From contig JAEUHX010000024.1 in assembly GCA_016792805.1 (NCBI GenBank), positions 1-52,523 of the forward strand: a DNA stretch of 52,523 bases, read 5' to 3'. The DNA is from Planctomycetota bacterium (lineage in GTDB: Bacteria; Planctomycetota; UBA1135; JACQFD01). Position numbers and translations under genes: made by a program. Under the pieces are notes generated by a model. The model did not search any database, was not told the origin of the DNA, and saw only the letters and a list, made by a program, of their open reading frames with translations. Shown piece after piece: positions 1-52,523 of the stretch; within the stretch, counting starts at the first letter, position 1, and each line of letters opens with the position of its first letter.

Positions 1-52
1 GACATCTACACCTAGGAACACACTCTTTCCCTACACGACGCTCTTCCGATCT
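1..52 (+). other. Illumina P5/TruSeq adapter contamination
   Basis: Bases 20-52 are the standard Illumina read-1 adapter (it contains ACACTCTTTCCCTACACGAC and ends CTCTTCCGATCT). Bases 1-11 are the end of the P5 flow-cell sequence with one mismatch (GACATCTACAC for GAGATCTACAC). The eight bases between, CTAGGAAC, occupy the i5 index position. This is library DNA left on the contig and not part of the organism. It also shows that base 1 is a physical contig end. Confidence 0.98.
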
Positions 53-1480
53 GATGCCCGCGCCCTACGTAGCTGTGAAGGAGCCTGTTGAGATGTTCTA
101 TCGCCGGGTCGATGCCCGCGCCGTACGCGGCCGTGAAGGAACCTGCTGAGATGTTGCCTTACCAGGATTCACCCTAAGACCTCTTCACAGATTCGCGAAG
201 TCTAAGAATGGGGAGTGGGTCGCTCTTGACGCGCCTATATTTTGATTTGTAGGGTCGGCGCTCGCGCTGACCCATGTCGCGCGGATTGCCCCGCGCGATG
301 ACGAAGCTCAATAGGCAGGTTCCCTCATCCGCGCGCGCAAGCGCGCGCGAGATCGTCGCGGGCGATGCCCGCGCCCTACGTAGCTGTGAAGGAGCCTGTT
401 GAGATGTTGTATCGCCGGGTCGATGCCCGCGCCGTACGCGGCCGTGAAGGAACCTGCTGAGATGTTGCCTTGCCAGGATTCACCCTCCGTCCTCTTCACA
501 GATGCGCGACGGCTACGAATGGGGCGTGGGTCGCTCTTGACGCGCACAGATTTCGATTTGTAGGGTCGGCGCTCGCGCTGACCCATCGCGCGGGGCTTGC
601 CCCGCGCGATGACGAACCGCCGAAAGCGGGCTTCCTCATCCGCGCGCGCAAGCGCGCGCGAGATCGTCGCGGGCGATGCCCGCGCCCTACGTAGCTGTGA
701 AGGAGCCTGTTGAGATGTTCTATCGCCGGGTCGATGCCCGCGCCGTACGCGGCCGTGAAGGAACCTGCTGAGATGTTGCCTTACCAGGATTCACCCTCCG
801 TCCTCTTCACAGATGCGCGACGGCTACGAATGGGGCGTGGGTCGCTCTTGACGCGCATAGATTTTGATTTGTAGGGTCGGCGCTCGCGCTGACCCATGGC
901 GCGGGGCTTGCCCCGCGCGATGACGAACCGCCAAAGGCAGGTTCCCTCATCCGCGCGCGCAAGCGCGCGCGAGATCGTCGCGGGCGATGCCCGCGCCCTA
1001 CGTAGCTGTGGAGGAGCCTGTTGAGATGTTGTATCGCCGGGTCGATGCCCGCGCCGTACGCGGCCGTGAAGGAACCTGTTGAGATGTTGCCTTGCCAGGT
1101 TTCACCCTCCATCCTCTTCACAGATGCGCGACGGCTACGAATGGGGCGTGGGTCGGTCTTGGCGCACACCGATTTCGATTTGTAGGGTCGGCGCTCGCGC
1201 TGACCCATGGCGCGGGGCTTGCCCCGCGCGATGACGAACCGCCGAAAGCGGGCTTCCTCATCCGCGCGCGCAAGCGCGCGCGAGATCGTCGCGGGCGATG
1301 CCCGCGCCCTACGTAGCTGTGGAGGAGCCTGTTGAGATGTTGTATCGCCGGGTCGATGCCCGCGCCGTACGTGGCCGTGAAGAAACCTGTTGAGATGTTG
1401 CCTTGCCAGGCTTCACCCTCCGTCCTCTTCACAGATGCGCGACGGCTACGAATGGGGCGTGGGTCGGTCTTGGTGCGGCG
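53..1480 (+). repeat. 311-bp tandem repeat array, four full units plus a partial fifth
   Basis: Units begin with GATGCCCGCGCCCTACGTAG at 53, 364, 675, 986 and 1297, exactly 311 bases apart; the last runs out near 1480. Each unit starts with two diverged copies of a 58-base sub-repeat (53 and 111 in unit 1). It then has a less structured stretch containing GGGGCGTGGGTCG-like sequence, then a run of hairpins: GGGTCGGCGCTCGCGCTGACCC, GCGCGGGGCTTGCCCCGCGC, a CGCGCGC stem and CGCGGGCGATGCCCGCG. Unit 1 is more diverged than units 2-5. Small open frames run through both strands, but they follow the repeat and carry no recognisable domain, so I call no gene here. The same family recurs at 1620-1830, 18948-19007 and 52236-52523. 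Confidence 0.95.
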
Positions 1481-1846
1481 AGTTCCGCAGACGCGAGGCC
1501 ATGGCGCGCGCCGCAGGCGTAGCGACAAGCTACGCCGTGGACGCCCAACGCCGCGCTGGGCGCCGAGGCCCGCGCGCAGCTCGGAGGAATCCTGGAATGG
1601 CCTCTTGGACTGTTCGCTGCCAAGCCAAGACCGACCACGCCCCATTCATCCCGAGACAGTGCCCGAAAGCAGCGCGCGCACGCGCGCGCTCACCGGTCGG
1701 CGCACGCGCCGACCCCACTTCTCAGGGAAGGAGTTGCGCGCATGCGCCGACCCCATTTATCGACTCAGCCGAAGCGCGCACGCGCCGACCCCACGGCTCA
1801 CTATTGGGCGAACGCGCGCGCCGGCCTCACGGCTCACTTGAATTCG
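1481..1846. repeat. Gene-free region with inverted fragments of the contig-end repeat
   Basis: The sequence at 1624-1650 is the reverse complement of the GGGGCGTGGGTCGGTCTTGG stretch of the array near 1450-1473, giving a large inverted repeat with about 150 bases between the arms. From about 1695 to 1835 there are four diverged copies of a short palindrome of the form GTCGGCGCACGCGCCGACCC. This is the same hairpin as in the 311-bp units in the opposite orientation. They lie directly beyond the stop of the cytochrome gene that ends at 1847, where they could help end its transcript. No coding sequence is supported. Confidence 0.7.
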
Positions 1847-4800
1847 CTACCGCGCCATCTGATTCAGCGTGTACCAAACCTCCGGGTGCACCAGCTTCTC
1901 CCCAGAATCATCCACCACGCTTCGAAGCTTGATCTCCACAATTCGATCCGGCTTCAATCCATCCAGAAGCAGCGTCACCTTTCGACGATCCTGCGAGATC
2001 TCCACCGAGCGCACCTTCAGTGCCTCACGATCGATCTCCGGCGAACCGTAGGTCGCCCAATAGTGGTAATGGAACTGCTCGGCCGAAGCGAGAGCCGCCT
2101 TCGCCTCCACCGACGCGCCGAGCGGCTTCGTGAACGTGATCTCGAAGCCGTCTTTCACATGGTGAATGCCCAACATTTCGAACGGCTCCTTCCCCGTGTA
2201 GCTCACGCGCTCCAGCGCGAAGAGCGACGACCCCACGGCGCCCCAGCCTCCGGTCGATTCACCGCAATAGAGCTTTCCATCGGGGCCCCAGCAGAAGCGC
2301 TCCAAGCCCGATGCGAATCCGCCGCGGAACAGCCACACTGCGCCCTGATCCTTGCCGTCGATCTGTTCGATCTGCACACGCAACAGATGGCTATTCGTAA
2401 AATCGCCGACGAGCAGCTGCCCATCGAAAGGGCCGAACTTCCCGCCGCGGTCCATCAGCAGCACGTCGCTCGCCGAGTGGCTCACTTTCCCGTAGGGCAG
2501 CCAAACGGTCGCCGGCGTGTACTCCACCTTCGCCTCCCGATCGGGGAGCGCAAACCGCTGTCCGTAGAACTCCCCTTGCTTCACCATCTGCAGCTTGCAG
2601 GCCGGAATGTAGTCGCCTTGGTTGTCGGTGTAATAAAAGCGCCCTTCGGCGTCGACGCCCGTGCCGTTGGGAGTGCGAAGGCCCAGAGCTAACACTTCGA
2701 ACTGCCCATCGGGATGAATCTTCCACGCTCCGCCGCGGGCAAACTCCTGCGCCTCGCGCGTCGCGCCGCCGGGCTTGATCGCGAGACCGAGCGTCCCGAG
2801 GAAGCCGCCGTCGCGGTCCGTCTCAAGACCGAAGGCGAACTCGTGGAAATTCGTCGACATGCCCCAGCCGTTGCTGACTGTGGTGAAGCGATCGGCCACT
2901 CCGTCTTCATCGGTATCCTCGAGCTTCGTCAGCTCAGGCTTCTGGAGAACATACAGTTCTCCGTTCACCACCTTCAGCCCGAGCGGCTCATGGAGTCCGC
3001 GCGCGAAGCGCCGCCAGCGGTGCTCCGACGGCTCCTTCGTGGCGTTCTCAACAATCCACACCTCACCGCGCCGGGTGCAAACCACAAGGGACCCGTCGGG
3101 GAAAAAATCACAACCGCCTCCCTGCAGCACAATTCCGTCCGGGATCGGCAGCCGCTCGATCTCGTAATGACGGCGCTCCGCTCCGAAGGGGTCGTCTCCC
3201 TGGGGGCGCTCCCCTTCGTGGAACCACCGCGTGAGCGGCGCCTTCGCCAGCGGATCCGCCGTGGGCTTTGCCGCCGCCCAAGGCTCCGCGAGCCGCTTCG
3301 CTTCGCTCGGCGCGTCAAATCCATACAGTAGCGCGAGCTCCACATCGCGCGGAGCCGACTCCGCGCCGACTTTCAAAACAAGAGCTTCCGACACCTCGAG
3401 CGTCGACAGAGGCGCCACCCACTTCACTTCGAGCCGCGCGCTCGCGTCGCCCTCCAGCCGAACCCAATAGCTGCGCCCATGCGGTCCTCTCCAGACGGCT
3501 TCGCGCCCGCCCGCTCGAACCTCGGGGGCATTCGCCGCCAACAGCACGCGCGATGCTCGAACGTCCGCGGGAAAACCAAGAATCCGCTGCGTGTGGTCGA
3601 GGCGGAGCCCCGAGCCTGCCGGCGCGGCGACGAGACGATCCTCCGTCTTTACCTTTCCGCTGCCCTCAAGCTCAAACTCCGTTTGAAACGTAAGATTCTG
3701 TCCCTTCACCGAGTAGCCGCGGAATTGTGGCTTATCCGACGTCGCGCCCGTGCTCGCGGCAAAGCTCCATCCGCTCTGGTCGGCAGCAGCTTCCCACATC
3801 GTCCGCCCTTCCGGCTTCGGATAGGGGCCGTGGTCGCCGGTCCACTGCGTCCCGTCCATTCTCAAGAATCCACCGAGCCAGACGCGTCGGAGCATTCCTT
3901 TCTCGCCGTCGAATTGTATCGAAGCCCCGCCCGGGAATCCGATCGCGATCGATCGCGGCGCGTCGTCGAAGGGCGTTCGCACCACCTCAGGAATCGCTTC
4001 GGGGACGAGGCTGAATCCGCCCGCGCCGCGCAGCCCTTCGGGCAGCGGCGCCTTCTTCCCGAGAGACAAATAATCGTAGAGCGCGCGGATCTGTTGCTCC
4101 GTGTCGAGGCCATGGCGCCCCGCGAGCGTGCTCTTCCCGCCCGGGAAGAACGTCGGCATCTTCGTGCCGGCCACCATCGCCTGCGGATCGACGAGCCACG
4201 AGCGGAACCACGGCCAGCGCACCCGGTCGGGAGTGAGAGTCAGATCTGGTCCGCGCGCATCCACGAAAGCTACTTTTGCCTCAGCGCCGGCTAGGTCGTG
4301 ACACGACGTGCACGCAAATCCCGAGCGCCCGATGAGGTCGCGTCCGATCAGTCCCACCTGGGGATCCTCCGAGGGCGCGGGCGCGGGCGCCGTCAGCTCC
4401 TCGCCATCCATCGCCGCGAAGCCCATCGCGAGAAGTGCAACATTCGGCGAGCCGAAGTGGGGCATGCGCACCTGAAGCCACGGGCGCGCCCGCGCCTTGT
4501 CCACGAACATCTTCTTCATCCAGTCGGGGCGCAGCTTGCCGCCGACGCCCGAGAGATCGGGCGGACCCACCTGCTCAAGCTCGAGCCCTTCGGTCACTTT
4601 TGCAAGCGCCAGCTGACGCCCTTGGATCGCGCCGCCGGCGCCGTCGCGCGCATGGCAAGCCGAGCAGCGGAATCGCTCGAAGGTCCGCGCCGACTCGTAA
4701 GCCGGCGCCGCGGAGAGCTTCTCCTTGGCCGGCACCGAGAGGAACCCAAGAATCGACGCGCGCTCGGCGCTCGGCGCATACCGAGGGCTCTTGGAGCCCG

Positions 4801-6154
4801 GCGCCGAATCGGAGAGGCATTGTAAGGATTCACTTTTCTCGAGCTTCGCGTCGCTGAGGCCGTTCTCGAGGGATGGAGCACCCACTCCCACCTTCGGAAC
4901 GCCGTCGATGGCGTGGCAGGCGAGGCAGCCCTTCTCGACCACGAGCTTCTTGCCGCGCTCGCGCGAGGCCTCCAGTGTGTCGTTGGCCGCGAGGGCCGGC
5001 AGCGGCTTCTCGAAGGTTTCCTCGCGCGCACCGATCAGATAGGCCGCGAGGTCGAGCGCCTCCTCGTGGGAGAGCATGAAGCTCGGCATCGTGCGCGCCG
5101 AATGGGTCTTCGGATCCCACAAAAAGCTCGCCAGCGCGTCAACGCTGTACTTCGAGCCAAGCGGCCCCATCCGCACAATTTCGTGGCGCGATTCGTGATC
5201 TCCTTCCATCGCGAACCCCGGTCCGTCGTGGCATGCAACACATCCACGCTGCGCGAACAGCTCGCGCCCGCGCTTGCCGTTCGGCGTGTGGGCGCCGCCC
5301 GAAGCACTCCCCATCACCGGCCCCTTTTCGCCGACGCCGAGGGAAGCGAGATAGCGCGCGACGTCGGCGCGCTCCGCCGCGCCCGCCTCCCCCGAAGCGA
5401 ACATCGCGGGCATCTCGGTGCCGGGGCGGAAGGACTGCGGATCTCCGAGCCAATGGAAGGTCCACGCGTCGAGGACGCGCGAGCCGATTTTTGTGAGATC
5501 CGGCGCCGCCAGCGGAGAGACGGCGTCGCTGCGCGCGTGGCACGATCCGCACCGCTGATTCTCAAAGGCGAGCTTCCCCTCTTCGTAGCGCTCCGTCGCG
5601 ACAAGTAAGGTCTGCGCGGCTTCGTCGGCCGGCTCCGAGATCACAAATGCACTCGCCGGAATCGGCACGCGGGCGAAATCTTCCGACTGCCAGCAGAGCT
5701 GGACGCGCCCATCGGCGGCGCTTTTTTCGAAGGCCGCTTCAAGCGCCAAGGCCCCCGGCTCGAGAGCGATCGGATCGCTCGTGAGAGTCACCAGCTCGCG
5801 GCCGGCCCCTGCCAGACCGTCGGCGGCCTCCTGGGCAATTACCACTTTTCCGCCGAGCGAAAGGGTGAATCGGCCGCGCACCTCGGCGCTGAAGCGATAG
5901 GTCGCGGCGCGCGGCACCAGCAGCTCGCCACGCCATCGAACTCGGAATCGCTCGGCGTCCACCGACGGGTGCGGCGCCGCGCCGTCGAGCCAGGTGCCCG
6001 CGACGCGCGGCTCGCGGCGCGCGAGAAGCGCCTTTCCCTTCGCCGATTCGACGGTCGCGAGGAGCCCTGAGCGCCGCGGCGGGACTGAGTCCTGCGCAGC
6101 GAAGAATGAAACGAACGAGAGGATCGAGGCGAGCGCGAGGACGTACTTCGGCAC
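1847..6154 (-). CDS. Secreted PA14-pentahaem cytochrome c-beta-propeller protein
   Basis: A 1435-residue exported protein, probably an outer redox or carbohydrate-oxidising enzyme. It starts with GTG and a signal peptide (about residues 1-20). A PA14-like domain (about 50-170) may bind glycans. Five CxxCH haem-c sites follow at 202-206, 305-309, 410-414, 497-501 and 615-619, set in cytochrome c folds. A domain resembling DUF6797 covers about 720-900. The C-terminal third (about 1010-1350) resembles the six-bladed propeller of soluble glucose/sorbosone dehydrogenases. Such multi-domain cytochromes are common in Planctomycetota. The dehydrogenase activity and substrate are inferred; the haem sites are seen directly. 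The RTX protein gene lies 86 bases upstream on the same strand with a hairpin between them. Haem supply could come from the hem operon at 40562-50157. Confidence 0.9.
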   Translation of the reverse strand: MPKYVLALASILSFVSFFAAQDSVPPRRSGLLATVESAKGKALLARREPRVAGTWLDGAAPHPSVDAERFRVRWRGELLVPRAATYRFSAEVRGRFTLSLGGKVVIAQEAADGLAGAGRELVTLTSDPIALEPGALALEAAFEKSAADGRVQLCWQSEDFARVPIPASAFVISEPADEAAQTLLVATERYEEGKLAFENQRCGSCHARSDAVSPLAAPDLTKIGSRVLDAWTFHWLGDPQSFRPGTEMPAMFASGEAGAAERADVARYLASLGVGEKGPVMGSASGGAHTPNGKRGRELFAQRGCVACHDGPGFAMEGDHESRHEIVRMGPLGSKYSVDALASFLWDPKTHSARTMPSFMLSHEEALDLAAYLIGAREETFEKPLPALAANDTLEASRERGKKLVVEKGCLACHAIDGVPKVGVGAPSLENGLSDAKLEKSESLQCLSDSAPGSKSPRYAPSAERASILGFLSVPAKEKLSAAPAYESARTFERFRCSACHARDGAGGAIQGRQLALAKVTEGLELEQVGPPDLSGVGGKLRPDWMKKMFVDKARARPWLQVRMPHFGSPNVALLAMGFAAMDGEELTAPAPAPSEDPQVGLIGRDLIGRSGFACTSCHDLAGAEAKVAFVDARGPDLTLTPDRVRWPWFRSWLVDPQAMVAGTKMPTFFPGGKSTLAGRHGLDTEQQIRALYDYLSLGKKAPLPEGLRGAGGFSLVPEAIPEVVRTPFDDAPRSIAIGFPGGASIQFDGEKGMLRRVWLGGFLRMDGTQWTGDHGPYPKPEGRTMWEAAADQSGWSFAASTGATSDKPQFRGYSVKGQNLTFQTEFELEGSGKVKTEDRLVAAPAGSGLRLDHTQRILGFPADVRASRVLLAANAPEVRAGGREAVWRGPHGRSYWVRLEGDASARLEVKWVAPLSTLEVSEALVLKVGAESAPRDVELALLYGFDAPSEAKRLAEPWAAAKPTADPLAKAPLTRWFHEGERPQGDDPFGAERRHYEIERLPIPDGIVLQGGGCDFFPDGSLVVCTRRGEVWIVENATKEPSEHRWRRFARGLHEPLGLKVVNGELYVLQKPELTKLEDTDEDGVADRFTTVSNGWGMSTNFHEFAFGLETDRDGGFLGTLGLAIKPGGATREAQEFARGGAWKIHPDGQFEVLALGLRTPNGTGVDAEGRFYYTDNQGDYIPACKLQMVKQGEFYGQRFALPDREAKVEYTPATVWLPYGKVSHSASDVLLMDRGGKFGPFDGQLLVGDFTNSHLLRVQIEQIDGKDQGAVWLFRGGFASGLERFCWGPDGKLYCGESTGGWGAVGSSLFALERVSYTGKEPFEMLGIHHVKDGFEITFTKPLGASVEAKAALASAEQFHYHYWATYGSPEIDREALKVRSVEISQDRRKVTLLLDGLKPDRIVEIKLRSVVDDSGEKLVHPEVWYTLNQMAR

Positions 6155-6178
6155 GGGGCGTGGCGCAGGGGCTTGGGA

Positions 6179-6200
6179 GAGGCGGAGAATCTACCGCCTC
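6179..6200 (-). terminator. Hairpin between the RTX gene and the cytochrome gene
   Basis: A perfect 7-bp stem, GAGGCGG paired with CCGCCTC, encloses an 8-base loop. It lies about 40 bases beyond the stop of the minus-strand RTX gene and 25 bases before the cytochrome start. There is no T-run, so if it ends transcription it is not a classical intrinsic terminator. It could instead be a leader hairpin of the cytochrome mRNA. Confidence 0.35.
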
Positions 6201-6240
6201 GCGAAGCTCCTGCGTCACGCCGTCGGACGGGGGCTCCTCG

Positions 6241-7527
6241 TTACTGATTGTTCTCGATGGCGCGCCGGGCGAACGTCACGTTGCCGTTGGGAATGAACGT
6301 GTCGGTGCCGGCCCCACCGTCGACGATCCACTGGACGAGCGGATAGAGCGTGACCCCCACCGGCTTCGTCACGTTCACATTGAACGTGTCGTTCCCGAGG
6401 CCGCCGAACATCGCGGCGTCGAGGATTCCAGTCGAACCGTTCGCGAAGCTCCAAGCGGCGTTGAGGGTGTCATTGCCTTCGCCACCCGCCATACGAAGTA
6501 CAACGCCGGCTCGGAAACCGGCGGCCGTAAAGGCGTCAAGGTCCTGATCGCCGAGCGACACGCTCAGCTCGTCGTTGCCGAGGCCGCCTTCGAGGTCGAT
6601 GTCGAGGATGCCCTCCAAGAGCACAACTCCGGTGGACGCCTGACCAAAGATCTCATTGCTCACAGAAAGGTTGTCATTTCCATCCCCGCCCGCCGCGTGG
6701 ATGCGAAATCGCGGGATCACGTTTGCCGCAGCCCCCTGGAGGTCGAAGGTCGAGTGATCGAACTCCGCACGGAAAACGTCATTTCCGGCTCCGAGATTCA
6801 CGTCCACGAGGGCCATGCTTGCAGAATTGAGATTGTTGGTGTATCGCACGACGACCGTGTCCGTCTGCTTTCCGCCTTCGCACCGAATGCGGAGGTCTGT
6901 GGGCTCTGAGCTCAGGCCAACATTCCCCCCGATCTCGACGGTGAACTGATTCGTCCCCGTGCCGAGTGTCCCTTCGATCTCGACGGTGCCGCCGAACACA
7001 GAGGAAAAGAGGGTTACAGATCCGGTGTCATTTCCGACGCCAGCGTTCCACTTGAAGGCGTAGAGCGCATTGTCATTTCCCGGCGCGGCCCAGTTGAGAA
7101 TGTCGTTCCCCGCGCCCCCGATGGCATCGATGGTGTAGCCGCCGAGCTGAAGCGTCGCGGCCGAGCCCGTGCCCGTGATCGTGTCGTTTCCGCCGCCGCC
7201 GTCGATCACAATTCGACGGTTGCGCGTGCCCGCGCCGGTCACCTGATAAGTAACCACGTCATTTCCGTTGCCTGCCAGGACCTCGATCGTCTCCACATTC
7301 CCGACCGAGTTCGCATTCACGTCTCCCGGATCCAGGAAATCGCCATCGCCGTTGGCGTCGACAGAAATTGTGACCGCGCCTGTAGTCAGATTGTCGTCAA
7401 TCTGGATGCGGTCGATCCCACTCGTGCCGACGACGCGCACGTCGGTCGTGCCGTTGTTGTCGAAATCGCCCGTGTTGACGGCGACGGTCGGAGCGAGGAG
7501 CAATGCCGTTGAGAGATGCATGATCAT
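6241..7527 (-). CDS. Secreted RTX-type calcium-binding repeat protein
   Basis: A protein of about 428 residues with a signal peptide (MHLSTALLLAPTVAVN; ATG at 7527 or 7521). The N-terminus carries EF-hand-like loops (DFDNNGTTD, then DANGDGDFLDPGD). Eight or so RTX nonapeptide motifs of the GGxGNDxL type follow, such as GGGGNDTIT, GGAGNDILN, GGLGNDELS and GGEGNDTLN. In known proteins these bind calcium in a parallel beta-roll after export. No catalytic domain is visible, so a structural or surface role is likely. The open frame continues upstream to 8064, but that part lies antisense to moxR and lacks coding character, and the signal peptide fixes the start. A broken relative of its C-terminus lies at 9482-9660. 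Confidence 0.85.
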   Translation of the reverse strand: MIMHLSTALLLAPTVAVNTGDFDNNGTTDVRVVGTSGIDRIQIDDNLTTGAVTISVDANGDGDFLDPGDVNANSVGNVETIEVLAGNGNDVVTYQVTGAGTRNRRIVIDGGGGNDTITGTGSAATLQLGGYTIDAIGGAGNDILNWAAPGNDNALYAFKWNAGVGNDTGSVTLFSSVFGGTVEIEGTLGTGTNQFTVEIGGNVGLSSEPTDLRIRCEGGKQTDTVVVRYTNNLNSASMALVDVNLGAGNDVFRAEFDHSTFDLQGAAANVIPRFRIHAAGGDGNDNLSVSNEIFGQASTGVVLLEGILDIDLEGGLGNDELSVSLGDQDLDAFTAAGFRAGVVLRMAGGEGNDTLNAAWSFANGSTGILDAAMFGGLGNDTFNVNVTKPVGVTLYPLVQWIVDGGAGTDTFIPNGNVTFARRAIENNQ

Positions 7528-7623
7528 GGGATTCGAAGCGGTAGGAGCCCGAGGGTTCAGGGGACCGGGAGTGTATCGTGCCTGAGGTACCACGGTGGGA
7601 AGGCGCCCCACGCGAAGAGCGAC

Positions 7624-7637
7624 GTTCCGCGTATCCT
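7624..7637 (+). promoter_or_regulatory. Shared promoter-like box upstream of moxR
   Basis: GTTCCGCGTATCCT lies 49 bases before the moxR start. It recurs almost exactly (GTTCCCGCGTATCCT) at 10940-10954 before the DUF58 gene. TATCCT would serve as a -10 element; no TTGACA-like -35 is visible. The match between two genes that normally share an operon suggests a common promoter type. Confidence 0.45.
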
Positions 7638-7686
7638 CTCGCCCCCCATTTCCTACTCGACCCGCCATCCTTCCCACCCCTGAGCC

Positions 7687-8676
7687 GTGACCGACGTCCT
7701 CGCCGTTTCCGAACGTGTCAAAGCCGAGAGCGCCTTCCTCCGCGACGTGGTGCGCGAGGTGGAATCCGTGATCGTGGGGCAGCGGGCGCTCCTCGACGGC
7801 ATGCTCATCGGCCTGCTGGCCGATGGGCACGTGCTGCTCGAGGGCGTGCCGGGTCTCGCCAAGTCGCTCGCAGTATCGACGCTGGCGGCCACCGTAGGCG
7901 GGACCTTTCGGCGCATTCAGTTCACGCCCGATCTGTTGCCTTCGGATCTCCTCGGGACGCAGGTCTACAGCCCCAAGACCGGCGAGTGGTCGGTGCGGGA
8001 AGGACCCGTATTTGCGAACTTCGTGCTTGCCGACGAGGTGAACCGCGCACCGGCCAAAGTGCAATCGGCGCTGCTGGAGGCCATGCAGGAGCGCCAGGTG
8101 ACGCTCGCAGGCGAAACGCGCTCGCTGCCCGAGCCGTTCCTCGTGCTCGCGACGCAGAACCCGGTGGAGCAGGAAGGCACCTATCCCCTGCCGGAGGCGC
8201 AGCTCGACCGCTTCATGCTCAAGCTCGTCGTGGGATATCCCACAAAAGAGGAGGAGCGCCTGATCGTCGATCGCATGGCAACCACGGCACGCAAGCCGCA
8301 GGCGCGGCAGGTGGCGCGCCCGGAGCAGCTTGTCACGGCGCGCCGGCTCCTCGATCAGGTCTACGTCGACGAGAAAGTGCGCAATTATGTGGTGGATCTC
8401 GTTTTCGCCACGCGCAAGCCGGCGGATTACGGGCTCAAGGATCTCACGCCGCTCGTTCTGTATGGAGCATCGCCGCGCGCGTCGATTGCGCTAACGCAGG
8501 CGGCGCGCGCACGCGCGTTCCTGGAAGGGCGCGGATTTGTGACGCCGCAGGACGTGAAGAGCGTCGGCATGAGCGTGTTGCGTCACCGCGTCATTACCAC
8601 CTATGAGGCCGAGGCCGAAGGGCTCAGCTCGGAGCACGTGATTCAGAAGTGCTTCGACACCGTCCCCGTTCCGTAG
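7687..8676 (+). CDS. moxR: MoxR-family AAA+ ATPase
   Basis: A 329-residue MoxR ATPase, thought to act as a chaperone that matures or inserts partner complexes containing von Willebrand factor A proteins. The Walker A motif GVPGLAKS is at 53-60, Walker B FVLADE at 112-117, sensor 1 ATQNP around 155-159 and QLDRF, an arginine-finger-type region, near 172-176; the C-terminal lid domain follows. The start is GTG at 7687, giving the usual length. MoxR normally sits directly before a DUF58 gene and the Bat genes. Here that partner is 2.3 kb downstream at 10977, separated by a dehydrogenase on the same strand and a minus-strand insertion. The divergent RTX gene starts 159 bases upstream. Confidence 0.93.
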   Translation: MTDVLAVSERVKAESAFLRDVVREVESVIVGQRALLDGMLIGLLADGHVLLEGVPGLAKSLAVSTLAATVGGTFRRIQFTPDLLPSDLLGTQVYSPKTGEWSVREGPVFANFVLADEVNRAPAKVQSALLEAMQERQVTLAGETRSLPEPFLVLATQNPVEQEGTYPLPEAQLDRFMLKLVVGYPTKEEERLIVDRMATTARKPQARQVARPEQLVTARRLLDQVYVDEKVRNYVVDLVFATRKPADYGLKDLTPLVLYGASPRASIALTQAARARAFLEGRGFVTPQDVKSVGMSVLRHRVITTYEAEAEGLSSEHVIQKCFDTVPVP

Positions 8677-8712
8677 CCAGGCCGCTATCACAAAACCGCT
8701 GGAGGAGCTCCC

Positions 8713-9474
8713 ATGACCGGACTCGGATTTCAAGGCAAAGTCGTTCTTGTGACGGGCGGCACCTCAGGCATCGGCCGCGCCACGGCATTGGAGCTGGCTC
8801 GGCGCGGCGCCGCCGTCGTGCTCACGGGCCGCCGCGAATCGGAAGGGCGTCAGGTCGCTGCGGCGATCACCTCCCTCGGAGGAAAAGCTCAATTCTTCCG
8901 GGCCGATGCACAGCTCGAGTCCGACGCGAAGGCGATGGTGGAGTTCACCATCGCAACCTACGGGCGCCTCGACGGCGCATTCAACAATGCCGGCACCGAA
9001 GGCCGCGGCATGGTCCCCGTCGTCGAGCAGGATGAGCGCAATCTTCGGCAGATCTTCGAGGTGAACGTCTACGGCACGCTCTGGGCCATGAAGCATGAGA
9101 TCCCCGAGCTCGTGAAGACGAAAGGTGCCATTGTCAATAATGCTTCGGTGGCGGGCCTCGTCGGATTCGGGGGGATGTCGGCCTATTCAGCCAGCAAGCA
9201 CGCCGTCATCGGGGCAACCCGCTCTGCGGCGCTGGAGCTCGCCGCCCAGGGTGTTCGCATCAACGCGATCGCTCCGGGCGGTGTGGAAACCGAGATGCTG
9301 CAGCGCGTCGGCGGCGACGGCGCTGTGCTGGATTTCATTCGATCCAACCATCCGATGAAGCGCCTCGGCACCCCCGAGGAGATGGCCGCAACAGTTGCGT
9401 TTCTCCTCTCGCCGGAGGCCGGATTTGTGACCGGCACCGTTCTCGCCGCCGACGGCGGGTGGTGCGCTCAGTAA
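8713..9474 (+). CDS. Short-chain dehydrogenase/reductase (SDR)
   Basis: A 253-residue classical SDR, an NAD(P)-dependent oxidoreductase with a Rossmann fold. The cofactor motif TGGTSGIG is at 14-21, NNAG at 91-94 and the catalytic Ser145, Tyr158 and Lys162 are present. The C-terminal TGTVLAADGGW is typical of the family. The ATG at 8713 has a strong ribosome binding site, GGAGGAG at 8701-8707. The substrate cannot be told from sequence. It begins 36 bases after moxR, so the two are probably cotranscribed. An SDR is not a usual part of a moxR/Bat cluster, and it may have arrived with the minus-strand genes that follow. Confidence 0.93.
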   Translation: MTGLGFQGKVVLVTGGTSGIGRATALELARRGAAVVLTGRRESEGRQVAAAITSLGGKAQFFRADAQLESDAKAMVEFTIATYGRLDGAFNNAGTEGRGMVPVVEQDERNLRQIFEVNVYGTLWAMKHEIPELVKTKGAIVNNASVAGLVGFGGMSAYSASKHAVIGATRSAALELAAQGVRINAIAPGGVETEMLQRVGGDGAVLDFIRSNHPMKRLGTPEEMAATVAFLLSPEAGFVTGTVLAADGGWCAQ

Positions 9475-9481
9475 CTCGCGG

Positions 9482-9660
9482 CTATTGTGCAGCCTCGATC
9501 GCGCGGCGCGCGAATGTCAAGTTTCCTCCCGAGGTGAACGTGGAGGACGCTTCAAAGGTGCTCCGTGTCGGCGCCGGAGCCGGTCACGAGATATCTGAGA
9601 ACGTCGTTGCCGTATCCGCCGAGCACGTCAGCCGTTTCAAACGTCGCCGACGGCGTCCGC
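9482..9660 (-). pseudogene. Decayed 3' end of a second RTX repeat protein
   Basis: On the minus strand, one frame reads TADVLGGYGNDVLRYLVTGS, an RTX calcium-binding repeat, and then meets a stop. A second frame continues with TFTSGGNLTFARRAIEAAQ and a stop at 9482-9484. That ending matches the C-terminus of the intact RTX protein (TFIPNGNVTFARRAIENNQ) encoded at 6241-7527. The two pieces are joined only by a frameshift and no start or upstream body remains, so this is a gene fragment left by deletion or insertion. The region up to about 9720 holds nothing else I recognise. Confidence 0.8.
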
Positions 9661-9754
9661 AATCGCATCCCCGGGGGGCCTTGGGGTGCGGACGACGCAG
9701 TTGTGAGAGCGGGTTGAAGTGGCGAATGCGTCTCTGTGTCGGGCTGCGGCCCGA

Positions 9755-10825
9755 TTATTTGTGGCTCATCCGATCCTGGGTCTGCTGCTGATTGGCCCCC
9801 GAGCGATACATAAGCCCAAGCCCTCGCCCGCGAACCTTCAGCAACTCGTCGCCCTGGATCACGAGGTTCTGCTTCGAAATCTGCCCATTGCTGTCGCGCC
9901 ACGAGTCGGGCACGGCCTTCACCTGGACGGTCGCGGGGCTCACTCCATACATCTGGAGCGCATCCAGCACGTTCACGAGATGCTCGAGCGTCGGCCGGTA
10001 GTGGCCGCTGTCATTCTTGATCGCCTTCACTTTTCCGGCTTCGATCAGCATCGTACCGGTGCAGAGCACCGCATCGCCCGCGAGGTACGAGGAGTGAAAG
10101 AAGTTCTGGCGCTCGAACGAGCCCCGATGGTGCGCCATATAGAACTCGCGCCCCATGCTCAGGGCGAAGCCCGCGAAGCCGGGCTCCATCATTCTCGGAG
10201 CCGTCACGCCGCGACCGTCGGTCCAGCCGATGCCGCGGGAGTCGGCGAGCTGATATTTCCAGGGCGGCGGCTCCCACCAGTTCAATTGATAGCAAAGCCC
10301 ACGCTCGAACTTGAATCGATACTTTTGGGCGTCTGCCCGCGTCAGATACAGCACTGCGTCGAAAGGATCTCCTTTTTGAATCTTATCCGTGTGGAATCCA
10401 TGGGTTCCAAGGATGCGACCCCAATAATCTTCGAGGAGCTGCGGCAGCCGGTTCACGGAGCAGTTGAGCCGTGAGCAGAGCTGATCGACCACTTTTGTAA
10501 AGAGCGCCTGCACCTGCGGCTTGCGCGCGCCGACGATCGGATTCTGAACGGACGAGTGCTCCTTCAGCCACTGATTCGTAAGAAAGTACAGTTGGCCGAG
10601 TACCGCCGTCACGCTCCAGGGGTCGGTCACCATGTGATACTCAGCGACATAGCGATCGATGAGTGTGAGCACCCTGTCGCGTGGGATCGGGCCGCTCCCG
10701 CCGCGCGTCGCATGGATCCAGTCGCTCCCCTGGGGAATCGAGCTGTTGGACGTCACGGACTGGTAGCCGGTGACTGCGGTAAAGCTGGAGACGACGACAG
10801 TGGGCTTCTTAGTGAACCAGGCCAT
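9755..10825 (-). CDS. Protein of unknown function with an effector-like C-terminal module
   Basis: A 356-residue protein starting at ATG 10825, with no signal peptide, transmembrane helix or known catalytic motif that I can see. The N-terminal two thirds are unrecognised. The C-terminal part (about 235-310) reads FFHSSYLAGDAVLCTGTM, then an acidic/basic turn, then KNDSGHYRP, then LEHLVNVLDALQMYGV. I recall this HSSxLAG...AG...SGHYxP...L...L...GV pattern at the ends of diverse uncharacterised and effector or toxin-like bacterial proteins. That link is from memory and untested. The gene lies antisense between moxR-SDR and the DUF58 gene, next to an RTX gene fragment, which points to an acquired insert. 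Its start is 152 bases from the divergent DUF58 start. Confidence 0.75.
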   Translation of the reverse strand: MAWFTKKPTVVVSSFTAVTGYQSVTSNSSIPQGSDWIHATRGGSGPIPRDRVLTLIDRYVAEYHMVTDPWSVTAVLGQLYFLTNQWLKEHSSVQNPIVGARKPQVQALFTKVVDQLCSRLNCSVNRLPQLLEDYWGRILGTHGFHTDKIQKGDPFDAVLYLTRADAQKYRFKFERGLCYQLNWWEPPPWKYQLADSRGIGWTDGRGVTAPRMMEPGFAGFALSMGREFYMAHHRGSFERQNFFHSSYLAGDAVLCTGTMLIEAGKVKAIKNDSGHYRPTLEHLVNVLDALQMYGVSPATVQVKAVPDSWRDSNGQISKQNLVIQGDELLKVRGRGLGLMYRSGANQQQTQDRMSHK

Positions 10826-10939
10826 AGGGAGTCGCCGAGCGCGGACGGGCGGGTCTTCGGCGGCCGGCTCTTAGCGGCGCGCCCGCCCAAACCGAACGCC
10901 GACCACCACGACGGTGCCGGCGCCGCGTACACCGTCCCC

Positions 10940-10954
10940 GTTCCCGCGTATCCT
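10940..10954 (+). promoter_or_regulatory. Shared promoter-like box upstream of the DUF58/Bat operon
   Basis: GTTCCCGCGTATCCT matches the box before moxR with one inserted base. With TATCCT (10949-10954) as the -10 element, transcription would begin near 10961, just ahead of the GTG at 10977. This supports that start over the ATG at 10914, which would lie upstream of the promoter. Confidence 0.45.
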
Positions 10955-10976
10955 GTTCGCCCCTTTTTCGCCCGCC

Positions 10977-11945
10977 GTGATCGATCCCGAAATCCTGAAG
11001 CAGGTCCGCCGTATCCAGGTGCGGACGAGCCGCCTCGTCACCGACGTCATGGCAGGAGGCTACAGCTCGGTGTTCCGCGGCTCGGGAATCGAGTTCGACG
11101 AGGTGCGCGAGTATTCCGAGGGAGATGATCCGCGCGCCGTCGATTGGAACGTGACGGCGCGCGTCGGCCGCCCTTATGTGAAGAAGTTCGTCGAGGAGCG
11201 CGAGCTCACCGTGCTCTTCCTGCTCGACCTCTCGGCCTCTATGGCGTCGGGCGCGCGCGAGCGATCGGCGCGCGACGCCGCCGCCGAATTCTGTGCATGC
11301 CTCGCCCTCACCGCCGACCGCAGCAATGACAAAGTCGGAATGATTGCCTACAGCGACCGAGTCGAGCGCTATGTGCCTGCGAAGAAGGGCTCCGGTCATG
11401 CGCTGCGCCTCGTGCGCGATTGTCTCGCGTTGGAGGCGGCCCATCGCCCCACCGATCCTGTGCCGGCGCTCGAGTTCCTGGCGCGCGTCGTACGCCGCCG
11501 CGCGGTCGTTTTCTGGGTCTCCGACTTCGAGACACGCCTCAACCAGACGAGTGCCTTGTCGCTCTGCGCGCGGCGCCACGACCTCATCGCGGCGCGCATG
11601 CTGACGCCGGAGCTCGATTGGGGCTGCGCCGAGGACGAATCGGTGCGCGGCCCGCTCGCTCTCAAACGGCGCGCCGAGGAACGCCGCCGCGGAACGGCCG
11701 TGGATCGGCCACGTGGCCTGGTTCGGCTGCGCAATGTCGAGACGGGCGCCGACCGCCCCGTCGATTTCAGCTCGCCCGCCGTACGGCGCGCGTGGCGCGA
11801 CACGGCAGCAAGCCATATCACGGCCACGGCGGAGATGTTTCGCCGCGCCGGGGTCGACCTCCTCGACATCCCCGTGGAGGCCCCGGTCGTCGATCCAATT
11901 CTGCGGTTCTTCGAGCGCCGCGAGCGGCGGGTGGGGCATCTGTAA
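10977..11945 (+). CDS. DUF58 domain protein of the Bat operon
   Basis: A 322-residue DUF58 protein. It carries the family signature GSGIEFDEVREYSEGDDPRAVDW near 39-61, then a von Willebrand A-like fold with FLLDLSASM, which supplies the DxSxS metal-site residues. DUF58 proteins are the usual partners of MoxR and are thought to be matured by it. I chose GTG at 10977; an ATG at 10914 is in frame, but it precedes the promoter-like box and adds a proline-rich stretch unlike the family. The stop overlaps the ATG of the next gene by one base (TAATG), so translation is coupled. Confidence 0.9.
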   Translation: MIDPEILKQVRRIQVRTSRLVTDVMAGGYSSVFRGSGIEFDEVREYSEGDDPRAVDWNVTARVGRPYVKKFVEERELTVLFLLDLSASMASGARERSARDAAAEFCACLALTADRSNDKVGMIAYSDRVERYVPAKKGSGHALRLVRDCLALEAAHRPTDPVPALEFLARVVRRRAVVFWVSDFETRLNQTSALSLCARRHDLIAARMLTPELDWGCAEDESVRGPLALKRRAEERRRGTAVDRPRGLVRLRNVETGADRPVDFSSPAVRRAWRDTAASHITATAEMFRRAGVDLLDIPVEAPVVDPILRFFERRERRVGHL

Positions 11946-12967
11946 TGCTGGTCCGCGTAGCGGCGATGGCCGCGCTGCTTTTGTGCGCGGCTCCGGCCGA
12001 CGAGCCCGCATCCGCCCAAGCAAGCGCTCCCGCGTGGCGCGCGCGCGTCGAGGCCACGCCGCCACTTGCCCCAGTGGAGCTCGGCGCGCCCTTCGAGCTC
12101 GTCGTGAAGCGTTTCTGGGCCAAGGCAGAAGCCACAAAAACGAATCTCGAGGAGCCGTTCCCCGATTCGGTGCTGGCACCGCTCGTGGTCTCTCTGAAGG
12201 GGCTTGAGCGACGCGAGGTCGACGGCGATGTCGTCGAGACGCGCCGTTACGAGGCGCGCGCATTTGTGCGCGACGAGGTGCTCGTTCCGCAGCTGCAGAT
12301 TCGAATCGGCGTGAAAAGTGCACTTCCCGGAACGGAGCCCGGACCCGCCGAGCCCGGACCCGGGGCCCTCGATCCGCCGTTCCCGTGGCGCACCGTCTTG
12401 TGGACTTCCGCGGGCGCGCTCGCCGCAGCGGCCTCGCTCCTTGCGGCTGCCCTCTACCTGCGCAGGCGACGGCGGCAGACCGCCGCAGCCGCGCCGTCCC
12501 CGCCGCCTCCGATTCCTCCGCACGAGCGGGCGCTCGCGCGCCTCAGTGCTCTGCGGCGCCTCACACCGTCGACGTACGAAGAAGTGCAGGCCTTCTACGT
12601 CGAGGCCTCCTCCATCGTGCGCGACTACATCGAGGAGCGGTTCGCGCTGCGTGCTCCGGAGATGACGACAGAGGAGTTCCTCGGTGCGCCGCAAACCGAG
12701 CGCGTTCTCGAGCGGCCGCACCGGGCGCTTCTGACGAGCTTCCTCGGCCATTGCGATTTCGTGAAGTTCGGACGCGGCGCGTCGACGCCCGGCGACCGCG
12801 ATCGACTAGTAACTTCAGCCGAGCGCCTCGTGCAGGAGACACGCATCGCCGCAGAGCCCGTCAGCCCCGCCCCCACCGATTCGCAGGTGATTCGAGCGAC
12901 GCAGGCGCGTGCGATCACAAGCCGCGACGGCGGCGAGCACCACAATAAGGGCCGCGCCGATGAGTGA
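11945..12967 (+). CDS. DUF4381-like membrane protein of the Bat operon
   Basis: A 340-residue protein with a signal peptide (about 1-22), an outer domain of about 110 residues and a Pro/Gly linker. One transmembrane helix (about 149-170) is followed by an Arg-rich stop-transfer segment, a proline run and a helical cytoplasmic domain. The layout and position between DUF58 and BatA match the DUF4381 proteins found in moxR operons, but its N-terminal part is longer than a plain DUF4381. It probably anchors or presents the VWA proteins at the membrane; that role is inferred. It overlaps the preceding gene by one base and BatA by 8 bases. Confidence 0.75.
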   Translation: MLVRVAAMAALLLCAAPADEPASAQASAPAWRARVEATPPLAPVELGAPFELVVKRFWAKAEATKTNLEEPFPDSVLAPLVVSLKGLERREVDGDVVETRRYEARAFVRDEVLVPQLQIRIGVKSALPGTEPGPAEPGPGALDPPFPWRTVLWTSAGALAAAASLLAAALYLRRRRRQTAAAAPSPPPPIPPHERALARLSALRRLTPSTYEEVQAFYVEASSIVRDYIEERFALRAPEMTTEEFLGAPQTERVLERPHRALLTSFLGHCDFVKFGRGASTPGDRDRLVTSAERLVQETRIAAEPVSPAPTDSQVIRATQARAITSRDGGEHHNKGRADE

Positions 12968-13946
12968 GCTTCTCGAGTCGGTCTTCGGGTTCGTCTTTGC
13001 CGACCCGTGGATGGGGCTCGGACTTCTGTTGATTCCGCTCGCGCTCTGGCTTCGCGCGCGGCGCGGCAAGCCTGCCATGTCGATCGGCGCGGCCGGGCCC
13101 CTCGCCGCCGTTCCGGGCACCTGGCGCACACGGCTCCTCGGCCTGCCTCCGGTGCTCCACGCGCTCGGCATCGCACTGGCGGTGGCTGCGATGGCGCGGC
13201 CGGTTGTGCGCGACCGAGTTCCACAAAACACAGAAGGCGTCGACATTCTGCTGGTGATGGATCTCTCGTCCTCCATGCGCGAAGTCGACATGGACCCGGC
13301 TGAGAAGCGGACGCGCCTCGACGTGGCGAAAACGACCGCCGCCGAGTTCGTCCGAGCGCGCCGGAACGACCGAATCGGATTGGTGACGTTCGCCGCCTTT
13401 CCCGACATGCGTTGCCCGCTCACGCTCGACCACGACGCGCTGCAACGGTTCATCGCCGATCTGCGGACGGTCGATCCCCGATCGGAGGAGGACAAAACGG
13501 GAATTGGCCTTGGCGTCGCGCGCGCCGCGAAAGCGCTCAAAGACAGCCATGCACGCTCGAAGCTGATCGTGCTGCTGACCGACGGGCAGGAGAATGTGTG
13601 GGAGATCCCGCCCGAGCAGGCGGCAAAGCTCGCCAAGGATTTCCAGGCACGCGCGTACACAGTTGTCGCCGGCAAAGGAACGCGCCACCCCTTCGGCGGC
13701 TGGTCGCCGCTCGACACCTCCGAGGTCGAAAAAGTAGCCACGGTTACAGGCGGGAAGTTCTTCCTCGCAACCGATGCGAAGGCGCTCGAAGCCGTCTACG
13801 AGGAGATCGACCGCCTCGAGAAAACTGAGATCGCAGACCCGCGGTTCCTCTTGAGTGAACGTTACACTTGGTGTCTCGTGCCTGCCGTCGTGCTCCTGGC
13901 GGCGGGCTTCCTCCTGGAGGCGATGGCGCTGCGGGAGGTTCCATGA
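12960..13946 (+). CDS. batA: BatA-like VWA membrane protein
   Basis: A 328-residue inner-membrane protein with two N-terminal transmembrane segments (about 15-30 and 60-80), a von Willebrand A domain and a C-terminal transmembrane helix (about 303-322). The metal-ion-dependent adhesion site shows DLSSSM (DxSxS) and LLTDGQE. BatA is one of the paired VWA proteins of the Bacteroides aerotolerance-type cluster, which has been tied to stress tolerance and envelope integrity. The start overlaps the preceding stop by 8 bases, and its own TGA overlaps the ATG of BatB (ATGA). Confidence 0.92.
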   Translation: MSELLESVFGFVFADPWMGLGLLLIPLALWLRARRGKPAMSIGAAGPLAAVPGTWRTRLLGLPPVLHALGIALAVAAMARPVVRDRVPQNTEGVDILLVMDLSSSMREVDMDPAEKRTRLDVAKTTAAEFVRARRNDRIGLVTFAAFPDMRCPLTLDHDALQRFIADLRTVDPRSEEDKTGIGLGVARAAKALKDSHARSKLIVLLTDGQENVWEIPPEQAAKLAKDFQARAYTVVAGKGTRHPFGGWSPLDTSEVEKVATVTGGKFFLATDAKALEAVYEEIDRLEKTEIADPRFLLSERYTWCLVPAVVLLAAGFLLEAMALREVP

Positions 13947-14995
13947 TCGCCGCCGCACCGCTCTTCGACCGCGCCGACGCCTGGCCGCTGCTGCTCGCGC
14001 TGCCGGTCTTCGCGGCGCTCGTCTGGTGGAGCGCCAAACTTCGCCGCGCGGCCCTTGCGCGATTTGTGGATTCGCTTCGCCAGCGCGCGCTCTGCCCGGA
14101 TTCCTCCCGCGGGCTTCGGCGCACGCGATTTGTGCTCTTGTCGGCCGCCTTCGCCCTGTCGATCGTGGCGCTGCTCGACCCCGTCTACGGCGATGAGATC
14201 CGCCTCCTCGAACCGCCACAGGGCGTCGACGTGATGCTCTGCGTCGACGTGTCGCGATCCATGCTGGCGCGCGACCTGCCGCCGAACCGCCTCGAGCGCG
14301 CCAAGCGCGAAATTGTAAGTTTGGCCGACCGCGCCCGCGGCGACCGCCTCGGACTTGTGGCATTTGCCGGCGAGGCTCGCTGCCTCGTGCCGCTCACCAA
14401 TGATCGCGACACGTTCCGCGGGCTCGTCGATCCGGTCGATCCGCTGAGCGTGCGCCTCGGCGGCACCCACCTCGGGCGCGCCCTCGACACGGCGCTGAAG
14501 GCGCTCGAAAGCTCGGCCGTCGTGGAGGGTGGCGAGAGCAAGCTCGGTCGCTATGAGGTGATCGTGCTCCTGACCGATGGCGAGGATCTGGAGGGTCAGG
14601 GGCTCGCGGTCGCGGAGCGCGCGGCGAAGCTCGGCGTCACGATCCATTGCGTCGGGTTCGGCACGACGCTTGGGAGCAAGATCGCCTCGGAGGAGCGCAA
14701 CGGCGAAGCGTTCCAGCGGGACTCGAGCGGCCAAGAAATCGTGACCCGCATGGACGCCGAGAGCTTGCGGAAGATCGCCTCGGCGACCGGAGGTGAGTTC
14801 CTGCGAGCCGACGCGATGCCGCTGCCGCTCCTCGAGCTCTACGAAAAGCGCATCGTCCCCCAGGCGAAGAAGTCCTACGAGGGGCTCGCCCGAACGCAGA
14901 AGGCCCACCGATTTCAGTGGCCACTCTTCGCCGCGGTGCCGCTCTGGCTAGCCTCACTGGCCCTCACCGACCGCCGTAGATCGCGACTGCGATGA
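13943..14995 (+). CDS. batB: BatB-like VWA membrane protein
   Basis: A 350-residue VWA protein paralogous to BatA. It has two N-terminal transmembrane segments, CVDVSRSM as the MIDAS motif, LLTDGEDLEGQG as the second metal-site loop, and a C-terminal hydrophobic segment before an Arg-rich tail. The ATG overlaps the BatA stop (ATGA) and is preceded by GGGAGG. It ends in a second ATGA overlap with the next gene. BatA and BatB are thought to work as a pair with the TPR proteins that follow. Confidence 0.92.
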   Translation: MIAAAPLFDRADAWPLLLALPVFAALVWWSAKLRRAALARFVDSLRQRALCPDSSRGLRRTRFVLLSAAFALSIVALLDPVYGDEIRLLEPPQGVDVMLCVDVSRSMLARDLPPNRLERAKREIVSLADRARGDRLGLVAFAGEARCLVPLTNDRDTFRGLVDPVDPLSVRLGGTHLGRALDTALKALESSAVVEGGESKLGRYEVIVLLTDGEDLEGQGLAVAERAAKLGVTIHCVGFGTTLGSKIASEERNGEAFQRDSSGQEIVTRMDAESLRKIASATGGEFLRADAMPLPLLELYEKRIVPQAKKSYEGLARTQKAHRFQWPLFAAVPLWLASLALTDRRRSRLR

Positions 14996-15975
14996 GCCTG
15001 CTTCCCGCCCTCGTGCTTGCTCTGGTGACGCAGACGGCCTCGGCGCCGGCCGGCGCCAACCCAAGCGCGTTACCGCTGCCGTCGAGCGCCGACGCGCAAG
15101 CCACAAAGGGCCGCCCGCGCGGCTCGTTCCGCGAAGGAGTCGAGGCGCTGCGGGCGGGCAGGCACGCCGAAGCCCTGGAGATTCTGTCGTCCATCGAGGG
15201 TGAAGACCCCGACGGAGCGCCTCCGGAGCTTCTGTGGGACAAGGCGCTCGCCGCATTCGGCTCGGGCGACTTGCACACATCGGAGGCCTCCGCGGAGAAA
15301 GCGGCGGCGCGCGGCGGCGAGCGGTTCCAGCGCCGTCGCGACTTTCTCCGCGGAAATGTGGGGTTCCGGAAAGCGCAGGCTCTCGAGCAGCAGATCGATT
15401 CGGCCCTGTCGAAGGCGAGCGCTCCCGGCGGCGCGTCTGCGGCCGCGCCGCTCCCCGACCCGGCCGAGTACGACAAAGCCATCGCCCAGGCGGAGGCGGC
15501 GCGCGACGCGTGGATTCAGGCAGCGACAGGCACGGGCGCCCTAGAATCGGAGCACCTCGACGCCGCACGCCGAAACGTCGAGCGTGCCCTGCTGAAGATC
15601 GAGGAGCTCAAGAAAAAGAAGGAGGAGCTCGAGAAGCGCAAGAACGAGCAGGATCAACAGAACCAGGATCAAAATAAGGACCAAAACAAAGATCAAAAGA
15701 AAGATCAGAACCAAGACGAGAAGCCTCAGTCGCAGCCCAAGGACGGCAAGCCCGAGAGTTCGCCGAGCGACCCCAAGGATTCTCCGCAGGAACAGAAACC
15801 CGACGAGAAGGAGCAGAAAGAGGAGCAGCCGCAGCAGCAGCCCCAAGGCGAGCCCAAGGAGCTCCCCCAGGAGCAGGCGCAGCGGCTCCTCGACAAGCTC
15901 GACGAGAAGGAAAAGCAGCGCCGCGAGTACATGAAAGCGCGTGCCAAGGCCGTGAAGGTCCCGAAGGATTGGTGA
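14992..15975 (+). CDS. batC: BatC-like TPR protein with a Lys/Gln/Asp/Glu-rich tail
   Basis: A 327-residue exported protein: a signal peptide, a region resembling degenerate TPR helices (about 35-130), then from about 195 to 300 a highly charged low-complexity stretch rich in Lys, Gln, Asp, Asn and Glu. A short conserved helical end, EQAQRLLDKLDEKEKQRREY, lies near 297-316. The position after BatB, the TPR-like start and the low-complexity tail fit BatC. The tail includes several imperfect NQDQNKDQ-type repeats (15650-15715), prone to slippage. ATGA overlap with batB couples the two. Confidence 0.75.
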   Translation: MSLLPALVLALVTQTASAPAGANPSALPLPSSADAQATKGRPRGSFREGVEALRAGRHAEALEILSSIEGEDPDGAPPELLWDKALAAFGSGDLHTSEASAEKAAARGGERFQRRRDFLRGNVGFRKAQALEQQIDSALSKASAPGGASAAAPLPDPAEYDKAIAQAEAARDAWIQAATGTGALESEHLDAARRNVERALLKIEELKKKKEELEKRKNEQDQQNQDQNKDQNKDQKKDQNQDEKPQSQPKDGKPESSPSDPKDSPQEQKPDEKEQKEEQPQQQPQGEPKELPQEQAQRLLDKLDEKEKQRREYMKARAKAVKVPKDW

Positions 15976-15978
15976 TCA

Positions 15979-17766
15979 TTGCGGGCTCTCTATTTTAGTA
16001 GCATTCTCGGGGCGCTCGCCGCGGCGGCGCCGGCGCAGCAGCCGGAGCTGAAACTCCAGGGGCCTGATCCGTCGATTGTAAAGCTCGGCGACGCTGCGGA
16101 GCTCGTGGTGCGCCTCCTCCAAGCGGAGCGCGGCCAGCTGCTGCCGATCTCGCCCATCGAGGGGCTCGAGATCGAGGCATCGAAGCCCGGCTACTCGGAG
16201 ATGTCCTCCATTGAGGGCGGCCGGATCTACCGGCACGTCGAGCTGCGGTGGACGGTCTCGTTGCGGCCCCATCGGGAGGGCGTCTTCGAGATTCCAAAGC
16301 TCCGGGTGAAGGTCGGCGAGCAGATTCTCGAGTCGGCGTCGATCAAGCTCGAGGCGGTGAAAGATGTCACCGGCGCACAATTCGGCTTCCTCGATATTGT
16401 TGCATCCAAAGAGAAGGCTTTCCTCAATGAGCCGGTGACGGTGCGGCTTCGGTTTGGGATCGACCGGGAGATCTCGGGCAAGCTCGTCACGCTCCATCCG
16501 TCCCTCAAGCTGCAGGCGCGCATCGATGCCGGGTGGATCTCGGAGCCCGCTGGCGCGGTGCTGATGCAGCAGGGGGCGCCGGGCGGACGCGAAACGGTGA
16601 CGCTCGCCGTGAACCAGCAGGCGGTCGCCGCCGACTACGTCGGAACCGAGCAGAGGAACGGCCGAGCGTTTCAGGTCTTTGAAATTGTGAGGTCCGTGAT
16701 TCCCGTGCGAACCGGCGCCATTGATCTCTCGGCGCCTTTGTTGCATTTCCGCTACGCAAAGCGCGTGGAGGACGACTTCTTCGGCGGGCGCGTCGCGCGG
16801 GGCGGCGTCGAATCGGCCTATGTGTACGGAACGGGGAAATCAATTGAGGTGCTCCCGCTGCCCGAGCAGGGGCGCCCCGCCGGTTTCTCCGGCGGAGTCG
16901 GCGCGTTCCGCGTGACCGCCTCAGCGTCCCCCACGGATCTGAAGGTCGGCGAGAGCCTGAAGCTGCGGCTCTCCATCGAAGGCGAGGGCAACCTCGAGTT
17001 CCTCGAATCGCCCAAAGTCGATGGGCTCGAGGGATTTCATAATTTTGGGAAAATTGAGGAGAAGAGTCCCACGCAGCGGACAGTGATCTATGACCTCTCG
17101 CCGCTGTCCGATTCGGTAAAGGAGATCCCGCCGATTCGGTTCAGCTACTTCGACCCGACGCCGCCGGGAAGCTATAAAACGGCTGAGACGCCGCCCATCC
17201 GCCTGAAGGTGAACCCGCTCCCACCGGGCGGAGCCCTGGCTCCGCTCTCGGGAGAGGACGGCAAGCGCGCCATCGCAGGTGTCGACGACATCCTCGACAT
17301 GAAGTCACTTGCGGGGCTCGGTCCATGGCGGCCTCCCGCCGCACCGAGCGTCGCCACAGCGACGGCAATCCTTGCGGCACCCTGGCTCCTCGCGGGCGCA
17401 GCCTTGGTGATCTTGCGGAAACGGGAGGAGGATCTCGCCAATCCCGAGCGCGTCCGTGCCCGCGGCGCGGCCGCCGCCTTCCGTGCCGCGAGTGCCGCGC
17501 CGGGAGCCGATGCTACAGAAGCTTTTGCCACCTATCTGGCGGCGAAGCTCGGGTGTGCGCCGGCGGCGGTCGTGTCACCCGACCTTGCCCAACGCCTCGC
17601 CGCACGCGGAATCGATGGGCAGCTCGCGCAGCGCGCCGCCGATGCGCTCGACCGAGCTGTGGCCTCTCGGTATGCCGGCGGCGCAGCGGGAGCGGCTGCC
17701 GGCGGCGACTTCGGCGCGCTCGTCGCCGAGCTTGAATCTCAGTTCGACCGATCGGTGCCGAAGTGA
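15979..17766 (+). CDS. batD: BatD-like oxygen-tolerance protein
   Basis: A 595-residue protein with a signal peptide, several beta-sandwich repeats of the BatD type (about 25-430), one transmembrane helix (about 452-475) and a cytoplasmic helical tail. TTG at 15979 is the only usable start: the frame has a stop at 15973-15975 just before it, and the leader peptide begins there. TTG may lower expression relative to batA-C. BatD proteins belong to the Bat complex in the envelope; their exact role is not settled. The gene begins three bases after batC ends, and its TGA overlaps the GTG of the next gene. Confidence 0.88.
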   Translation: MRALYFSSILGALAAAAPAQQPELKLQGPDPSIVKLGDAAELVVRLLQAERGQLLPISPIEGLEIEASKPGYSEMSSIEGGRIYRHVELRWTVSLRPHREGVFEIPKLRVKVGEQILESASIKLEAVKDVTGAQFGFLDIVASKEKAFLNEPVTVRLRFGIDREISGKLVTLHPSLKLQARIDAGWISEPAGAVLMQQGAPGGRETVTLAVNQQAVAADYVGTEQRNGRAFQVFEIVRSVIPVRTGAIDLSAPLLHFRYAKRVEDDFFGGRVARGGVESAYVYGTGKSIEVLPLPEQGRPAGFSGGVGAFRVTASASPTDLKVGESLKLRLSIEGEGNLEFLESPKVDGLEGFHNFGKIEEKSPTQRTVIYDLSPLSDSVKEIPPIRFSYFDPTPPGSYKTAETPPIRLKVNPLPPGGALAPLSGEDGKRAIAGVDDILDMKSLAGLGPWRPPAAPSVATATAILAAPWLLAGAALVILRKREEDLANPERVRARGAAAAFRAASAAPGADATEAFATYLAAKLGCAPAAVVSPDLAQRLAARGIDGQLAQRAADALDRAVASRYAGGAAGAAAGGDFGALVAELESQFDRSVPK

Positions 17767-18491
17767 GAATTCCCCGCATCGCCCTCCCCTGCGCCGCAGC
17801 ACTCCTCGCTTTTGTGGCGAGCGACGCCGCCGCATTCGCCCAGGGGGCCGAAGCTTTCTACCGCTCGGGAGATTACAAATCGGCACTGCGTGGGTTCGAG
17901 GAGGAATCGGCGGCGCGCGGCGAGGACCCGAGGGTTTTCTACAATATTGGCAACTGTTTGTTTCGGCTCGGCCGGCTCCCCGAGTCGGTAGTCGCCTACA
18001 AACGCGCGCTCCGCCGAGATCCGAGCGATGAGGCGGCGCGATTCAACCTGCAGCTCGCGCTCGCGAAGCTCGGCGCGCCTCCCCCGCCTCCCGACACCTT
18101 CGTGCTCCAGGCCCATCGCGTCGTCGAGAGCCTCTCGCCGAGCGCGCTGCTGACGCTCACGGCATTGTTGGAGACGGCCGGGCTCGCCGTGCTCGTCGTC
18201 GGTCGGCGGCGGCGCGGACTTGTGGGCACAGGCGCTGCGATTCTTGTGATCGCCGCCGGGGCCTTCGGTGCGTTTGTCTATCGCGCCTACGCCGAGCCAG
18301 CGACCGAGGGAATTGTGATTACCACCGATGCGCGCTTGCGCTCGGAGCCCCGCGAAGATCTCCCGACAACGCTGACGCTCAAATCCGGTGAGACGGTCGT
18401 GGTTGAAGAGCGTGGCGATCGATGGCTCCGTGTCCGCTATGGCGATCGCTCCGGCTGGACGGAAGCGTCCACCATCGGAATTGTGCAGTAG
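17763..18491 (+). CDS. batE: BatE-like TPR/SH3b membrane protein
   Basis: A 242-residue protein starting with GTG in a GTGA overlap with batD. It has a signal peptide (about 1-27), TPR helices (about 28-115, including YNIGNCLFRLGRLPESVVAY), two transmembrane segments (about 128-144 and 152-172) and a C-terminal bacterial SH3 domain (about 183-240, ARLRSEP...GDRWLRVRYGDRSGW). This is the BatE architecture and closes the operon. Hairpins and repeats begin right after the stop. Confidence 0.88.
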   Translation: MRIPRIALPCAAALLAFVASDAAAFAQGAEAFYRSGDYKSALRGFEEESAARGEDPRVFYNIGNCLFRLGRLPESVVAYKRALRRDPSDEAARFNLQLALAKLGAPPPPPDTFVLQAHRVVESLSPSALLTLTALLETAGLAVLVVGRRRRGLVGTGAAILVIAAGAFGAFVYRAYAEPATEGIVITTDARLRSEPREDLPTTLTLKSGETVVVEERGDRWLRVRYGDRSGWTEASTIGIVQ

Positions 18492-18616
18492 GAGCAATCT
18501 CCTCCGCGATCGCCGCTTCGCGCGGCCCTTCACGCGAAGCGAATCTCTCCATGGGTTCCGCGGAGGCGCTCCCGCTGGATGAAGAAACGGGTTCAGCCCG
18601 TGCTCTCCGAATGGAT

Positions 18617-18795
18617 GGACAAGTGGAGTTGGTAAGTGGCCGCTGCGCTTCGTTGATCCGTGGGGTTGGTGCGTGGTCGCTACGCTCTGCTGATAAGTGG
18701 CATCGAGCAGCGATCGCTAACCTCTATTGATAAGTGGTAGCGAGACGCGGTAGCTTCGCTCTATTGATAAGTGGGATCGGCGCGTGCGCCAACCG
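18617..18795 (+). repeat. 37-bp tandem repeat, five imperfect units
   Basis: Units start at 18617, 18654, 18691, 18728 and 18765, exactly 37 bases apart. The best-conserved part is the first ten bases: GGACAAGTGG, TGATCCGTGG and then TGATAAGTGG three times. The middle and end of each unit vary (often GCTCTAT or CTACGCTCTGC before the next start). The period and absence of distinct spacers mark it as a minisatellite and not CRISPR. Confidence 0.85.
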
Positions 18796-18801
18796 GTCTG
18801 T

Positions 18802-18817
18802 CGGGGCCGTGGCCCCG
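18802..18817. terminator. GC-rich hairpin, possible bidirectional terminator
   Basis: A perfect 7-bp stem, CGGGGCC paired with GGCCCCG, with a two-base loop, lies midway between two convergent genes. It has no T-run. It may help end either transcript or simply belong to the hairpin repeat family. Confidence 0.3.
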
Positions 18818-18947
18818 GAATATTCCGAATCGCTCTCCCGTATCTTCATCCGAGCGCGCAGGGAGGACGAATCAAATGTGCATTCGCGGATCATGGGCTC
18901 TGATGCGCGGTCAATCTGAGCTGCGTACACGGATCGCATTTTCCCGC

Positions 18948-19007
18948 CGTAGGGCGCGGGCTTGCCCGCGACGATGTCGCGCGCGCATGCTCGCGCGGAT
19001 GAAGAAA
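18948..19007 (-). repeat. Inverted single copy of the contig-end repeat module
   Basis: The segment beginning CGTAGGGCGCGGGCTTGCCC and ending GCGCGGATGAAGAA is the reverse complement, with a few changes, of the module that ends each 311-bp unit (CATCCGCGCGCGCAAGCGCG through GGGCGATGCCCGCGCCCTAC). It shows that the family is dispersed and can occur as single modules. Confidence 0.85.
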
Positions 19008-19105
19008 AGCCCGACGGAAGCTCGTTCACACCCGCGGATTCCTCGTCACTCCTCAAGGATCCATCCAGGAAGCGCCCCGGATGCATCTCTCCGACGCCCA
19101 GCTCG

Positions 19106-20680
19106 TCAAATCTCAAGCAGCGAGTGGCGGGCGAGCCCCGCGAGGATCGATTCGAGCACTTTCGTCGGATCGTTCCCCGGCGGCAGATGCGGGGCGAGCT
19201 TTCGAGCGAGGGTCTTTCTGTCCGTTTCGCCGTCGAGCCACGGAATCACCCGCAGCGCGAGCGCATCATCGAGCTCGATGCTCTCGTGGCGGAGATTGGT
19301 GAGCTGCGAGGCGCTGCGTGCCTGGAGCCGCGCAATGGCGCTGGCGCGCGGGCGGCTCGCCGCCAAACGCACAAATGCGGGCGGCTGCGCGTGGATCGCG
19401 ACGAGCCGAGCTTCCGCGCATCGGAGGACGACCTCCCACAAATCCGCGGCCTGCGACTCCGCTTCCTCAGGGGAGGCTCCCGCCGACAGGCTCGCGCGCT
19501 CGAGCGCCTGCGAAAAAGTGAGCGTCTGCGGGTGCGCTTGCCCCAATGCGAGCAGCATACCCTTCGTCATCCGATGATCACTTTTCATCGTGGCGCCTCC
19601 CGGTGCCGCGAATTCTGCAGTCGAGTCGTCGGCGGGACGCACTTCCCCCTTGGGAAACGCCCGAGCCTCTAGATGGAGCCGACGCGCCGAGGCGATCGAT
19701 GCGCCGCGGTCGAGCGCCGCTTCGCCGCGCACGAGAAGCGAGCGGTGGAAGGGCCGATGCCGGAAGAAGTCGGCGAATTGCTGACGCAACAAAAATGCGC
19801 GATCACGCTCGAGAATCGCGGCGGCGCGCGGCGACGGCTCCGGCATCGCCCTCCACGGGAAAGCGGATTTCTGTAAATTCCCTCTCCACCGAGCAGCCGC
19901 CTCGCGCGCATCCTCCAAGAACCAATCCATTGCCTGCAGCTCGCCCTCTCCCAGCATGGCGAGCCCGTGCTCCGCGGCGCGCTGCGCGAATTCCAAATAA
20001 TACAGAGGCTCGTTCAGCTCGCCGAGCTCATCGTGGAGCACGTTGCTGTCGACGCGCTTGGAAAGCCGCTCGAGCTCGCGATGAAGCCCCGGCTCCTTCT
20101 TGGCGAGCTCGCTCGCGAGAAGGCTCTGCATGCGCGCTGAGGCGGCCGCGAGCCGCTCCTGCGGATCGGTGATCCCGGCGCTCTCCAAAAGCAGCAGATC
20201 TCGGATCGGCGTGCGGTTCGTCCAGCCGGGAAGCGCGTTGAAGCTCACATAAGCGACGCCATTCGGAGAGAGGCTTCGCTCCAAGATAGTAAGAATGTGT
20301 CTCTGTACATTTGCAGGCACCCACGAATAGACGCCGTGGGCAATGACATAATCAAAGGTGCCCCACGAATCGTCGATCTCCAGAATGTCCCCATAGCGGA
20401 GCTCACAATTCTTGAGCCCGAGCTCCTCGATCCAGGCGAGCCCCTCATCCACCTGGCGACGGGAGAGATCGACCCCGACGCAGCGCGCGCCGGGAAGCCC
20501 ATGCGCCATCGGAATCAGATTCCCGCCGGAAGCGCATCCAAGCTCCAGCACGCGACAGCTCGCTGGCGCCGGAGCCTCCAGGCCGAAGAGCGCCGCCATG
20601 GACGCGAGCGCGCTCGGATGGGTCCGCGCGAAGGCGTGGGAGGGATAGGGAACTTGGTCGTAGGAGAACGGGGTGCTCAC
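19106..20680 (-). CDS. SAM-dependent methyltransferase with regulatory domain
   Basis: A protein of about 524 residues. The N-terminal class I methyltransferase has motif I VLELGCASGGN at about 44-54, an acidic GVDLSRRQV loop and HGVYSWVP typical of this family. A methyltransferase regulatory domain follows (about 190-300), then a winged-helix-like C-terminal part ending HSLLEI. The substrate is unknown. I chose GTG at 20680 because the family begins with sequence like STPFSYDQVPYPSHAFARTHP. The frame stays open to 20971, but the extra 97 residues are Ser/Pro-rich, unlike the family, and start inside a 139-bp repeat. It converges on batE. Confidence 0.85.
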   Translation of the reverse strand: MSTPFSYDQVPYPSHAFARTHPSALASMAALFGLEAPAPASCRVLELGCASGGNLIPMAHGLPGARCVGVDLSRRQVDEGLAWIEELGLKNCELRYGDILEIDDSWGTFDYVIAHGVYSWVPANVQRHILTILERSLSPNGVAYVSFNALPGWTNRTPIRDLLLLESAGITDPQERLAAASARMQSLLASELAKKEPGLHRELERLSKRVDSNVLHDELGELNEPLYYLEFAQRAAEHGLAMLGEGELQAMDWFLEDAREAAARWRGNLQKSAFPWRAMPEPSPRAAAILERDRAFLLRQQFADFFRHRPFHRSLLVRGEAALDRGASIASARRLHLEARAFPKGEVRPADDSTAEFAAPGGATMKSDHRMTKGMLLALGQAHPQTLTFSQALERASLSAGASPEEAESQAADLWEVVLRCAEARLVAIHAQPPAFVRLAASRPRASAIARLQARSASQLTNLRHESIELDDALALRVIPWLDGETDRKTLARKLAPHLPPGNDPTKVLESILAGLARHSLLEI

Positions 20681-21197
20681 GCGGCGCGCAGTTTCACCGA
20701 CTCGGTTCGCCTGCGAAAGGTCGGGCAACGCAAGCCGACATTTCGACGAGCGTGGCCCGGGAAGCTCTGGCGACGGGGTTCGAGGAGGCAATCGCCCCTC
20801 GGAGGTGCTCGCGGCGGATTGCAACGCCGAGGGTCTCTTCGACCTCGCAGCATTCCAGCCGAGCGCGACGCTATTCCCTGCGAGCTTCGCGCTCAACTCC
20901 ACCGCGGGCGCGCTGGAGACTTCACTGTTCGGCTCGGGCTGCTCACTCTCACAGATCTCCGGATTCGACATGTTCCGTAAAAAGTCCGGAGTCGGCCGAA
21001 CGCCGTTCTCGATTCCGCCGGTGCCTTCGATTCAGGGAACGCAGCGGACGGTGCAATCGGTTTGAGCGTGGGCGGCGGGCTCATCGGGTATGGCGGCTAT
21101 GGACACTCGTCCGTGCACCGCGAATCCTATGCGTCGGCCCTACCTTGGACGTGCCCGGATTCCAGCAAGGCGAGTCCTTCCTCTTGCGCGCCCCGGC
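20681..21197. other. Gene-free region holding one copy of a 139-bp direct repeat
   Basis: Between two minus-strand genes. Apart from the repeat at 20930-21068 I see only decayed sequence. A plus-strand frame near 21140-21225 (GPTLDVPGFQQGESFLLRAP) looks protein-like but has no start, domain or continuation. Confidence 0.55.
20930..21068 (+). repeat. 139-bp direct repeat, copy A
   Basis: This copy begins CGGCTCGGGCTGCTCACTCT and ends at GTGCAATCGGTTTGAGCG. It matches copy B at 23544-23682 with about six differences over 139 bases, no gaps and the same orientation. The differences cluster around positions 43-58 of the repeat. The two copies lie 2614 bases apart and bracket the gene at 21198-22862. 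The repeat has no recognised identity. Confidence 0.93.
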
Positions 21198-22862
21198 CTA
21201 CTTCTGGCGCCTTGCCATTACTAATATGTCTTGCGGCTTCGAACGGTCGGAGATTGGAAGGACCTCGAAGAGGGTCTGCGTGGCAGAGTAGGTCGCGTCA
21301 ACCAGCTTGATATTGCATTTTCCAGAAGGGAGCCACATTTCCCTTACTCCCGATTCAAGGGTCACGAGATCGCTTGGGCCACTTTCCGCGCCCACTCCGA
21401 CAGTGCACTTACCGAGGGAGGAGCCTGAAGCTTCATCGACGACACGGATGCGGCATGGTGCCCATGTACCGCGAATAGTGATGTCGATGCGCGGGCCGAT
21501 TCCCTCACGAATTTCGAAGTCCCTTGTGTCGAGGTGAGCGGACAGTACGGAGCTGAATGACTCGACGTGATACCAGCCCATTGGCAATCTTGTGGGCGTG
21601 CCGAATGGAATCTGCACGCTAAGTTCCTCCGAGCGATCTCGTTTCGATGTGCTTCCGCCGCTGGAGCTGTATGTGATATGCCATGGCGCGAAGGATGGAA
21701 TTGTCGAACCCGCCGCATCTTTCACATAAACGGAAGCCTCTACTGACCTGAGTGCGCCCGCCACGGTGGTCGACGGCCGCACGATCTCTACAATTGGAGG
21801 ATTCGAGAGCTTGTGAGCTGTCGACTCGTGCTCCAGAAACCCCGCACTCCGCAGAAGGATTCGGTTCCGTACTGTGAACGGCTGACCATCGGCAGGCACC
21901 GCGACTAGAATGAGTGCATCCGGATACTGCGCACGTAACTGGTTGAACGCTCGACCCTGCTCGGCCGCAGACGAGTTTGCAAAGGAGAGCGCCTGCGAAC
22001 CCTGCATCGCTCCACCGAACACCTCATCCCCTTCAACTCGAACGATCGATGCATAGATCGCTCCAAATCGAATGCGAACCTTCTCCTGATTGGAGGGATT
22101 GACCGTAGTAGGCTTGTCGATAGGAGCCAAGCCATGCTTCTCGGCGAGAAGTGTCATTTCTTGAGAAGGAAGATTCCTAATGCGGATCTGACCGGCTGAA
22201 TCCGAACGCCCAATGAATATGGCGGTTCGAGGGTCGGCACCAGGCATCGAATGAATGAACAGATCGTCATCGAAGGAGTTCTGTTCTCGCGTGACACGAT
22301 CGATGGAGAGCGCCACAACGGCGCCGTCCACTGGAGCCCCCGCCGTGTCTACGCATTCGAAATCTATGAACTTTGCCTCCTCAAGTTGGATCTCGTGACC
22401 ACCACCACGAGTCAATTCAGCTGTCACAATTCGGCTGAGATAGCCGTCGGCGCGCACAACCGCTTCCTTCTCAAGCATCGATTTAGGACCGGTTGAGACC
22501 AACTCAAGTTCACCATTTGCGTCGCTCTCTCCAAGAAGTGCTGCGTCCGCGGCACACACATACCGTTTCGCCTTTGGTAGAAGCCACGCCTGAGCACCCG
22601 CCTTGGGCTGCCGCTGTGGGTCGACAACACGTATCAATCGATCACTCTTCTCGTGAAGTGAAAGAGCCGACGGGGCCGAGGCAACACTCGGACTCGATGA
22701 CTGGGAGGCCATCGGTTGCTCGCCAGGATCCTCGACCCGAGGGACCACCAGTTTGGATTCGAGTTCTCCGGCACCTGGTTGATCCACGGACTTGCGCAGC
22801 CCCCAATAAGCGGCTACACCCAAGATCACGATAAGCGTAATTGCGATCTTAGCGAACTTCAC
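21198..22862 (-). CDS. Membrane-anchored protein of unknown function (carboxypeptidase-regulatory-like domains)
   Basis: About 554 residues. GTG at 22862 begins VKFAKIAITLIVILGVAAYWG, a single N-terminal membrane anchor; a longer frame reaches 22937. A Ser/Pro-rich linker (about 45-75) is followed by a large outer region of beta-sandwich segments such as VVDPQRQPKAGAQAWLLPK and IRVVDEASGSSLGKCTVGV, resembling CarboxypepD-regulatory or CnaB-like folds. It looks related in style to the outer domains of the sigma fusions at 26990-34311 but has no sigma part. It is flanked by direct repeats A and B, so the 2.6-kb segment may have been duplicated or inserted as a unit. Function is unknown. Confidence 0.7.
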   Translation of the reverse strand: MKFAKIAITLIVILGVAAYWGLRKSVDQPGAGELESKLVVPRVEDPGEQPMASQSSSPSVASAPSALSLHEKSDRLIRVVDPQRQPKAGAQAWLLPKAKRYVCAADAALLGESDANGELELVSTGPKSMLEKEAVVRADGYLSRIVTAELTRGGGHEIQLEEAKFIDFECVDTAGAPVDGAVVALSIDRVTREQNSFDDDLFIHSMPGADPRTAIFIGRSDSAGQIRIRNLPSQEMTLLAEKHGLAPIDKPTTVNPSNQEKVRIRFGAIYASIVRVEGDEVFGGAMQGSQALSFANSSAAEQGRAFNQLRAQYPDALILVAVPADGQPFTVRNRILLRSAGFLEHESTAHKLSNPPIVEIVRPSTTVAGALRSVEASVYVKDAAGSTIPSFAPWHITYSSSGGSTSKRDRSEELSVQIPFGTPTRLPMGWYHVESFSSVLSAHLDTRDFEIREGIGPRIDITIRGTWAPCRIRVVDEASGSSLGKCTVGVGAESGPSDLVTLESGVREMWLPSGKCNIKLVDATYSATQTLFEVLPISDRSKPQDILVMARRQK

Positions 22863-23120
22863 AGCGTTTAGCCTCAGCGCCAGTGTATTGTTCTTTCTGT
22901 GAATGCGATTACGGCTCGACCTCCCGGAACCCAACATTCCTTGGCGTCCGAGGGGTTCTCGACCGGTCCTGACGAACGGCTCATTCGATGCGCAGCCTAC
23001 TCGCCGGCGCCGCTCGAGAACCGCGGCGCGAGCGCTTCAAGAGGCGAATCACGCTCGCATTCTTGGTTGGTGTTCAGTTCAAGCCAAGCGACCAGGGTGA
23101 TCCACCACGACGCAGAGTCT

Positions 23121-23509
23121 ACAGTCCTTCCTCAGATCCAGGAAGGCCTCCTCGCAGGAGGTTTCGACGGCTTCGCCCAGCCTCTCCAATTGCTTCTCAA
23201 CGCGGCGATGAAAATTGAGCGCGGGCGGTTCCTGCGCGCGGACTCTCACGAGCGCTCCGAGGAGCCCAGGGGGGCTTCGAACCCCTCTATGTCCTTATGT
23301 CCCAATGCACAGGAGCACGGCGTGCGGAGCGAGCGCTCGCCGCTGCGTTGGACGAGAGCTACATCCAGAGCGTTTCCAATCGGCGAATGCTCAGGATCAC
23401 AGAAGAACTCTGTGACTCGCAAGTGAGCTCCTCACAAGTCTTTCGCATCAAGTCGGAACTCGACGAGCAACTCGGCGCCTTCAATCCACGAACGCCAATG
23501 AGCGCGTGA
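23121..23509 (+). pseudogene. Remnant of an IS256-family (Mutator) transposase
   Basis: Two frames carry pieces of the N-terminal half of an IS256-type transposase. The first reads LLNAAMKIERGRFLRADSHE, followed by RSEEPRG (about 23124-23290). The second, from 23273, reads ALAAALDESYIQSVSNRRML and then ITEELCDSQVSSSQVFRIKS, followed by ELDEQLGAFN, to a stop at 23507-23509. These match the family's LLNEAMKIER...YERSEERRG and ALAEMYVQGVSTRKV...ITEELCG...SLDERVAAF patterns as I know them. The two parts are joined by a frameshift with a deletion of the stretch between, and the catalytic DDE domain is absent. The element is dead. Copy B of the 139-bp repeat begins 35 bases after it. Confidence 0.78.
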
Positions 23510-23543
23510 ATCTTGAGCTTCGGCGACGCAAGCGCCGTCCGAA

Positions 23544-23682
23544 CGGCTCGGGCTGCTCACTCTCACAAATCTCCGGATTCGACATGATCCGTAATGAGCC
23601 CGGAGTCGGCCGAACGCCGTTCTCGATTCCGCCGGTGCCTTCGATTCAGGGAACGCAGCGGACGGTGCAATCGGTTCGAGCG
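23544..23682 (+). repeat. 139-bp direct repeat, copy B
   Basis: Second copy of the element at 20930-21068, about 96% identical and in the same orientation. Copy A lies about 250 bases upstream of the methyltransferase start (minus strand). Copy B lies about 680 bases upstream of the start of the gene at 21198-22862, but only about 290 if the transposase remnant is left out. It could therefore be a duplicated upstream region later split by the insertion element. That reading is inference. Confidence 0.93.
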
Positions 23683-23836
23683 CGCATGCCGAGCCCCTTC
23701 ACCCGCAGCAGCTCCCGCGCGCTGCGGTTCACGCTCCTTCAGGACTCGTTTTTATAGAAATCCGTTTTGTGGGAATCGCCGCGGCGCACACGCAGCCCGG
23801 CAAGCTAAGCAGGCCGGCGCGTCTCGCGCCGATCGG

Positions 23837-24562
23837 CTAGCCGAGCAGCTCGTCGCCCTGCGACGAGCGAACCAACAAAAGGCAGCCGTGATCGGTGCGC
23901 TGCACCGGATGCACGCTCCGCAGCTCGGCACGCTGGTAATCACCGGCGGTCATCACGACCTCGCCACGCTCTTCCAAAATGTGAAGATCACCGCTCAAGA
24001 CATAGCACTCCTCGGACGCGCCATGCCGGTGGGCCGGGTAGGTCGAGCCGGGGTCCATGCGGATGAGCATCGTGACCATGCGCGCCGCGTCGTCGACCGA
24101 GAGCTGGCGCACGCGGATCCCGGGGAATCCCGTCTCCTCAAAGCTGCCGTCCGCCGACGCAATCACCGGATTCTCGGAAACTGTGGTATCGCGCCAGCGG
24201 CGCCAAACCTGACCTGCCGCACCGGTGGCATCAGCCGACGATGCCGGAGCCGCCACGGGGGCGCGCCCGCGCATGCGCTCGGTGTGAAGCCGCGCCATCA
24301 GGCGCTCCTTTGCGCCTGCGGGCGGCTCCACCGGCGGAGCCGTGAGACCGAGCGAGCCGATGGCGGCGAGCGCCGAGCGCAACGCCACAAGTGACGCCGT
24401 CCCGCCCGACTCGAGCTGAGCGACGAACGCATCGCGCTCCGCGGCGTCCATCTGCCCTAGCACAAATAGCCCGGCCTGCTCGAAGAGCGCGGCCGCCTGT
24501 TCACGGGTGAGCGGCTCGCTGGAAGGCGAGGGCGAATGGGTTCGATGGGTCGAGTCGGTCAT
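23837..24562 (-). CDS. ChrR-like cupin protein (anti-sigma factor-like)
   Basis: A 241-residue protein with the two-part layout of ChrR-type anti-sigma factors. The N-terminal helical domain (about 20-70, LFVLGQMDAAERDAFVAQLE) resembles anti-sigma domains. The C-terminal cupin (about 135-235) contains HRHGASEECYVLSGD, with His178, His180 and Glu184 as likely metal ligands. In known systems ChrR holds an ECF sigma factor and releases it on singlet-oxygen or metal stress. Here the zinc-binding His/Cys set of ChrR's N-terminus is not apparent and no ECF sigma gene lies next to it, so it may have lost that partner or act alone as a cupin enzyme. ATG at 24562. Confidence 0.75.
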   Translation of the reverse strand: MTDSTHRTHSPSPSSEPLTREQAAALFEQAGLFVLGQMDAAERDAFVAQLESGGTASLVALRSALAAIGSLGLTAPPVEPPAGAKERLMARLHTERMRGRAPVAAPASSADATGAAGQVWRRWRDTTVSENPVIASADGSFEETGFPGIRVRQLSVDDAARMVTMLIRMDPGSTYPAHRHGASEECYVLSGDLHILEERGEVVMTAGDYQRAELRSVHPVQRTDHGCLLLVRSSQGDELLG

Positions 24563-25147
24563 GGAGTTCGTCGTTTCTCGGCACGGTCCGATCGCGGATC
24601 CGTCCGATCGATGGCGTCCGATCGCAAGATTGAAGATCGGGAGGTTCGCGGCGCGAAAGATGGGCGCACGGTTCGTCGACCGAGCTTCCAGCTCAGATTG
24701 AACTCGCGCGGAGACGAATCAGACACCGCCACTTGGTCACGCCATCGGGACACCCCCCCGGCCACCCGCTGCGAGAGTCGCCGCGCTGGGGAGCTTCCCT
24801 GTGCGCCCACGAGCGCCCGCGCGGAGCGAGGGCAGAGCCTCGATCCTCTTAAAGGGCGGAAAAGGGCGGCGTTGGACATGACGAAGGAGCCGTTGAGAAC
24901 CTGACGATCGAAACCGTGTCGCTGCTGCTGGCGTGGAAGCCAGCGCGAGAAGGCACACATGGCAGCTCCGCCTCGGCGAATCGAAACGAAGCTCATCGGG
25001 TGGAATCGAAACCCTGCCGAAATCGGATGCAGCTCGGATGGGGCGCCCTCGCCGCAGAGTGGGGAGGGTCGGCGCTTGCCGCGGCGCCGTCCGTGGCTAT
25101 CTTGCTGGCCCGAAGAGCGGCCCCCCAAGGGCAGTTCGTCGGTCGGT
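24563..25147. other. Gene-free region upstream of tRNA-Ala
   Basis: About 585 bases between the divergent cupin gene and the tRNA. Other than the tRNA promoter (25076-25103), I see no gene, RNA or repeat here. Long open frames occur on the minus strand but are Arg/Ser-rich and have no domain. Confidence 0.55.
25076..25103 (+). promoter_or_regulatory. Likely sigma-70-type promoter for tRNA-Ala
   Basis: TTGCCG (25076-25081) and TATCTT (25098-25103) are 16 bases apart and would start transcription about 35-40 bases before the tRNA. The spacing is near ideal and the -35 keeps TTG. This is a match by eye only. Confidence 0.45.
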
Positions 25148-25223
25148 GGGGACGTAGCTCAGCTGGTAGAGCGCCTCGTTCGCAATGAGGAGGTTGAGGG
25201 TTCGACTCCCTTCGTCTCCACCA
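25148..25223 (+). tRNA. tRNA-Ala, anticodon CGC
   Basis: A full 76-base cloverleaf with encoded CCA. The acceptor stem pairs GGGGACG with CGTCTCC and includes the G3:U70 wobble pair that marks alanine tRNAs. The D arm is GCTC/GAGC. The anticodon stem is CCTCG/TGAGG, with loop TTCGCAA giving anticodon CGC (codon GCG). The T arm contains GGTTCGACTCC. Codon GCG is common in this GC-rich window. Confidence 0.98.
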
Positions 25224-25383
25224 ACAATCCGGAAAGTCTTGAAGGATCCTCCAGCAGCCGGGCGCCCCGGAGTCCGCCGCACCGGGTACCTGATGCCTGT
25301 CGCATGGCACCCGCGGTCTGGGCCCTGGGAGAAAGCTGCGACCTCGAATCGAAACCTGCCGGCGCAACATCGCGATGCCTATT

Positions 25384-25399
25384 GACAAATTTGTTTGTC
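25384..25399 (+). promoter_or_regulatory. Palindromic operator-like site before the ArsR-like regulator
   Basis: GACAAATTTGTTTGTC is an inverted repeat with 6-base arms (GACAAA/TTTGTC) and a 4-base centre. It overlaps TTGACA (25383-25388), a perfect -35 sequence. It lies just upstream of a winged-helix regulator gene and is a natural candidate for autoregulation. The site is A/T-rich against a GC-rich background. Confidence 0.5.
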
Positions 25400-25415
25400 T
25401 ATTCAAGATGCGTTT

Positions 25416-26105
25416 GTGCCGAAGAAACCTGCCGCAGCTGAGCCCGCCCCTGCCGAAGTTCGCGCCGTCCGCGATCTCGAAGCAGCGGCCACAATGTTGA
25501 CGCCGTTGCGCATGCGGATTCTTGAGGCGCTCCAGGAGCCTGCGTCGGCGGCGTCGCTTGCGCAGCAGCTCGACGTGCCGAGGCAACGTCTCGGCTACCA
25601 CGTGCGGGAGTTAGCGCGCGCTGGATTTATACAGAAAGCCGGACGATCCCAGCGCCGCGGATTTGTGGAGCAGCGTTTTGTTGCGGTCGCCAGGAGATTT
25701 GTGATCACGCCGCCCGAGTGCGCCGACTTGGGCGGAGCCAAGCGCGCGGCAAGCCCCGGGCCAAGCTCACACATGCTGCTCTCTCTCGCCGCGCGCACGC
25801 AGGACGAGCTCGCGCAGGTCGTGGAGGAAGCTCACCAGGCGAGGAAGCCCCTTTCGACGCTCTCGGTGCATGCGGACATTCGGTTCGAATCGGCGGCGCA
25901 GCGGGCGGAATTCGCGCGCGCGCTTTCCGAGGCGGTCGCCGCCGTGGTGGCGAAACATACTTCTCCCGCCGTCGGCGCGGACGGAGCGGCTGGCACAGGC
26001 CGTCCCTACCGCCTCGTCCTCGGATGCTACCCGCCGCCGCCAGGCGCGCGCTTCGGCGAGGCGGCACTCCATGCTCACTTTTCCTCGGAGTCTTCCCATG
26101 GCTGA
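25416..26105 (+). CDS. ArsR-like winged-helix transcription regulator
   Basis: About 229 residues. A winged helix-turn-helix spans roughly 25-95: LTPLRMRILEALQEPASAAS and LAQQLDVPRQRLGYHVRELA, then RAGFIQKAG, the ArsR/HTH_5 pattern. No metal-binding cysteine pair is visible. The C-terminal half is a probable sensing or dimer domain I do not recognise. I chose GTG at 25416. TTG at 25395 is possible but would overlap the palindrome at 25384-25399, and ATG at 25494 would cut into the first helix. The gene overlaps the SRPBCC gene by 8 bases. ArsR-SRPBCC pairs are a common arrangement in which the regulator controls its neighbour. Confidence 0.82.
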   Translation: MPKKPAAAEPAPAEVRAVRDLEAAATMLTPLRMRILEALQEPASAASLAQQLDVPRQRLGYHVRELARAGFIQKAGRSQRRGFVEQRFVAVARRFVITPPECADLGGAKRAASPGPSSHMLLSLAARTQDELAQVVEEAHQARKPLSTLSVHADIRFESAAQRAEFARALSEAVAAVVAKHTSPAVGADGAAGTGRPYRLVLGCYPPPPGARFGEAALHAHFSSESSHG

Positions 26106-26967
26106 TTCGAATCAGCGCCGCTCCCACGTCGGCAGAATTGTGCGTCAACAAATCGAGCTCGCGGCGTCGCCCGAGGAGGTCTGGAATGCCTGGGTGCGCC
26201 CGGAGCAGATCTCGCAGTGGTTCGTCGATCGCGCCGAAGGCGACCTCGAGCACGACCGGAAGGCGGTCTGGTGCTGGGACTGGTTCTCGATGCGGTGCCC
26301 GTTCCAAGTATATGAAGTCGATCCGGGGCGCAAGATTGCACTCGGCGCTGAGGCGCACGGCGGGCCCGAGGGGCTGCTTGAGATCGCGCTTGCCGAGGAG
26401 CGCGGCAAGACGGTCGTGCGGGTTGCTAACTCGGGATTCCTCGACGGCGCCGATTGGGACGAGGAATATGAAGGTGTGGATTCCGGTTGGACGGCTGCGC
26501 TTTGTGTGCTGAAGGCCTGGCTCGAGAGCTACGGCGGCGCGCGCGAGCGACGGCCGCGAGTCCATCATTTCACGGCGATCGAGACGGCCTTCGACTACGC
26601 CGTGCTGCAGCGCTTCTACAAGACGGCAGCCGGACTCGATGAGTGGCTTTCGACCGGCGCGCAATGCGCACCGCAGCCGCTCTCCGCGGGTGGAACAGTC
26701 GAGCTCGAAGTGTTGGGGCTCGGACCGCTTCGAGGACGCGTGGCCTCCGTGAGCCGCACGGAGATCACTTTTACTTGGCCGGAGCTGCGCGGATTATTGA
26801 CTCTCAAAGCATTCCGCTCGGGGCCCGGAAAGCGCATGGTTGGATTGCACTTCAACTCCTGGGGCTTGGATCCCGCGCAGAAGCCACAGATCGCTGAGCA
26901 CCTCGACCAAGCCTGCGCTCGCCTGGCGAAGCTCGCTTCGCGGCAGAGCGGCTTGGCCAGCAGCTGA
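26098..26967 (+). CDS. SRPBCC/AHSA1 domain protein
   Basis: A 289-residue protein with two apparent START-like (SRPBCC) segments. The first (about 12-140) is a clear AHSA1-type domain, with IELAASPEEVWNAWVRPEQI and SQWF. The second (about 145-280) is more diverged, with FDYAVLQRFYKTAAGLDEWL. These folds bind hydrophobic ligands or, in AHSA1, modulate Hsp90; the ligand here is unknown. ATG at 26098 overlaps the end of the regulator gene, so translation is coupled. The fusion of two domains is longer than the usual single-domain AHSA1 proteins (about 150 residues). Confidence 0.85.
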   Translation: MADSNQRRSHVGRIVRQQIELAASPEEVWNAWVRPEQISQWFVDRAEGDLEHDRKAVWCWDWFSMRCPFQVYEVDPGRKIALGAEAHGGPEGLLEIALAEERGKTVVRVANSGFLDGADWDEEYEGVDSGWTAALCVLKAWLESYGGARERRPRVHHFTAIETAFDYAVLQRFYKTAAGLDEWLSTGAQCAPQPLSAGGTVELEVLGLGPLRGRVASVSRTEITFTWPELRGLLTLKAFRSGPGKRMVGLHFNSWGLDPAQKPQIAEHLDQACARLAKLASRQSGLASS

Positions 26968-26989
26968 GCGTGGCCTCGGAAAGCTACTT

Positions 26990-29900
26990 CTAGAACTCCA
27001 CAGAACAGAACTCGCCCGGCTTTGCCGTCACGCTCTTCTCGAGCACGCGCCCGTCTCCGAGCTCCGCTCGGGCTTGATATTCACCGGCTCCGACTCGCCA
27101 GCCCGTGTTCCCATCCCGGTGCGTTCGCACGCCGAGCACGATTCCATTTTGTGACAACGTGTAGCGCCCAGATAGCCCCTTCGGCGCCTTAAGGGAAACG
27201 TAGGCGGCTTCCTCAAGCCAAAGCTCCAGGCTGGACTCCTCGCCACGCTCGCTGACGGACACCCGCGGCGAAGACCCCGCTTGCGCATAGAGGCTCCGCC
27301 CCGACAGGCCCAGCGCCGACGCAAACCAGACGCGATAAGTGCGCGTCGGGTCGAGATGGCTCACTTCGAAGGATCCATCGATCACCTCTCCGCGGATCAG
27401 CTCTCCCTCCAGCGTCTCGAATTGTAGGGAACCAGAGGGGGGCTTCTCCACGCCGCGAAGCCGCAGCGTGCCGCGGAGTGCGACTGCGGGCGCCATCTCG
27501 GCGGTCCACTCCACGGGCACCTCAGAATTCGTTACCGCCACGGACTCGGCGGAATAAGCCACATATCCAGGGGCGCGGCACCGAAGGCGATGGTCGCCCG
27601 CAGGGACGCCCTTGATTTGGTAGATCCCCGGCGCAAGGAGCTCGCCGCGGCCCGCCCCCGGCTCGAGCCACGCTTCGAAAACAGCGATCGGGCGACGGGT
27701 GCCCCGCTCCACGGCCTTTACCTCGATCACTCCGGCCGCCTTCGGGCGCTCCTGCGCGCCCTCGAGCCGAACCTCAAGAAACGTGCTCTCCGGCACGTCC
27801 AGGACTGTGGCATCGCCTTCGCCCACGGCCCGCACGATGTAAGGCCCCGGGGGCAATTCCCCGATTTCAAAGCTGCCATCGGCGCCCGCCTGTCCCCAGC
27901 TGAGGTACACCAATTCCGTGTCTCCTGAATCTGTGAGCGCCGGCCCCGACCCCGGACCGGGAAACCACTGCTCGACAGGCGCGCTGCGGTGCAGCACATG
28001 AATCTGTGTGCCAGGCGCTGGCTGGCCGGCGGCCGATAGCACGCGCCCGCGCAGCGTTCGCTCGCGCTTCAGAACGATCTTCATCGGAGCCGTTCGATTC
28101 GCTTCCGAGAGAACATCGGTCTTCACTGGCGCAAAGCCGGGTGCGCGCACAGTAAGCCGAAGGCTTGGCACGTTCTCTTCGGAGAACGGTACTCTCACTT
28201 TTCCATCCCGGCCCGTGCGTGGAGCCATGGCCAATGTCGGCGGATTGAGGCCGAAGTTCACAAAAGCGCCGCCAACAGGCTTGCCATCCTCCGCGCAGAC
28301 CTCCACAGAGACATCGCGGCCGGCCGCGCTCTGCGGGAATACAAAATCGGGAAGACTCAGTTCCGTTCCTCGCTGAAGTTCCAAAGCACCGGCCAGCATC
28401 TTCTCGCGCACCAGAACGGCCATGGACACAATGGTGGCGTTTCCAGTAGCCGGTGGCTCCCAAAGAACTTGATACTCACCTTTCGCATCGGTGATCCAGG
28501 ATTGGGGCCTCCAACCTGAGACGAGGACCTCGCGTCCTCGAGGCGCTTCCGCCCCCACCATCACGGTGGCACCCTCCACCGGAATTCCGCGCTGATCCAC
28601 GACTCGCCCACGCACGCGCAGCCCCGCCTTCAGGCGAATCTCGAGCCGGTGGCGATTCCCCTCAGCAATCGGCGGCAGCGACTTACGCCACGGGAGATAG
28701 CCTTCCGCCAACACAGCGACCTCCAAAGACATTTGTGATGCAATCCCCTGTGCCGGGACGTCCGCCAGCTGAAACGTGCCGTCGCCATTCGACCGCGCCG
28801 AGAGTGGATTCCCGAAGCGACCGAATGGAATGAGTGGACCATGGCTTCGAGCGAAGGCATTTCCTCCGCCGAAGCGGGTCTCGACTTCGATCTGTGCACC
28901 GGTGATCGGGTTTCGCGTCGCAAGGTCGGAGACGCTCCCCTCCAGGCTCGCGCCCCGAGCCATCCAGAGGTCGAGCTTCCCCTCAGGGAATTGTGGATTC
29001 GCGACGCGAAGCGGCGGGAGCCCCTGCGCGGTCACCTCAATGCGATGCCAACACTTCGGACTCCATGCCTCGAAGGGAGGAAGGCCCTCGACTCGATAGC
29101 GTCCTTCGGCGTCGGCGGTCGTCTTCCGCCGGATCTGGATACAGTCCAAGCCGACGAGCCAGCTCAGCTGCGCTCGGACGACAGGCTCTCCTTGGAGCGT
29201 CCGAACATGACCGGTCACAACGACCGCAGGTCGCAGGCGAATCTCCATTTCTTGCTCCGCGCGAACTGCCGCCGAAATGTTCGGTCCCATGCCGCTCGCA
29301 TAGGCAGCCAGAAAGTACACATCGGCCGCGCTCTCTACGGGAAGGCGAAACCGTCCGTCCTGGTCGCAGACTCCCACACGCGCACCGCCCGGTAGCGGCT
29401 CGACGTCGAGCACAAACGGCGTCTGAATCGATTCCGGGATACACACAATATTCGCGTGAGGAATTCCCTCGCCTGTTGGGCCGACCACGCGCCCAAGAAC
29501 GAACGACTCGTTGATTTGTGTCTCCAGCTCGGCGCGCGCCCCGTTCTCACTTTTCGTGTCCGCCACAGAAGTGGCCGCCGCCCCCGCGGGAGCCGTGGGC
29601 CCCGCTGCCGGCCCGGGTTGCGAGTTGGGGGGCGATTCCAGATCCCATGGCGACCAGATCGCCGCCGCGGCAAGCGCAGCAATCCCCACGGCCGCCGCGA
29701 GCTTCCCGATGGGAAATGCAACCGATTGCGCCGCGACGAGCGGCTCTGCGCCCGAGAGCTGCGCGGCGCGTGCCAGCAGCGGACCCCACACGGCGCGCGC
29801 GCCGTGCTTCGCCTCGATTTGTGCGCGGATCAGCCCGACGCCGCGCTTGATGCGAGTTCTTACAGTTTCGACCGGAACCTGAATCCGTTGCGCAATCTCG

Positions 29901-30295
29901 CGAGGTGCAAGCCCGTCATAAAAGCGGGCAATCACGGCCGAGCGCGTTGGCTCCTCGAGCTCCAACACGGCCTGCACCACCGCGCGGCGAAGGGTCTCCG
30001 CCTCCACGAGCTCGGCTGCGGACCCGACGCGATCGGCACGCGCGGCGCGCCGCTCGCGATCCTCGCGGTGGAATTGTGACCTCCGCCGAGCAAGCGACAG
30101 ATTGCGCACCACGCCGCCAAGCCAGGCGCGCAGCCCTGGCGCGTCCGGCTCCCGCCGCAGAGCCGCCATCCAGGTCTCCTGCGCCACATCCTCCGCCTCG
30201 TGCTCGTCGCGAAGGATCTGCCGAGCGAGCGCCTGCACGAATTGTGCGTGCGCCAGGAGCACCTGCGGATCGGCGGCGGTGGGCGGCTTCGACAT
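26990..30295 (-). CDS. Membrane-tethered ECF sigma factor fused to a carboxypeptidase-regulatory-repeat ectodomain
   Basis: About 1101 residues. The N-terminus is a complete ECF sigma factor: region 2 at about 11-75 (EAEDVAQETW near the promoter-melting helix) and region 4 at about 113-165 (PREIAQRIQVPVETVRTRIK). One transmembrane helix follows (about 197-215), then a Pro/Ala-rich linker and some 850 residues of beta-sandwich repeats of the carboxypeptidase-regulatory type, such as VLGRVVGPTGEGIPHANIVC and VRGRVVDQRGIPVEGATVMV. The chain would place the sigma part in the cytoplasm and the repeats outside. Known ECF factors are usually soluble and held by a separate anti-sigma; here sensing and promoter recognition may be one chain, perhaps freed by proteolysis. 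That mechanism is inference. ATG at 30295; a longer start at 30322 is possible. Confidence 0.85.
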   Translation of the reverse strand: MSKPPTAADPQVLLAHAQFVQALARQILRDEHEAEDVAQETWMAALRREPDAPGLRAWLGGVVRNLSLARRRSQFHREDRERRAARADRVGSAAELVEAETLRRAVVQAVLELEEPTRSAVIARFYDGLAPREIAQRIQVPVETVRTRIKRGVGLIRAQIEAKHGARAVWGPLLARAAQLSGAEPLVAAQSVAFPIGKLAAAVGIAALAAAAIWSPWDLESPPNSQPGPAAGPTAPAGAAATSVADTKSENGARAELETQINESFVLGRVVGPTGEGIPHANIVCIPESIQTPFVLDVEPLPGGARVGVCDQDGRFRLPVESAADVYFLAAYASGMGPNISAAVRAEQEMEIRLRPAVVVTGHVRTLQGEPVVRAQLSWLVGLDCIQIRRKTTADAEGRYRVEGLPPFEAWSPKCWHRIEVTAQGLPPLRVANPQFPEGKLDLWMARGASLEGSVSDLATRNPITGAQIEVETRFGGGNAFARSHGPLIPFGRFGNPLSARSNGDGTFQLADVPAQGIASQMSLEVAVLAEGYLPWRKSLPPIAEGNRHRLEIRLKAGLRVRGRVVDQRGIPVEGATVMVGAEAPRGREVLVSGWRPQSWITDAKGEYQVLWEPPATGNATIVSMAVLVREKMLAGALELQRGTELSLPDFVFPQSAAGRDVSVEVCAEDGKPVGGAFVNFGLNPPTLAMAPRTGRDGKVRVPFSEENVPSLRLTVRAPGFAPVKTDVLSEANRTAPMKIVLKRERTLRGRVLSAAGQPAPGTQIHVLHRSAPVEQWFPGPGSGPALTDSGDTELVYLSWGQAGADGSFEIGELPPGPYIVRAVGEGDATVLDVPESTFLEVRLEGAQERPKAAGVIEVKAVERGTRRPIAVFEAWLEPGAGRGELLAPGIYQIKGVPAGDHRLRCRAPGYVAYSAESVAVTNSEVPVEWTAEMAPAVALRGTLRLRGVEKPPSGSLQFETLEGELIRGEVIDGSFEVSHLDPTRTYRVWFASALGLSGRSLYAQAGSSPRVSVSERGEESSLELWLEEAAYVSLKAPKGLSGRYTLSQNGIVLGVRTHRDGNTGWRVGAGEYQARAELGDGRVLEKSVTAKPGEFCSVEF

Positions 30296-30487
30296 GGTTG
30301 CGTCCAGCACATTGCAGCCCACCCCGATTCCGGTTCACGAGCCGCACGGCCGGCGCGGCTCCATGCTCACCCAGCCGAATCGCCCTGTCAGCACTCGAGT
30401 CTGCGCGGGAGCAATTGGCTCCGGGACGAAACCTTCAAAGACGACAACCAGCTGCATCGAATTCGGTTTGGGCGGCATCCTTGGTGC
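30296..30487. promoter_or_regulatory. Shared divergent upstream region of two sigma-factor fusions
   Basis: These 192 bases separate the starts of two divergent genes that both encode membrane-tethered ECF sigma factors. ECF factors often activate their own promoters, so both could bind here. I could not pick out a reliable GGAAC-type -35 or a matched pair of boxes by eye. Confidence 0.4.
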
Positions 30488-32644
30488 GTGGCATCGCATC
30501 GCCCCGACCTCCTGCTCGCCCACACCGGCTGGGTGCGCGAACTGGCGCATGCCCTGACGCGTGACTTTCATGTCGCCGAGGATGCGGCGCAGCAGGCACT
30601 CCTCTCGGGTCTGAGCCATGCTCCTGAAGAGGAGAACGTACTCCGCCGCTGGCTCGCGGTGGTCGTTCGCAACTTCGTCTTCGAACGGCATCGCCAGAAC
30701 CGGCGCCGCCTCGAGCGCGAGTCGATGGCCGCGCGAAAGGGCGAATGTGAAGATCACAGCACGGTGCTCGTGCGAGCAGAGGCCCACCAAGCGCTGGTGC
30801 GCGCCGTGCTCGACCTCGACGAGCCGTACCGCACCGCAATTTTAATGCGGTACTTCGATCAAAAACCGCCAAGGGCGATCGCCGCACAGCTCGGAGTATC
30901 TGTGAATACGGTTCGCTCTCGTCTCGCGCGCGCACTCGAGCAGCTCAAGCGCACGCTGGATCAGCGCTACGGGAGCACTCACGGCTGGCTCGGCCCTCTC
31001 GGATCGATCGCCGCACAAGCACAACCTCTGTCGGGCCCCCTCAGCCTCGGAACAGTCATGTCTACAAAATTCGCGCTCGCCGCGGGAGGCTGCATCGCAT
31101 TGGGATTCCTCGCTTGGTCAACGTTCCCGAGGATCACGTCGAATGGTGAGAGCGCGACGGTGGCGGTGGCAGGGCAGGACCAGACCGTGCAGCCTCCGGC
31201 GCAGCCCAGGAATCCTCACGATTCAAGCAGGCGAGTGCCCGAGAGTTCCGCCACCACACAGAAAAGCGCCGCCGCCCCGAACACAATTCTCTACGGACGC
31301 GCCACAGATACCGCCGGAAGGCCGTTGGAAATCCGCCCGATGCTCGAGCGCGAAGGGGAGCCGACAGCTTGGGGCGCCGGAAGCACCGACGGGGATTTTG
31401 CCGTCGCGGCGATTGCTCCAGGACCTTACGAATTCGCGGCGCTGTGCAGCGGCTATGTTCCCTATCGCGAGCAGGTCGAGATTCCTGCGGGAGTCGAAGA
31501 GGTGCGACGCGACATCGTGTTCCAGAAATCTGGAATCCTGAGTGTTCGCCTGGTTCAGACGAACGGCGCGCCGTGGAATCAGGAGGACACGAACGCAGGC
31601 GCATTGCAGCCGTGGATAGGGCGACTCGCTGTTGTGGCAACGCGAACGCCGGCTCCCACGGCATTTCCGCCCTTCTCCAACTCCATCGCGCTGCTCGGGG
31701 AGGGCACCTTTGAACTCGGCCGCTCTTCGGGCATCTCGCCGAGGCCCGCCCCCGAAGGAATGATCGGGTGGCTCATCCTCAAATCGCCGCCGCCGCTTTT
31801 TGTGAGCCTTTGCATCGGATCTGCCGTGCTGGCGACGGCCCCAATCCAGCCTGGACAGGAAGACGTCGCCTTCACTCTCGATCCAGCAGCGGTCACGAAA
31901 GTGCTCGCCCGGGTCATCGTTACCGTGATCGACGGTGAAACGGGCGGATTCCTGGAGGGGTGTTCTGTAGGAATCGATACGACGACCCACGGCGGAGCCA
32001 CTGCGACCACGAACTCCCAAGGCCGCGCCGAGTGGGACGCGCCGCCTTTCTCTGGGCTTCTCACAATTCGCGCCAAAGAGCGTGCTCTAGTGCGGTTGCC
32101 TGTCGATTTGCGCCCTGGCGAGATTCATGATTTTGGCACAATTCGGGCATCCAAGCCGATCCGCGTGCGTGGGCGGATCGATGTTCGAGCGGGGATCTCC
32201 GATCATTGGCAGCTCCACGTTCATCCCGAGGACAGCAGTGCCCCTTGGGTCGCCTGGGAGCCTCGCGCAGTGGACTCCAAGGGAGCATTCGATCTAGAGC
32301 TTCCGCCGGGCCGGTACACTGCGGTCGGCTCGAGTCCGGTGACGGGAAGAGCCACCGAAGCCGTCCGATTCGAGGCTTCGCCCGGCGAACTTCCTGAAAT
32401 TGTGATACCGGCTCCCCAGGCGACTCCCGTACGCATCTCCCCACGGGAGTCTTCCCGCGGACAGCGATGGAGCATTACCGATACCGAGGGACGCTTGCTG
32501 TGGGCACGCGAAATCGTTCGAGCTCTGCCGCAACGCCTCTTGCTCCCTCCTGGGAATTATGTGCTTCTCAATGATCGCGGCCGTGGAGGCCGCCTACCGT
32601 TCGAAGTTCGCACCGCGAAGGTTCAGCTCGAACCTCCATTCTGA
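30488..32644 (+). CDS. Membrane-tethered ECF sigma factor with large ectodomain
   Basis: About 718 residues with the same plan as its divergent neighbour. Sigma region 2 is at about 8-70 (FHVAEDAAQQALLSGL) and region 4 at about 107-160 (IAAQLGVSVNTVRSRLARAL). One transmembrane helix (about 195-212) is followed by a linker and an outer domain of about 480 residues. The ectodomain differs from the neighbour's repeats but matches the next gene downstream at several points, including RPGEIHDFG at 542-550. GTG at 30488 gives a normal ECF start; the frame is open to 30200 but overlaps the divergent gene. The gene ends 14 bases before its sigma-less paralogue. Confidence 0.85.
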   Translation: MASHRPDLLLAHTGWVRELAHALTRDFHVAEDAAQQALLSGLSHAPEEENVLRRWLAVVVRNFVFERHRQNRRRLERESMAARKGECEDHSTVLVRAEAHQALVRAVLDLDEPYRTAILMRYFDQKPPRAIAAQLGVSVNTVRSRLARALEQLKRTLDQRYGSTHGWLGPLGSIAAQAQPLSGPLSLGTVMSTKFALAAGGCIALGFLAWSTFPRITSNGESATVAVAGQDQTVQPPAQPRNPHDSSRRVPESSATTQKSAAAPNTILYGRATDTAGRPLEIRPMLEREGEPTAWGAGSTDGDFAVAAIAPGPYEFAALCSGYVPYREQVEIPAGVEEVRRDIVFQKSGILSVRLVQTNGAPWNQEDTNAGALQPWIGRLAVVATRTPAPTAFPPFSNSIALLGEGTFELGRSSGISPRPAPEGMIGWLILKSPPPLFVSLCIGSAVLATAPIQPGQEDVAFTLDPAAVTKVLARVIVTVIDGETGGFLEGCSVGIDTTTHGGATATTNSQGRAEWDAPPFSGLLTIRAKERALVRLPVDLRPGEIHDFGTIRASKPIRVRGRIDVRAGISDHWQLHVHPEDSSAPWVAWEPRAVDSKGAFDLELPPGRYTAVGSSPVTGRATEAVRFEASPGELPEIVIPAPQATPVRISPRESSRGQRWSITDTEGRLLWAREIVRALPQRLLLPPGNYVLLNDRGRGGRLPFEVRTAKVQLEPPF

Positions 32645-32658
32645 TCTCCAACAAATCC

Positions 32659-34311
32659 ATGGTGACCGATCGAAGAAGTGTGGCTTGGAGCGTCGTCGCC
32701 GCCATGGCTGTTGCACTCATGATGGCAGCGGTCTTCGTCGGACGCGCCCCGATAGCCCATTGGGTCGCGGATCCAGACCGGGCGCGGCTCGAAGCGATCC
32801 CTGGGGGAGAGCGAGCTTTCGCCGATGCTCCAAGAGCTCCGGCGTCCATCGCAGAAGCGGCTGAGGAGAGGCAGGTCGGGAAACCGAACCCAGTTGCAAT
32901 AAAAGCGCCGCTCAAGCCCATTCTCGCGGGATCGGTGCGCTCGACCGCCAAGGCCGAGCTGGAGCAGTGCACGCTGATGGCCGAGAGAATCGATACAGCA
33001 GATGGAACGAAGGAGCGGAGAGAAACCCATGTGCTTCGCGGAATGTTCGTCCTGCCTGCCATGACTCCGGGAAAGTGGCGGCTGCGAGTCCATGCTCCAG
33101 ATCATTCCGATGCGGAAGCCACAATAGACATCCTGCAGAATCCGCAGATCCAAAGATGTGACCTGCTCATCCGCGCTGGGCAGAAGATACTCATCCGATT
33201 CCGAACTCCGGAGGGAGAGTCTCTCTTCGATACCCTCGACTCGCGGGGGCTCAAGATGCGCTGGTTCTCCCCCATCAGCGCTGTGGCAACGCGAGAGCAC
33301 CCTGGAGCGCAGCTGCCGCCCACGGAGAGTCGATCGATTACGCGAACGGCCGTCGGACATTACAAGAGCTTCGGCGTTCGCCTCCCGGAGGAACCTGCGC
33401 CCCCCGTCGGATTCGATGGGATTCTCACGATTCATGGCGACTTGCCCATTTTTGTGAGCGCTGCTCTGCGCAGCCAGGTTCTTACAACCGCCGAGGTCTC
33501 GGAGCAAACTGGATCCCTCGACATGCTGGTGGATCCCGACGCACTGGAGGCGAAGCTCGGGCAGGTCACCGTCACATTTCTCGACTCGAGGTCCCGCAAG
33601 CCCGCTTCCGATGTCTCGGCGAAGATCTCGACTCGGTCTGGTGGCGGCCAAGCAGGAATACGGCAGACGGATGGCTCGCTGCGATTCACACAGCTTGAGC
33701 CGGGATGGCTCGTGATCGAGGCCACGAGCAAGCGCCACGCTCCTGCTCGATGGAACTTCCTGTTGCGGCCCGGCGAGATTCAGGACTTTGGAGATATTGC
33801 TCTCGAGGAGCCTGCCGAGATCTCCGGAGAAGTGATCTTCGCCAACGGTATGCCCGCGGCGGGCGCTGTCCGATGTGAATCCCCAAGTCCTCTCGATGGC
33901 TTCCGTCCCTACAGTTTCAATCATTCGCTGTTGACGAGCGCGGACGGCTGGTTTCGCCATTCGAGGGCAGCTCGAGGAAGGCACATTCTGAAGTTCGAAT
34001 CCAAGGGGTACGCAAGCGACGCAGTTCTCGTTGATACCTCGGAGGGCGACGTTGCGGGCCTTCGGCTTGTTGCATATCCAGCGGTGAAGCTCCACATCCG
34101 GGCCCGATCGAAGTCCGGTGAGCTCCTGATCGTGCGCAACTCTCGAGGAGTGGTCGCCTGGGCTGGCCTGCTCCACGAGGACTTTGACCCTGAGCCGATC
34201 GAGTTACCCGCCGGAAGCTACACCGTGAGCGTTACTTTGGATTCGCGCCTTCTGAAGACCACAGACGTCCGACTTGACGGCGCACCCTTCACACTTCAGA
34301 TGTGGCCTTGA
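32659..34311 (+). CDS. Sigma-less paralogue of the preceding ectodomain, membrane-anchored
   Basis: 550 residues. It starts with a short basic stretch and one transmembrane helix (about 8-28), with no sigma domain. The rest parallels the outer part of the protein encoded just upstream. Matches include RPGEIQDFG at 370-378 (RPGEIHDFG in the partner), LPIFVSAALRSQVLTTAEV with PLFVSLCIGSAVLATAPIQP, and VVAWAGLL...LPAGSY near the end with LLWAREIV...LPPGNY. It begins 14 bases after the partner gene, so both are probably made together. It may be a decoy, co-sensor or dimer partner; no function is known. ATG at 32659. Confidence 0.8.
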   Translation: MVTDRRSVAWSVVAAMAVALMMAAVFVGRAPIAHWVADPDRARLEAIPGGERAFADAPRAPASIAEAAEERQVGKPNPVAIKAPLKPILAGSVRSTAKAELEQCTLMAERIDTADGTKERRETHVLRGMFVLPAMTPGKWRLRVHAPDHSDAEATIDILQNPQIQRCDLLIRAGQKILIRFRTPEGESLFDTLDSRGLKMRWFSPISAVATREHPGAQLPPTESRSITRTAVGHYKSFGVRLPEEPAPPVGFDGILTIHGDLPIFVSAALRSQVLTTAEVSEQTGSLDMLVDPDALEAKLGQVTVTFLDSRSRKPASDVSAKISTRSGGGQAGIRQTDGSLRFTQLEPGWLVIEATSKRHAPARWNFLLRPGEIQDFGDIALEEPAEISGEVIFANGMPAAGAVRCESPSPLDGFRPYSFNHSLLTSADGWFRHSRAARGRHILKFESKGYASDAVLVDTSEGDVAGLRLVAYPAVKLHIRARSKSGELLIVRNSRGVVAWAGLLHEDFDPEPIELPAGSYTVSVTLDSRLLKTTDVRLDGAPFTLQMWP

Positions 34312-34319
34312 GCTGGCGC

Positions 34320-36323
34320 CTATCGCCGGGGCGCCCCAGAGACCACGAACCCAGGCAACCGCACGCGCGCGAGCCGCAGCGCGCCCGGCGGGTCGGCGTG
34401 GGTCGAGAAGAGCCACAGGTCGCGCTCGGTCGCTCGCATCTGGATGTGCTTGGCGCTGAGCGGAATCGCCTCCAGCAGAGTCGTCCACGCTCCCGCCTTC
34501 GGATCGTACATTTCGATGGATCCGTTCGGCTCACTCCCCTTGCCTCCTGCCTTCGGAGACGAACCGCCGCACAGATAGAGGCGACCTCCCGCCGCGACGA
34601 GCTCGGGCGAGATCCGATGGCGCGAGGGAGGCGGAATGCGGCTCCACGTTTTCGTAGTGAAATCAAACACATCGCAGTCGACGACGGGCGAGAACTCTTC
34701 CCGCATGCCGCCGACGAGATAGTAACGATTGTCGAGCAGCGCTCCGCCGAAGGCGCGGCGCGGCTGCGGGAGCTCAGCGCCCGACGCCACGAAGCTCGGC
34801 TGCGCCGCGAGGTCGGCGACGAGCACCTCCCGCGGATGCACAAATGCCTTGTCCTCGCCGCGCGCCTCGTCGTAGTCGAGACCGCCGAAGACCCAGAGCT
34901 TCCCGCCATGTGCAACAAATCCCATCTGTGTGCGCGGCTGCGGCAGCCGCGAAGCGAGCTGCTTCCAGGTTCGCGTCTTCAGATCCCAGTGCAACACATC
35001 TGAGAGCGAAGTGGCACGGCCTTCGGCGGGGCTGAAACCGCCGGCCAGCAGCAGGGCTTTCGAAGAGGCGCCGTCGCCCTCCGCAGGCAGCTCGACCGAC
35101 TCCACAGAAGAGGACTGCCGTGGCGCCGGGAGATCGGCGAGCCGCTCCACGCGGCCACTGCCGAGATGCACCGACCACGACTCGGAGACGAAGCTCTCCC
35201 GCTGAAAATTGTGCTGTTCCGTTGTGGCGTTGCCGCCGAACAGCGTCAGCGTATGCCCCTGAAGCGCCGCCGCCTGCCGGTTGCGCGCAGCCGTCGGGAT
35301 CGGAAATGTGAGAATCTGCACCTGTGGCTTCTCGGCCGAAGCCGGAGAGATCCGCTCGCACACGCGCAGGTGCTCGCCGTCTCGCGCGGCGCCGCCGAGG
35401 GCGAGGAAGCTGCCGTCGGCCGTTGACACGATTCGGTGGAAGTAGCGCGGGAAGGCGAGCACATCTCGCTCGACCCAGGACTCGCAGTCGCCGGTGAGCT
35501 CCACCACGCGCCCGTCGCACGTCGTCGCGAGAAGGGTCTTTCCGTCGGAGCACGCGGCGGCACCGAAGCCGTCGCCGGGCAGATCGGGCGCGGAACTCCA
35601 GGACGCGCGCGTCGGATCATAGACATCCACGCGCGACGTCACTTTTCCATTCGCCTCAAACCCGCCAATCACAAAAAGTTGCGCGCCGTGGGCGACGACG
35701 GCCGCGGCCCGCCGCTTCACCGGCGGTGCCGGCATCGCGCTCCACTTCGGATCCGAATCCGCGAGATCGAGCGTCCATGCCGTCTCGAGCCAGCTCCTGG
35801 ACTCGCCCGCGAGAGTCCAGCCGCCGATCACAAAAATCCTCGAACCGATGACGGCGGCGTCGTGAGAGGAGCGCGGCTCGGGGAGATTCGGGAGCGCCGC
35901 CCATCGCATCGCCGCCGCGTCGAATCGCTCCACCGTGGCCGTCGAATGGAGATCCTCCTTCTCGTCCGGCTGATTTTGGGCCGTCATGCCGCCGACGCGC
36001 ACGGGCCCCTGCGGCGTCGCTACGAGTGCGGTGCCCTGGAGCGGCGGCCCGGCGGGAAGTGCCTCCCAGCTCCGGCCGTCGAGAAGATTGAGACGCCAAA
36101 ACTCCCCCGTCATGTTCTGTAACGAGTGCTGATGGGGCTTGCCCGTGTGCCCTCCAAACAGATACAGCCAGTGGCCCTGCGTCGCGGCTCCAAAGCTCGC
36201 GATACCGCGCGGGAGAATGGGTGTCGGCTCCATGTCCGGGATCAAAAATCCGGCGCTCGCCGCGGCAACGGCGAGCGCCGGCGTCCCGAGCAGAGCCCAT
36301 GTCCATGTGGTCGCAGAAAGCAT
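34320..36323 (-). CDS. Secreted or anchored kelch-repeat beta-propeller protein
   Basis: 667 residues with an N-terminal signal or anchor (about 5-28) and many kelch motifs of the form LFVIGGFEANG...VDVYDP...W. Examples are LYLFGGHTG, IFVIGGWTL, LFVIGGFEAN, LTLFGGNAT, LWVFGGLDYD, YYLVGGMREE and LYLCGGSSP. The repeats fill the chain and probably form one or two propellers. Such proteins bind sugars or proteins; some are oxidases, but no active-site set is visible. It starts 18 bases after the upstream gene ends, so the two form an operon. Confidence 0.88.
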   Translation of the reverse strand: MLSATTWTWALLGTPALAVAAASAGFLIPDMEPTPILPRGIASFGAATQGHWLYLFGGHTGKPHQHSLQNMTGEFWRLNLLDGRSWEALPAGPPLQGTALVATPQGPVRVGGMTAQNQPDEKEDLHSTATVERFDAAAMRWAALPNLPEPRSSHDAAVIGSRIFVIGGWTLAGESRSWLETAWTLDLADSDPKWSAMPAPPVKRRAAAVVAHGAQLFVIGGFEANGKVTSRVDVYDPTRASWSSAPDLPGDGFGAAACSDGKTLLATTCDGRVVELTGDCESWVERDVLAFPRYFHRIVSTADGSFLALGGAARDGEHLRVCERISPASAEKPQVQILTFPIPTAARNRQAAALQGHTLTLFGGNATTEQHNFQRESFVSESWSVHLGSGRVERLADLPAPRQSSSVESVELPAEGDGASSKALLLAGGFSPAEGRATSLSDVLHWDLKTRTWKQLASRLPQPRTQMGFVAHGGKLWVFGGLDYDEARGEDKAFVHPREVLVADLAAQPSFVASGAELPQPRRAFGGALLDNRYYLVGGMREEFSPVVDCDVFDFTTKTWSRIPPPSRHRISPELVAAGGRLYLCGGSSPKAGGKGSEPNGSIEMYDPKAGAWTTLLEAIPLSAKHIQMRATERDLWLFSTHADPPGALRLARVRLPGFVVSGAPRR

Positions 36324-36341
36324 GGAAAGTGCCCGCTCGGG

Positions 36342-37919
36342 TTAGAGAAGAGTGATCGAGAGCCCATTGGAGAGCACCACCGGCAACGGCGAGCCGCCGT
36401 CGACGAGAAGCGCCTGCACAAAAAACGTCCTCCCCGCGAGCGGCGGAGACGTCGCACCGATGGGGATGGGGACGGCGGCGGCGCCGCTCGCATCGGTCGT
36501 TCCGGGTACGCCAAACGCGCCCACGTCGCCGGCCGCCAGGTCCACAAAAAGGAAGCTGGAGAGATCGGAGATCCCGGGCGCCAGCAGCTCGAGTTGAATC
36601 GCGGCCGGCGAAATCGAATAGAGCATTCCGATCGGAGCGCCAGCGGGCGCCCCCGCAATGGACAGTGAGAAGGCACTATTCCCGGAGACCGGAAGGCCGT
36701 CCGCCTCGCTCCATCGCAGCTCGACGGGACCGAAGCTGCCGGTCGCGGTGCCTGCACCATAGGCCGCCGGCTCCTTTGGAAGAGAGAAGAGCGCCGATGG
36801 CTGAACCGAGGGAAATGCACTCGCGGCGAACTCAAGCGCGACGGCGATTTCTCCAAGATCGCGCGCATCGCCATCATTGCTGAGGTCCACAAATCGCAGG
36901 ATCCGCGAGGCAGCGCCTCGATCGGCGTAGTAGACCGATGAATCACCTCCGAAGCCGAGCGCGCCGCCGCTTCCCCACAAAAGGCCTGCATCGCCGGAGG
37001 CGGCAAAGACGACCGCCTCCCCCACGTCGTCGTACACAGAGTTGCCGTTGTTGTCGCGGGCTGAGATGAGCTGCTTCGAAGCCGAGTTGTAGATCAGGAG
37101 CCCGCGATCGGCGCCAATCCCCGCGAACCGGGCCGTCCCCTGCTGCGGATTGCCGCCGCCGCTCTGATAGGCCGGAATCACTTCTCCGGGACCGTGCAGG
37201 ATCCCGTCGCCGTCGGAATCCACAAAACGAACGGTAAACTTGTGGAAGAACGAAGCGTTGGTCGCGTAGGGCACGCCGTCGGGAAGGAACCCGAACGCGG
37301 ACAGGCTAAAAAGCGGTGGGTTGCCATTTGTAGCAGCGATCGCGTCGTCGTAGGCGACAGTAAGCTCGCCTGCTCCGTGCGCGGAGCCGTCCTGATCGAG
37401 ATCTCGCAGCACAACGATCCAATCATTGGAGGGCCCGTCGACCGTGAGCCAGAGCGCTCCGCTCGGATCAAACGCCGCCCCGCGGCAGAACCCGAGCGCG
37501 AGCGGAGCCATCGCGGCGCCATTCACAAACATTCGGCTCTCGCCGGGATCCATCGCATCGCCGTCGCCATTGCGATCGCGAAGCATGACCGCGACCGGGC
37601 TGAGCGACTGAAAGATCACACAGATCTCGCCCTGCAGGTTGCAACTGATCGCCGTGGGCTCGCCAAGCGGGCCGTACGGCTGCCCCGTCGCAGGATCCGC
37701 TGCCGCCGCAGGATCGAAATAGGGCGCGAGCTCTCCTGCGCCGAGGAAAAGCCCATCGCCGTCTGCATCATTGGCGCGCAGCACGGCGCCCGACTGCGCA
37801 TCACCGATCAGCAGAGCGCCTGTGGCGCGGAAGGGAAGAATCGATGAGACCTGAGCCGAGCCGAGAGCGGCGGCCGCCGGCAGTGCGACGAGAACAGAGG
37901 TGAGCGTTCGAGTGAGCAT
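36342..37919 (-). CDS. Secreted protein with EF-hand-like calcium loops
   Basis: 525 residues with a clear signal peptide (about 1-22). At least six EF-hand or dockerin-like loops occur, each followed by a short Gly-Glu turn, for example DADGDGLFLGAGE, DRNGDGDAMDPGE, DLDQDGSAHGAGE and DSDGDGILHGPGE. They are spread along a propeller-like body. The C-terminal 110 residues (ending LPVVLSNGLSITLL) resemble a tail domain I associate with secreted proteins of Planctomycetota. The function is unknown; calcium binding is inferred from the loops. It precedes the kelch gene in the same operon. Confidence 0.78.
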   Translation of the reverse strand: MLTRTLTSVLVALPAAAALGSAQVSSILPFRATGALLIGDAQSGAVLRANDADGDGLFLGAGELAPYFDPAAAADPATGQPYGPLGEPTAISCNLQGEICVIFQSLSPVAVMLRDRNGDGDAMDPGESRMFVNGAAMAPLALGFCRGAAFDPSGALWLTVDGPSNDWIVVLRDLDQDGSAHGAGELTVAYDDAIAATNGNPPLFSLSAFGFLPDGVPYATNASFFHKFTVRFVDSDGDGILHGPGEVIPAYQSGGGNPQQGTARFAGIGADRGLLIYNSASKQLISARDNNGNSVYDDVGEAVVFAASGDAGLLWGSGGALGFGGDSSVYYADRGAASRILRFVDLSNDGDARDLGEIAVALEFAASAFPSVQPSALFSLPKEPAAYGAGTATGSFGPVELRWSEADGLPVSGNSAFSLSIAGAPAGAPIGMLYSISPAAIQLELLAPGISDLSSFLFVDLAAGDVGAFGVPGTTDASGAAAVPIPIGATSPPLAGRTFFVQALLVDGGSPLPVVLSNGLSITLL

Positions 37920-38038
37920 GGCTGCGGTGAGAACAGGATCCGAGCGACCGAGCTCAAGCCTAGTTGAGAATGATTCGCAGTTTCAAGAGCCCTCCGGACG
38001 CACCGCTCCCCTCCCGATCTCGCACACATTTCGGCGCG

Positions 38039-39202
38039 CTACTGGCCGCGCACGAGAGCCACGAGCTCGTCGCCGAACCGCGCGAGCTGCCATGGCGCAA
38101 TTCCAACCACCCTCGCAAGCTCCTGCAGAGATTGCGGCTTCTCCTTCACCATCGCCTCCAGCGTGCGCCGGTTTAGCACCGCCGAGGAATCGAATCCGAG
38201 CTGCTCCGCCTTTCGCGAACGCCAGCGCCGCAGGCGATCATACAAATCCATTTCCTCCTCCGTGAGCGTCGGCTTGCGCGGCTGCGGCCGCCACGGGCCG
38301 AGCCGCGCTGCCCGCTGCACGGCCGCCACGATGCCCGGCCCAAAGAGGCCCATCGCTCGCGGCGGCAGCGCCCGAACCGACTCGACCGCCGAGCGGTTCG
38401 ATGGCCGCAGCCGCGCCAGGAGCACGAGAAGATCGTTACTCACAATTCGAAATGGCGCCTCGTCTCGCTCGCGCGCCAGCCGATCGCGCTCCACTGTAAG
38501 TTCGCGCAGAGTCGCGAGTTCGAGTCCATCGAGCTCACGCGCACCGCGATAGCCGAGGCACTCCTCCGGATCGAAAAGCCGTTCCTTCGGCTCCAGCGCC
38601 TCGAGCCGTCCACACTCGAAATCAAAAATCTCTCGCAGACCGCGCTCAACGATCTCGCGCTCGACATCCGCCGCAAGACGCAATAAATGCCGCGTGTCGT
38701 GCCGCGCGTACTCAAGCTGCTCGCCCGTGAGCGGCCGGCGGCGCCAATCGGAGCGCTGCTGGCTCTTGTCGAGCGCAATGCCGTAGCGCTCCCGCAGCAC
38801 GTTGGAAAGCCCGGGCGTCTTCGAGCCGAGGAGAGCGACGCCGAGCCGAGTATCAAAAATGCTGCGCAGATCACCTAATCCGGCAGACTTGAGCAGCGCC
38901 ACGTCGAACTCGGCGTCGTGAAATACCTTACGAATCGACGGCGAGGCCAGCACCGGCTCCATGTACCTCAGGTCGATATCCGCCAGGGGATCCACGATCC
39001 AGTCGTGCTCCTCCGTCGAGATCTGAAGAAGGCAGATTTTCTCGCGGTAGGCGAAGAACGAGTCGGCCTCCGTATCGACGGCGATGCTCCCGCAGCGAAG
39101 CCACAGATCGACGGCCGCCTCAAGCGCGCGCCGATCGGAGATGAGCTTCGGCGGTGGAAGCGCCCCCGTCGGCCGCGCTCGGTCACCTCCCGGATGGCTC
39201 AT
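38039..39202 (-). CDS. rnd: Ribonuclease D (DEDDy 3'-5' exonuclease with HRDC domain)
   Basis: 387 residues. The DEDDy exonuclease residues are all present: Asp43 and Glu45 in AVDTEAD, Asp100 in HDAEFD, and Tyr165 and Asp169 in YARHDTRHLL. A C-terminal HRDC domain (about 310-385) follows, as in RNase D, which trims the 3' ends of tRNA precursors. The ATG at 39202 overlaps the stop of the upstream TPR gene (ATGA), so the two are translated together. Confidence 0.95.
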   Translation of the reverse strand: MSHPGGDRARPTGALPPPKLISDRRALEAAVDLWLRCGSIAVDTEADSFFAYREKICLLQISTEEHDWIVDPLADIDLRYMEPVLASPSIRKVFHDAEFDVALLKSAGLGDLRSIFDTRLGVALLGSKTPGLSNVLRERYGIALDKSQQRSDWRRRPLTGEQLEYARHDTRHLLRLAADVEREIVERGLREIFDFECGRLEALEPKERLFDPEECLGYRGARELDGLELATLRELTVERDRLARERDEAPFRIVSNDLLVLLARLRPSNRSAVESVRALPPRAMGLFGPGIVAAVQRAARLGPWRPQPRKPTLTEEEMDLYDRLRRWRSRKAEQLGFDSSAVLNRRTLEAMVKEKPQSLQELARVVGIAPWQLARFGDELVALVRGQ

Positions 39203-39774
39203 GGACCCTCGGTTCGAGATTCACAAATCGCCAGGGCGCGCCTCGAGCCTTCTTCGAACGGATGAATCGCGAGCGCCTGACGGAAGGCATTCCGCGCCTC
39301 AGAATAGTCTGCGAGCTTCAGCAGACAGAGCCCGAGGCCGTACCAAGCGCCGAAGTGAATTCGATTGAGCAGCAGCGTCCGGCGACAGTCGCTTGCCGCC
39401 TCCGCGTAGCGCCCCATCAAGAAGTACGCAGTCGCCCGCTTATTCCACGCCTCGGCGAACTCGGGCCGCTCCTCGATCAGCTTTGACAATTGTTGCACTG
39501 CAGCATTGAATTGCCGCTGTTCCATCTGCGCCACGGCTTCGTCGAGCTCCCGCTCCGCATCGGCCCCGGCCGCGCGATACCACATAACCCAGAGAGCGGC
39601 TGTCGCGCGCTCGCGATGGTCCGGCTTCGAAGAATGCAACAATCGGGCGAGCCGCGTCTCGCCCCCGAGTTCGGCGATGCGATCTACCACCTGCACAGGG
39701 ATCTTGCCGCGGCAGCCCGTGAGCACCTCGAACCAATGCCGCTCCTCAGTGAGCGGGTCGTCGAATCCCAGCAT
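39199..39774 (-). CDS. TPR-repeat protein
   Basis: About 191 residues from the ATG at 39774. The C-terminal half carries TPR helices (RPEFAEAWNKRATAYFLMGR, YAEAASDCRRTLLLNRIHFG, AWYGLGLCLLKLADYSEARN). The N-terminal part (DDPLTEERHWFEVLTG...) is helical and unrecognised. The frame is open upstream to 39954, but that would overlap the end of the preceding gene; no GTG or ATG with a good ribosome site marks a longer start. TPR proteins act as scaffolds. It overlaps rnd by four bases and follows the small gene ending at 39855. Confidence 0.75.
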   Translation of the reverse strand: MLGFDDPLTEERHWFEVLTGCRGKIPVQVVDRIAELGGETRLARLLHSSKPDHRERATAALWVMWYRAAGADAERELDEAVAQMEQRQFNAAVQQLSKLIEERPEFAEAWNKRATAYFLMGRYAEAASDCRRTLLLNRIHFGAWYGLGLCLLKLADYSEARNAFRQALAIHPFEEGSRRALAICESRTEGP

Positions 39775-39854
39775 CAGAGCTTTCGCCGCGCGGAGCGGGT
39801 CGATGGGAGGACGTGTGGTCGGATCACCCCTCCATGGTACCTGCCACCGCCTCG

Positions 39855-40304
39855 CTATCGCGCCCAGCGGCTCGCGCGTGCTCGAAGGCGCGCGGCGTCG
39901 GGGCGCCCCGCAAGCACGTCGCGCGCGCCCGCGCGAAGGACGCGCGTGAACCACTCAATGGTCGGCTCGTCAAGGATCGCAATCCCGAGCGCACCGGAAC
40001 GCTTCGCCTTGGCGAGGACGGCCTCGCCTCGAGCATCGGGCACCTCGACAAGCACCACCGATTGGCGCGGCAACTCGAAATCGGGAGGCCCATCGAGCGG
40101 GACCACTTCGACCCCGAGTTCGCGTCCTGCTTCCCGCAGCGCCTTGAGGAGCTCCGGCTTGCCCGCCACATACCAGGTGCCCTGGTTCGCACCTACGGCG
40201 GCCGACTCGGCGGCTGCGGATCCCGTGTCGCCCCAGCCGACAAACGGCTCAGCAGCGCCCAGATCGGCGACCTGTTCGTCCTGAGTTGCTGTCTCTTCCG
40301 CCAC
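39855..40304 (-). CDS. Small protein of unknown function, Rossmann-like
   Basis: 149 residues with a GTG start at 40304. The first 40 residues are acidic and Ala/Gly-rich. The rest alternates helices and strands (WYVAGKPELLKALREAG, QSVVLVEVPDARGEAVLAKA, GALGIAILDEPTIEWFTRVL) in a receiver or Rossmann-like rhythm, but no phosphoacceptor or nucleotide motif is visible. It leads a small operon with the TPR protein and RNase D, and its start diverges from the haem operon. Confidence 0.6.
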   Translation of the reverse strand: MAEETATQDEQVADLGAAEPFVGWGDTGSAAAESAAVGANQGTWYVAGKPELLKALREAGRELGVEVVPLDGPPDFELPRQSVVLVEVPDARGEAVLAKAKRSGALGIAILDEPTIEWFTRVLRAGARDVLAGRPDAARLRARASRWAR

Positions 40305-40527
40305 CGTGCGCCCCCTTCGCTGTGCGAAACGCCCTCTCCATCGGCATTCCCGCAGCAGCGGCTCAATGGCTCGGGTCGGGCGGACGCTCCCAAAGTGCTC
40401 CGCACAGCGAGCGCGAGGGCGCGAAGCAGGTTGCGAGAACGGGGTCGCGAGCAGCGAAGGGTGTGCTGCTGGGAGGGTTGGAGCACCCCTGCGAGGTGGC
40501 TCGGCACCGATGACACGACCATGACAT

Positions 40528-40550
40528 CCCGGTGCTCAGCCGGGGGCACC
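40528..40550 (+). promoter_or_regulatory. Two mutually exclusive hairpins just before hemA
   Basis: CCCGG (40528-40532) can pair with CCGGG (40540-40544), or GGTGC (40531-40535) can pair with GCACC (40546-40550). The two stems share bases and cannot both form. They end 11 bases before the hemA ATG, so a switch between them could affect ribosome access. It could also be chance in GC-rich DNA. The rest of 40305-40561 holds no other feature I can support. Confidence 0.3.
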
Positions 40551-40561
40551 CTTCCCACGAC

Positions 40562-42010
40562 ATGAAGCGCGTGACGGTCGCTCGCACGCTCTCAGCGCCC
40601 TACGTCCCGGCCTCGCCGACGGCGCTGGGTTCCTCCGTGGGTGCGTCGCGATTTGTGGAGTTTGGGGTCGTCGGGGTGAGCCACCGATCGTGCGACCTGC
40701 GCACGATGGCGCGGATCGCGCCGCACCGCGACGCGCTCGAATCGGTTTCCCTCCGGCTGCGGCAGGCCGGATTCTCCGAGATCGTCCTGCTGGCGACCTG
40801 CAACCGCTTCGAGGTTCTCTACCGTGCCCCGGGCGGCGCCAGCGATGCCGATGCTGCGCGCGTCCTCGCGGCCCTCGGCGCCCCGGCCGAGTTCGCAGAG
40901 AACTGCTTTCACTATTCTGGCACCGGCGCCCTGGCTCATTTGTGTGAAGTGGCGGCGTCGATCGATTCCCTTGTCGTGGGAGAGAGCCAGATCGCAGGAC
41001 AGCTTCGAGGGGCCACCGCGAGGGCAGAATTGTGGGGGACCTTCGGCCCGCTGCTGCGGCGCGTGACGACCGAGGCGTTCCGCATCGCGCGGCGCGTCCG
41101 CCGCGATGCCCACCTCGTGCGCGGCGCGAGCGTGGCCTCCCTCGCCGTCGACCGCGTGCTCTCGAGCGCCGCCGCGCGCTCGCGCGCGACGCTGCGCGTG
41201 GCGCTCATCGGCGCGGGCGAGATGACGGAGCAGACGGCGCTCCTCCTCTCGAAGCGTTGCAATGCACAGATCATTTTTGTGAATCGCACGCTCGAAAAGG
41301 CACAATCCCTCGCGCAGCGTTTCGCAGGCAGCGCCATGCCGCTGTCCCAATTCCTCGCGGACCCGCCCCCGGTCGATGCCATGGTGACTTCGACCGCAGC
41401 ACCGCAAGCCATCTTCGACGGCGCCGCCATCGATCGCCTCCAGGCCGCGCGCGGTGCCGGTGCACCGCTCGCCGTGGTCGACCTCGCGGTGCCGTTCGAC
41501 GTCGCCGAGTCGCAGCACGGCCGACACGATTTGGAAATTTCCACCATGGAGGACCTTCGCGCGCTCGCCGCTGCGCGAGCAGCCGAGCAGGCCGCCGAGG
41601 TGGAGCGCGCCCGTGCATTGATTTCGGAGCGCCTCGAGGCGCTGGCTGCTCGCGAGCGCGCGCGCGAAGCCGCGCGGACGCTGGCCCAACGACGCAGCCT
41701 CGCCGAATCGGAGGCGCGCGCGGCCGCAGCCGCCTTGGCCGGCGAAGGGGCCGTATCCGAGCGGCTCGAGCGTTGGGCCGTCGAGGCGAGCCACCGGTTC
41801 GCCCATTTGCGATTTGTGGGCTCTCCGTGCGAAGGTGTGCGCATGCTCGCAACCCACGCGCTCTGGGCTTCGGAGATGCGGCGCCTCGCCCCGATCGCTC
41901 GCCAGCTCTCGCCGGCCCGCCGCGATGGCAGCGGTGCCTGGGGGCGCGCCACACTCGCCACGCTCACTCAAACCTTCGAGCTGCCGAGCCCCGCGCGGTC
42001 CGCGCGATGA
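40562..42010 (+). CDS. hemA: Glutamyl-tRNA reductase
   Basis: About 482 residues. It reduces glutamyl-tRNA(Glu) to glutamate-1-semialdehyde, the first committed step of the C5 haem pathway, in the cytoplasm. The catalytic Cys80 lies in ATCNRFEV. VVGESQIAGQ and the NADPH-binding VALIGAGEMTE are present, followed by a long helical dimerisation domain rich in Ala/Arg/Glu. The chain has about 30 extra residues before the usual start (GVVGVSHRS); GTG at 40656 is an alternative. It opens the haem operon, and its TGA overlaps the next ATG. Confidence 0.95.
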   Translation: MKRVTVARTLSAPYVPASPTALGSSVGASRFVEFGVVGVSHRSCDLRTMARIAPHRDALESVSLRLRQAGFSEIVLLATCNRFEVLYRAPGGASDADAARVLAALGAPAEFAENCFHYSGTGALAHLCEVAASIDSLVVGESQIAGQLRGATARAELWGTFGPLLRRVTTEAFRIARRVRRDAHLVRGASVASLAVDRVLSSAAARSRATLRVALIGAGEMTEQTALLLSKRCNAQIIFVNRTLEKAQSLAQRFAGSAMPLSQFLADPPPVDAMVTSTAAPQAIFDGAAIDRLQAARGAGAPLAVVDLAVPFDVAESQHGRHDLEISTMEDLRALAAARAAEQAAEVERARALISERLEALAARERAREAARTLAQRRSLAESEARAAAAALAGEGAVSERLERWAVEASHRFAHLRFVGSPCEGVRMLATHALWASEMRRLAPIARQLSPARRDGSGAWGRATLATLTQTFELPSPARSAR

Positions 42011-43668
42011 GCTCCGCGGGGCGGGGCACGCTGCGCATCGCGACGCGCGGGAGCGCGCTTGCGCTGACGCAATCAAACCACGTGGCGGCGCAGATCCGCG
42101 CGCTCGGCTTCCAAGTGGAGTTGGTGGTGCGCAAGACGATCGGAGATGTGGTTGTCGATCGGCCGTTCAAGGCGATGGAGGGAAAGGGATTCTTTACAAA
42201 AGAGCTGGAGGAGGCGCTGCTGGCCGACGAGGCCGACCTCGCTGTGCACTCGCTGAAGGACCTGCCGACGGAGCTCCCGGCGGGGCTCGCGCTCGCCACG
42301 GTTCCCGAGCGCGAGGACGCGGCCGATTGGCTTCTGATTCGGCACGATGCGCTCGACCGAACGCGCCCCCTGCCGGTGAAACGCGGCGCGCGCGTCGGCA
42401 CAAGCTCGACGCGCCGGCGCTCCCAGTGGGCGGCGCGACGGCCCGACACCGTGCTCCTCGATCTGCGCGGAAATGTGCCGACGCGCGTCGAGAAGCTGCG
42501 GTCGGGAGCGTACGACGCGATTTTGTTGGCTTCCGCGGGGCTGCGGCGCCTCCAGGCCGACCTCACAGATTTTTGTGTGTTTCCGCTGGATCCGGCGATT
42601 TTTGTGTGCGCTCCGGCGCAGGGCGCGCTCGGGATCGAGGTGCGCGCGGCCGACGGGCGCACGCGTGAGGCGCTTGCGCCCCTCGACGACGGCTCCGTGC
42701 GCGCGGCCGTGGCAGCCGAGCGAGCGGTGCTCGCGGGGCTCGGCGGCGGCTGCTCGCAGCCCGTCGGCGCCTTTGCGCGCAGGCGCGGCTCGGGTGTGCT
42801 GCTCGACGCCGTGCTCGGCCCCGTCGTGGAGGGGTCGGCGCCGCTGCGGCGCGCGCGCGTCGAAAGCAACTATTTCGAGGAGGCGGCGAGAATCGCCGTC
42901 GAATGGTTGCGTTCGCAGAATAGTGAGATTCCGAGGTCGCTCGCGGGGCGGAAAGTTTGCATCACCCAGCAGGCCGAACGCGGCGAGCGGCTCGCGCGCG
43001 AGCTGGAGGAGCGCGGCGCCGAGGTGCGCCTTGCGCCGATGATTACCATAGTTGCGATTTGTGATCCCGCGACGTCGCAGCGGCTCGAGGCGGCCGCGCA
43101 GTACGACGCGGTCGTCTTCACGAGCGCCACGGCCGCTCAGCGGTTCGTCGAGGCGGCTCCGGCGAAGGCGCGCGCGGCCCTCGCCTCGATGGGCACCCCC
43201 ATCGCAGCCGTTGGAGAGACCACGGCGGAGGCGCTCGAGCGCGCGGGACTTCCTGCGACGATCGTCGGCAACGGCGGCGGAGCAGCCCTCGCCAGCGCCG
43301 TCATTCAGGCCCTCGGCGCCCGTGCGGCCGGCAGCCGCGTGCTCCATCCGTGCGCGCTGGAGCCGCGTCCGGAACTCGCCGCCGCCCTCGAGGCGGCTGG
43401 CGCGCGCGTCGAGGCGGCTCCGCTCTATCGAACCGAGGGCGCGTCGGCGCAGTCGCTCGAGGCGCTCGCTGGCGAGCGATTCGACGCCGCAATCTTCTCC
43501 TCGCCGTCGGCGGTGAAGCGGTTCGCCGAGCTGCGCCCGTTCGAACTCGGTGCGGCCGTCGCGATCGGCGCGACGACGCTCGCAGCCCTGCGCGAGCACG
43601 CCCTCGGTCCCGCCCGCGCGGCATCGAGCCCCGATCCGGCCGACGTCGCGCGCGCGCTCGAGCTGTAA
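42007..43668 (+). CDS. hemC: Fused hydroxymethylbilane synthase / uroporphyrinogen-III synthase
   Basis: 553 residues in one chain. The HemC part (about 1-305) has the cofactor-attaching Cys249 in GGGCSQPVGAF, the catalytic Asp85 in HSLKDLPTELP and the GTSSTRRRSQ loop. The HemD part (about 310-553) shows VCITQQAERGERLARELEER, FTSATAAQRFVEA, VGETTAEAL and FSSPSAVKRF, the weakly conserved HemD pattern. Fusion would pass unstable hydroxymethylbilane directly to the cyclising enzyme. Separate genes are usual, but HemCD fusions are known in some bacteria. It overlaps hemA by ATGA. Confidence 0.93.
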   Translation: MSSAGRGTLRIATRGSALALTQSNHVAAQIRALGFQVELVVRKTIGDVVVDRPFKAMEGKGFFTKELEEALLADEADLAVHSLKDLPTELPAGLALATVPEREDAADWLLIRHDALDRTRPLPVKRGARVGTSSTRRRSQWAARRPDTVLLDLRGNVPTRVEKLRSGAYDAILLASAGLRRLQADLTDFCVFPLDPAIFVCAPAQGALGIEVRAADGRTREALAPLDDGSVRAAVAAERAVLAGLGGGCSQPVGAFARRRGSGVLLDAVLGPVVEGSAPLRRARVESNYFEEAARIAVEWLRSQNSEIPRSLAGRKVCITQQAERGERLARELEERGAEVRLAPMITIVAICDPATSQRLEAAAQYDAVVFTSATAAQRFVEAAPAKARAALASMGTPIAAVGETTAEALERAGLPATIVGNGGGAALASAVIQALGARAAGSRVLHPCALEPRPELAAALEAAGARVEAAPLYRTEGASAQSLEALAGERFDAAIFSSPSAVKRFAELRPFELGAAVAIGATTLAALREHALGPARAASSPDPADVARALEL

Positions 43669-43677
43669 AGTCTTGCC

Positions 43678-44676
43678 ATGAAAGGCAACGACCCGCGACA
43701 CGGCTCGGCGCAGCGCCCGCGGCGCCTGCGGCGGTCCCCGCGGCTGCGCGAGAGCGTCGCGGAAACTCACCTGCGGCGAGAAATGTTGATTCAGCCGCAC
43801 TTCGTGCTGGAAGGCACAGGGCGCGTCGAGGCGATCGCCTCGATGCCTGGGATCGAGCGGCAGTCGATCGACCGGCTGCTGCGAACGATCGAGAAGGACC
43901 TCTCGCTCGGAATCCGTTCGGCGATTTTGTTTGGTGTTCCGGCGGGGCCGAAGGACGGCGTCGGCGCTTCGTCGTACCACGCCGATGCGCTGGTGCCCCG
44001 CGCCGTGGCTGCACTCAAGGCGGCCTTCGGACAGGATCTGGTGCTTTACACCGATATCTGTCTGTGCGCCTACACCGACCACGGCCATTGCGGCGTGCTG
44101 GACGGAGGCGAGATTCTCAATGATCCGTCGCTGGAGCACCTGAGCCGGCAGGCGATCGCGTGCGCCGCCGCCGGAGCCGATTTTGTAGCACCGAGCGACA
44201 TGATGGACGGGCGCGTCGGCGCCATCCGCACAGCGCTCGACCGCGCCGATCTCGGATCTGTGGGCATTCTCGCCTACAGCGTCAAGTATGCTTCGGCCTA
44301 CTACGGGCCGTTCCGCGAGGCGGCCCATAGCGCGCCTGCGGCGGGCGATCGCAAGAGCTATCAAATGGATCCGCGCAACCGGCGCGAGGCGCTCCGCGAG
44401 TGCGCGCTCGACGAGGAGGAGGGCGCCGACATGCTGATGGTGAAGCCGGCCCTCGCTTATCTCGACGTGATCGCCGACGTGCGAGCGAATACCACACTTC
44501 CCGTCGCGGCCTACAATGTGAGCGGCGAGTATTCCATGGTGAAGGCCGCCGCAGCAGCGGGGCTCATCGACGAGCGGCTGGTGACGCTCGAGAACATGAC
44601 CGCAATCGCGCGGGCCGGAGCCGATCTCATTCTCACCTATCACGGCCGCGAGGCCTGCGAGCGCGGCTGGCTGTAA
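43678..44676 (+). CDS. hemB: Porphobilinogen synthase (5-aminolevulinate dehydratase)
   Basis: 332 residues. It condenses two 5-aminolevulinate molecules to porphobilinogen. Two Schiff-base lysines are seen, Lys203 in SVKYASAYYGPFR and Lys256 in MLMVKPALAYLD. Cys128, Cys130 and Cys138 in DICLCAYTDHGHCG mark the zinc-dependent type. It starts 9 bases after hemCD ends. Confidence 0.97.
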   Translation: MKGNDPRHGSAQRPRRLRRSPRLRESVAETHLRREMLIQPHFVLEGTGRVEAIASMPGIERQSIDRLLRTIEKDLSLGIRSAILFGVPAGPKDGVGASSYHADALVPRAVAALKAAFGQDLVLYTDICLCAYTDHGHCGVLDGGEILNDPSLEHLSRQAIACAAAGADFVAPSDMMDGRVGAIRTALDRADLGSVGILAYSVKYASAYYGPFREAAHSAPAAGDRKSYQMDPRNRREALRECALDEEEGADMLMVKPALAYLDVIADVRANTTLPVAAYNVSGEYSMVKAAAAAGLIDERLVTLENMTAIARAGADLILTYHGREACERGWL

Positions 44677-44682
44677 CAAACC

Positions 44683-46005
44683 ATGGAATCGAAGCCGTCT
44701 TTCCCGACCCACGAGGTCCCCGCGTCGAAGGCGCTCTACGAGCGCGCCGTGAAGCTCATGCCGGCAGGAGTGAATTCGCCGGTCCGCGCGTTCCGAGCCG
44801 TCGGCGGCACTCCCGTCTACATCGCGCGCGGGAAGGGCGCTCACATTTGGGACGCCGACGGAAATCGTTATGTCGACTTCTGCGGCTCCTGGGGCCCGCT
44901 GATCCTCGGGCATGCGCACCCGCGCGTGCTCGCCGCCGTGCATGCCGCGGCTGAGCGCGGGCTCACCTACGGCGCGCCCCACGAAGGTGAAGTGGCGCTG
45001 GCCGAGAAGGTGATTTCGCTCCACCCCCATCTGGAGCGGATGCGATTTGTGTCCTCGGGCACGGAGGCCGTCATGTCGGCCGTGCGCGTTGCGCGCGGCG
45101 CGACGGGCAGGCCGCTCGTCGTCAAGTTTGACGGGTGCTACCACGGCCACGTCGACCATCTGTTGGTGAATGCGGGAAGCGGGCTCGCCACCTTCGGCAC
45201 GCCGTCCTCGGCGGGCGTCCCCGAAGACTTTGCCAAGAATACTGTGGTGGTCGACCTTGATGACCGCGCGGGCTTCGATGCCCTCGTGGAGAAGCGCGGA
45301 CGCGAGATCGCCGCCGTGCTCATCGAGCCGATTCCTGCCAATAATGGGCTTTTATTGCAACGGCAGGAATTCCTCGAGCACCTGCGCAAGCGCACCACTG
45401 AAATCGGAGCGTGCCTCATCTTCGATGAAGTGATCTCCGGCTTCCGCGTCGCCATGGGCGGCGCGGCGCAGCGCCTTCGCATTCGCCCCGACCTTGCCAC
45501 ATATGGAAAGATTATTGGTGGCGGCCTCCCTGTCGGAGCCTACGGCGGTCGCAAGGATCTGATGGATCATGTGGCGCCCCTCGGCCGCGTCTACCAGGCG
45601 GGCACCCTGAGCGGCAACCCGCTCGGCATGGCCGCCGGACTCGAGACGATCCGCGTGCTCGAAGAGGAGAACGTGCATCAAAAGCTCGAATCCCTCGGCG
45701 CGCAGCTCGAGGAGCGGCTTTGTGATATTTTCCGGAGGCGCTCTGCGAACGCTTCGGTGGTCCGCATGGGCTCGATTTTCTGGATGAGCCTCCAGGCCGG
45801 AGAAGCTCCGCGCACGGCCGGCTGCATCGAGAGCGCCGCCGCCGCTCGATTCGCTCCTCTGTATCATTTCCTTCTCCGGCGCGGCATCTACTTCGGCCCG
45901 TCGGCCTTTGAAGTGGCCTTCCTCTCCTCCGCCCACGGCGAGCCGGAGATCGAAGCTCTCGCGACGGCGCTCAACGACGCGCTGGGGGCAGGAATCGGCC
46001 GATGA
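44683..46005 (+). CDS. hemL: Glutamate-1-semialdehyde 2,1-aminomutase
   Basis: 440 residues, a PLP enzyme that turns glutamate-1-semialdehyde into 5-aminolevulinate. The PLP lysine is Lys276 in ATYGKIIGGGLPVGAYGG; CYHGHVD and FDEVISGFRV are typical. With hemA it completes the C5 route, so this organism does not need ALA synthase. Six bases separate it from hemB, and its stop overlaps the histidine kinase ATG (ATGA). Confidence 0.97.
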   Translation: MESKPSFPTHEVPASKALYERAVKLMPAGVNSPVRAFRAVGGTPVYIARGKGAHIWDADGNRYVDFCGSWGPLILGHAHPRVLAAVHAAAERGLTYGAPHEGEVALAEKVISLHPHLERMRFVSSGTEAVMSAVRVARGATGRPLVVKFDGCYHGHVDHLLVNAGSGLATFGTPSSAGVPEDFAKNTVVVDLDDRAGFDALVEKRGREIAAVLIEPIPANNGLLLQRQEFLEHLRKRTTEIGACLIFDEVISGFRVAMGGAAQRLRIRPDLATYGKIIGGGLPVGAYGGRKDLMDHVAPLGRVYQAGTLSGNPLGMAAGLETIRVLEEENVHQKLESLGAQLEERLCDIFRRRSANASVVRMGSIFWMSLQAGEAPRTAGCIESAAAARFAPLYHFLLRRGIYFGPSAFEVAFLSSAHGEPEIEALATALNDALGAGIGR

Positions 46006-46976
46006 GCGGCGCACGAGGAGGAGCGGAGCCGCGCGTGCGAGTGCCACGAACTCCTCTGTTTCTCTTCGCAACCATACTCATCCTGGCGATGGCACAGATC
46101 ACCTGGTGGGTGATCTTGCTGATGCGCGACCTCGACCCCGCGGCGGCGCCGCGGCCCGAGGATCGAGGCCGGCGCATTGTGATGGTGGCGAGCGAGGGTG
46201 TTGCATTCGCAGTCGCGATGACCTTCGGCGCATGGCTCATCTATCGGTCGGTGCGGCGGGAAGAGCAGCTGCGCCGAGACGAAGCCAATTTCCTGGCGGC
46301 AGTCACCCACGAGCTCAAATCTCCGCTAGCATCGCTGCGCCTTCACGCCGAGACGCTGGAGCTTCGGTCCGCCGACGCCGAGCGCGTGCGGACCTATTCG
46401 AAGCGCATGGTGGAGGATGTCGACCGGCTCCAGCGCCTCGTCGAGAATCTGCTCGCCGCGGCGCGCGCCGAGGCCGGGCTCCTCGACGTGCGCCCCACCG
46501 ACCTCGACCTCTCCGCCGAACTCTCGCAATATGTGGAATCGACGGCTCCGCTGCTGATCGAGCGCGGCCTCGAATTGCGCTCACAGATCGCCGAAGGCGT
46601 GCGCGCGATGGCCGATCCGGCGGCATTTCGATCTGTGGTGGAGAATCTCGTGGACAACGCCGTGAAATACAGCTCTGCGCCCGCCGCCATCGATGTGAGG
46701 CTTCGCAGGGAGGCAAACCGCGCGGTGCTGGAAGTTTCCGACAGCGGAGTCGGGCTCGCCCCCGAGGAAGCTGCGCGCGTCTTCGAGCGCTTCTACCGCG
46801 CCGGCGATGAGCGCGTGCGCACCACAAAAGGCACGGGCCTCGGACTCTATCTCGTGCGCGAGATCGCGCGCGCGCACCGAGGCGATGTCGCCGTGGAAAG
46901 CCCTGGCCGCGGCAGAGGTGCCACATTTCGCGTCTGGTGGCCGATGGCGCCGGTCGCGATCGGAGGGGCCGCATGA
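46002..46976 (+). CDS. Membrane histidine kinase inside the haem operon
   Basis: 324 residues. Two transmembrane helices (about 17-41 and 59-81) enclose an outer loop of only about 17 residues, so it may sense within the membrane or through a partner. The H-box AVTHELKSPLASLRLHAET has phosphoacceptor His103. The N-box NLVDNAVKYS and ATP-lid motifs DSGVGLAPEE and GTGLGLYLV complete an active kinase. Four-base overlaps with hemL and the response regulator couple it tightly to the operon. A link to haem or redox state is inferred from position only. Confidence 0.93.
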   Translation: MSGARGGAEPRVRVPRTPLFLFATILILAMAQITWWVILLMRDLDPAAAPRPEDRGRRIVMVASEGVAFAVAMTFGAWLIYRSVRREEQLRRDEANFLAAVTHELKSPLASLRLHAETLELRSADAERVRTYSKRMVEDVDRLQRLVENLLAAARAEAGLLDVRPTDLDLSAELSQYVESTAPLLIERGLELRSQIAEGVRAMADPAAFRSVVENLVDNAVKYSSAPAAIDVRLRREANRAVLEVSDSGVGLAPEEAARVFERFYRAGDERVRTTKGTGLGLYLVREIARAHRGDVAVESPGRGRGATFRVWWPMAPVAIGGAA

Positions 46977-47716
46977 GCGCGCCGACGATCCTCGTGGTCG
47001 AGGATGAGCAACATTTGGCCGCCGGCATCGCCGAGAATCTCAACGCGGAAGGATATGTTGCAACCGTCGCGCGCGACGGGCGCACGGCGCTCGATCGGCT
47101 GAAGACCGGCACCTTCGATCTCGTGATCTTGGACGTCATGCTCCCCGGCGTCGATGGGTTCACGATTTGTGAGCAGACGCGCCGAGCGGGGAACCGCGTT
47201 CCGATTCTTTTCCTTACAGCAAAAGGAACGACGGCGGACCGCATCCGCGGGCTCGAACTCGGCGCCGATGATTATCTTCCGAAGCCCTTTGCGCTGAGAG
47301 AGCTACTGCTGCGCGTGCGCGCGATCCTGCGCCGCGAGCCCGTGCGCGCCGCCGAGATGCCGCCCGCGGAGCCGATCGCCCGCTTCGGTGCGGGAGCAGA
47401 AGTAAACTTCGCGAGCTTCGAGGCACTCGGCCCCGGAGGCTCTGCGACGTTGACACAAAAAGAGGCCGCGCTCTTGCGCCTCCTGATCCAGGAGGAGGGG
47501 CGCGTGTTGTCGCGCTCCGAGATCCTCGACCGCGTCTGGGGACGCGACGCGTTTCCGACGACGCGCACAATTGATAACTTTCTCGTTCGATTCCGAAAGA
47601 TCTTTGAAACCAATCCTGACGAGCCGAAGCACTTTCTCACCGTGCGCAGCGTGGGCTACCGATTTGTTCGCGATCCGGACGCTCCCGCGAAAGGCAACCA
47701 CGGGGGGGCGCTATGA
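46973..47716 (+). CDS. OmpR-family response regulator inside the haem operon
   Basis: 247 residues. The receiver domain (about 5-118) has the phosphoacceptor Asp54 in LVILDVMLPG, acidic residues in VVEDEQ and Lys107 or nearby in LPKPFAL. A winged-helix effector domain (about 140-235) ends with FLTVRSVGYRFV, as in OmpR/PhoB proteins. It overlaps the kinase and hemE by four bases at each end. Its targets are unknown; the operon's own promoter would be an obvious first one. Confidence 0.95.
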   Translation: MSAPTILVVEDEQHLAAGIAENLNAEGYVATVARDGRTALDRLKTGTFDLVILDVMLPGVDGFTICEQTRRAGNRVPILFLTAKGTTADRIRGLELGADDYLPKPFALRELLLRVRAILRREPVRAAEMPPAEPIARFGAGAEVNFASFEALGPGGSATLTQKEAALLRLLIQEEGRVLSRSEILDRVWGRDAFPTTRTIDNFLVRFRKIFETNPDEPKHFLTVRSVGYRFVRDPDAPAKGNHGGAL

Positions 47717-48741
47717 GTGATCCTCTGATCGTGCGCGCGCTGCGCGGCGAGCCCGTCGAGCGCACTCCCATTTGGATGATGCGCCAGGCGGGGCGCTACC
47801 TCCCCGAGTATCGCGAGGTGCGCTCGCGCCATTCCTTCTTGGAAGTGTGCAAGCGTCCTGAGCTGGCGGCGGAAGTGACGCTGCAGCCGCTGCGGCGATT
47901 TGCCTTCGACGCCGCGATCCTTTTTAGTGATATTCTCATTCCCGTCGAGGCCATGGGCGCTCCCGTGGAATTCGGCGACGGCGGCCCCCACTTCCGCTCG
48001 CCGATCCGCTCGCGCGAGCAGGTGAACGCGCTGCGCGTTCCCGAGCCGGCCGAGTCGATGCCTTTTGTGGCCGAGGCGGTGCGCACACTCGTGCGCGAAC
48101 TCCCGGCCGGGATCCCTCTGCTCGGCTTTGCCGGAGCGCCGTTCACACTGCTCACTTATTTAGTGGAAGGCGGCGGCTCGAAGGACTTCGCGGAAACGAA
48201 GCGGTTCTTGACCCACGAACCGGAGGCCGCGACCACGCTACTCGACAAGCTGGCGCGCACGGTGGCGAAATCCCTCGAGGCACAAATCCGCGCAGGGTGC
48301 TGCGCGGTGCAACTTTTCGATACGTGGGCTTCAGTCTTGTCGCCCGCCGACTACGAGCGGTACGCGCTTCCCTACGCGCGCGCGGTGTTCACACATCTCG
48401 CCGCTCTGCGCGTGCCGCGGCTTTATTATGTGAACGGCATCGCCGGCATTCTCGAGCGAGCGGCCGAAACGGGCGCGGATGCCCTTTCGGTCGATTGGCG
48501 CATCGGCCTCGCCGACGTGCGCGCGCGCGCGCCGCGCCTCGCCGTGCAGGGCAACCTCGATCCCCATTGGCTTCTCGCTCCGGAGCCGGTCCTGCGCGAG
48601 CGTGTCCGCGATGTGTTGCATTCCAACGGCGGACGCCTGGGGCATGTGTTTAATCTCGGACACGGCATTTTCCCGAGCGCCCCCGTCGAAGCGGTCCAAT
48701 GGATGGTCGACGAAGTGCGACGGTTCGAGCCTCGCCGCTGA
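47713..48741 (+). CDS. hemE: Uroporphyrinogen decarboxylase
   Basis: 342 residues. It removes four carboxyl groups from uroporphyrinogen III to give coproporphyrinogen III. The family signature WMMRQAGRYLPEYR lies at 21-34, the essential Asp is Asp73 in FSDILIP, and GFAGAPFTLLTYLVEGGGSK and NLGHGIFP are present. It overlaps the response regulator by ATGA and is followed 9 bases later by hemN. Confidence 0.97.
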   Translation: MSDPLIVRALRGEPVERTPIWMMRQAGRYLPEYREVRSRHSFLEVCKRPELAAEVTLQPLRRFAFDAAILFSDILIPVEAMGAPVEFGDGGPHFRSPIRSREQVNALRVPEPAESMPFVAEAVRTLVRELPAGIPLLGFAGAPFTLLTYLVEGGGSKDFAETKRFLTHEPEAATTLLDKLARTVAKSLEAQIRAGCCAVQLFDTWASVLSPADYERYALPYARAVFTHLAALRVPRLYYVNGIAGILERAAETGADALSVDWRIGLADVRARAPRLAVQGNLDPHWLLAPEPVLRERVRDVLHSNGGRLGHVFNLGHGIFPSAPVEAVQWMVDEVRRFEPRR

Positions 48742-48750
48742 AGGTGCACC

Positions 48751-50157
48751 ATGGATCAGCCTCTTCCCTTTCAACATTTGAAGCCCGGCGAGATCTCGCC
48801 GGAGCTGATCGCGAAGCTCGACCGTTCGGGCCCGCGCTACACGAGCTACCCGACGGCTCCCGAGTGGACGGAGTCGTTCGGCCCGACAGAGTATGCGCAG
48901 GCGCTGCAGCGCGCCGACGACCAGACCGATCCGCTCGCGATCTATGTGCACATTCCGTTCTGTGCAGAGCTCTGCTTCTTCTGCGGCTGCACGGTCGTGG
49001 TGACCAATAATCCGGCGGCGAACACGCGCTACCTCGACCGGCTGCGCGCCGAGCTCGCGTTGGTGACGCCTCACCTGCGTCGCCGTCGCACCGCGGGACA
49101 GCTGCATTTCGGCGGAGGCACTCCGACGCACCTGACGCCCGCCGAGCTGGAGGAGCTGCACGGACTGCTGAGTGAACATTTCCAGTTCACCGCGGATGCC
49201 GAGAAGGCCATCGAGGTCGATCCGCGCGTCACGACGCCCGAGCATGTCGCCGCCCTGCGGAAGCTCGGGTTCAACCGCATCTCGCTCGGCGTGCAGGATT
49301 TCGATCCAACCGTACAAAACGCGGTGAACCGGCAGCAGTCGGAGGAGAAAACTCGCGAGCTCTTCGAACTCTGCCGCCGCTCGGGGTTCACGTCGATCAA
49401 TATTGATCTAATCTATGGACTTCCGTACCAGACGCCGGAGAGCTTCGCGAAGACGCTCTCCTCGGTGATCGCCATGCGCCCCGATCGCGTCGCGGTGTTC
49501 GGCTACGCCCATGTGCCGTGGATGAAGAAGGCGCAGACGAAGTTCGAGCGCAAGGATCGGCTGCCGACGGCCGCGGAGCGCTGTGCACTTTTCTCCTCCG
49601 CCGTCGATGCGTTCACGGGCGCCGGCTACCGATCGATCGGGCTCGACCATTTCGCGCTCCCCCACGACGAGCTCACGCGGGCGCTCGAGAACGGCACCAT
49701 GACGCGGTCGTTCCAAGGTTACACAACGCGCCCGTCGGAAGATTTGGTCTCGTTCGGTCACTCCGCCATCTCCGACCTCGCGGGCGCGTATGCACAAAAC
49801 GGCCGGGAGCTGCCCACCTACGAGGCGGCGATTCGCGAGGGACGCCTCGCGACGTGCCGCGGCTATCGGCTCACCCACGACGACGAGCTGCGGCGATCGG
49901 TGATCATGCAGGTGATGAGCGGCGTGCCGCTGCGCTTCGCCGAGGTCGAGCGGCGATTTGGAGTGAGCTTCACACAAACCTTCGCGCGGGAGATCGAGGA
50001 GCTGAAGCCGCTCGAGAGCGATGGGCTGCTGCGGCTCGAGTCCGACCGCCTCACCATCACTCCGATCGGGCGCATTTTTGTACGCAATGTGGCCATGACC
50101 TTCGACCGCTTCCTGCGGGAGAAGCGCGTGGAAAGGAAGTTCAGCAGAACGGTGTGA
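48751..50157 (+). CDS. hemN: Oxygen-independent coproporphyrinogen III dehydrogenase
   Basis: 468 residues, a radical SAM enzyme that converts coproporphyrinogen III to protoporphyrinogen IX without oxygen. The 4Fe-4S motif is Cys71, Cys75 and Cys78, with Cys80 next to it, in PFCAELCFFCGC; FGGGTPTHLTP and RISLGVQDFD follow. The length and the C-terminal HemN domain fit true HemN rather than the shorter HemN-like HemW. No oxygen-dependent hemF is in the window. The stop abuts the next gene. Confidence 0.96.
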   Translation: MDQPLPFQHLKPGEISPELIAKLDRSGPRYTSYPTAPEWTESFGPTEYAQALQRADDQTDPLAIYVHIPFCAELCFFCGCTVVVTNNPAANTRYLDRLRAELALVTPHLRRRRTAGQLHFGGGTPTHLTPAELEELHGLLSEHFQFTADAEKAIEVDPRVTTPEHVAALRKLGFNRISLGVQDFDPTVQNAVNRQQSEEKTRELFELCRRSGFTSINIDLIYGLPYQTPESFAKTLSSVIAMRPDRVAVFGYAHVPWMKKAQTKFERKDRLPTAAERCALFSSAVDAFTGAGYRSIGLDHFALPHDELTRALENGTMTRSFQGYTTRPSEDLVSFGHSAISDLAGAYAQNGRELPTYEAAIREGRLATCRGYRLTHDDELRRSVIMQVMSGVPLRFAEVERRFGVSFTQTFAREIEELKPLESDGLLRLESDRLTITPIGRIFVRNVAMTFDRFLREKRVERKFSRTV

Positions 50158-50160
50158 TTG

Positions 50161-51369
50161 GTGGCGACTGCGATCCGAAATGCGCTTGGCCTCGCGATGC
50201 TTCTGGGGTTCATGCCTCAGGAGTCGCGCCCGCATCAGGACTCCGCGTCGAGAAAGGCTGTCGCGAAGTTCACAGTGCGCGGCACGGCCCTCGACCAGCA
50301 CGGGAATCCGTACCGTGGGCATCTGTTTCTCACGCCGCTCGAGACCCGCGTCGCCACAACGACCGGCGGCCGGTATCTCACATGGGAAGACCGAGCGGCC
50401 AGCTGTGCTATCGCTCTCACTGATGAGAAGGGGCAGTTTCAATGTTCCGATGTTCAGCCCAGAAACTACCTCCTTGGTCCGTGCGTCGGCTTCGACGAGG
50501 AACTCGACGTCGCGCGATTCGGCTATCCGATCGCAGTCGTGGATCGAGACACGAGCGTGGACCTTCCCATTCACCGGGGACACTACGCACAAGTGCGACT
50601 CCGATCCGACGGTCTCGTCCAGATCGAGAACCCGCTCCTCGACCTTTGGAGCCCTGAGACTGGTTTGGTGCACTTTGAACAGAAGTCTGCTTCTTCTTCC
50701 ATCGGTCCGCTCGTTCCGGCGAAGTACGAGGTCAAGATTATTAATCGAGCCTGGAGCCGGTCGCACGCGGGGGGTCAGGTCGCGCACGTCACTGTACCGG
50801 GCGCGCCACTGGACGTCGAACTGCCGGCCCCTGCGCGAGTGAGTGGCCGAGTAACGAATCTTGCCGGGCCCTCCCGATATGTCTCTGTTTACTGGATGCC
50901 GCAGAACGAGGCGAGGCTCGACCTGGCTGGCGTGATTCGATCCGGCTGCGATGAGGACGGGACCATTCGATCTCTTTACTTTGAGCCCGGATCCTACATT
51001 GCTGTTGCAGCCGACGATCGAGGGAATGCTGCTGTCTCCGATCGCTTCCACATTACCGCAGGCTCAGGAATTGCGGGAATTCACCTCCCGCTCGCACCTG
51101 CGGCGCGGATTCGATGTACGATGGCCTCCCCATTTGTGGAGGCAGACATTCGAGTTCTCCGCGGGGACAAAGTCTTGATGCGTCACCGGCTCAGGGCAGA
51201 AGATTATGAAGTGACGCTCCTCATCTCCCCGGGCCCACTTCGGCTCGACGGAACTGTGTGGATACCAAGAGGCGGCCCGGGCTGCGAGTTGTTACCAATC
51301 AGGCCGCAAGAGTTCCAGCTCGCGGAGGGTGGGGCCCATTGGGCTGCGCTCGCACCCAAGGGGAAGTAG
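50161..51369 (+). CDS. Secreted protein of unknown function, related to the ectodomain family
   Basis: About 402 residues starting at GTG 50161 or TTG 50158, directly at the hemN stop, so it probably belongs to the haem transcript. A signal-like segment (about 1-18) precedes beta-sandwich repeats with TVRGTALDQHGNPYRGHLFL and ARVSGRVTNLAGPSRYVSVY. These resemble the carboxypeptidase-regulatory-like segments of the proteins at 21198-22862 and 26990-34311. No enzyme motif is visible. Its presence after hemN is unexpected and may reflect simple read-through. Confidence 0.72.
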   Translation: MATAIRNALGLAMLLGFMPQESRPHQDSASRKAVAKFTVRGTALDQHGNPYRGHLFLTPLETRVATTTGGRYLTWEDRAASCAIALTDEKGQFQCSDVQPRNYLLGPCVGFDEELDVARFGYPIAVVDRDTSVDLPIHRGHYAQVRLRSDGLVQIENPLLDLWSPETGLVHFEQKSASSSIGPLVPAKYEVKIINRAWSRSHAGGQVAHVTVPGAPLDVELPAPARVSGRVTNLAGPSRYVSVYWMPQNEARLDLAGVIRSGCDEDGTIRSLYFEPGSYIAVAADDRGNAAVSDRFHITAGSGIAGIHLPLAPAARIRCTMASPFVEADIRVLRGDKVLMRHRLRAEDYEVTLLISPGPLRLDGTVWIPRGGPGCELLPIRPQEFQLAEGGAHWAALAPKGK

Positions 51370-51477
51370 GGTCAAGATTCTGGAAGGCGGCAAAGCAGAG
51401 TGATTCCGTAGACGATCGATTGCTCATCTCGGAAGAAAGGGTTGTGACATCGCGGCCGTGGCTCGTATCGGGGTCCC

Positions 51478-52224
51478 ATGCTGGAACCGACTCACGACCT
51501 GCCCCTCAACGAGTCCTGCGCCACGGCCCTCGGAGTTCGCGTCGAGCGACGCTGCTTCTTTGCGGTGTCGGCTGCGGCTATCGCGGCTGCGGTGGCCCCC
51601 GTGGGTGCCTTGGCGCGCCGCACCCGTGAGTCGCGCGCGCCGCTCACTTATGACGAGTTCCTCGCCGAAGCCGTCCCCATGGCGAAGAAGCTCGTCGGAG
51701 ACGCGACGCTCTTCGGCCAGGACCAGTATCTTCTTACACTTGCGGCCTTCGCCCTACGCGTCCCGAAGATCGCCAAGCCTGAGCTGCGTCCCACCGGAAA
51801 AGGCACCGCCATCGGAGGCAACGACACGCCGGATGGCTGCCCATTCACCGTGCTCCACTGGACGATGGACCCGGGAACCAAGATCGGAATCCATCCCCAT
51901 ATTTATGGAAATGTGGTCACGCTCGGTCTCGAGGGCGAGGCGCTGATCCAAAACTTCGAGACCGTCGAGCCGCGCGACTACGAATCGAAGAAAAGCTTCA
52001 AGGTGCGGCGCACAGTCGAACAGCTGCTGCTCCCCGGGCACGTCAACGTCGTGAACCTTGATCGCAACTATATGCACGGGTTCACTGCCGGCCCGGCCGG
52101 GGTTCGCTTCGTCGACATCACCACGCGAATCCGCGAGAAGCGCCCGACTCCGAATCTCGAGCTCGCCGGAAAGCCGCTGGATCCGCTCGGAACCCTTTTC
52201 GAGGCGACCTGGGTTCATACTTAA
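51478..52224 (+). CDS. Tat-like-leader cupin protein
   Basis: 248 residues. Arg24-Arg25 followed by CFFAVSAAAIAAAVAPVGA resembles a twin-arginine leader (about 22-46). The body is a cupin-like barrel with HPHIYGNVVTLGLEGEALIQ, where His139 and His141 may bind metal, and a later His in NYMHGFTAGP. It could be a metal-dependent dioxygenase of the cysteine-dioxygenase or PCO/ADO type; this is tentative. The ATG at 51478 gives a longer N-terminus than usual for Tat leaders, and a start nearer 51535 is possible. The contig-end repeat begins 12 bases after the stop. Confidence 0.7.
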   Translation: MLEPTHDLPLNESCATALGVRVERRCFFAVSAAAIAAAVAPVGALARRTRESRAPLTYDEFLAEAVPMAKKLVGDATLFGQDQYLLTLAAFALRVPKIAKPELRPTGKGTAIGGNDTPDGCPFTVLHWTMDPGTKIGIHPHIYGNVVTLGLEGEALIQNFETVEPRDYESKKSFKVRRTVEQLLLPGHVNVVNLDRNYMHGFTAGPAGVRFVDITTRIREKRPTPNLELAGKPLDPLGTLFEATWVHT

Positions 52225-52235
52225 ACGGCTAGGCC

Positions 52236-52523
52236 ATGCGTTGATCTGTAGGGTCGGCGCACGCGCCGAACCATGGCGCGGGGCTTGCCCCGCGCGATGA
52301 CGAACCGTCGAAGGCGGCCTTCGTCATCCGCGCGCGTAGGCGCGCGCGAATCGTCGCGGGCGATGCCCGCGCCCTACCGTAGCAGTGAAGGAATCTGTTG
52401 CGATGTTGTCGCACCCACCTTCAACTTCACAGATGAGTGACGGCTTGGAACGGGGCGTGGGTCGGTCTTGGCGTGCACAGATTTCGACATGTAGGGTCGG
52501 CGCACGCGCCGAACCATGGCGCG
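52236..52523 (+). repeat. Contig-end repeat, 243-bp-period variant
   Basis: TGTAGGGTCGGCGCACGCGC occurs at 52247 and again at 52490, 243 bases apart. The order of hairpins matches the 311-bp units at 53-1480, but only one of the two 58-base sub-repeats is present, which accounts for most of the shorter period. The sequence stops inside the second unit, so the contig ends in the repeat. Confidence 0.92.

Follow-up and report, generated by a model that had tools for sequence, protein, structure and literature searches.

Genes 2 and 3 of a 52,523-nucleotide stretch of planctomycete DNA (contig JAEUHX010000024.1, hereafter the window) are on balance best explained as encoding a two-part sensor, whose subunits would pair outside the cell and tether an ECF sigma factor until a signal triggers its proteolytic release. 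What the sequences display directly is the domain order of the proteins, the homology of their outer domains, the recurrence of this gene order in another genus, and single chains in which a sigma factor is joined to two such ectodomains. We propose that the outer domains of the gene 2 and gene 3 products pair outside the cell and that the sigma factor of gene 2 would be kept inactive at the membrane as long as it is tethered; a signal would then lead to cleavage by a site-1 protease followed by a site-2 (M50) protease, and the freed sigma factor might transcribe its own gene from a TGCAT-N18-CAT site located just upstream. Four M50 frames are present in this genome. If this proposal is correct, outside signals would reach RNA polymerase via one chain and one partner, without a separate anti-sigma factor.

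An earlier note on this DNA had described genes 1 and 2 as a divergent pair of full ECF sigma factors, each with one membrane helix and a large outer domain, the second being followed by a sigma-less protein that begins with the helix and shares its outer domain. The coordinates confirm this layout, with 192 bases between the divergent starts of genes 1 and 2, and 14 bases between the end of gene 2 and the start of gene 3 (Table 1). Sigma70 regions 2 and 4 of both gene 1 and gene 2 score above the Pfam curated cut-offs, narrowly so for region 2 of the latter (24.5 versus 24.0 bits), and the NCBIfam sigma70-ECF superfamily model likewise recovers the two with 63.5 and 64.8 bits respectively (cut-off 42.9). 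Region 4 is followed in both by a single predicted hydrophobic helix, and gene 3, for which NCBIfam gives nothing at E <= 0.1, opens with one at its N-terminus. The outer regions of genes 1 and 2 contain CarboxypepD_reg-type beta-sandwiches, and CarboxypepD_reg (PF13620) is recovered over the Pfam curated cut-off in all three genes. Pfam searches at E <= 0.1 detected neither an anti-sigma family in genes 1-3, where a short or diverged domain could escape, nor a zinc-finger domain in the sigma extension.

Table 1. Positions in the window of the three genes, their principal domains and the candidate promoters
Feature	Positions	Strand	Description
Gene 1	26990..30295	-	ECF sigma, then a single predicted membrane helix and a large outer region; 1101 aa; ATG start at 30295
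Gene 1 sigma region 2	30074..30253	-	Residues 15-74; Pfam PF04542
Gene 1 sigma region 4	29840..29986	-	Residues 104-152; Pfam PF08281
Gene 1 predicted membrane helix	29666..29722	-	About residues 192-210; hydropathy
Gene 1 candidate ECF-type promoter	30312..30337	-	TGAAC 30333-30337, 18 nt, CAA 30312-30314; one base off CRT
Gene 2 candidate ECF-type promoter	30453..30478	+	TGCAT 30453-30457, 18 nt, CAT 30476-30478; 9 nt before GTG; one base off TGAAY
Gene 2	30488..32644	+	ECF sigma, then a single predicted membrane helix and an outer region of beta-sandwich type; 718 aa; GTG start at 30488
Gene 2 sigma region 2	30515..30709	+	Residues 10-74; Pfam PF04542
Gene 2 sigma region 4	30788..30946	+	Residues 101-153; Pfam PF08281
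Gene 2 membrane segment	31058..31126	+	Opens at internal Met-Ser-Thr-Lys, like the starts of sigma-less members
Gene 2 outer region	31271..32641	+	Residues 262-718; beta-sandwich domains
Gene 3	32659..34311	+	Sigma-less; N-terminal membrane helix and outer region homologous to that of gene 2; 550 aa
Gene 3 membrane helix	32680..32736	+	About residues 8-26; helix modelled at residues 5-27

The gene 2 and gene 3 ectodomains match significantly, at 25% along 404 residues, with E 9e-18 when the proteins of the fetched loci are searched and 2e-18 genome-wide; both contain the motif RPGEIxDFG. Checks for what might have overturned the earlier description, namely failed ECF profiles, a missing helix or an insignificant ectodomain match, turned up none of these. 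A search for the cassette in other genomes found the gene 2/3 pair again, in the same order, in the related genome G001, which belongs to a second genus: the best G001 match of gene 2 (E 6e-89) heads a cassette whose next two genes are the best matches of gene 3 (E 4.5e-44 and 2.4e-33). Among the relatives' fetched loci this cassette is the top match for the sigma part of gene 2 (46%), for its ectodomain (28%) and for the ectodomain of gene 3. A point against the two-part sensor is that the sigma part of the G001 counterpart of gene 2 resembles L022, another sigma factor of this genome, more closely (50%) than it does gene 2 (46%). Gene 3 resembles its counterparts in G001 more than it resembles gene 2, suggesting that the pair is likely to predate the split of the two genera. 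The functional unit is likely to comprise genes 2 and 3.

The ectodomain family to which they belong often occurs in tandem: we recovered 30 adjacent same-strand pairs in 21 genomes, 18 of which overlap by 4 bp (two members that were weak or atypical, L154|5 and L155|0, were set aside in this count, and these together with L116|2 in the trees). Where such a pair bears a sigma factor it is on the first member in all five cases and never on the second. Most members seen are without a sigma factor, implying that the pair has a function without one. A free-standing sigma factor was looked for in all six frames upstream of 34 sigma-less first members, over up to 3 kb each with some stretches shortened by locus ends; the single hit, L167, is on the opposite strand, and this arrangement was rejected. 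In three chains (P0002, G066 and G187) a sigma factor and a helix share one reading frame with two such ectodomains; the 16 stretches screened for fusions were picked partly for long frames and give no fusion frequency. This fusion offers indirect support for what may be a heterodimer of the outer domains. It also bears on the earlier suggestion that gene 3 is a decoy or co-sensor. As a decoy or inhibitor, gene 3 would bind the same ligand and set a threshold but would not join gene 2 in a complex, and its possession of the same ectodomain without an output domain would fit such a role; however, the fused chains fix the two ectodomains at a 1:1 ratio, unlike a titrating decoy, and we therefore consider this role quite improbable, whereas the co-sensor part of the suggestion is upheld by both these chains and the G001 pair.

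The same data bear on another alternative, which we deem unlikely though deserving of attention, namely that gene 2 on its own makes up a tethered one-component sigma sensor, gene 3 being a mere tandem duplicate with a separate surface role, such as adhesion or scaffolding. The closer relationship of gene 3 with the G001 genes than with gene 2, together with the likely antiquity of the pair, argues against this, as do the chains with two ectodomains and the frequent 4-bp overlaps; the preponderance of sigma-less family members, the many sigma-less proteins of this genome with a helix and CarboxypepD_reg, and the want of such a neighbor at the other 19 sigma-fused loci (see below) are as a duplicate would predict. 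So are the sigma-bearing members of G011 and G007, which have no partner at E < 1e-20 (the G007 contig extends only 1.3 kb downstream) and group with second-position relatives in one tree. Some pairs (G043, G054 and G087) resemble recent local duplicates, and the sigma-bearing member of G072 is short (580 aa), the profile match there counting one stop. Deep branches of the family trees are not resolved and the placement of gene 2 differs between trees; a clean split of the whole family into first and second members, suggested by the first tree, was only partly upheld in later ones and was not retained.

Returning to the two-part sensor, a broader version of it, which we advance tentatively as plausible rather than probable, is that an old pair of homologous, membrane-anchored ectodomains had an ECF sigma factor plugged into it several times, giving an obligate heterodimeric receptor with sigma output from its own near-leaderless promoter, in other words a co-component system with sigma output. 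If so, the family would supply many natural sigma-bearing and sigma-less pairs for studying how ectodomain pairing controls sigma release.

The earlier note had also singled out the three-gene arrangement as unusual. In G001 the best match of gene 1 (31%, E 3e-75) lies on contig C39, whereas the cassette of genes 2 and 3 is located on C18, so that a unit of genes 1, 2 and 3 is unsupported and was rejected; another sigma-fused gene of G001 does lie ~3 kb from the cassette, but it ranks no higher than third among the listed matches of gene 1 in that genome. Gene 1 probably encodes a receptor in its own right, of the same general class but served by a promoter of its own and responding to another signal. 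Sigma-fused genes stand close to members of the ectodomain family in G001 (L129), G010 (L146) and G081 (L167), and thus a looser clustering of the two is possible.

Co-component pairs such as ToxR/ToxS and VtrA/VtrC, whose partner genes are adjacent, have a DNA-binding winged helix as output; here, in contrast, the output is an ECF sigma factor with regions 2 and 4, and both subunits are homologous to each other. A sigma factor must join core RNA polymerase, which counts against the very unlikely alternative that the sigma factor acts at the membrane without proteolysis. Transmembrane transcription regulators working from the cytoplasmic membrane have indeed been described (PMC10269533), but IutY of Pseudomonas putida (ECF243), a studied fused sigma factor, is freed by Prc and RseP cleavage (PMC5411451). 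In co-component systems the associated protein inhibits proteolysis of the tethered regulator or stimulates heterodimers (PMC10269533), and genes 2 and 3 resemble these in encoding a membrane-tethered regulator alongside an anchored partner. The tethered single-chain mode is known for IutY and proposed for ECF52 (PMC8999054, PMC5411451). As in IutY, which serves as a model for proteolytic release, an ECF sigma factor, a membrane segment and a periplasmic region are present in one polypeptide (PMC5411451, PMC8999054); unlike genes 2 and 3, IutY is described as a 374-aa protein that has an anti-sigma domain in the periplasm and acts together with the receptor IutA, whereas here CarboxypepD_reg-type sandwiches lie outside, no anti-sigma domain was detected and a sigma-less homolog adjoins. 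ECF48, ECF52 (SCO4117) and ECF53 of Actinobacteria similarly have a sigma factor with C-terminal membrane helix or helices, SCO4117 with an outer carbohydrate-binding domain; in the portions of that account consulted they are described with a zinc-finger domain and without mention of a partner gene (PMC8999054). Multi-domain ECF factors have also expanded in Planctomycetota, where the extensions described in the consulted parts of these sources carry WD40 repeats or other domains, not a helix, CarboxypepD_reg and a partner (PMC8567305, PMC11032199). A literature search covering the titles and abstract openings of the listed papers found no description of such an architecture. Tethered sigma factors were already known from IutY and ECF52; what is new is the homologous partner that has no sigma factor.

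Sigma-helix-ectodomain chains are common in this genome, with at least 21 analyzed; the earlier view of a single-chain receptor with a sigma factor inside and a sensor-like domain outside thus stands, while its supposed rarity, true in general, applies neither to this genome nor to the mode, which is that of IutY. At least 24 sigma frames of at least 480 aa were found (150 of 191 candidates scored), and the 21 gene models exclude a C34 sigma called as a free 206-aa gene, a C52 model of 436 aa and C72:15565, missed by the gene caller; models and starts came from a custom script, overextended starts being corrected via the helix position. None of the other 19 sigma-fused loci analyzed has a neighbor related to its own ectodomain at E <= 1e-4, and a sigma-less partner as a general trait of sigma-fused genes was accordingly rejected. 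Of 92 sigma-fused proteins (one truncated protein of 93 was dropped), 53 have a methionine within -14 to +2 of the helix, versus 13.7 expected, and the residue after it is often Ser or Lys, as at the starts of sigma-less proteins. This could point to a live internal start, whereby one gene would give both sigma-bearing and sigma-less forms, an idea to which we attach little probability: 39 of the 92, including gene 1, have no such methionine, and Shine-Dalgarno-like sequences precede 2 of 13 pre-helix methionines of this genome, compared with 38 of 152 gene starts and with 81 of 483 other internal methionines, the last two figures implying a weak signal here in any case. A relic of gene fusion is the simpler account of this residue, and the two-part sensor, if real, would offer a simple explanation of how ECF systems gain or lose a sensor through fusion at the membrane helix.

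Candidate ECF-type promoters precede both genes 1 and 2, and the latter suggests that the gene 2 sigma factor is probably autoregulated. ECF factors read AAC at -35 and CGT at -10 (PMC8103513). TGAAY-N18-CRT occurs 38-45 nt before the start in 9 of 34 upstream regions of sigma-fused genes from two genomes, against 0.05 expected, a count for which the same sequences had supplied both the -10 part and the 18-nt spacing; this genome accounts for 2/21 and G001 for 7/13 (three further G001 matches on C14 lie outside the count), with 0-2 for other spacings. The pattern is present before the G001 counterpart of gene 2, and TGMAY-N18-CRT precedes none of 390 other genes of this genome. TGAAC-N18-CGTC exceeds its reversed-pattern control clearly in G001 (35 versus 11) and barely in this genome (34 versus 25), and a loose promoter pattern occurs 3 times in the window versus 7.7 expected. 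Should the promoter rule be correct, the regulon could be predicted from it and the circuit readily reconstructed in a laboratory host. The octamer GAATTGTG was rejected as a local control site, being enriched across all loci of this genome. The motif found first, TGAAC[CT], tracks the sigma phylogeny and is seen again in G001, a genome that played no part in its discovery.

The earlier note had described a divergent pair of genes that each join an ECF sigma factor to a membrane helix and an outer domain, and this anatomy was borne out (see table): the gap between genes 1 and 2 is the 192 bases claimed, gene 3 begins 14 bases past the end of gene 2 as had been stated, and both sigma parts score above the Pfam cut-offs for regions 2 and 4 and above that of the NCBIfam ECF superfamily model. 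The outer domain said to be common to genes 2 and 3 is likewise recovered in a match of gene 3 to gene 2 (E 2e-18), and the Pfam domain CarboxypepD_reg is shared by all three genes. In the predicted structure of gene 2 (mean pLDDT 82.8) the sigma2 and sigma4 helices are confident, while residues 178 to 262, which include the membrane segment, are of low confidence; the model also shows beta-sandwiches in a chain. That of gene 3 (mean pLDDT 86.3) has a membrane helix at residues 5-27 and sandwiches. Fold comparison, whose matches are evidence of fold and not of function, relates the sigma part of gene 2 to ECF factors such as SigL, and single sandwiches to the transthyretin-like domains of carboxypeptidases D and N and also to pilin-type domains.

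Coordinates of genes in the window and of loci in the source genome and its relatives
Feature	Location	Coordinates	Strand	Description
Gene 1	window	26990-30295	-	sigma-fused; candidate promoter TGAAC-N18-CAA
Gene 2	window	30488-32644	+	sigma-fused; candidate promoter TGCAT-N18-CAT, ending 9 nt before the start
Gene 3	window	32659-34311	+	helix and outer region without sigma
554-aa protein	window	21198-22862	-	N-terminal helix; weak gene 3-family match (E 4e-9); CarboxypepD_reg below cut-off; 4 kb downstream of gene 1
Cupin_7 protein	window	23837-24562	-	ChrR-type cupin protein
L018	source genome	6188-8862	-	unfused form: 206-aa ECF sigma gene model overlapping by 4 bases the gene of a 685-aa protein with a short inner segment and helix
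L052	source genome	7029-16961	+	three successive CarboxypepD_reg proteins of ~1,050-1,080 aa each, against 550 aa for the family
L146	relative	11902-15519	+	divergent sigma-fused gene adjoining a gene 3-family member
L167	relative	9649-11910	+	as L146, in a different genome

Single-chain tethered sigma factors are standard equipment of the source organism, as seen from the genome counts and from the helix that follows sigma throughout the fused set. Of the 78 Sigma70_r4_2 (Pfam) matches in this genome, 24 by our own count lie in frames of at least 480 aa (150 of 191 candidates scored). The set of 92 sigma-fused proteins comprises 21 gene models of the source genome (19 outside the window), 11 proteins from relatives, and 60 database proteins that were retrieved by similarity to gene 2 and hence are not a random sample. 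A hydrophobic stretch past a threshold of our own, with no baseline, lies after sigma in all 92 (median 31 residues on), and a tryptophan motif, also with no baseline, is present in the linker of 68. The few named database relatives are labelled Planctomycetota or Planctomycetes bacterium. Sigma-less anchored CarboxypepD_reg proteins are also numerous in the source genome.

In G001, a genome from another genus of the same family, a counterpart of gene 2 precedes two sigma-less genes. Genes 2 and 3 each score better against their own G001 counterparts than against each other, and the pair is therefore likely to be older than the genera. Relatives of gene 3 were recovered in 35 of 154 genomes of the order (E <= 1e-8; up to 9 candidates scored in each) and in 21 of 392 genomes of a phylum sample (E <= 1e-40; 3 candidates scored per genome). 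Across 41 loci together with the window, there are 30 adjacent same-strand family pairs in 21 genomes, 18 with an exact 4-bp overlap; our script took the nearest ATG upstream of the helix as the start of each sigma-less member, and the pair gaps partly depend on that choice. Among sigma-bearing tandem pairs the first member carries sigma in five (source genome G000, G001, G010, G072 and G082) and the second in none, the G072 sigma-bearing member being short (580 aa). Arrays of four to five tandem sigma-less family members occur at L142 and L163 (G141) and at L135 (G091).

That neighbours occur fused in a single chain is a classic indication that they act together. The protein P0002 contains in order a sigma (17-174), a helix and two ectodomain copies (211-732 and 770-1228), and the same sigma-A-B order is found in one frame in G066 and G187. 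In G187 the sigma is truncated where the contig stops, and the frame shows another, weaker hydrophobic peak within the first ectodomain. These three fusions support the idea that the paired ectodomains act together. In G310 a single frame holds the two ectodomains, and no sigma was detected there. No partner was detectable for the sigma-bearing members of G011 and G007, which counts against this idea.

One tree largely separates first members from second members, in clades that mirror each other in several families. The ML tree keeps the local mirrored clades and not the backbone, placing gene 2 beside second members (81/94), and in a larger tree each gene of the pair joins its G001 relatives, gene 2 the counterpart (0.934) and gene 3 the partners (0.918). 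In this larger tree sigma is scattered over several separate places, which would mean several gains or many losses. Sigma-less members from G032 and G006 are nested in a clade of sigma-bearing G072, G082 and G010 members, and their starts coincide, by eye, with an internal methionine of fused proteins. Such a methionine before the helix is found in 53 of the 92 fused proteins against 13.7 expected, with serine or lysine as the commonest next residue. Most likely, sigma genes became attached to genes that started at the helix; the unfused L018 arrangement is as expected for what would precede such a sigma-receptor fusion.

TGAAC[CT], a motif chosen after looking, lies upstream of 7 of the 21 own sigma-fused genes against 8 of 168 other genes (P 0.00028). 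These seven all come from a single eight-member sigma clade (clade support not shown), and the mean identity of their sigmas was unmatched by random sets of seven in 20,000 draws. In G001, which was not used for finding the motif, 5 of the 13 genes examined have TGAACY at -39 to -45: five of the nine with a sigma closest to the motif clade and none of the remaining four. From this match between sigma clade and motif we infer that each sigma would read its own promoter. TGAAY-N18-CRT, whose -10 part and spacing were read post hoc from both genomes and then counted in the same sequences, is present in 9 of 34 upstream regions (2/21 own, 7/13 G001) against 0.05 expected, other spacings from 12 to 23 giving 0-2 occurrences each. 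Gene 2 is one of 3 among the 21 own sigma-fused genes that have the wider TGMAY-N18-CRT upstream, a pattern that precedes none of 390 other own genes with starts from the gene caller. The G001 counterpart of gene 2 has TGAAT-N18-CAT and the best G001 match of gene 1 has TGAAC-N18-CAT; messages from the candidate promoters would be nearly leaderless. Taken alone the pattern is weak evidence, since its loose form is rarer in the window than expected (3 against 7.7) and the G000 count of TGAAC-N18-CGTC is near that of the control (34 vs 25; 35 vs 11 in G001).

The most likely model is that a membrane-tethered sigma with paired ectodomains awaits a signal, upon which a site-1 cut and then a site-2 cut by an M50 protease would free the sigma to amplify its own expression. 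Anatomy, conservation, fusion and promoter-like sites form its observed part, and the rest is proposed; the source genome has four M50 protease frames. Its odds are slightly lowered by the short G072 member, the post hoc -10 element and the reciprocal sigma match, the sigma of gene 2's G001 counterpart being slightly nearer to that of another own locus (L022, 50%) than to that of gene 2 (46%). IutY is a precedent for sigma release (PMC5411451), ECF48, 52 and 53 are listed in a review as expected cases (PMC8999054), and the closest functional analogue is offered by co-component systems, which combine a tethered regulator with an associated partner (PMC10269533). Tethered sigma factors are thus already known; what appears new is a partner subunit that is homologous and lacks sigma, together with the sigma-A-B chains, neither of which was found described in the literature searched.

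The divergent layouts at L146 and L167 resemble that of genes 1 and 2, orthology not being implied. The window also encodes the 554-aa and Cupin_7 proteins. ChrR proteins elsewhere are anti-sigma factors; among the matches listed for the window there is no sigma other than genes 1 and 2. Finally, GAATTGTG/CACAATTC is strongly over-represented and spread throughout the own loci: 138 sites occur in their 695 kb, where an order-2 model predicts 16, and the window alone has 18 where 0.77 would be expected.
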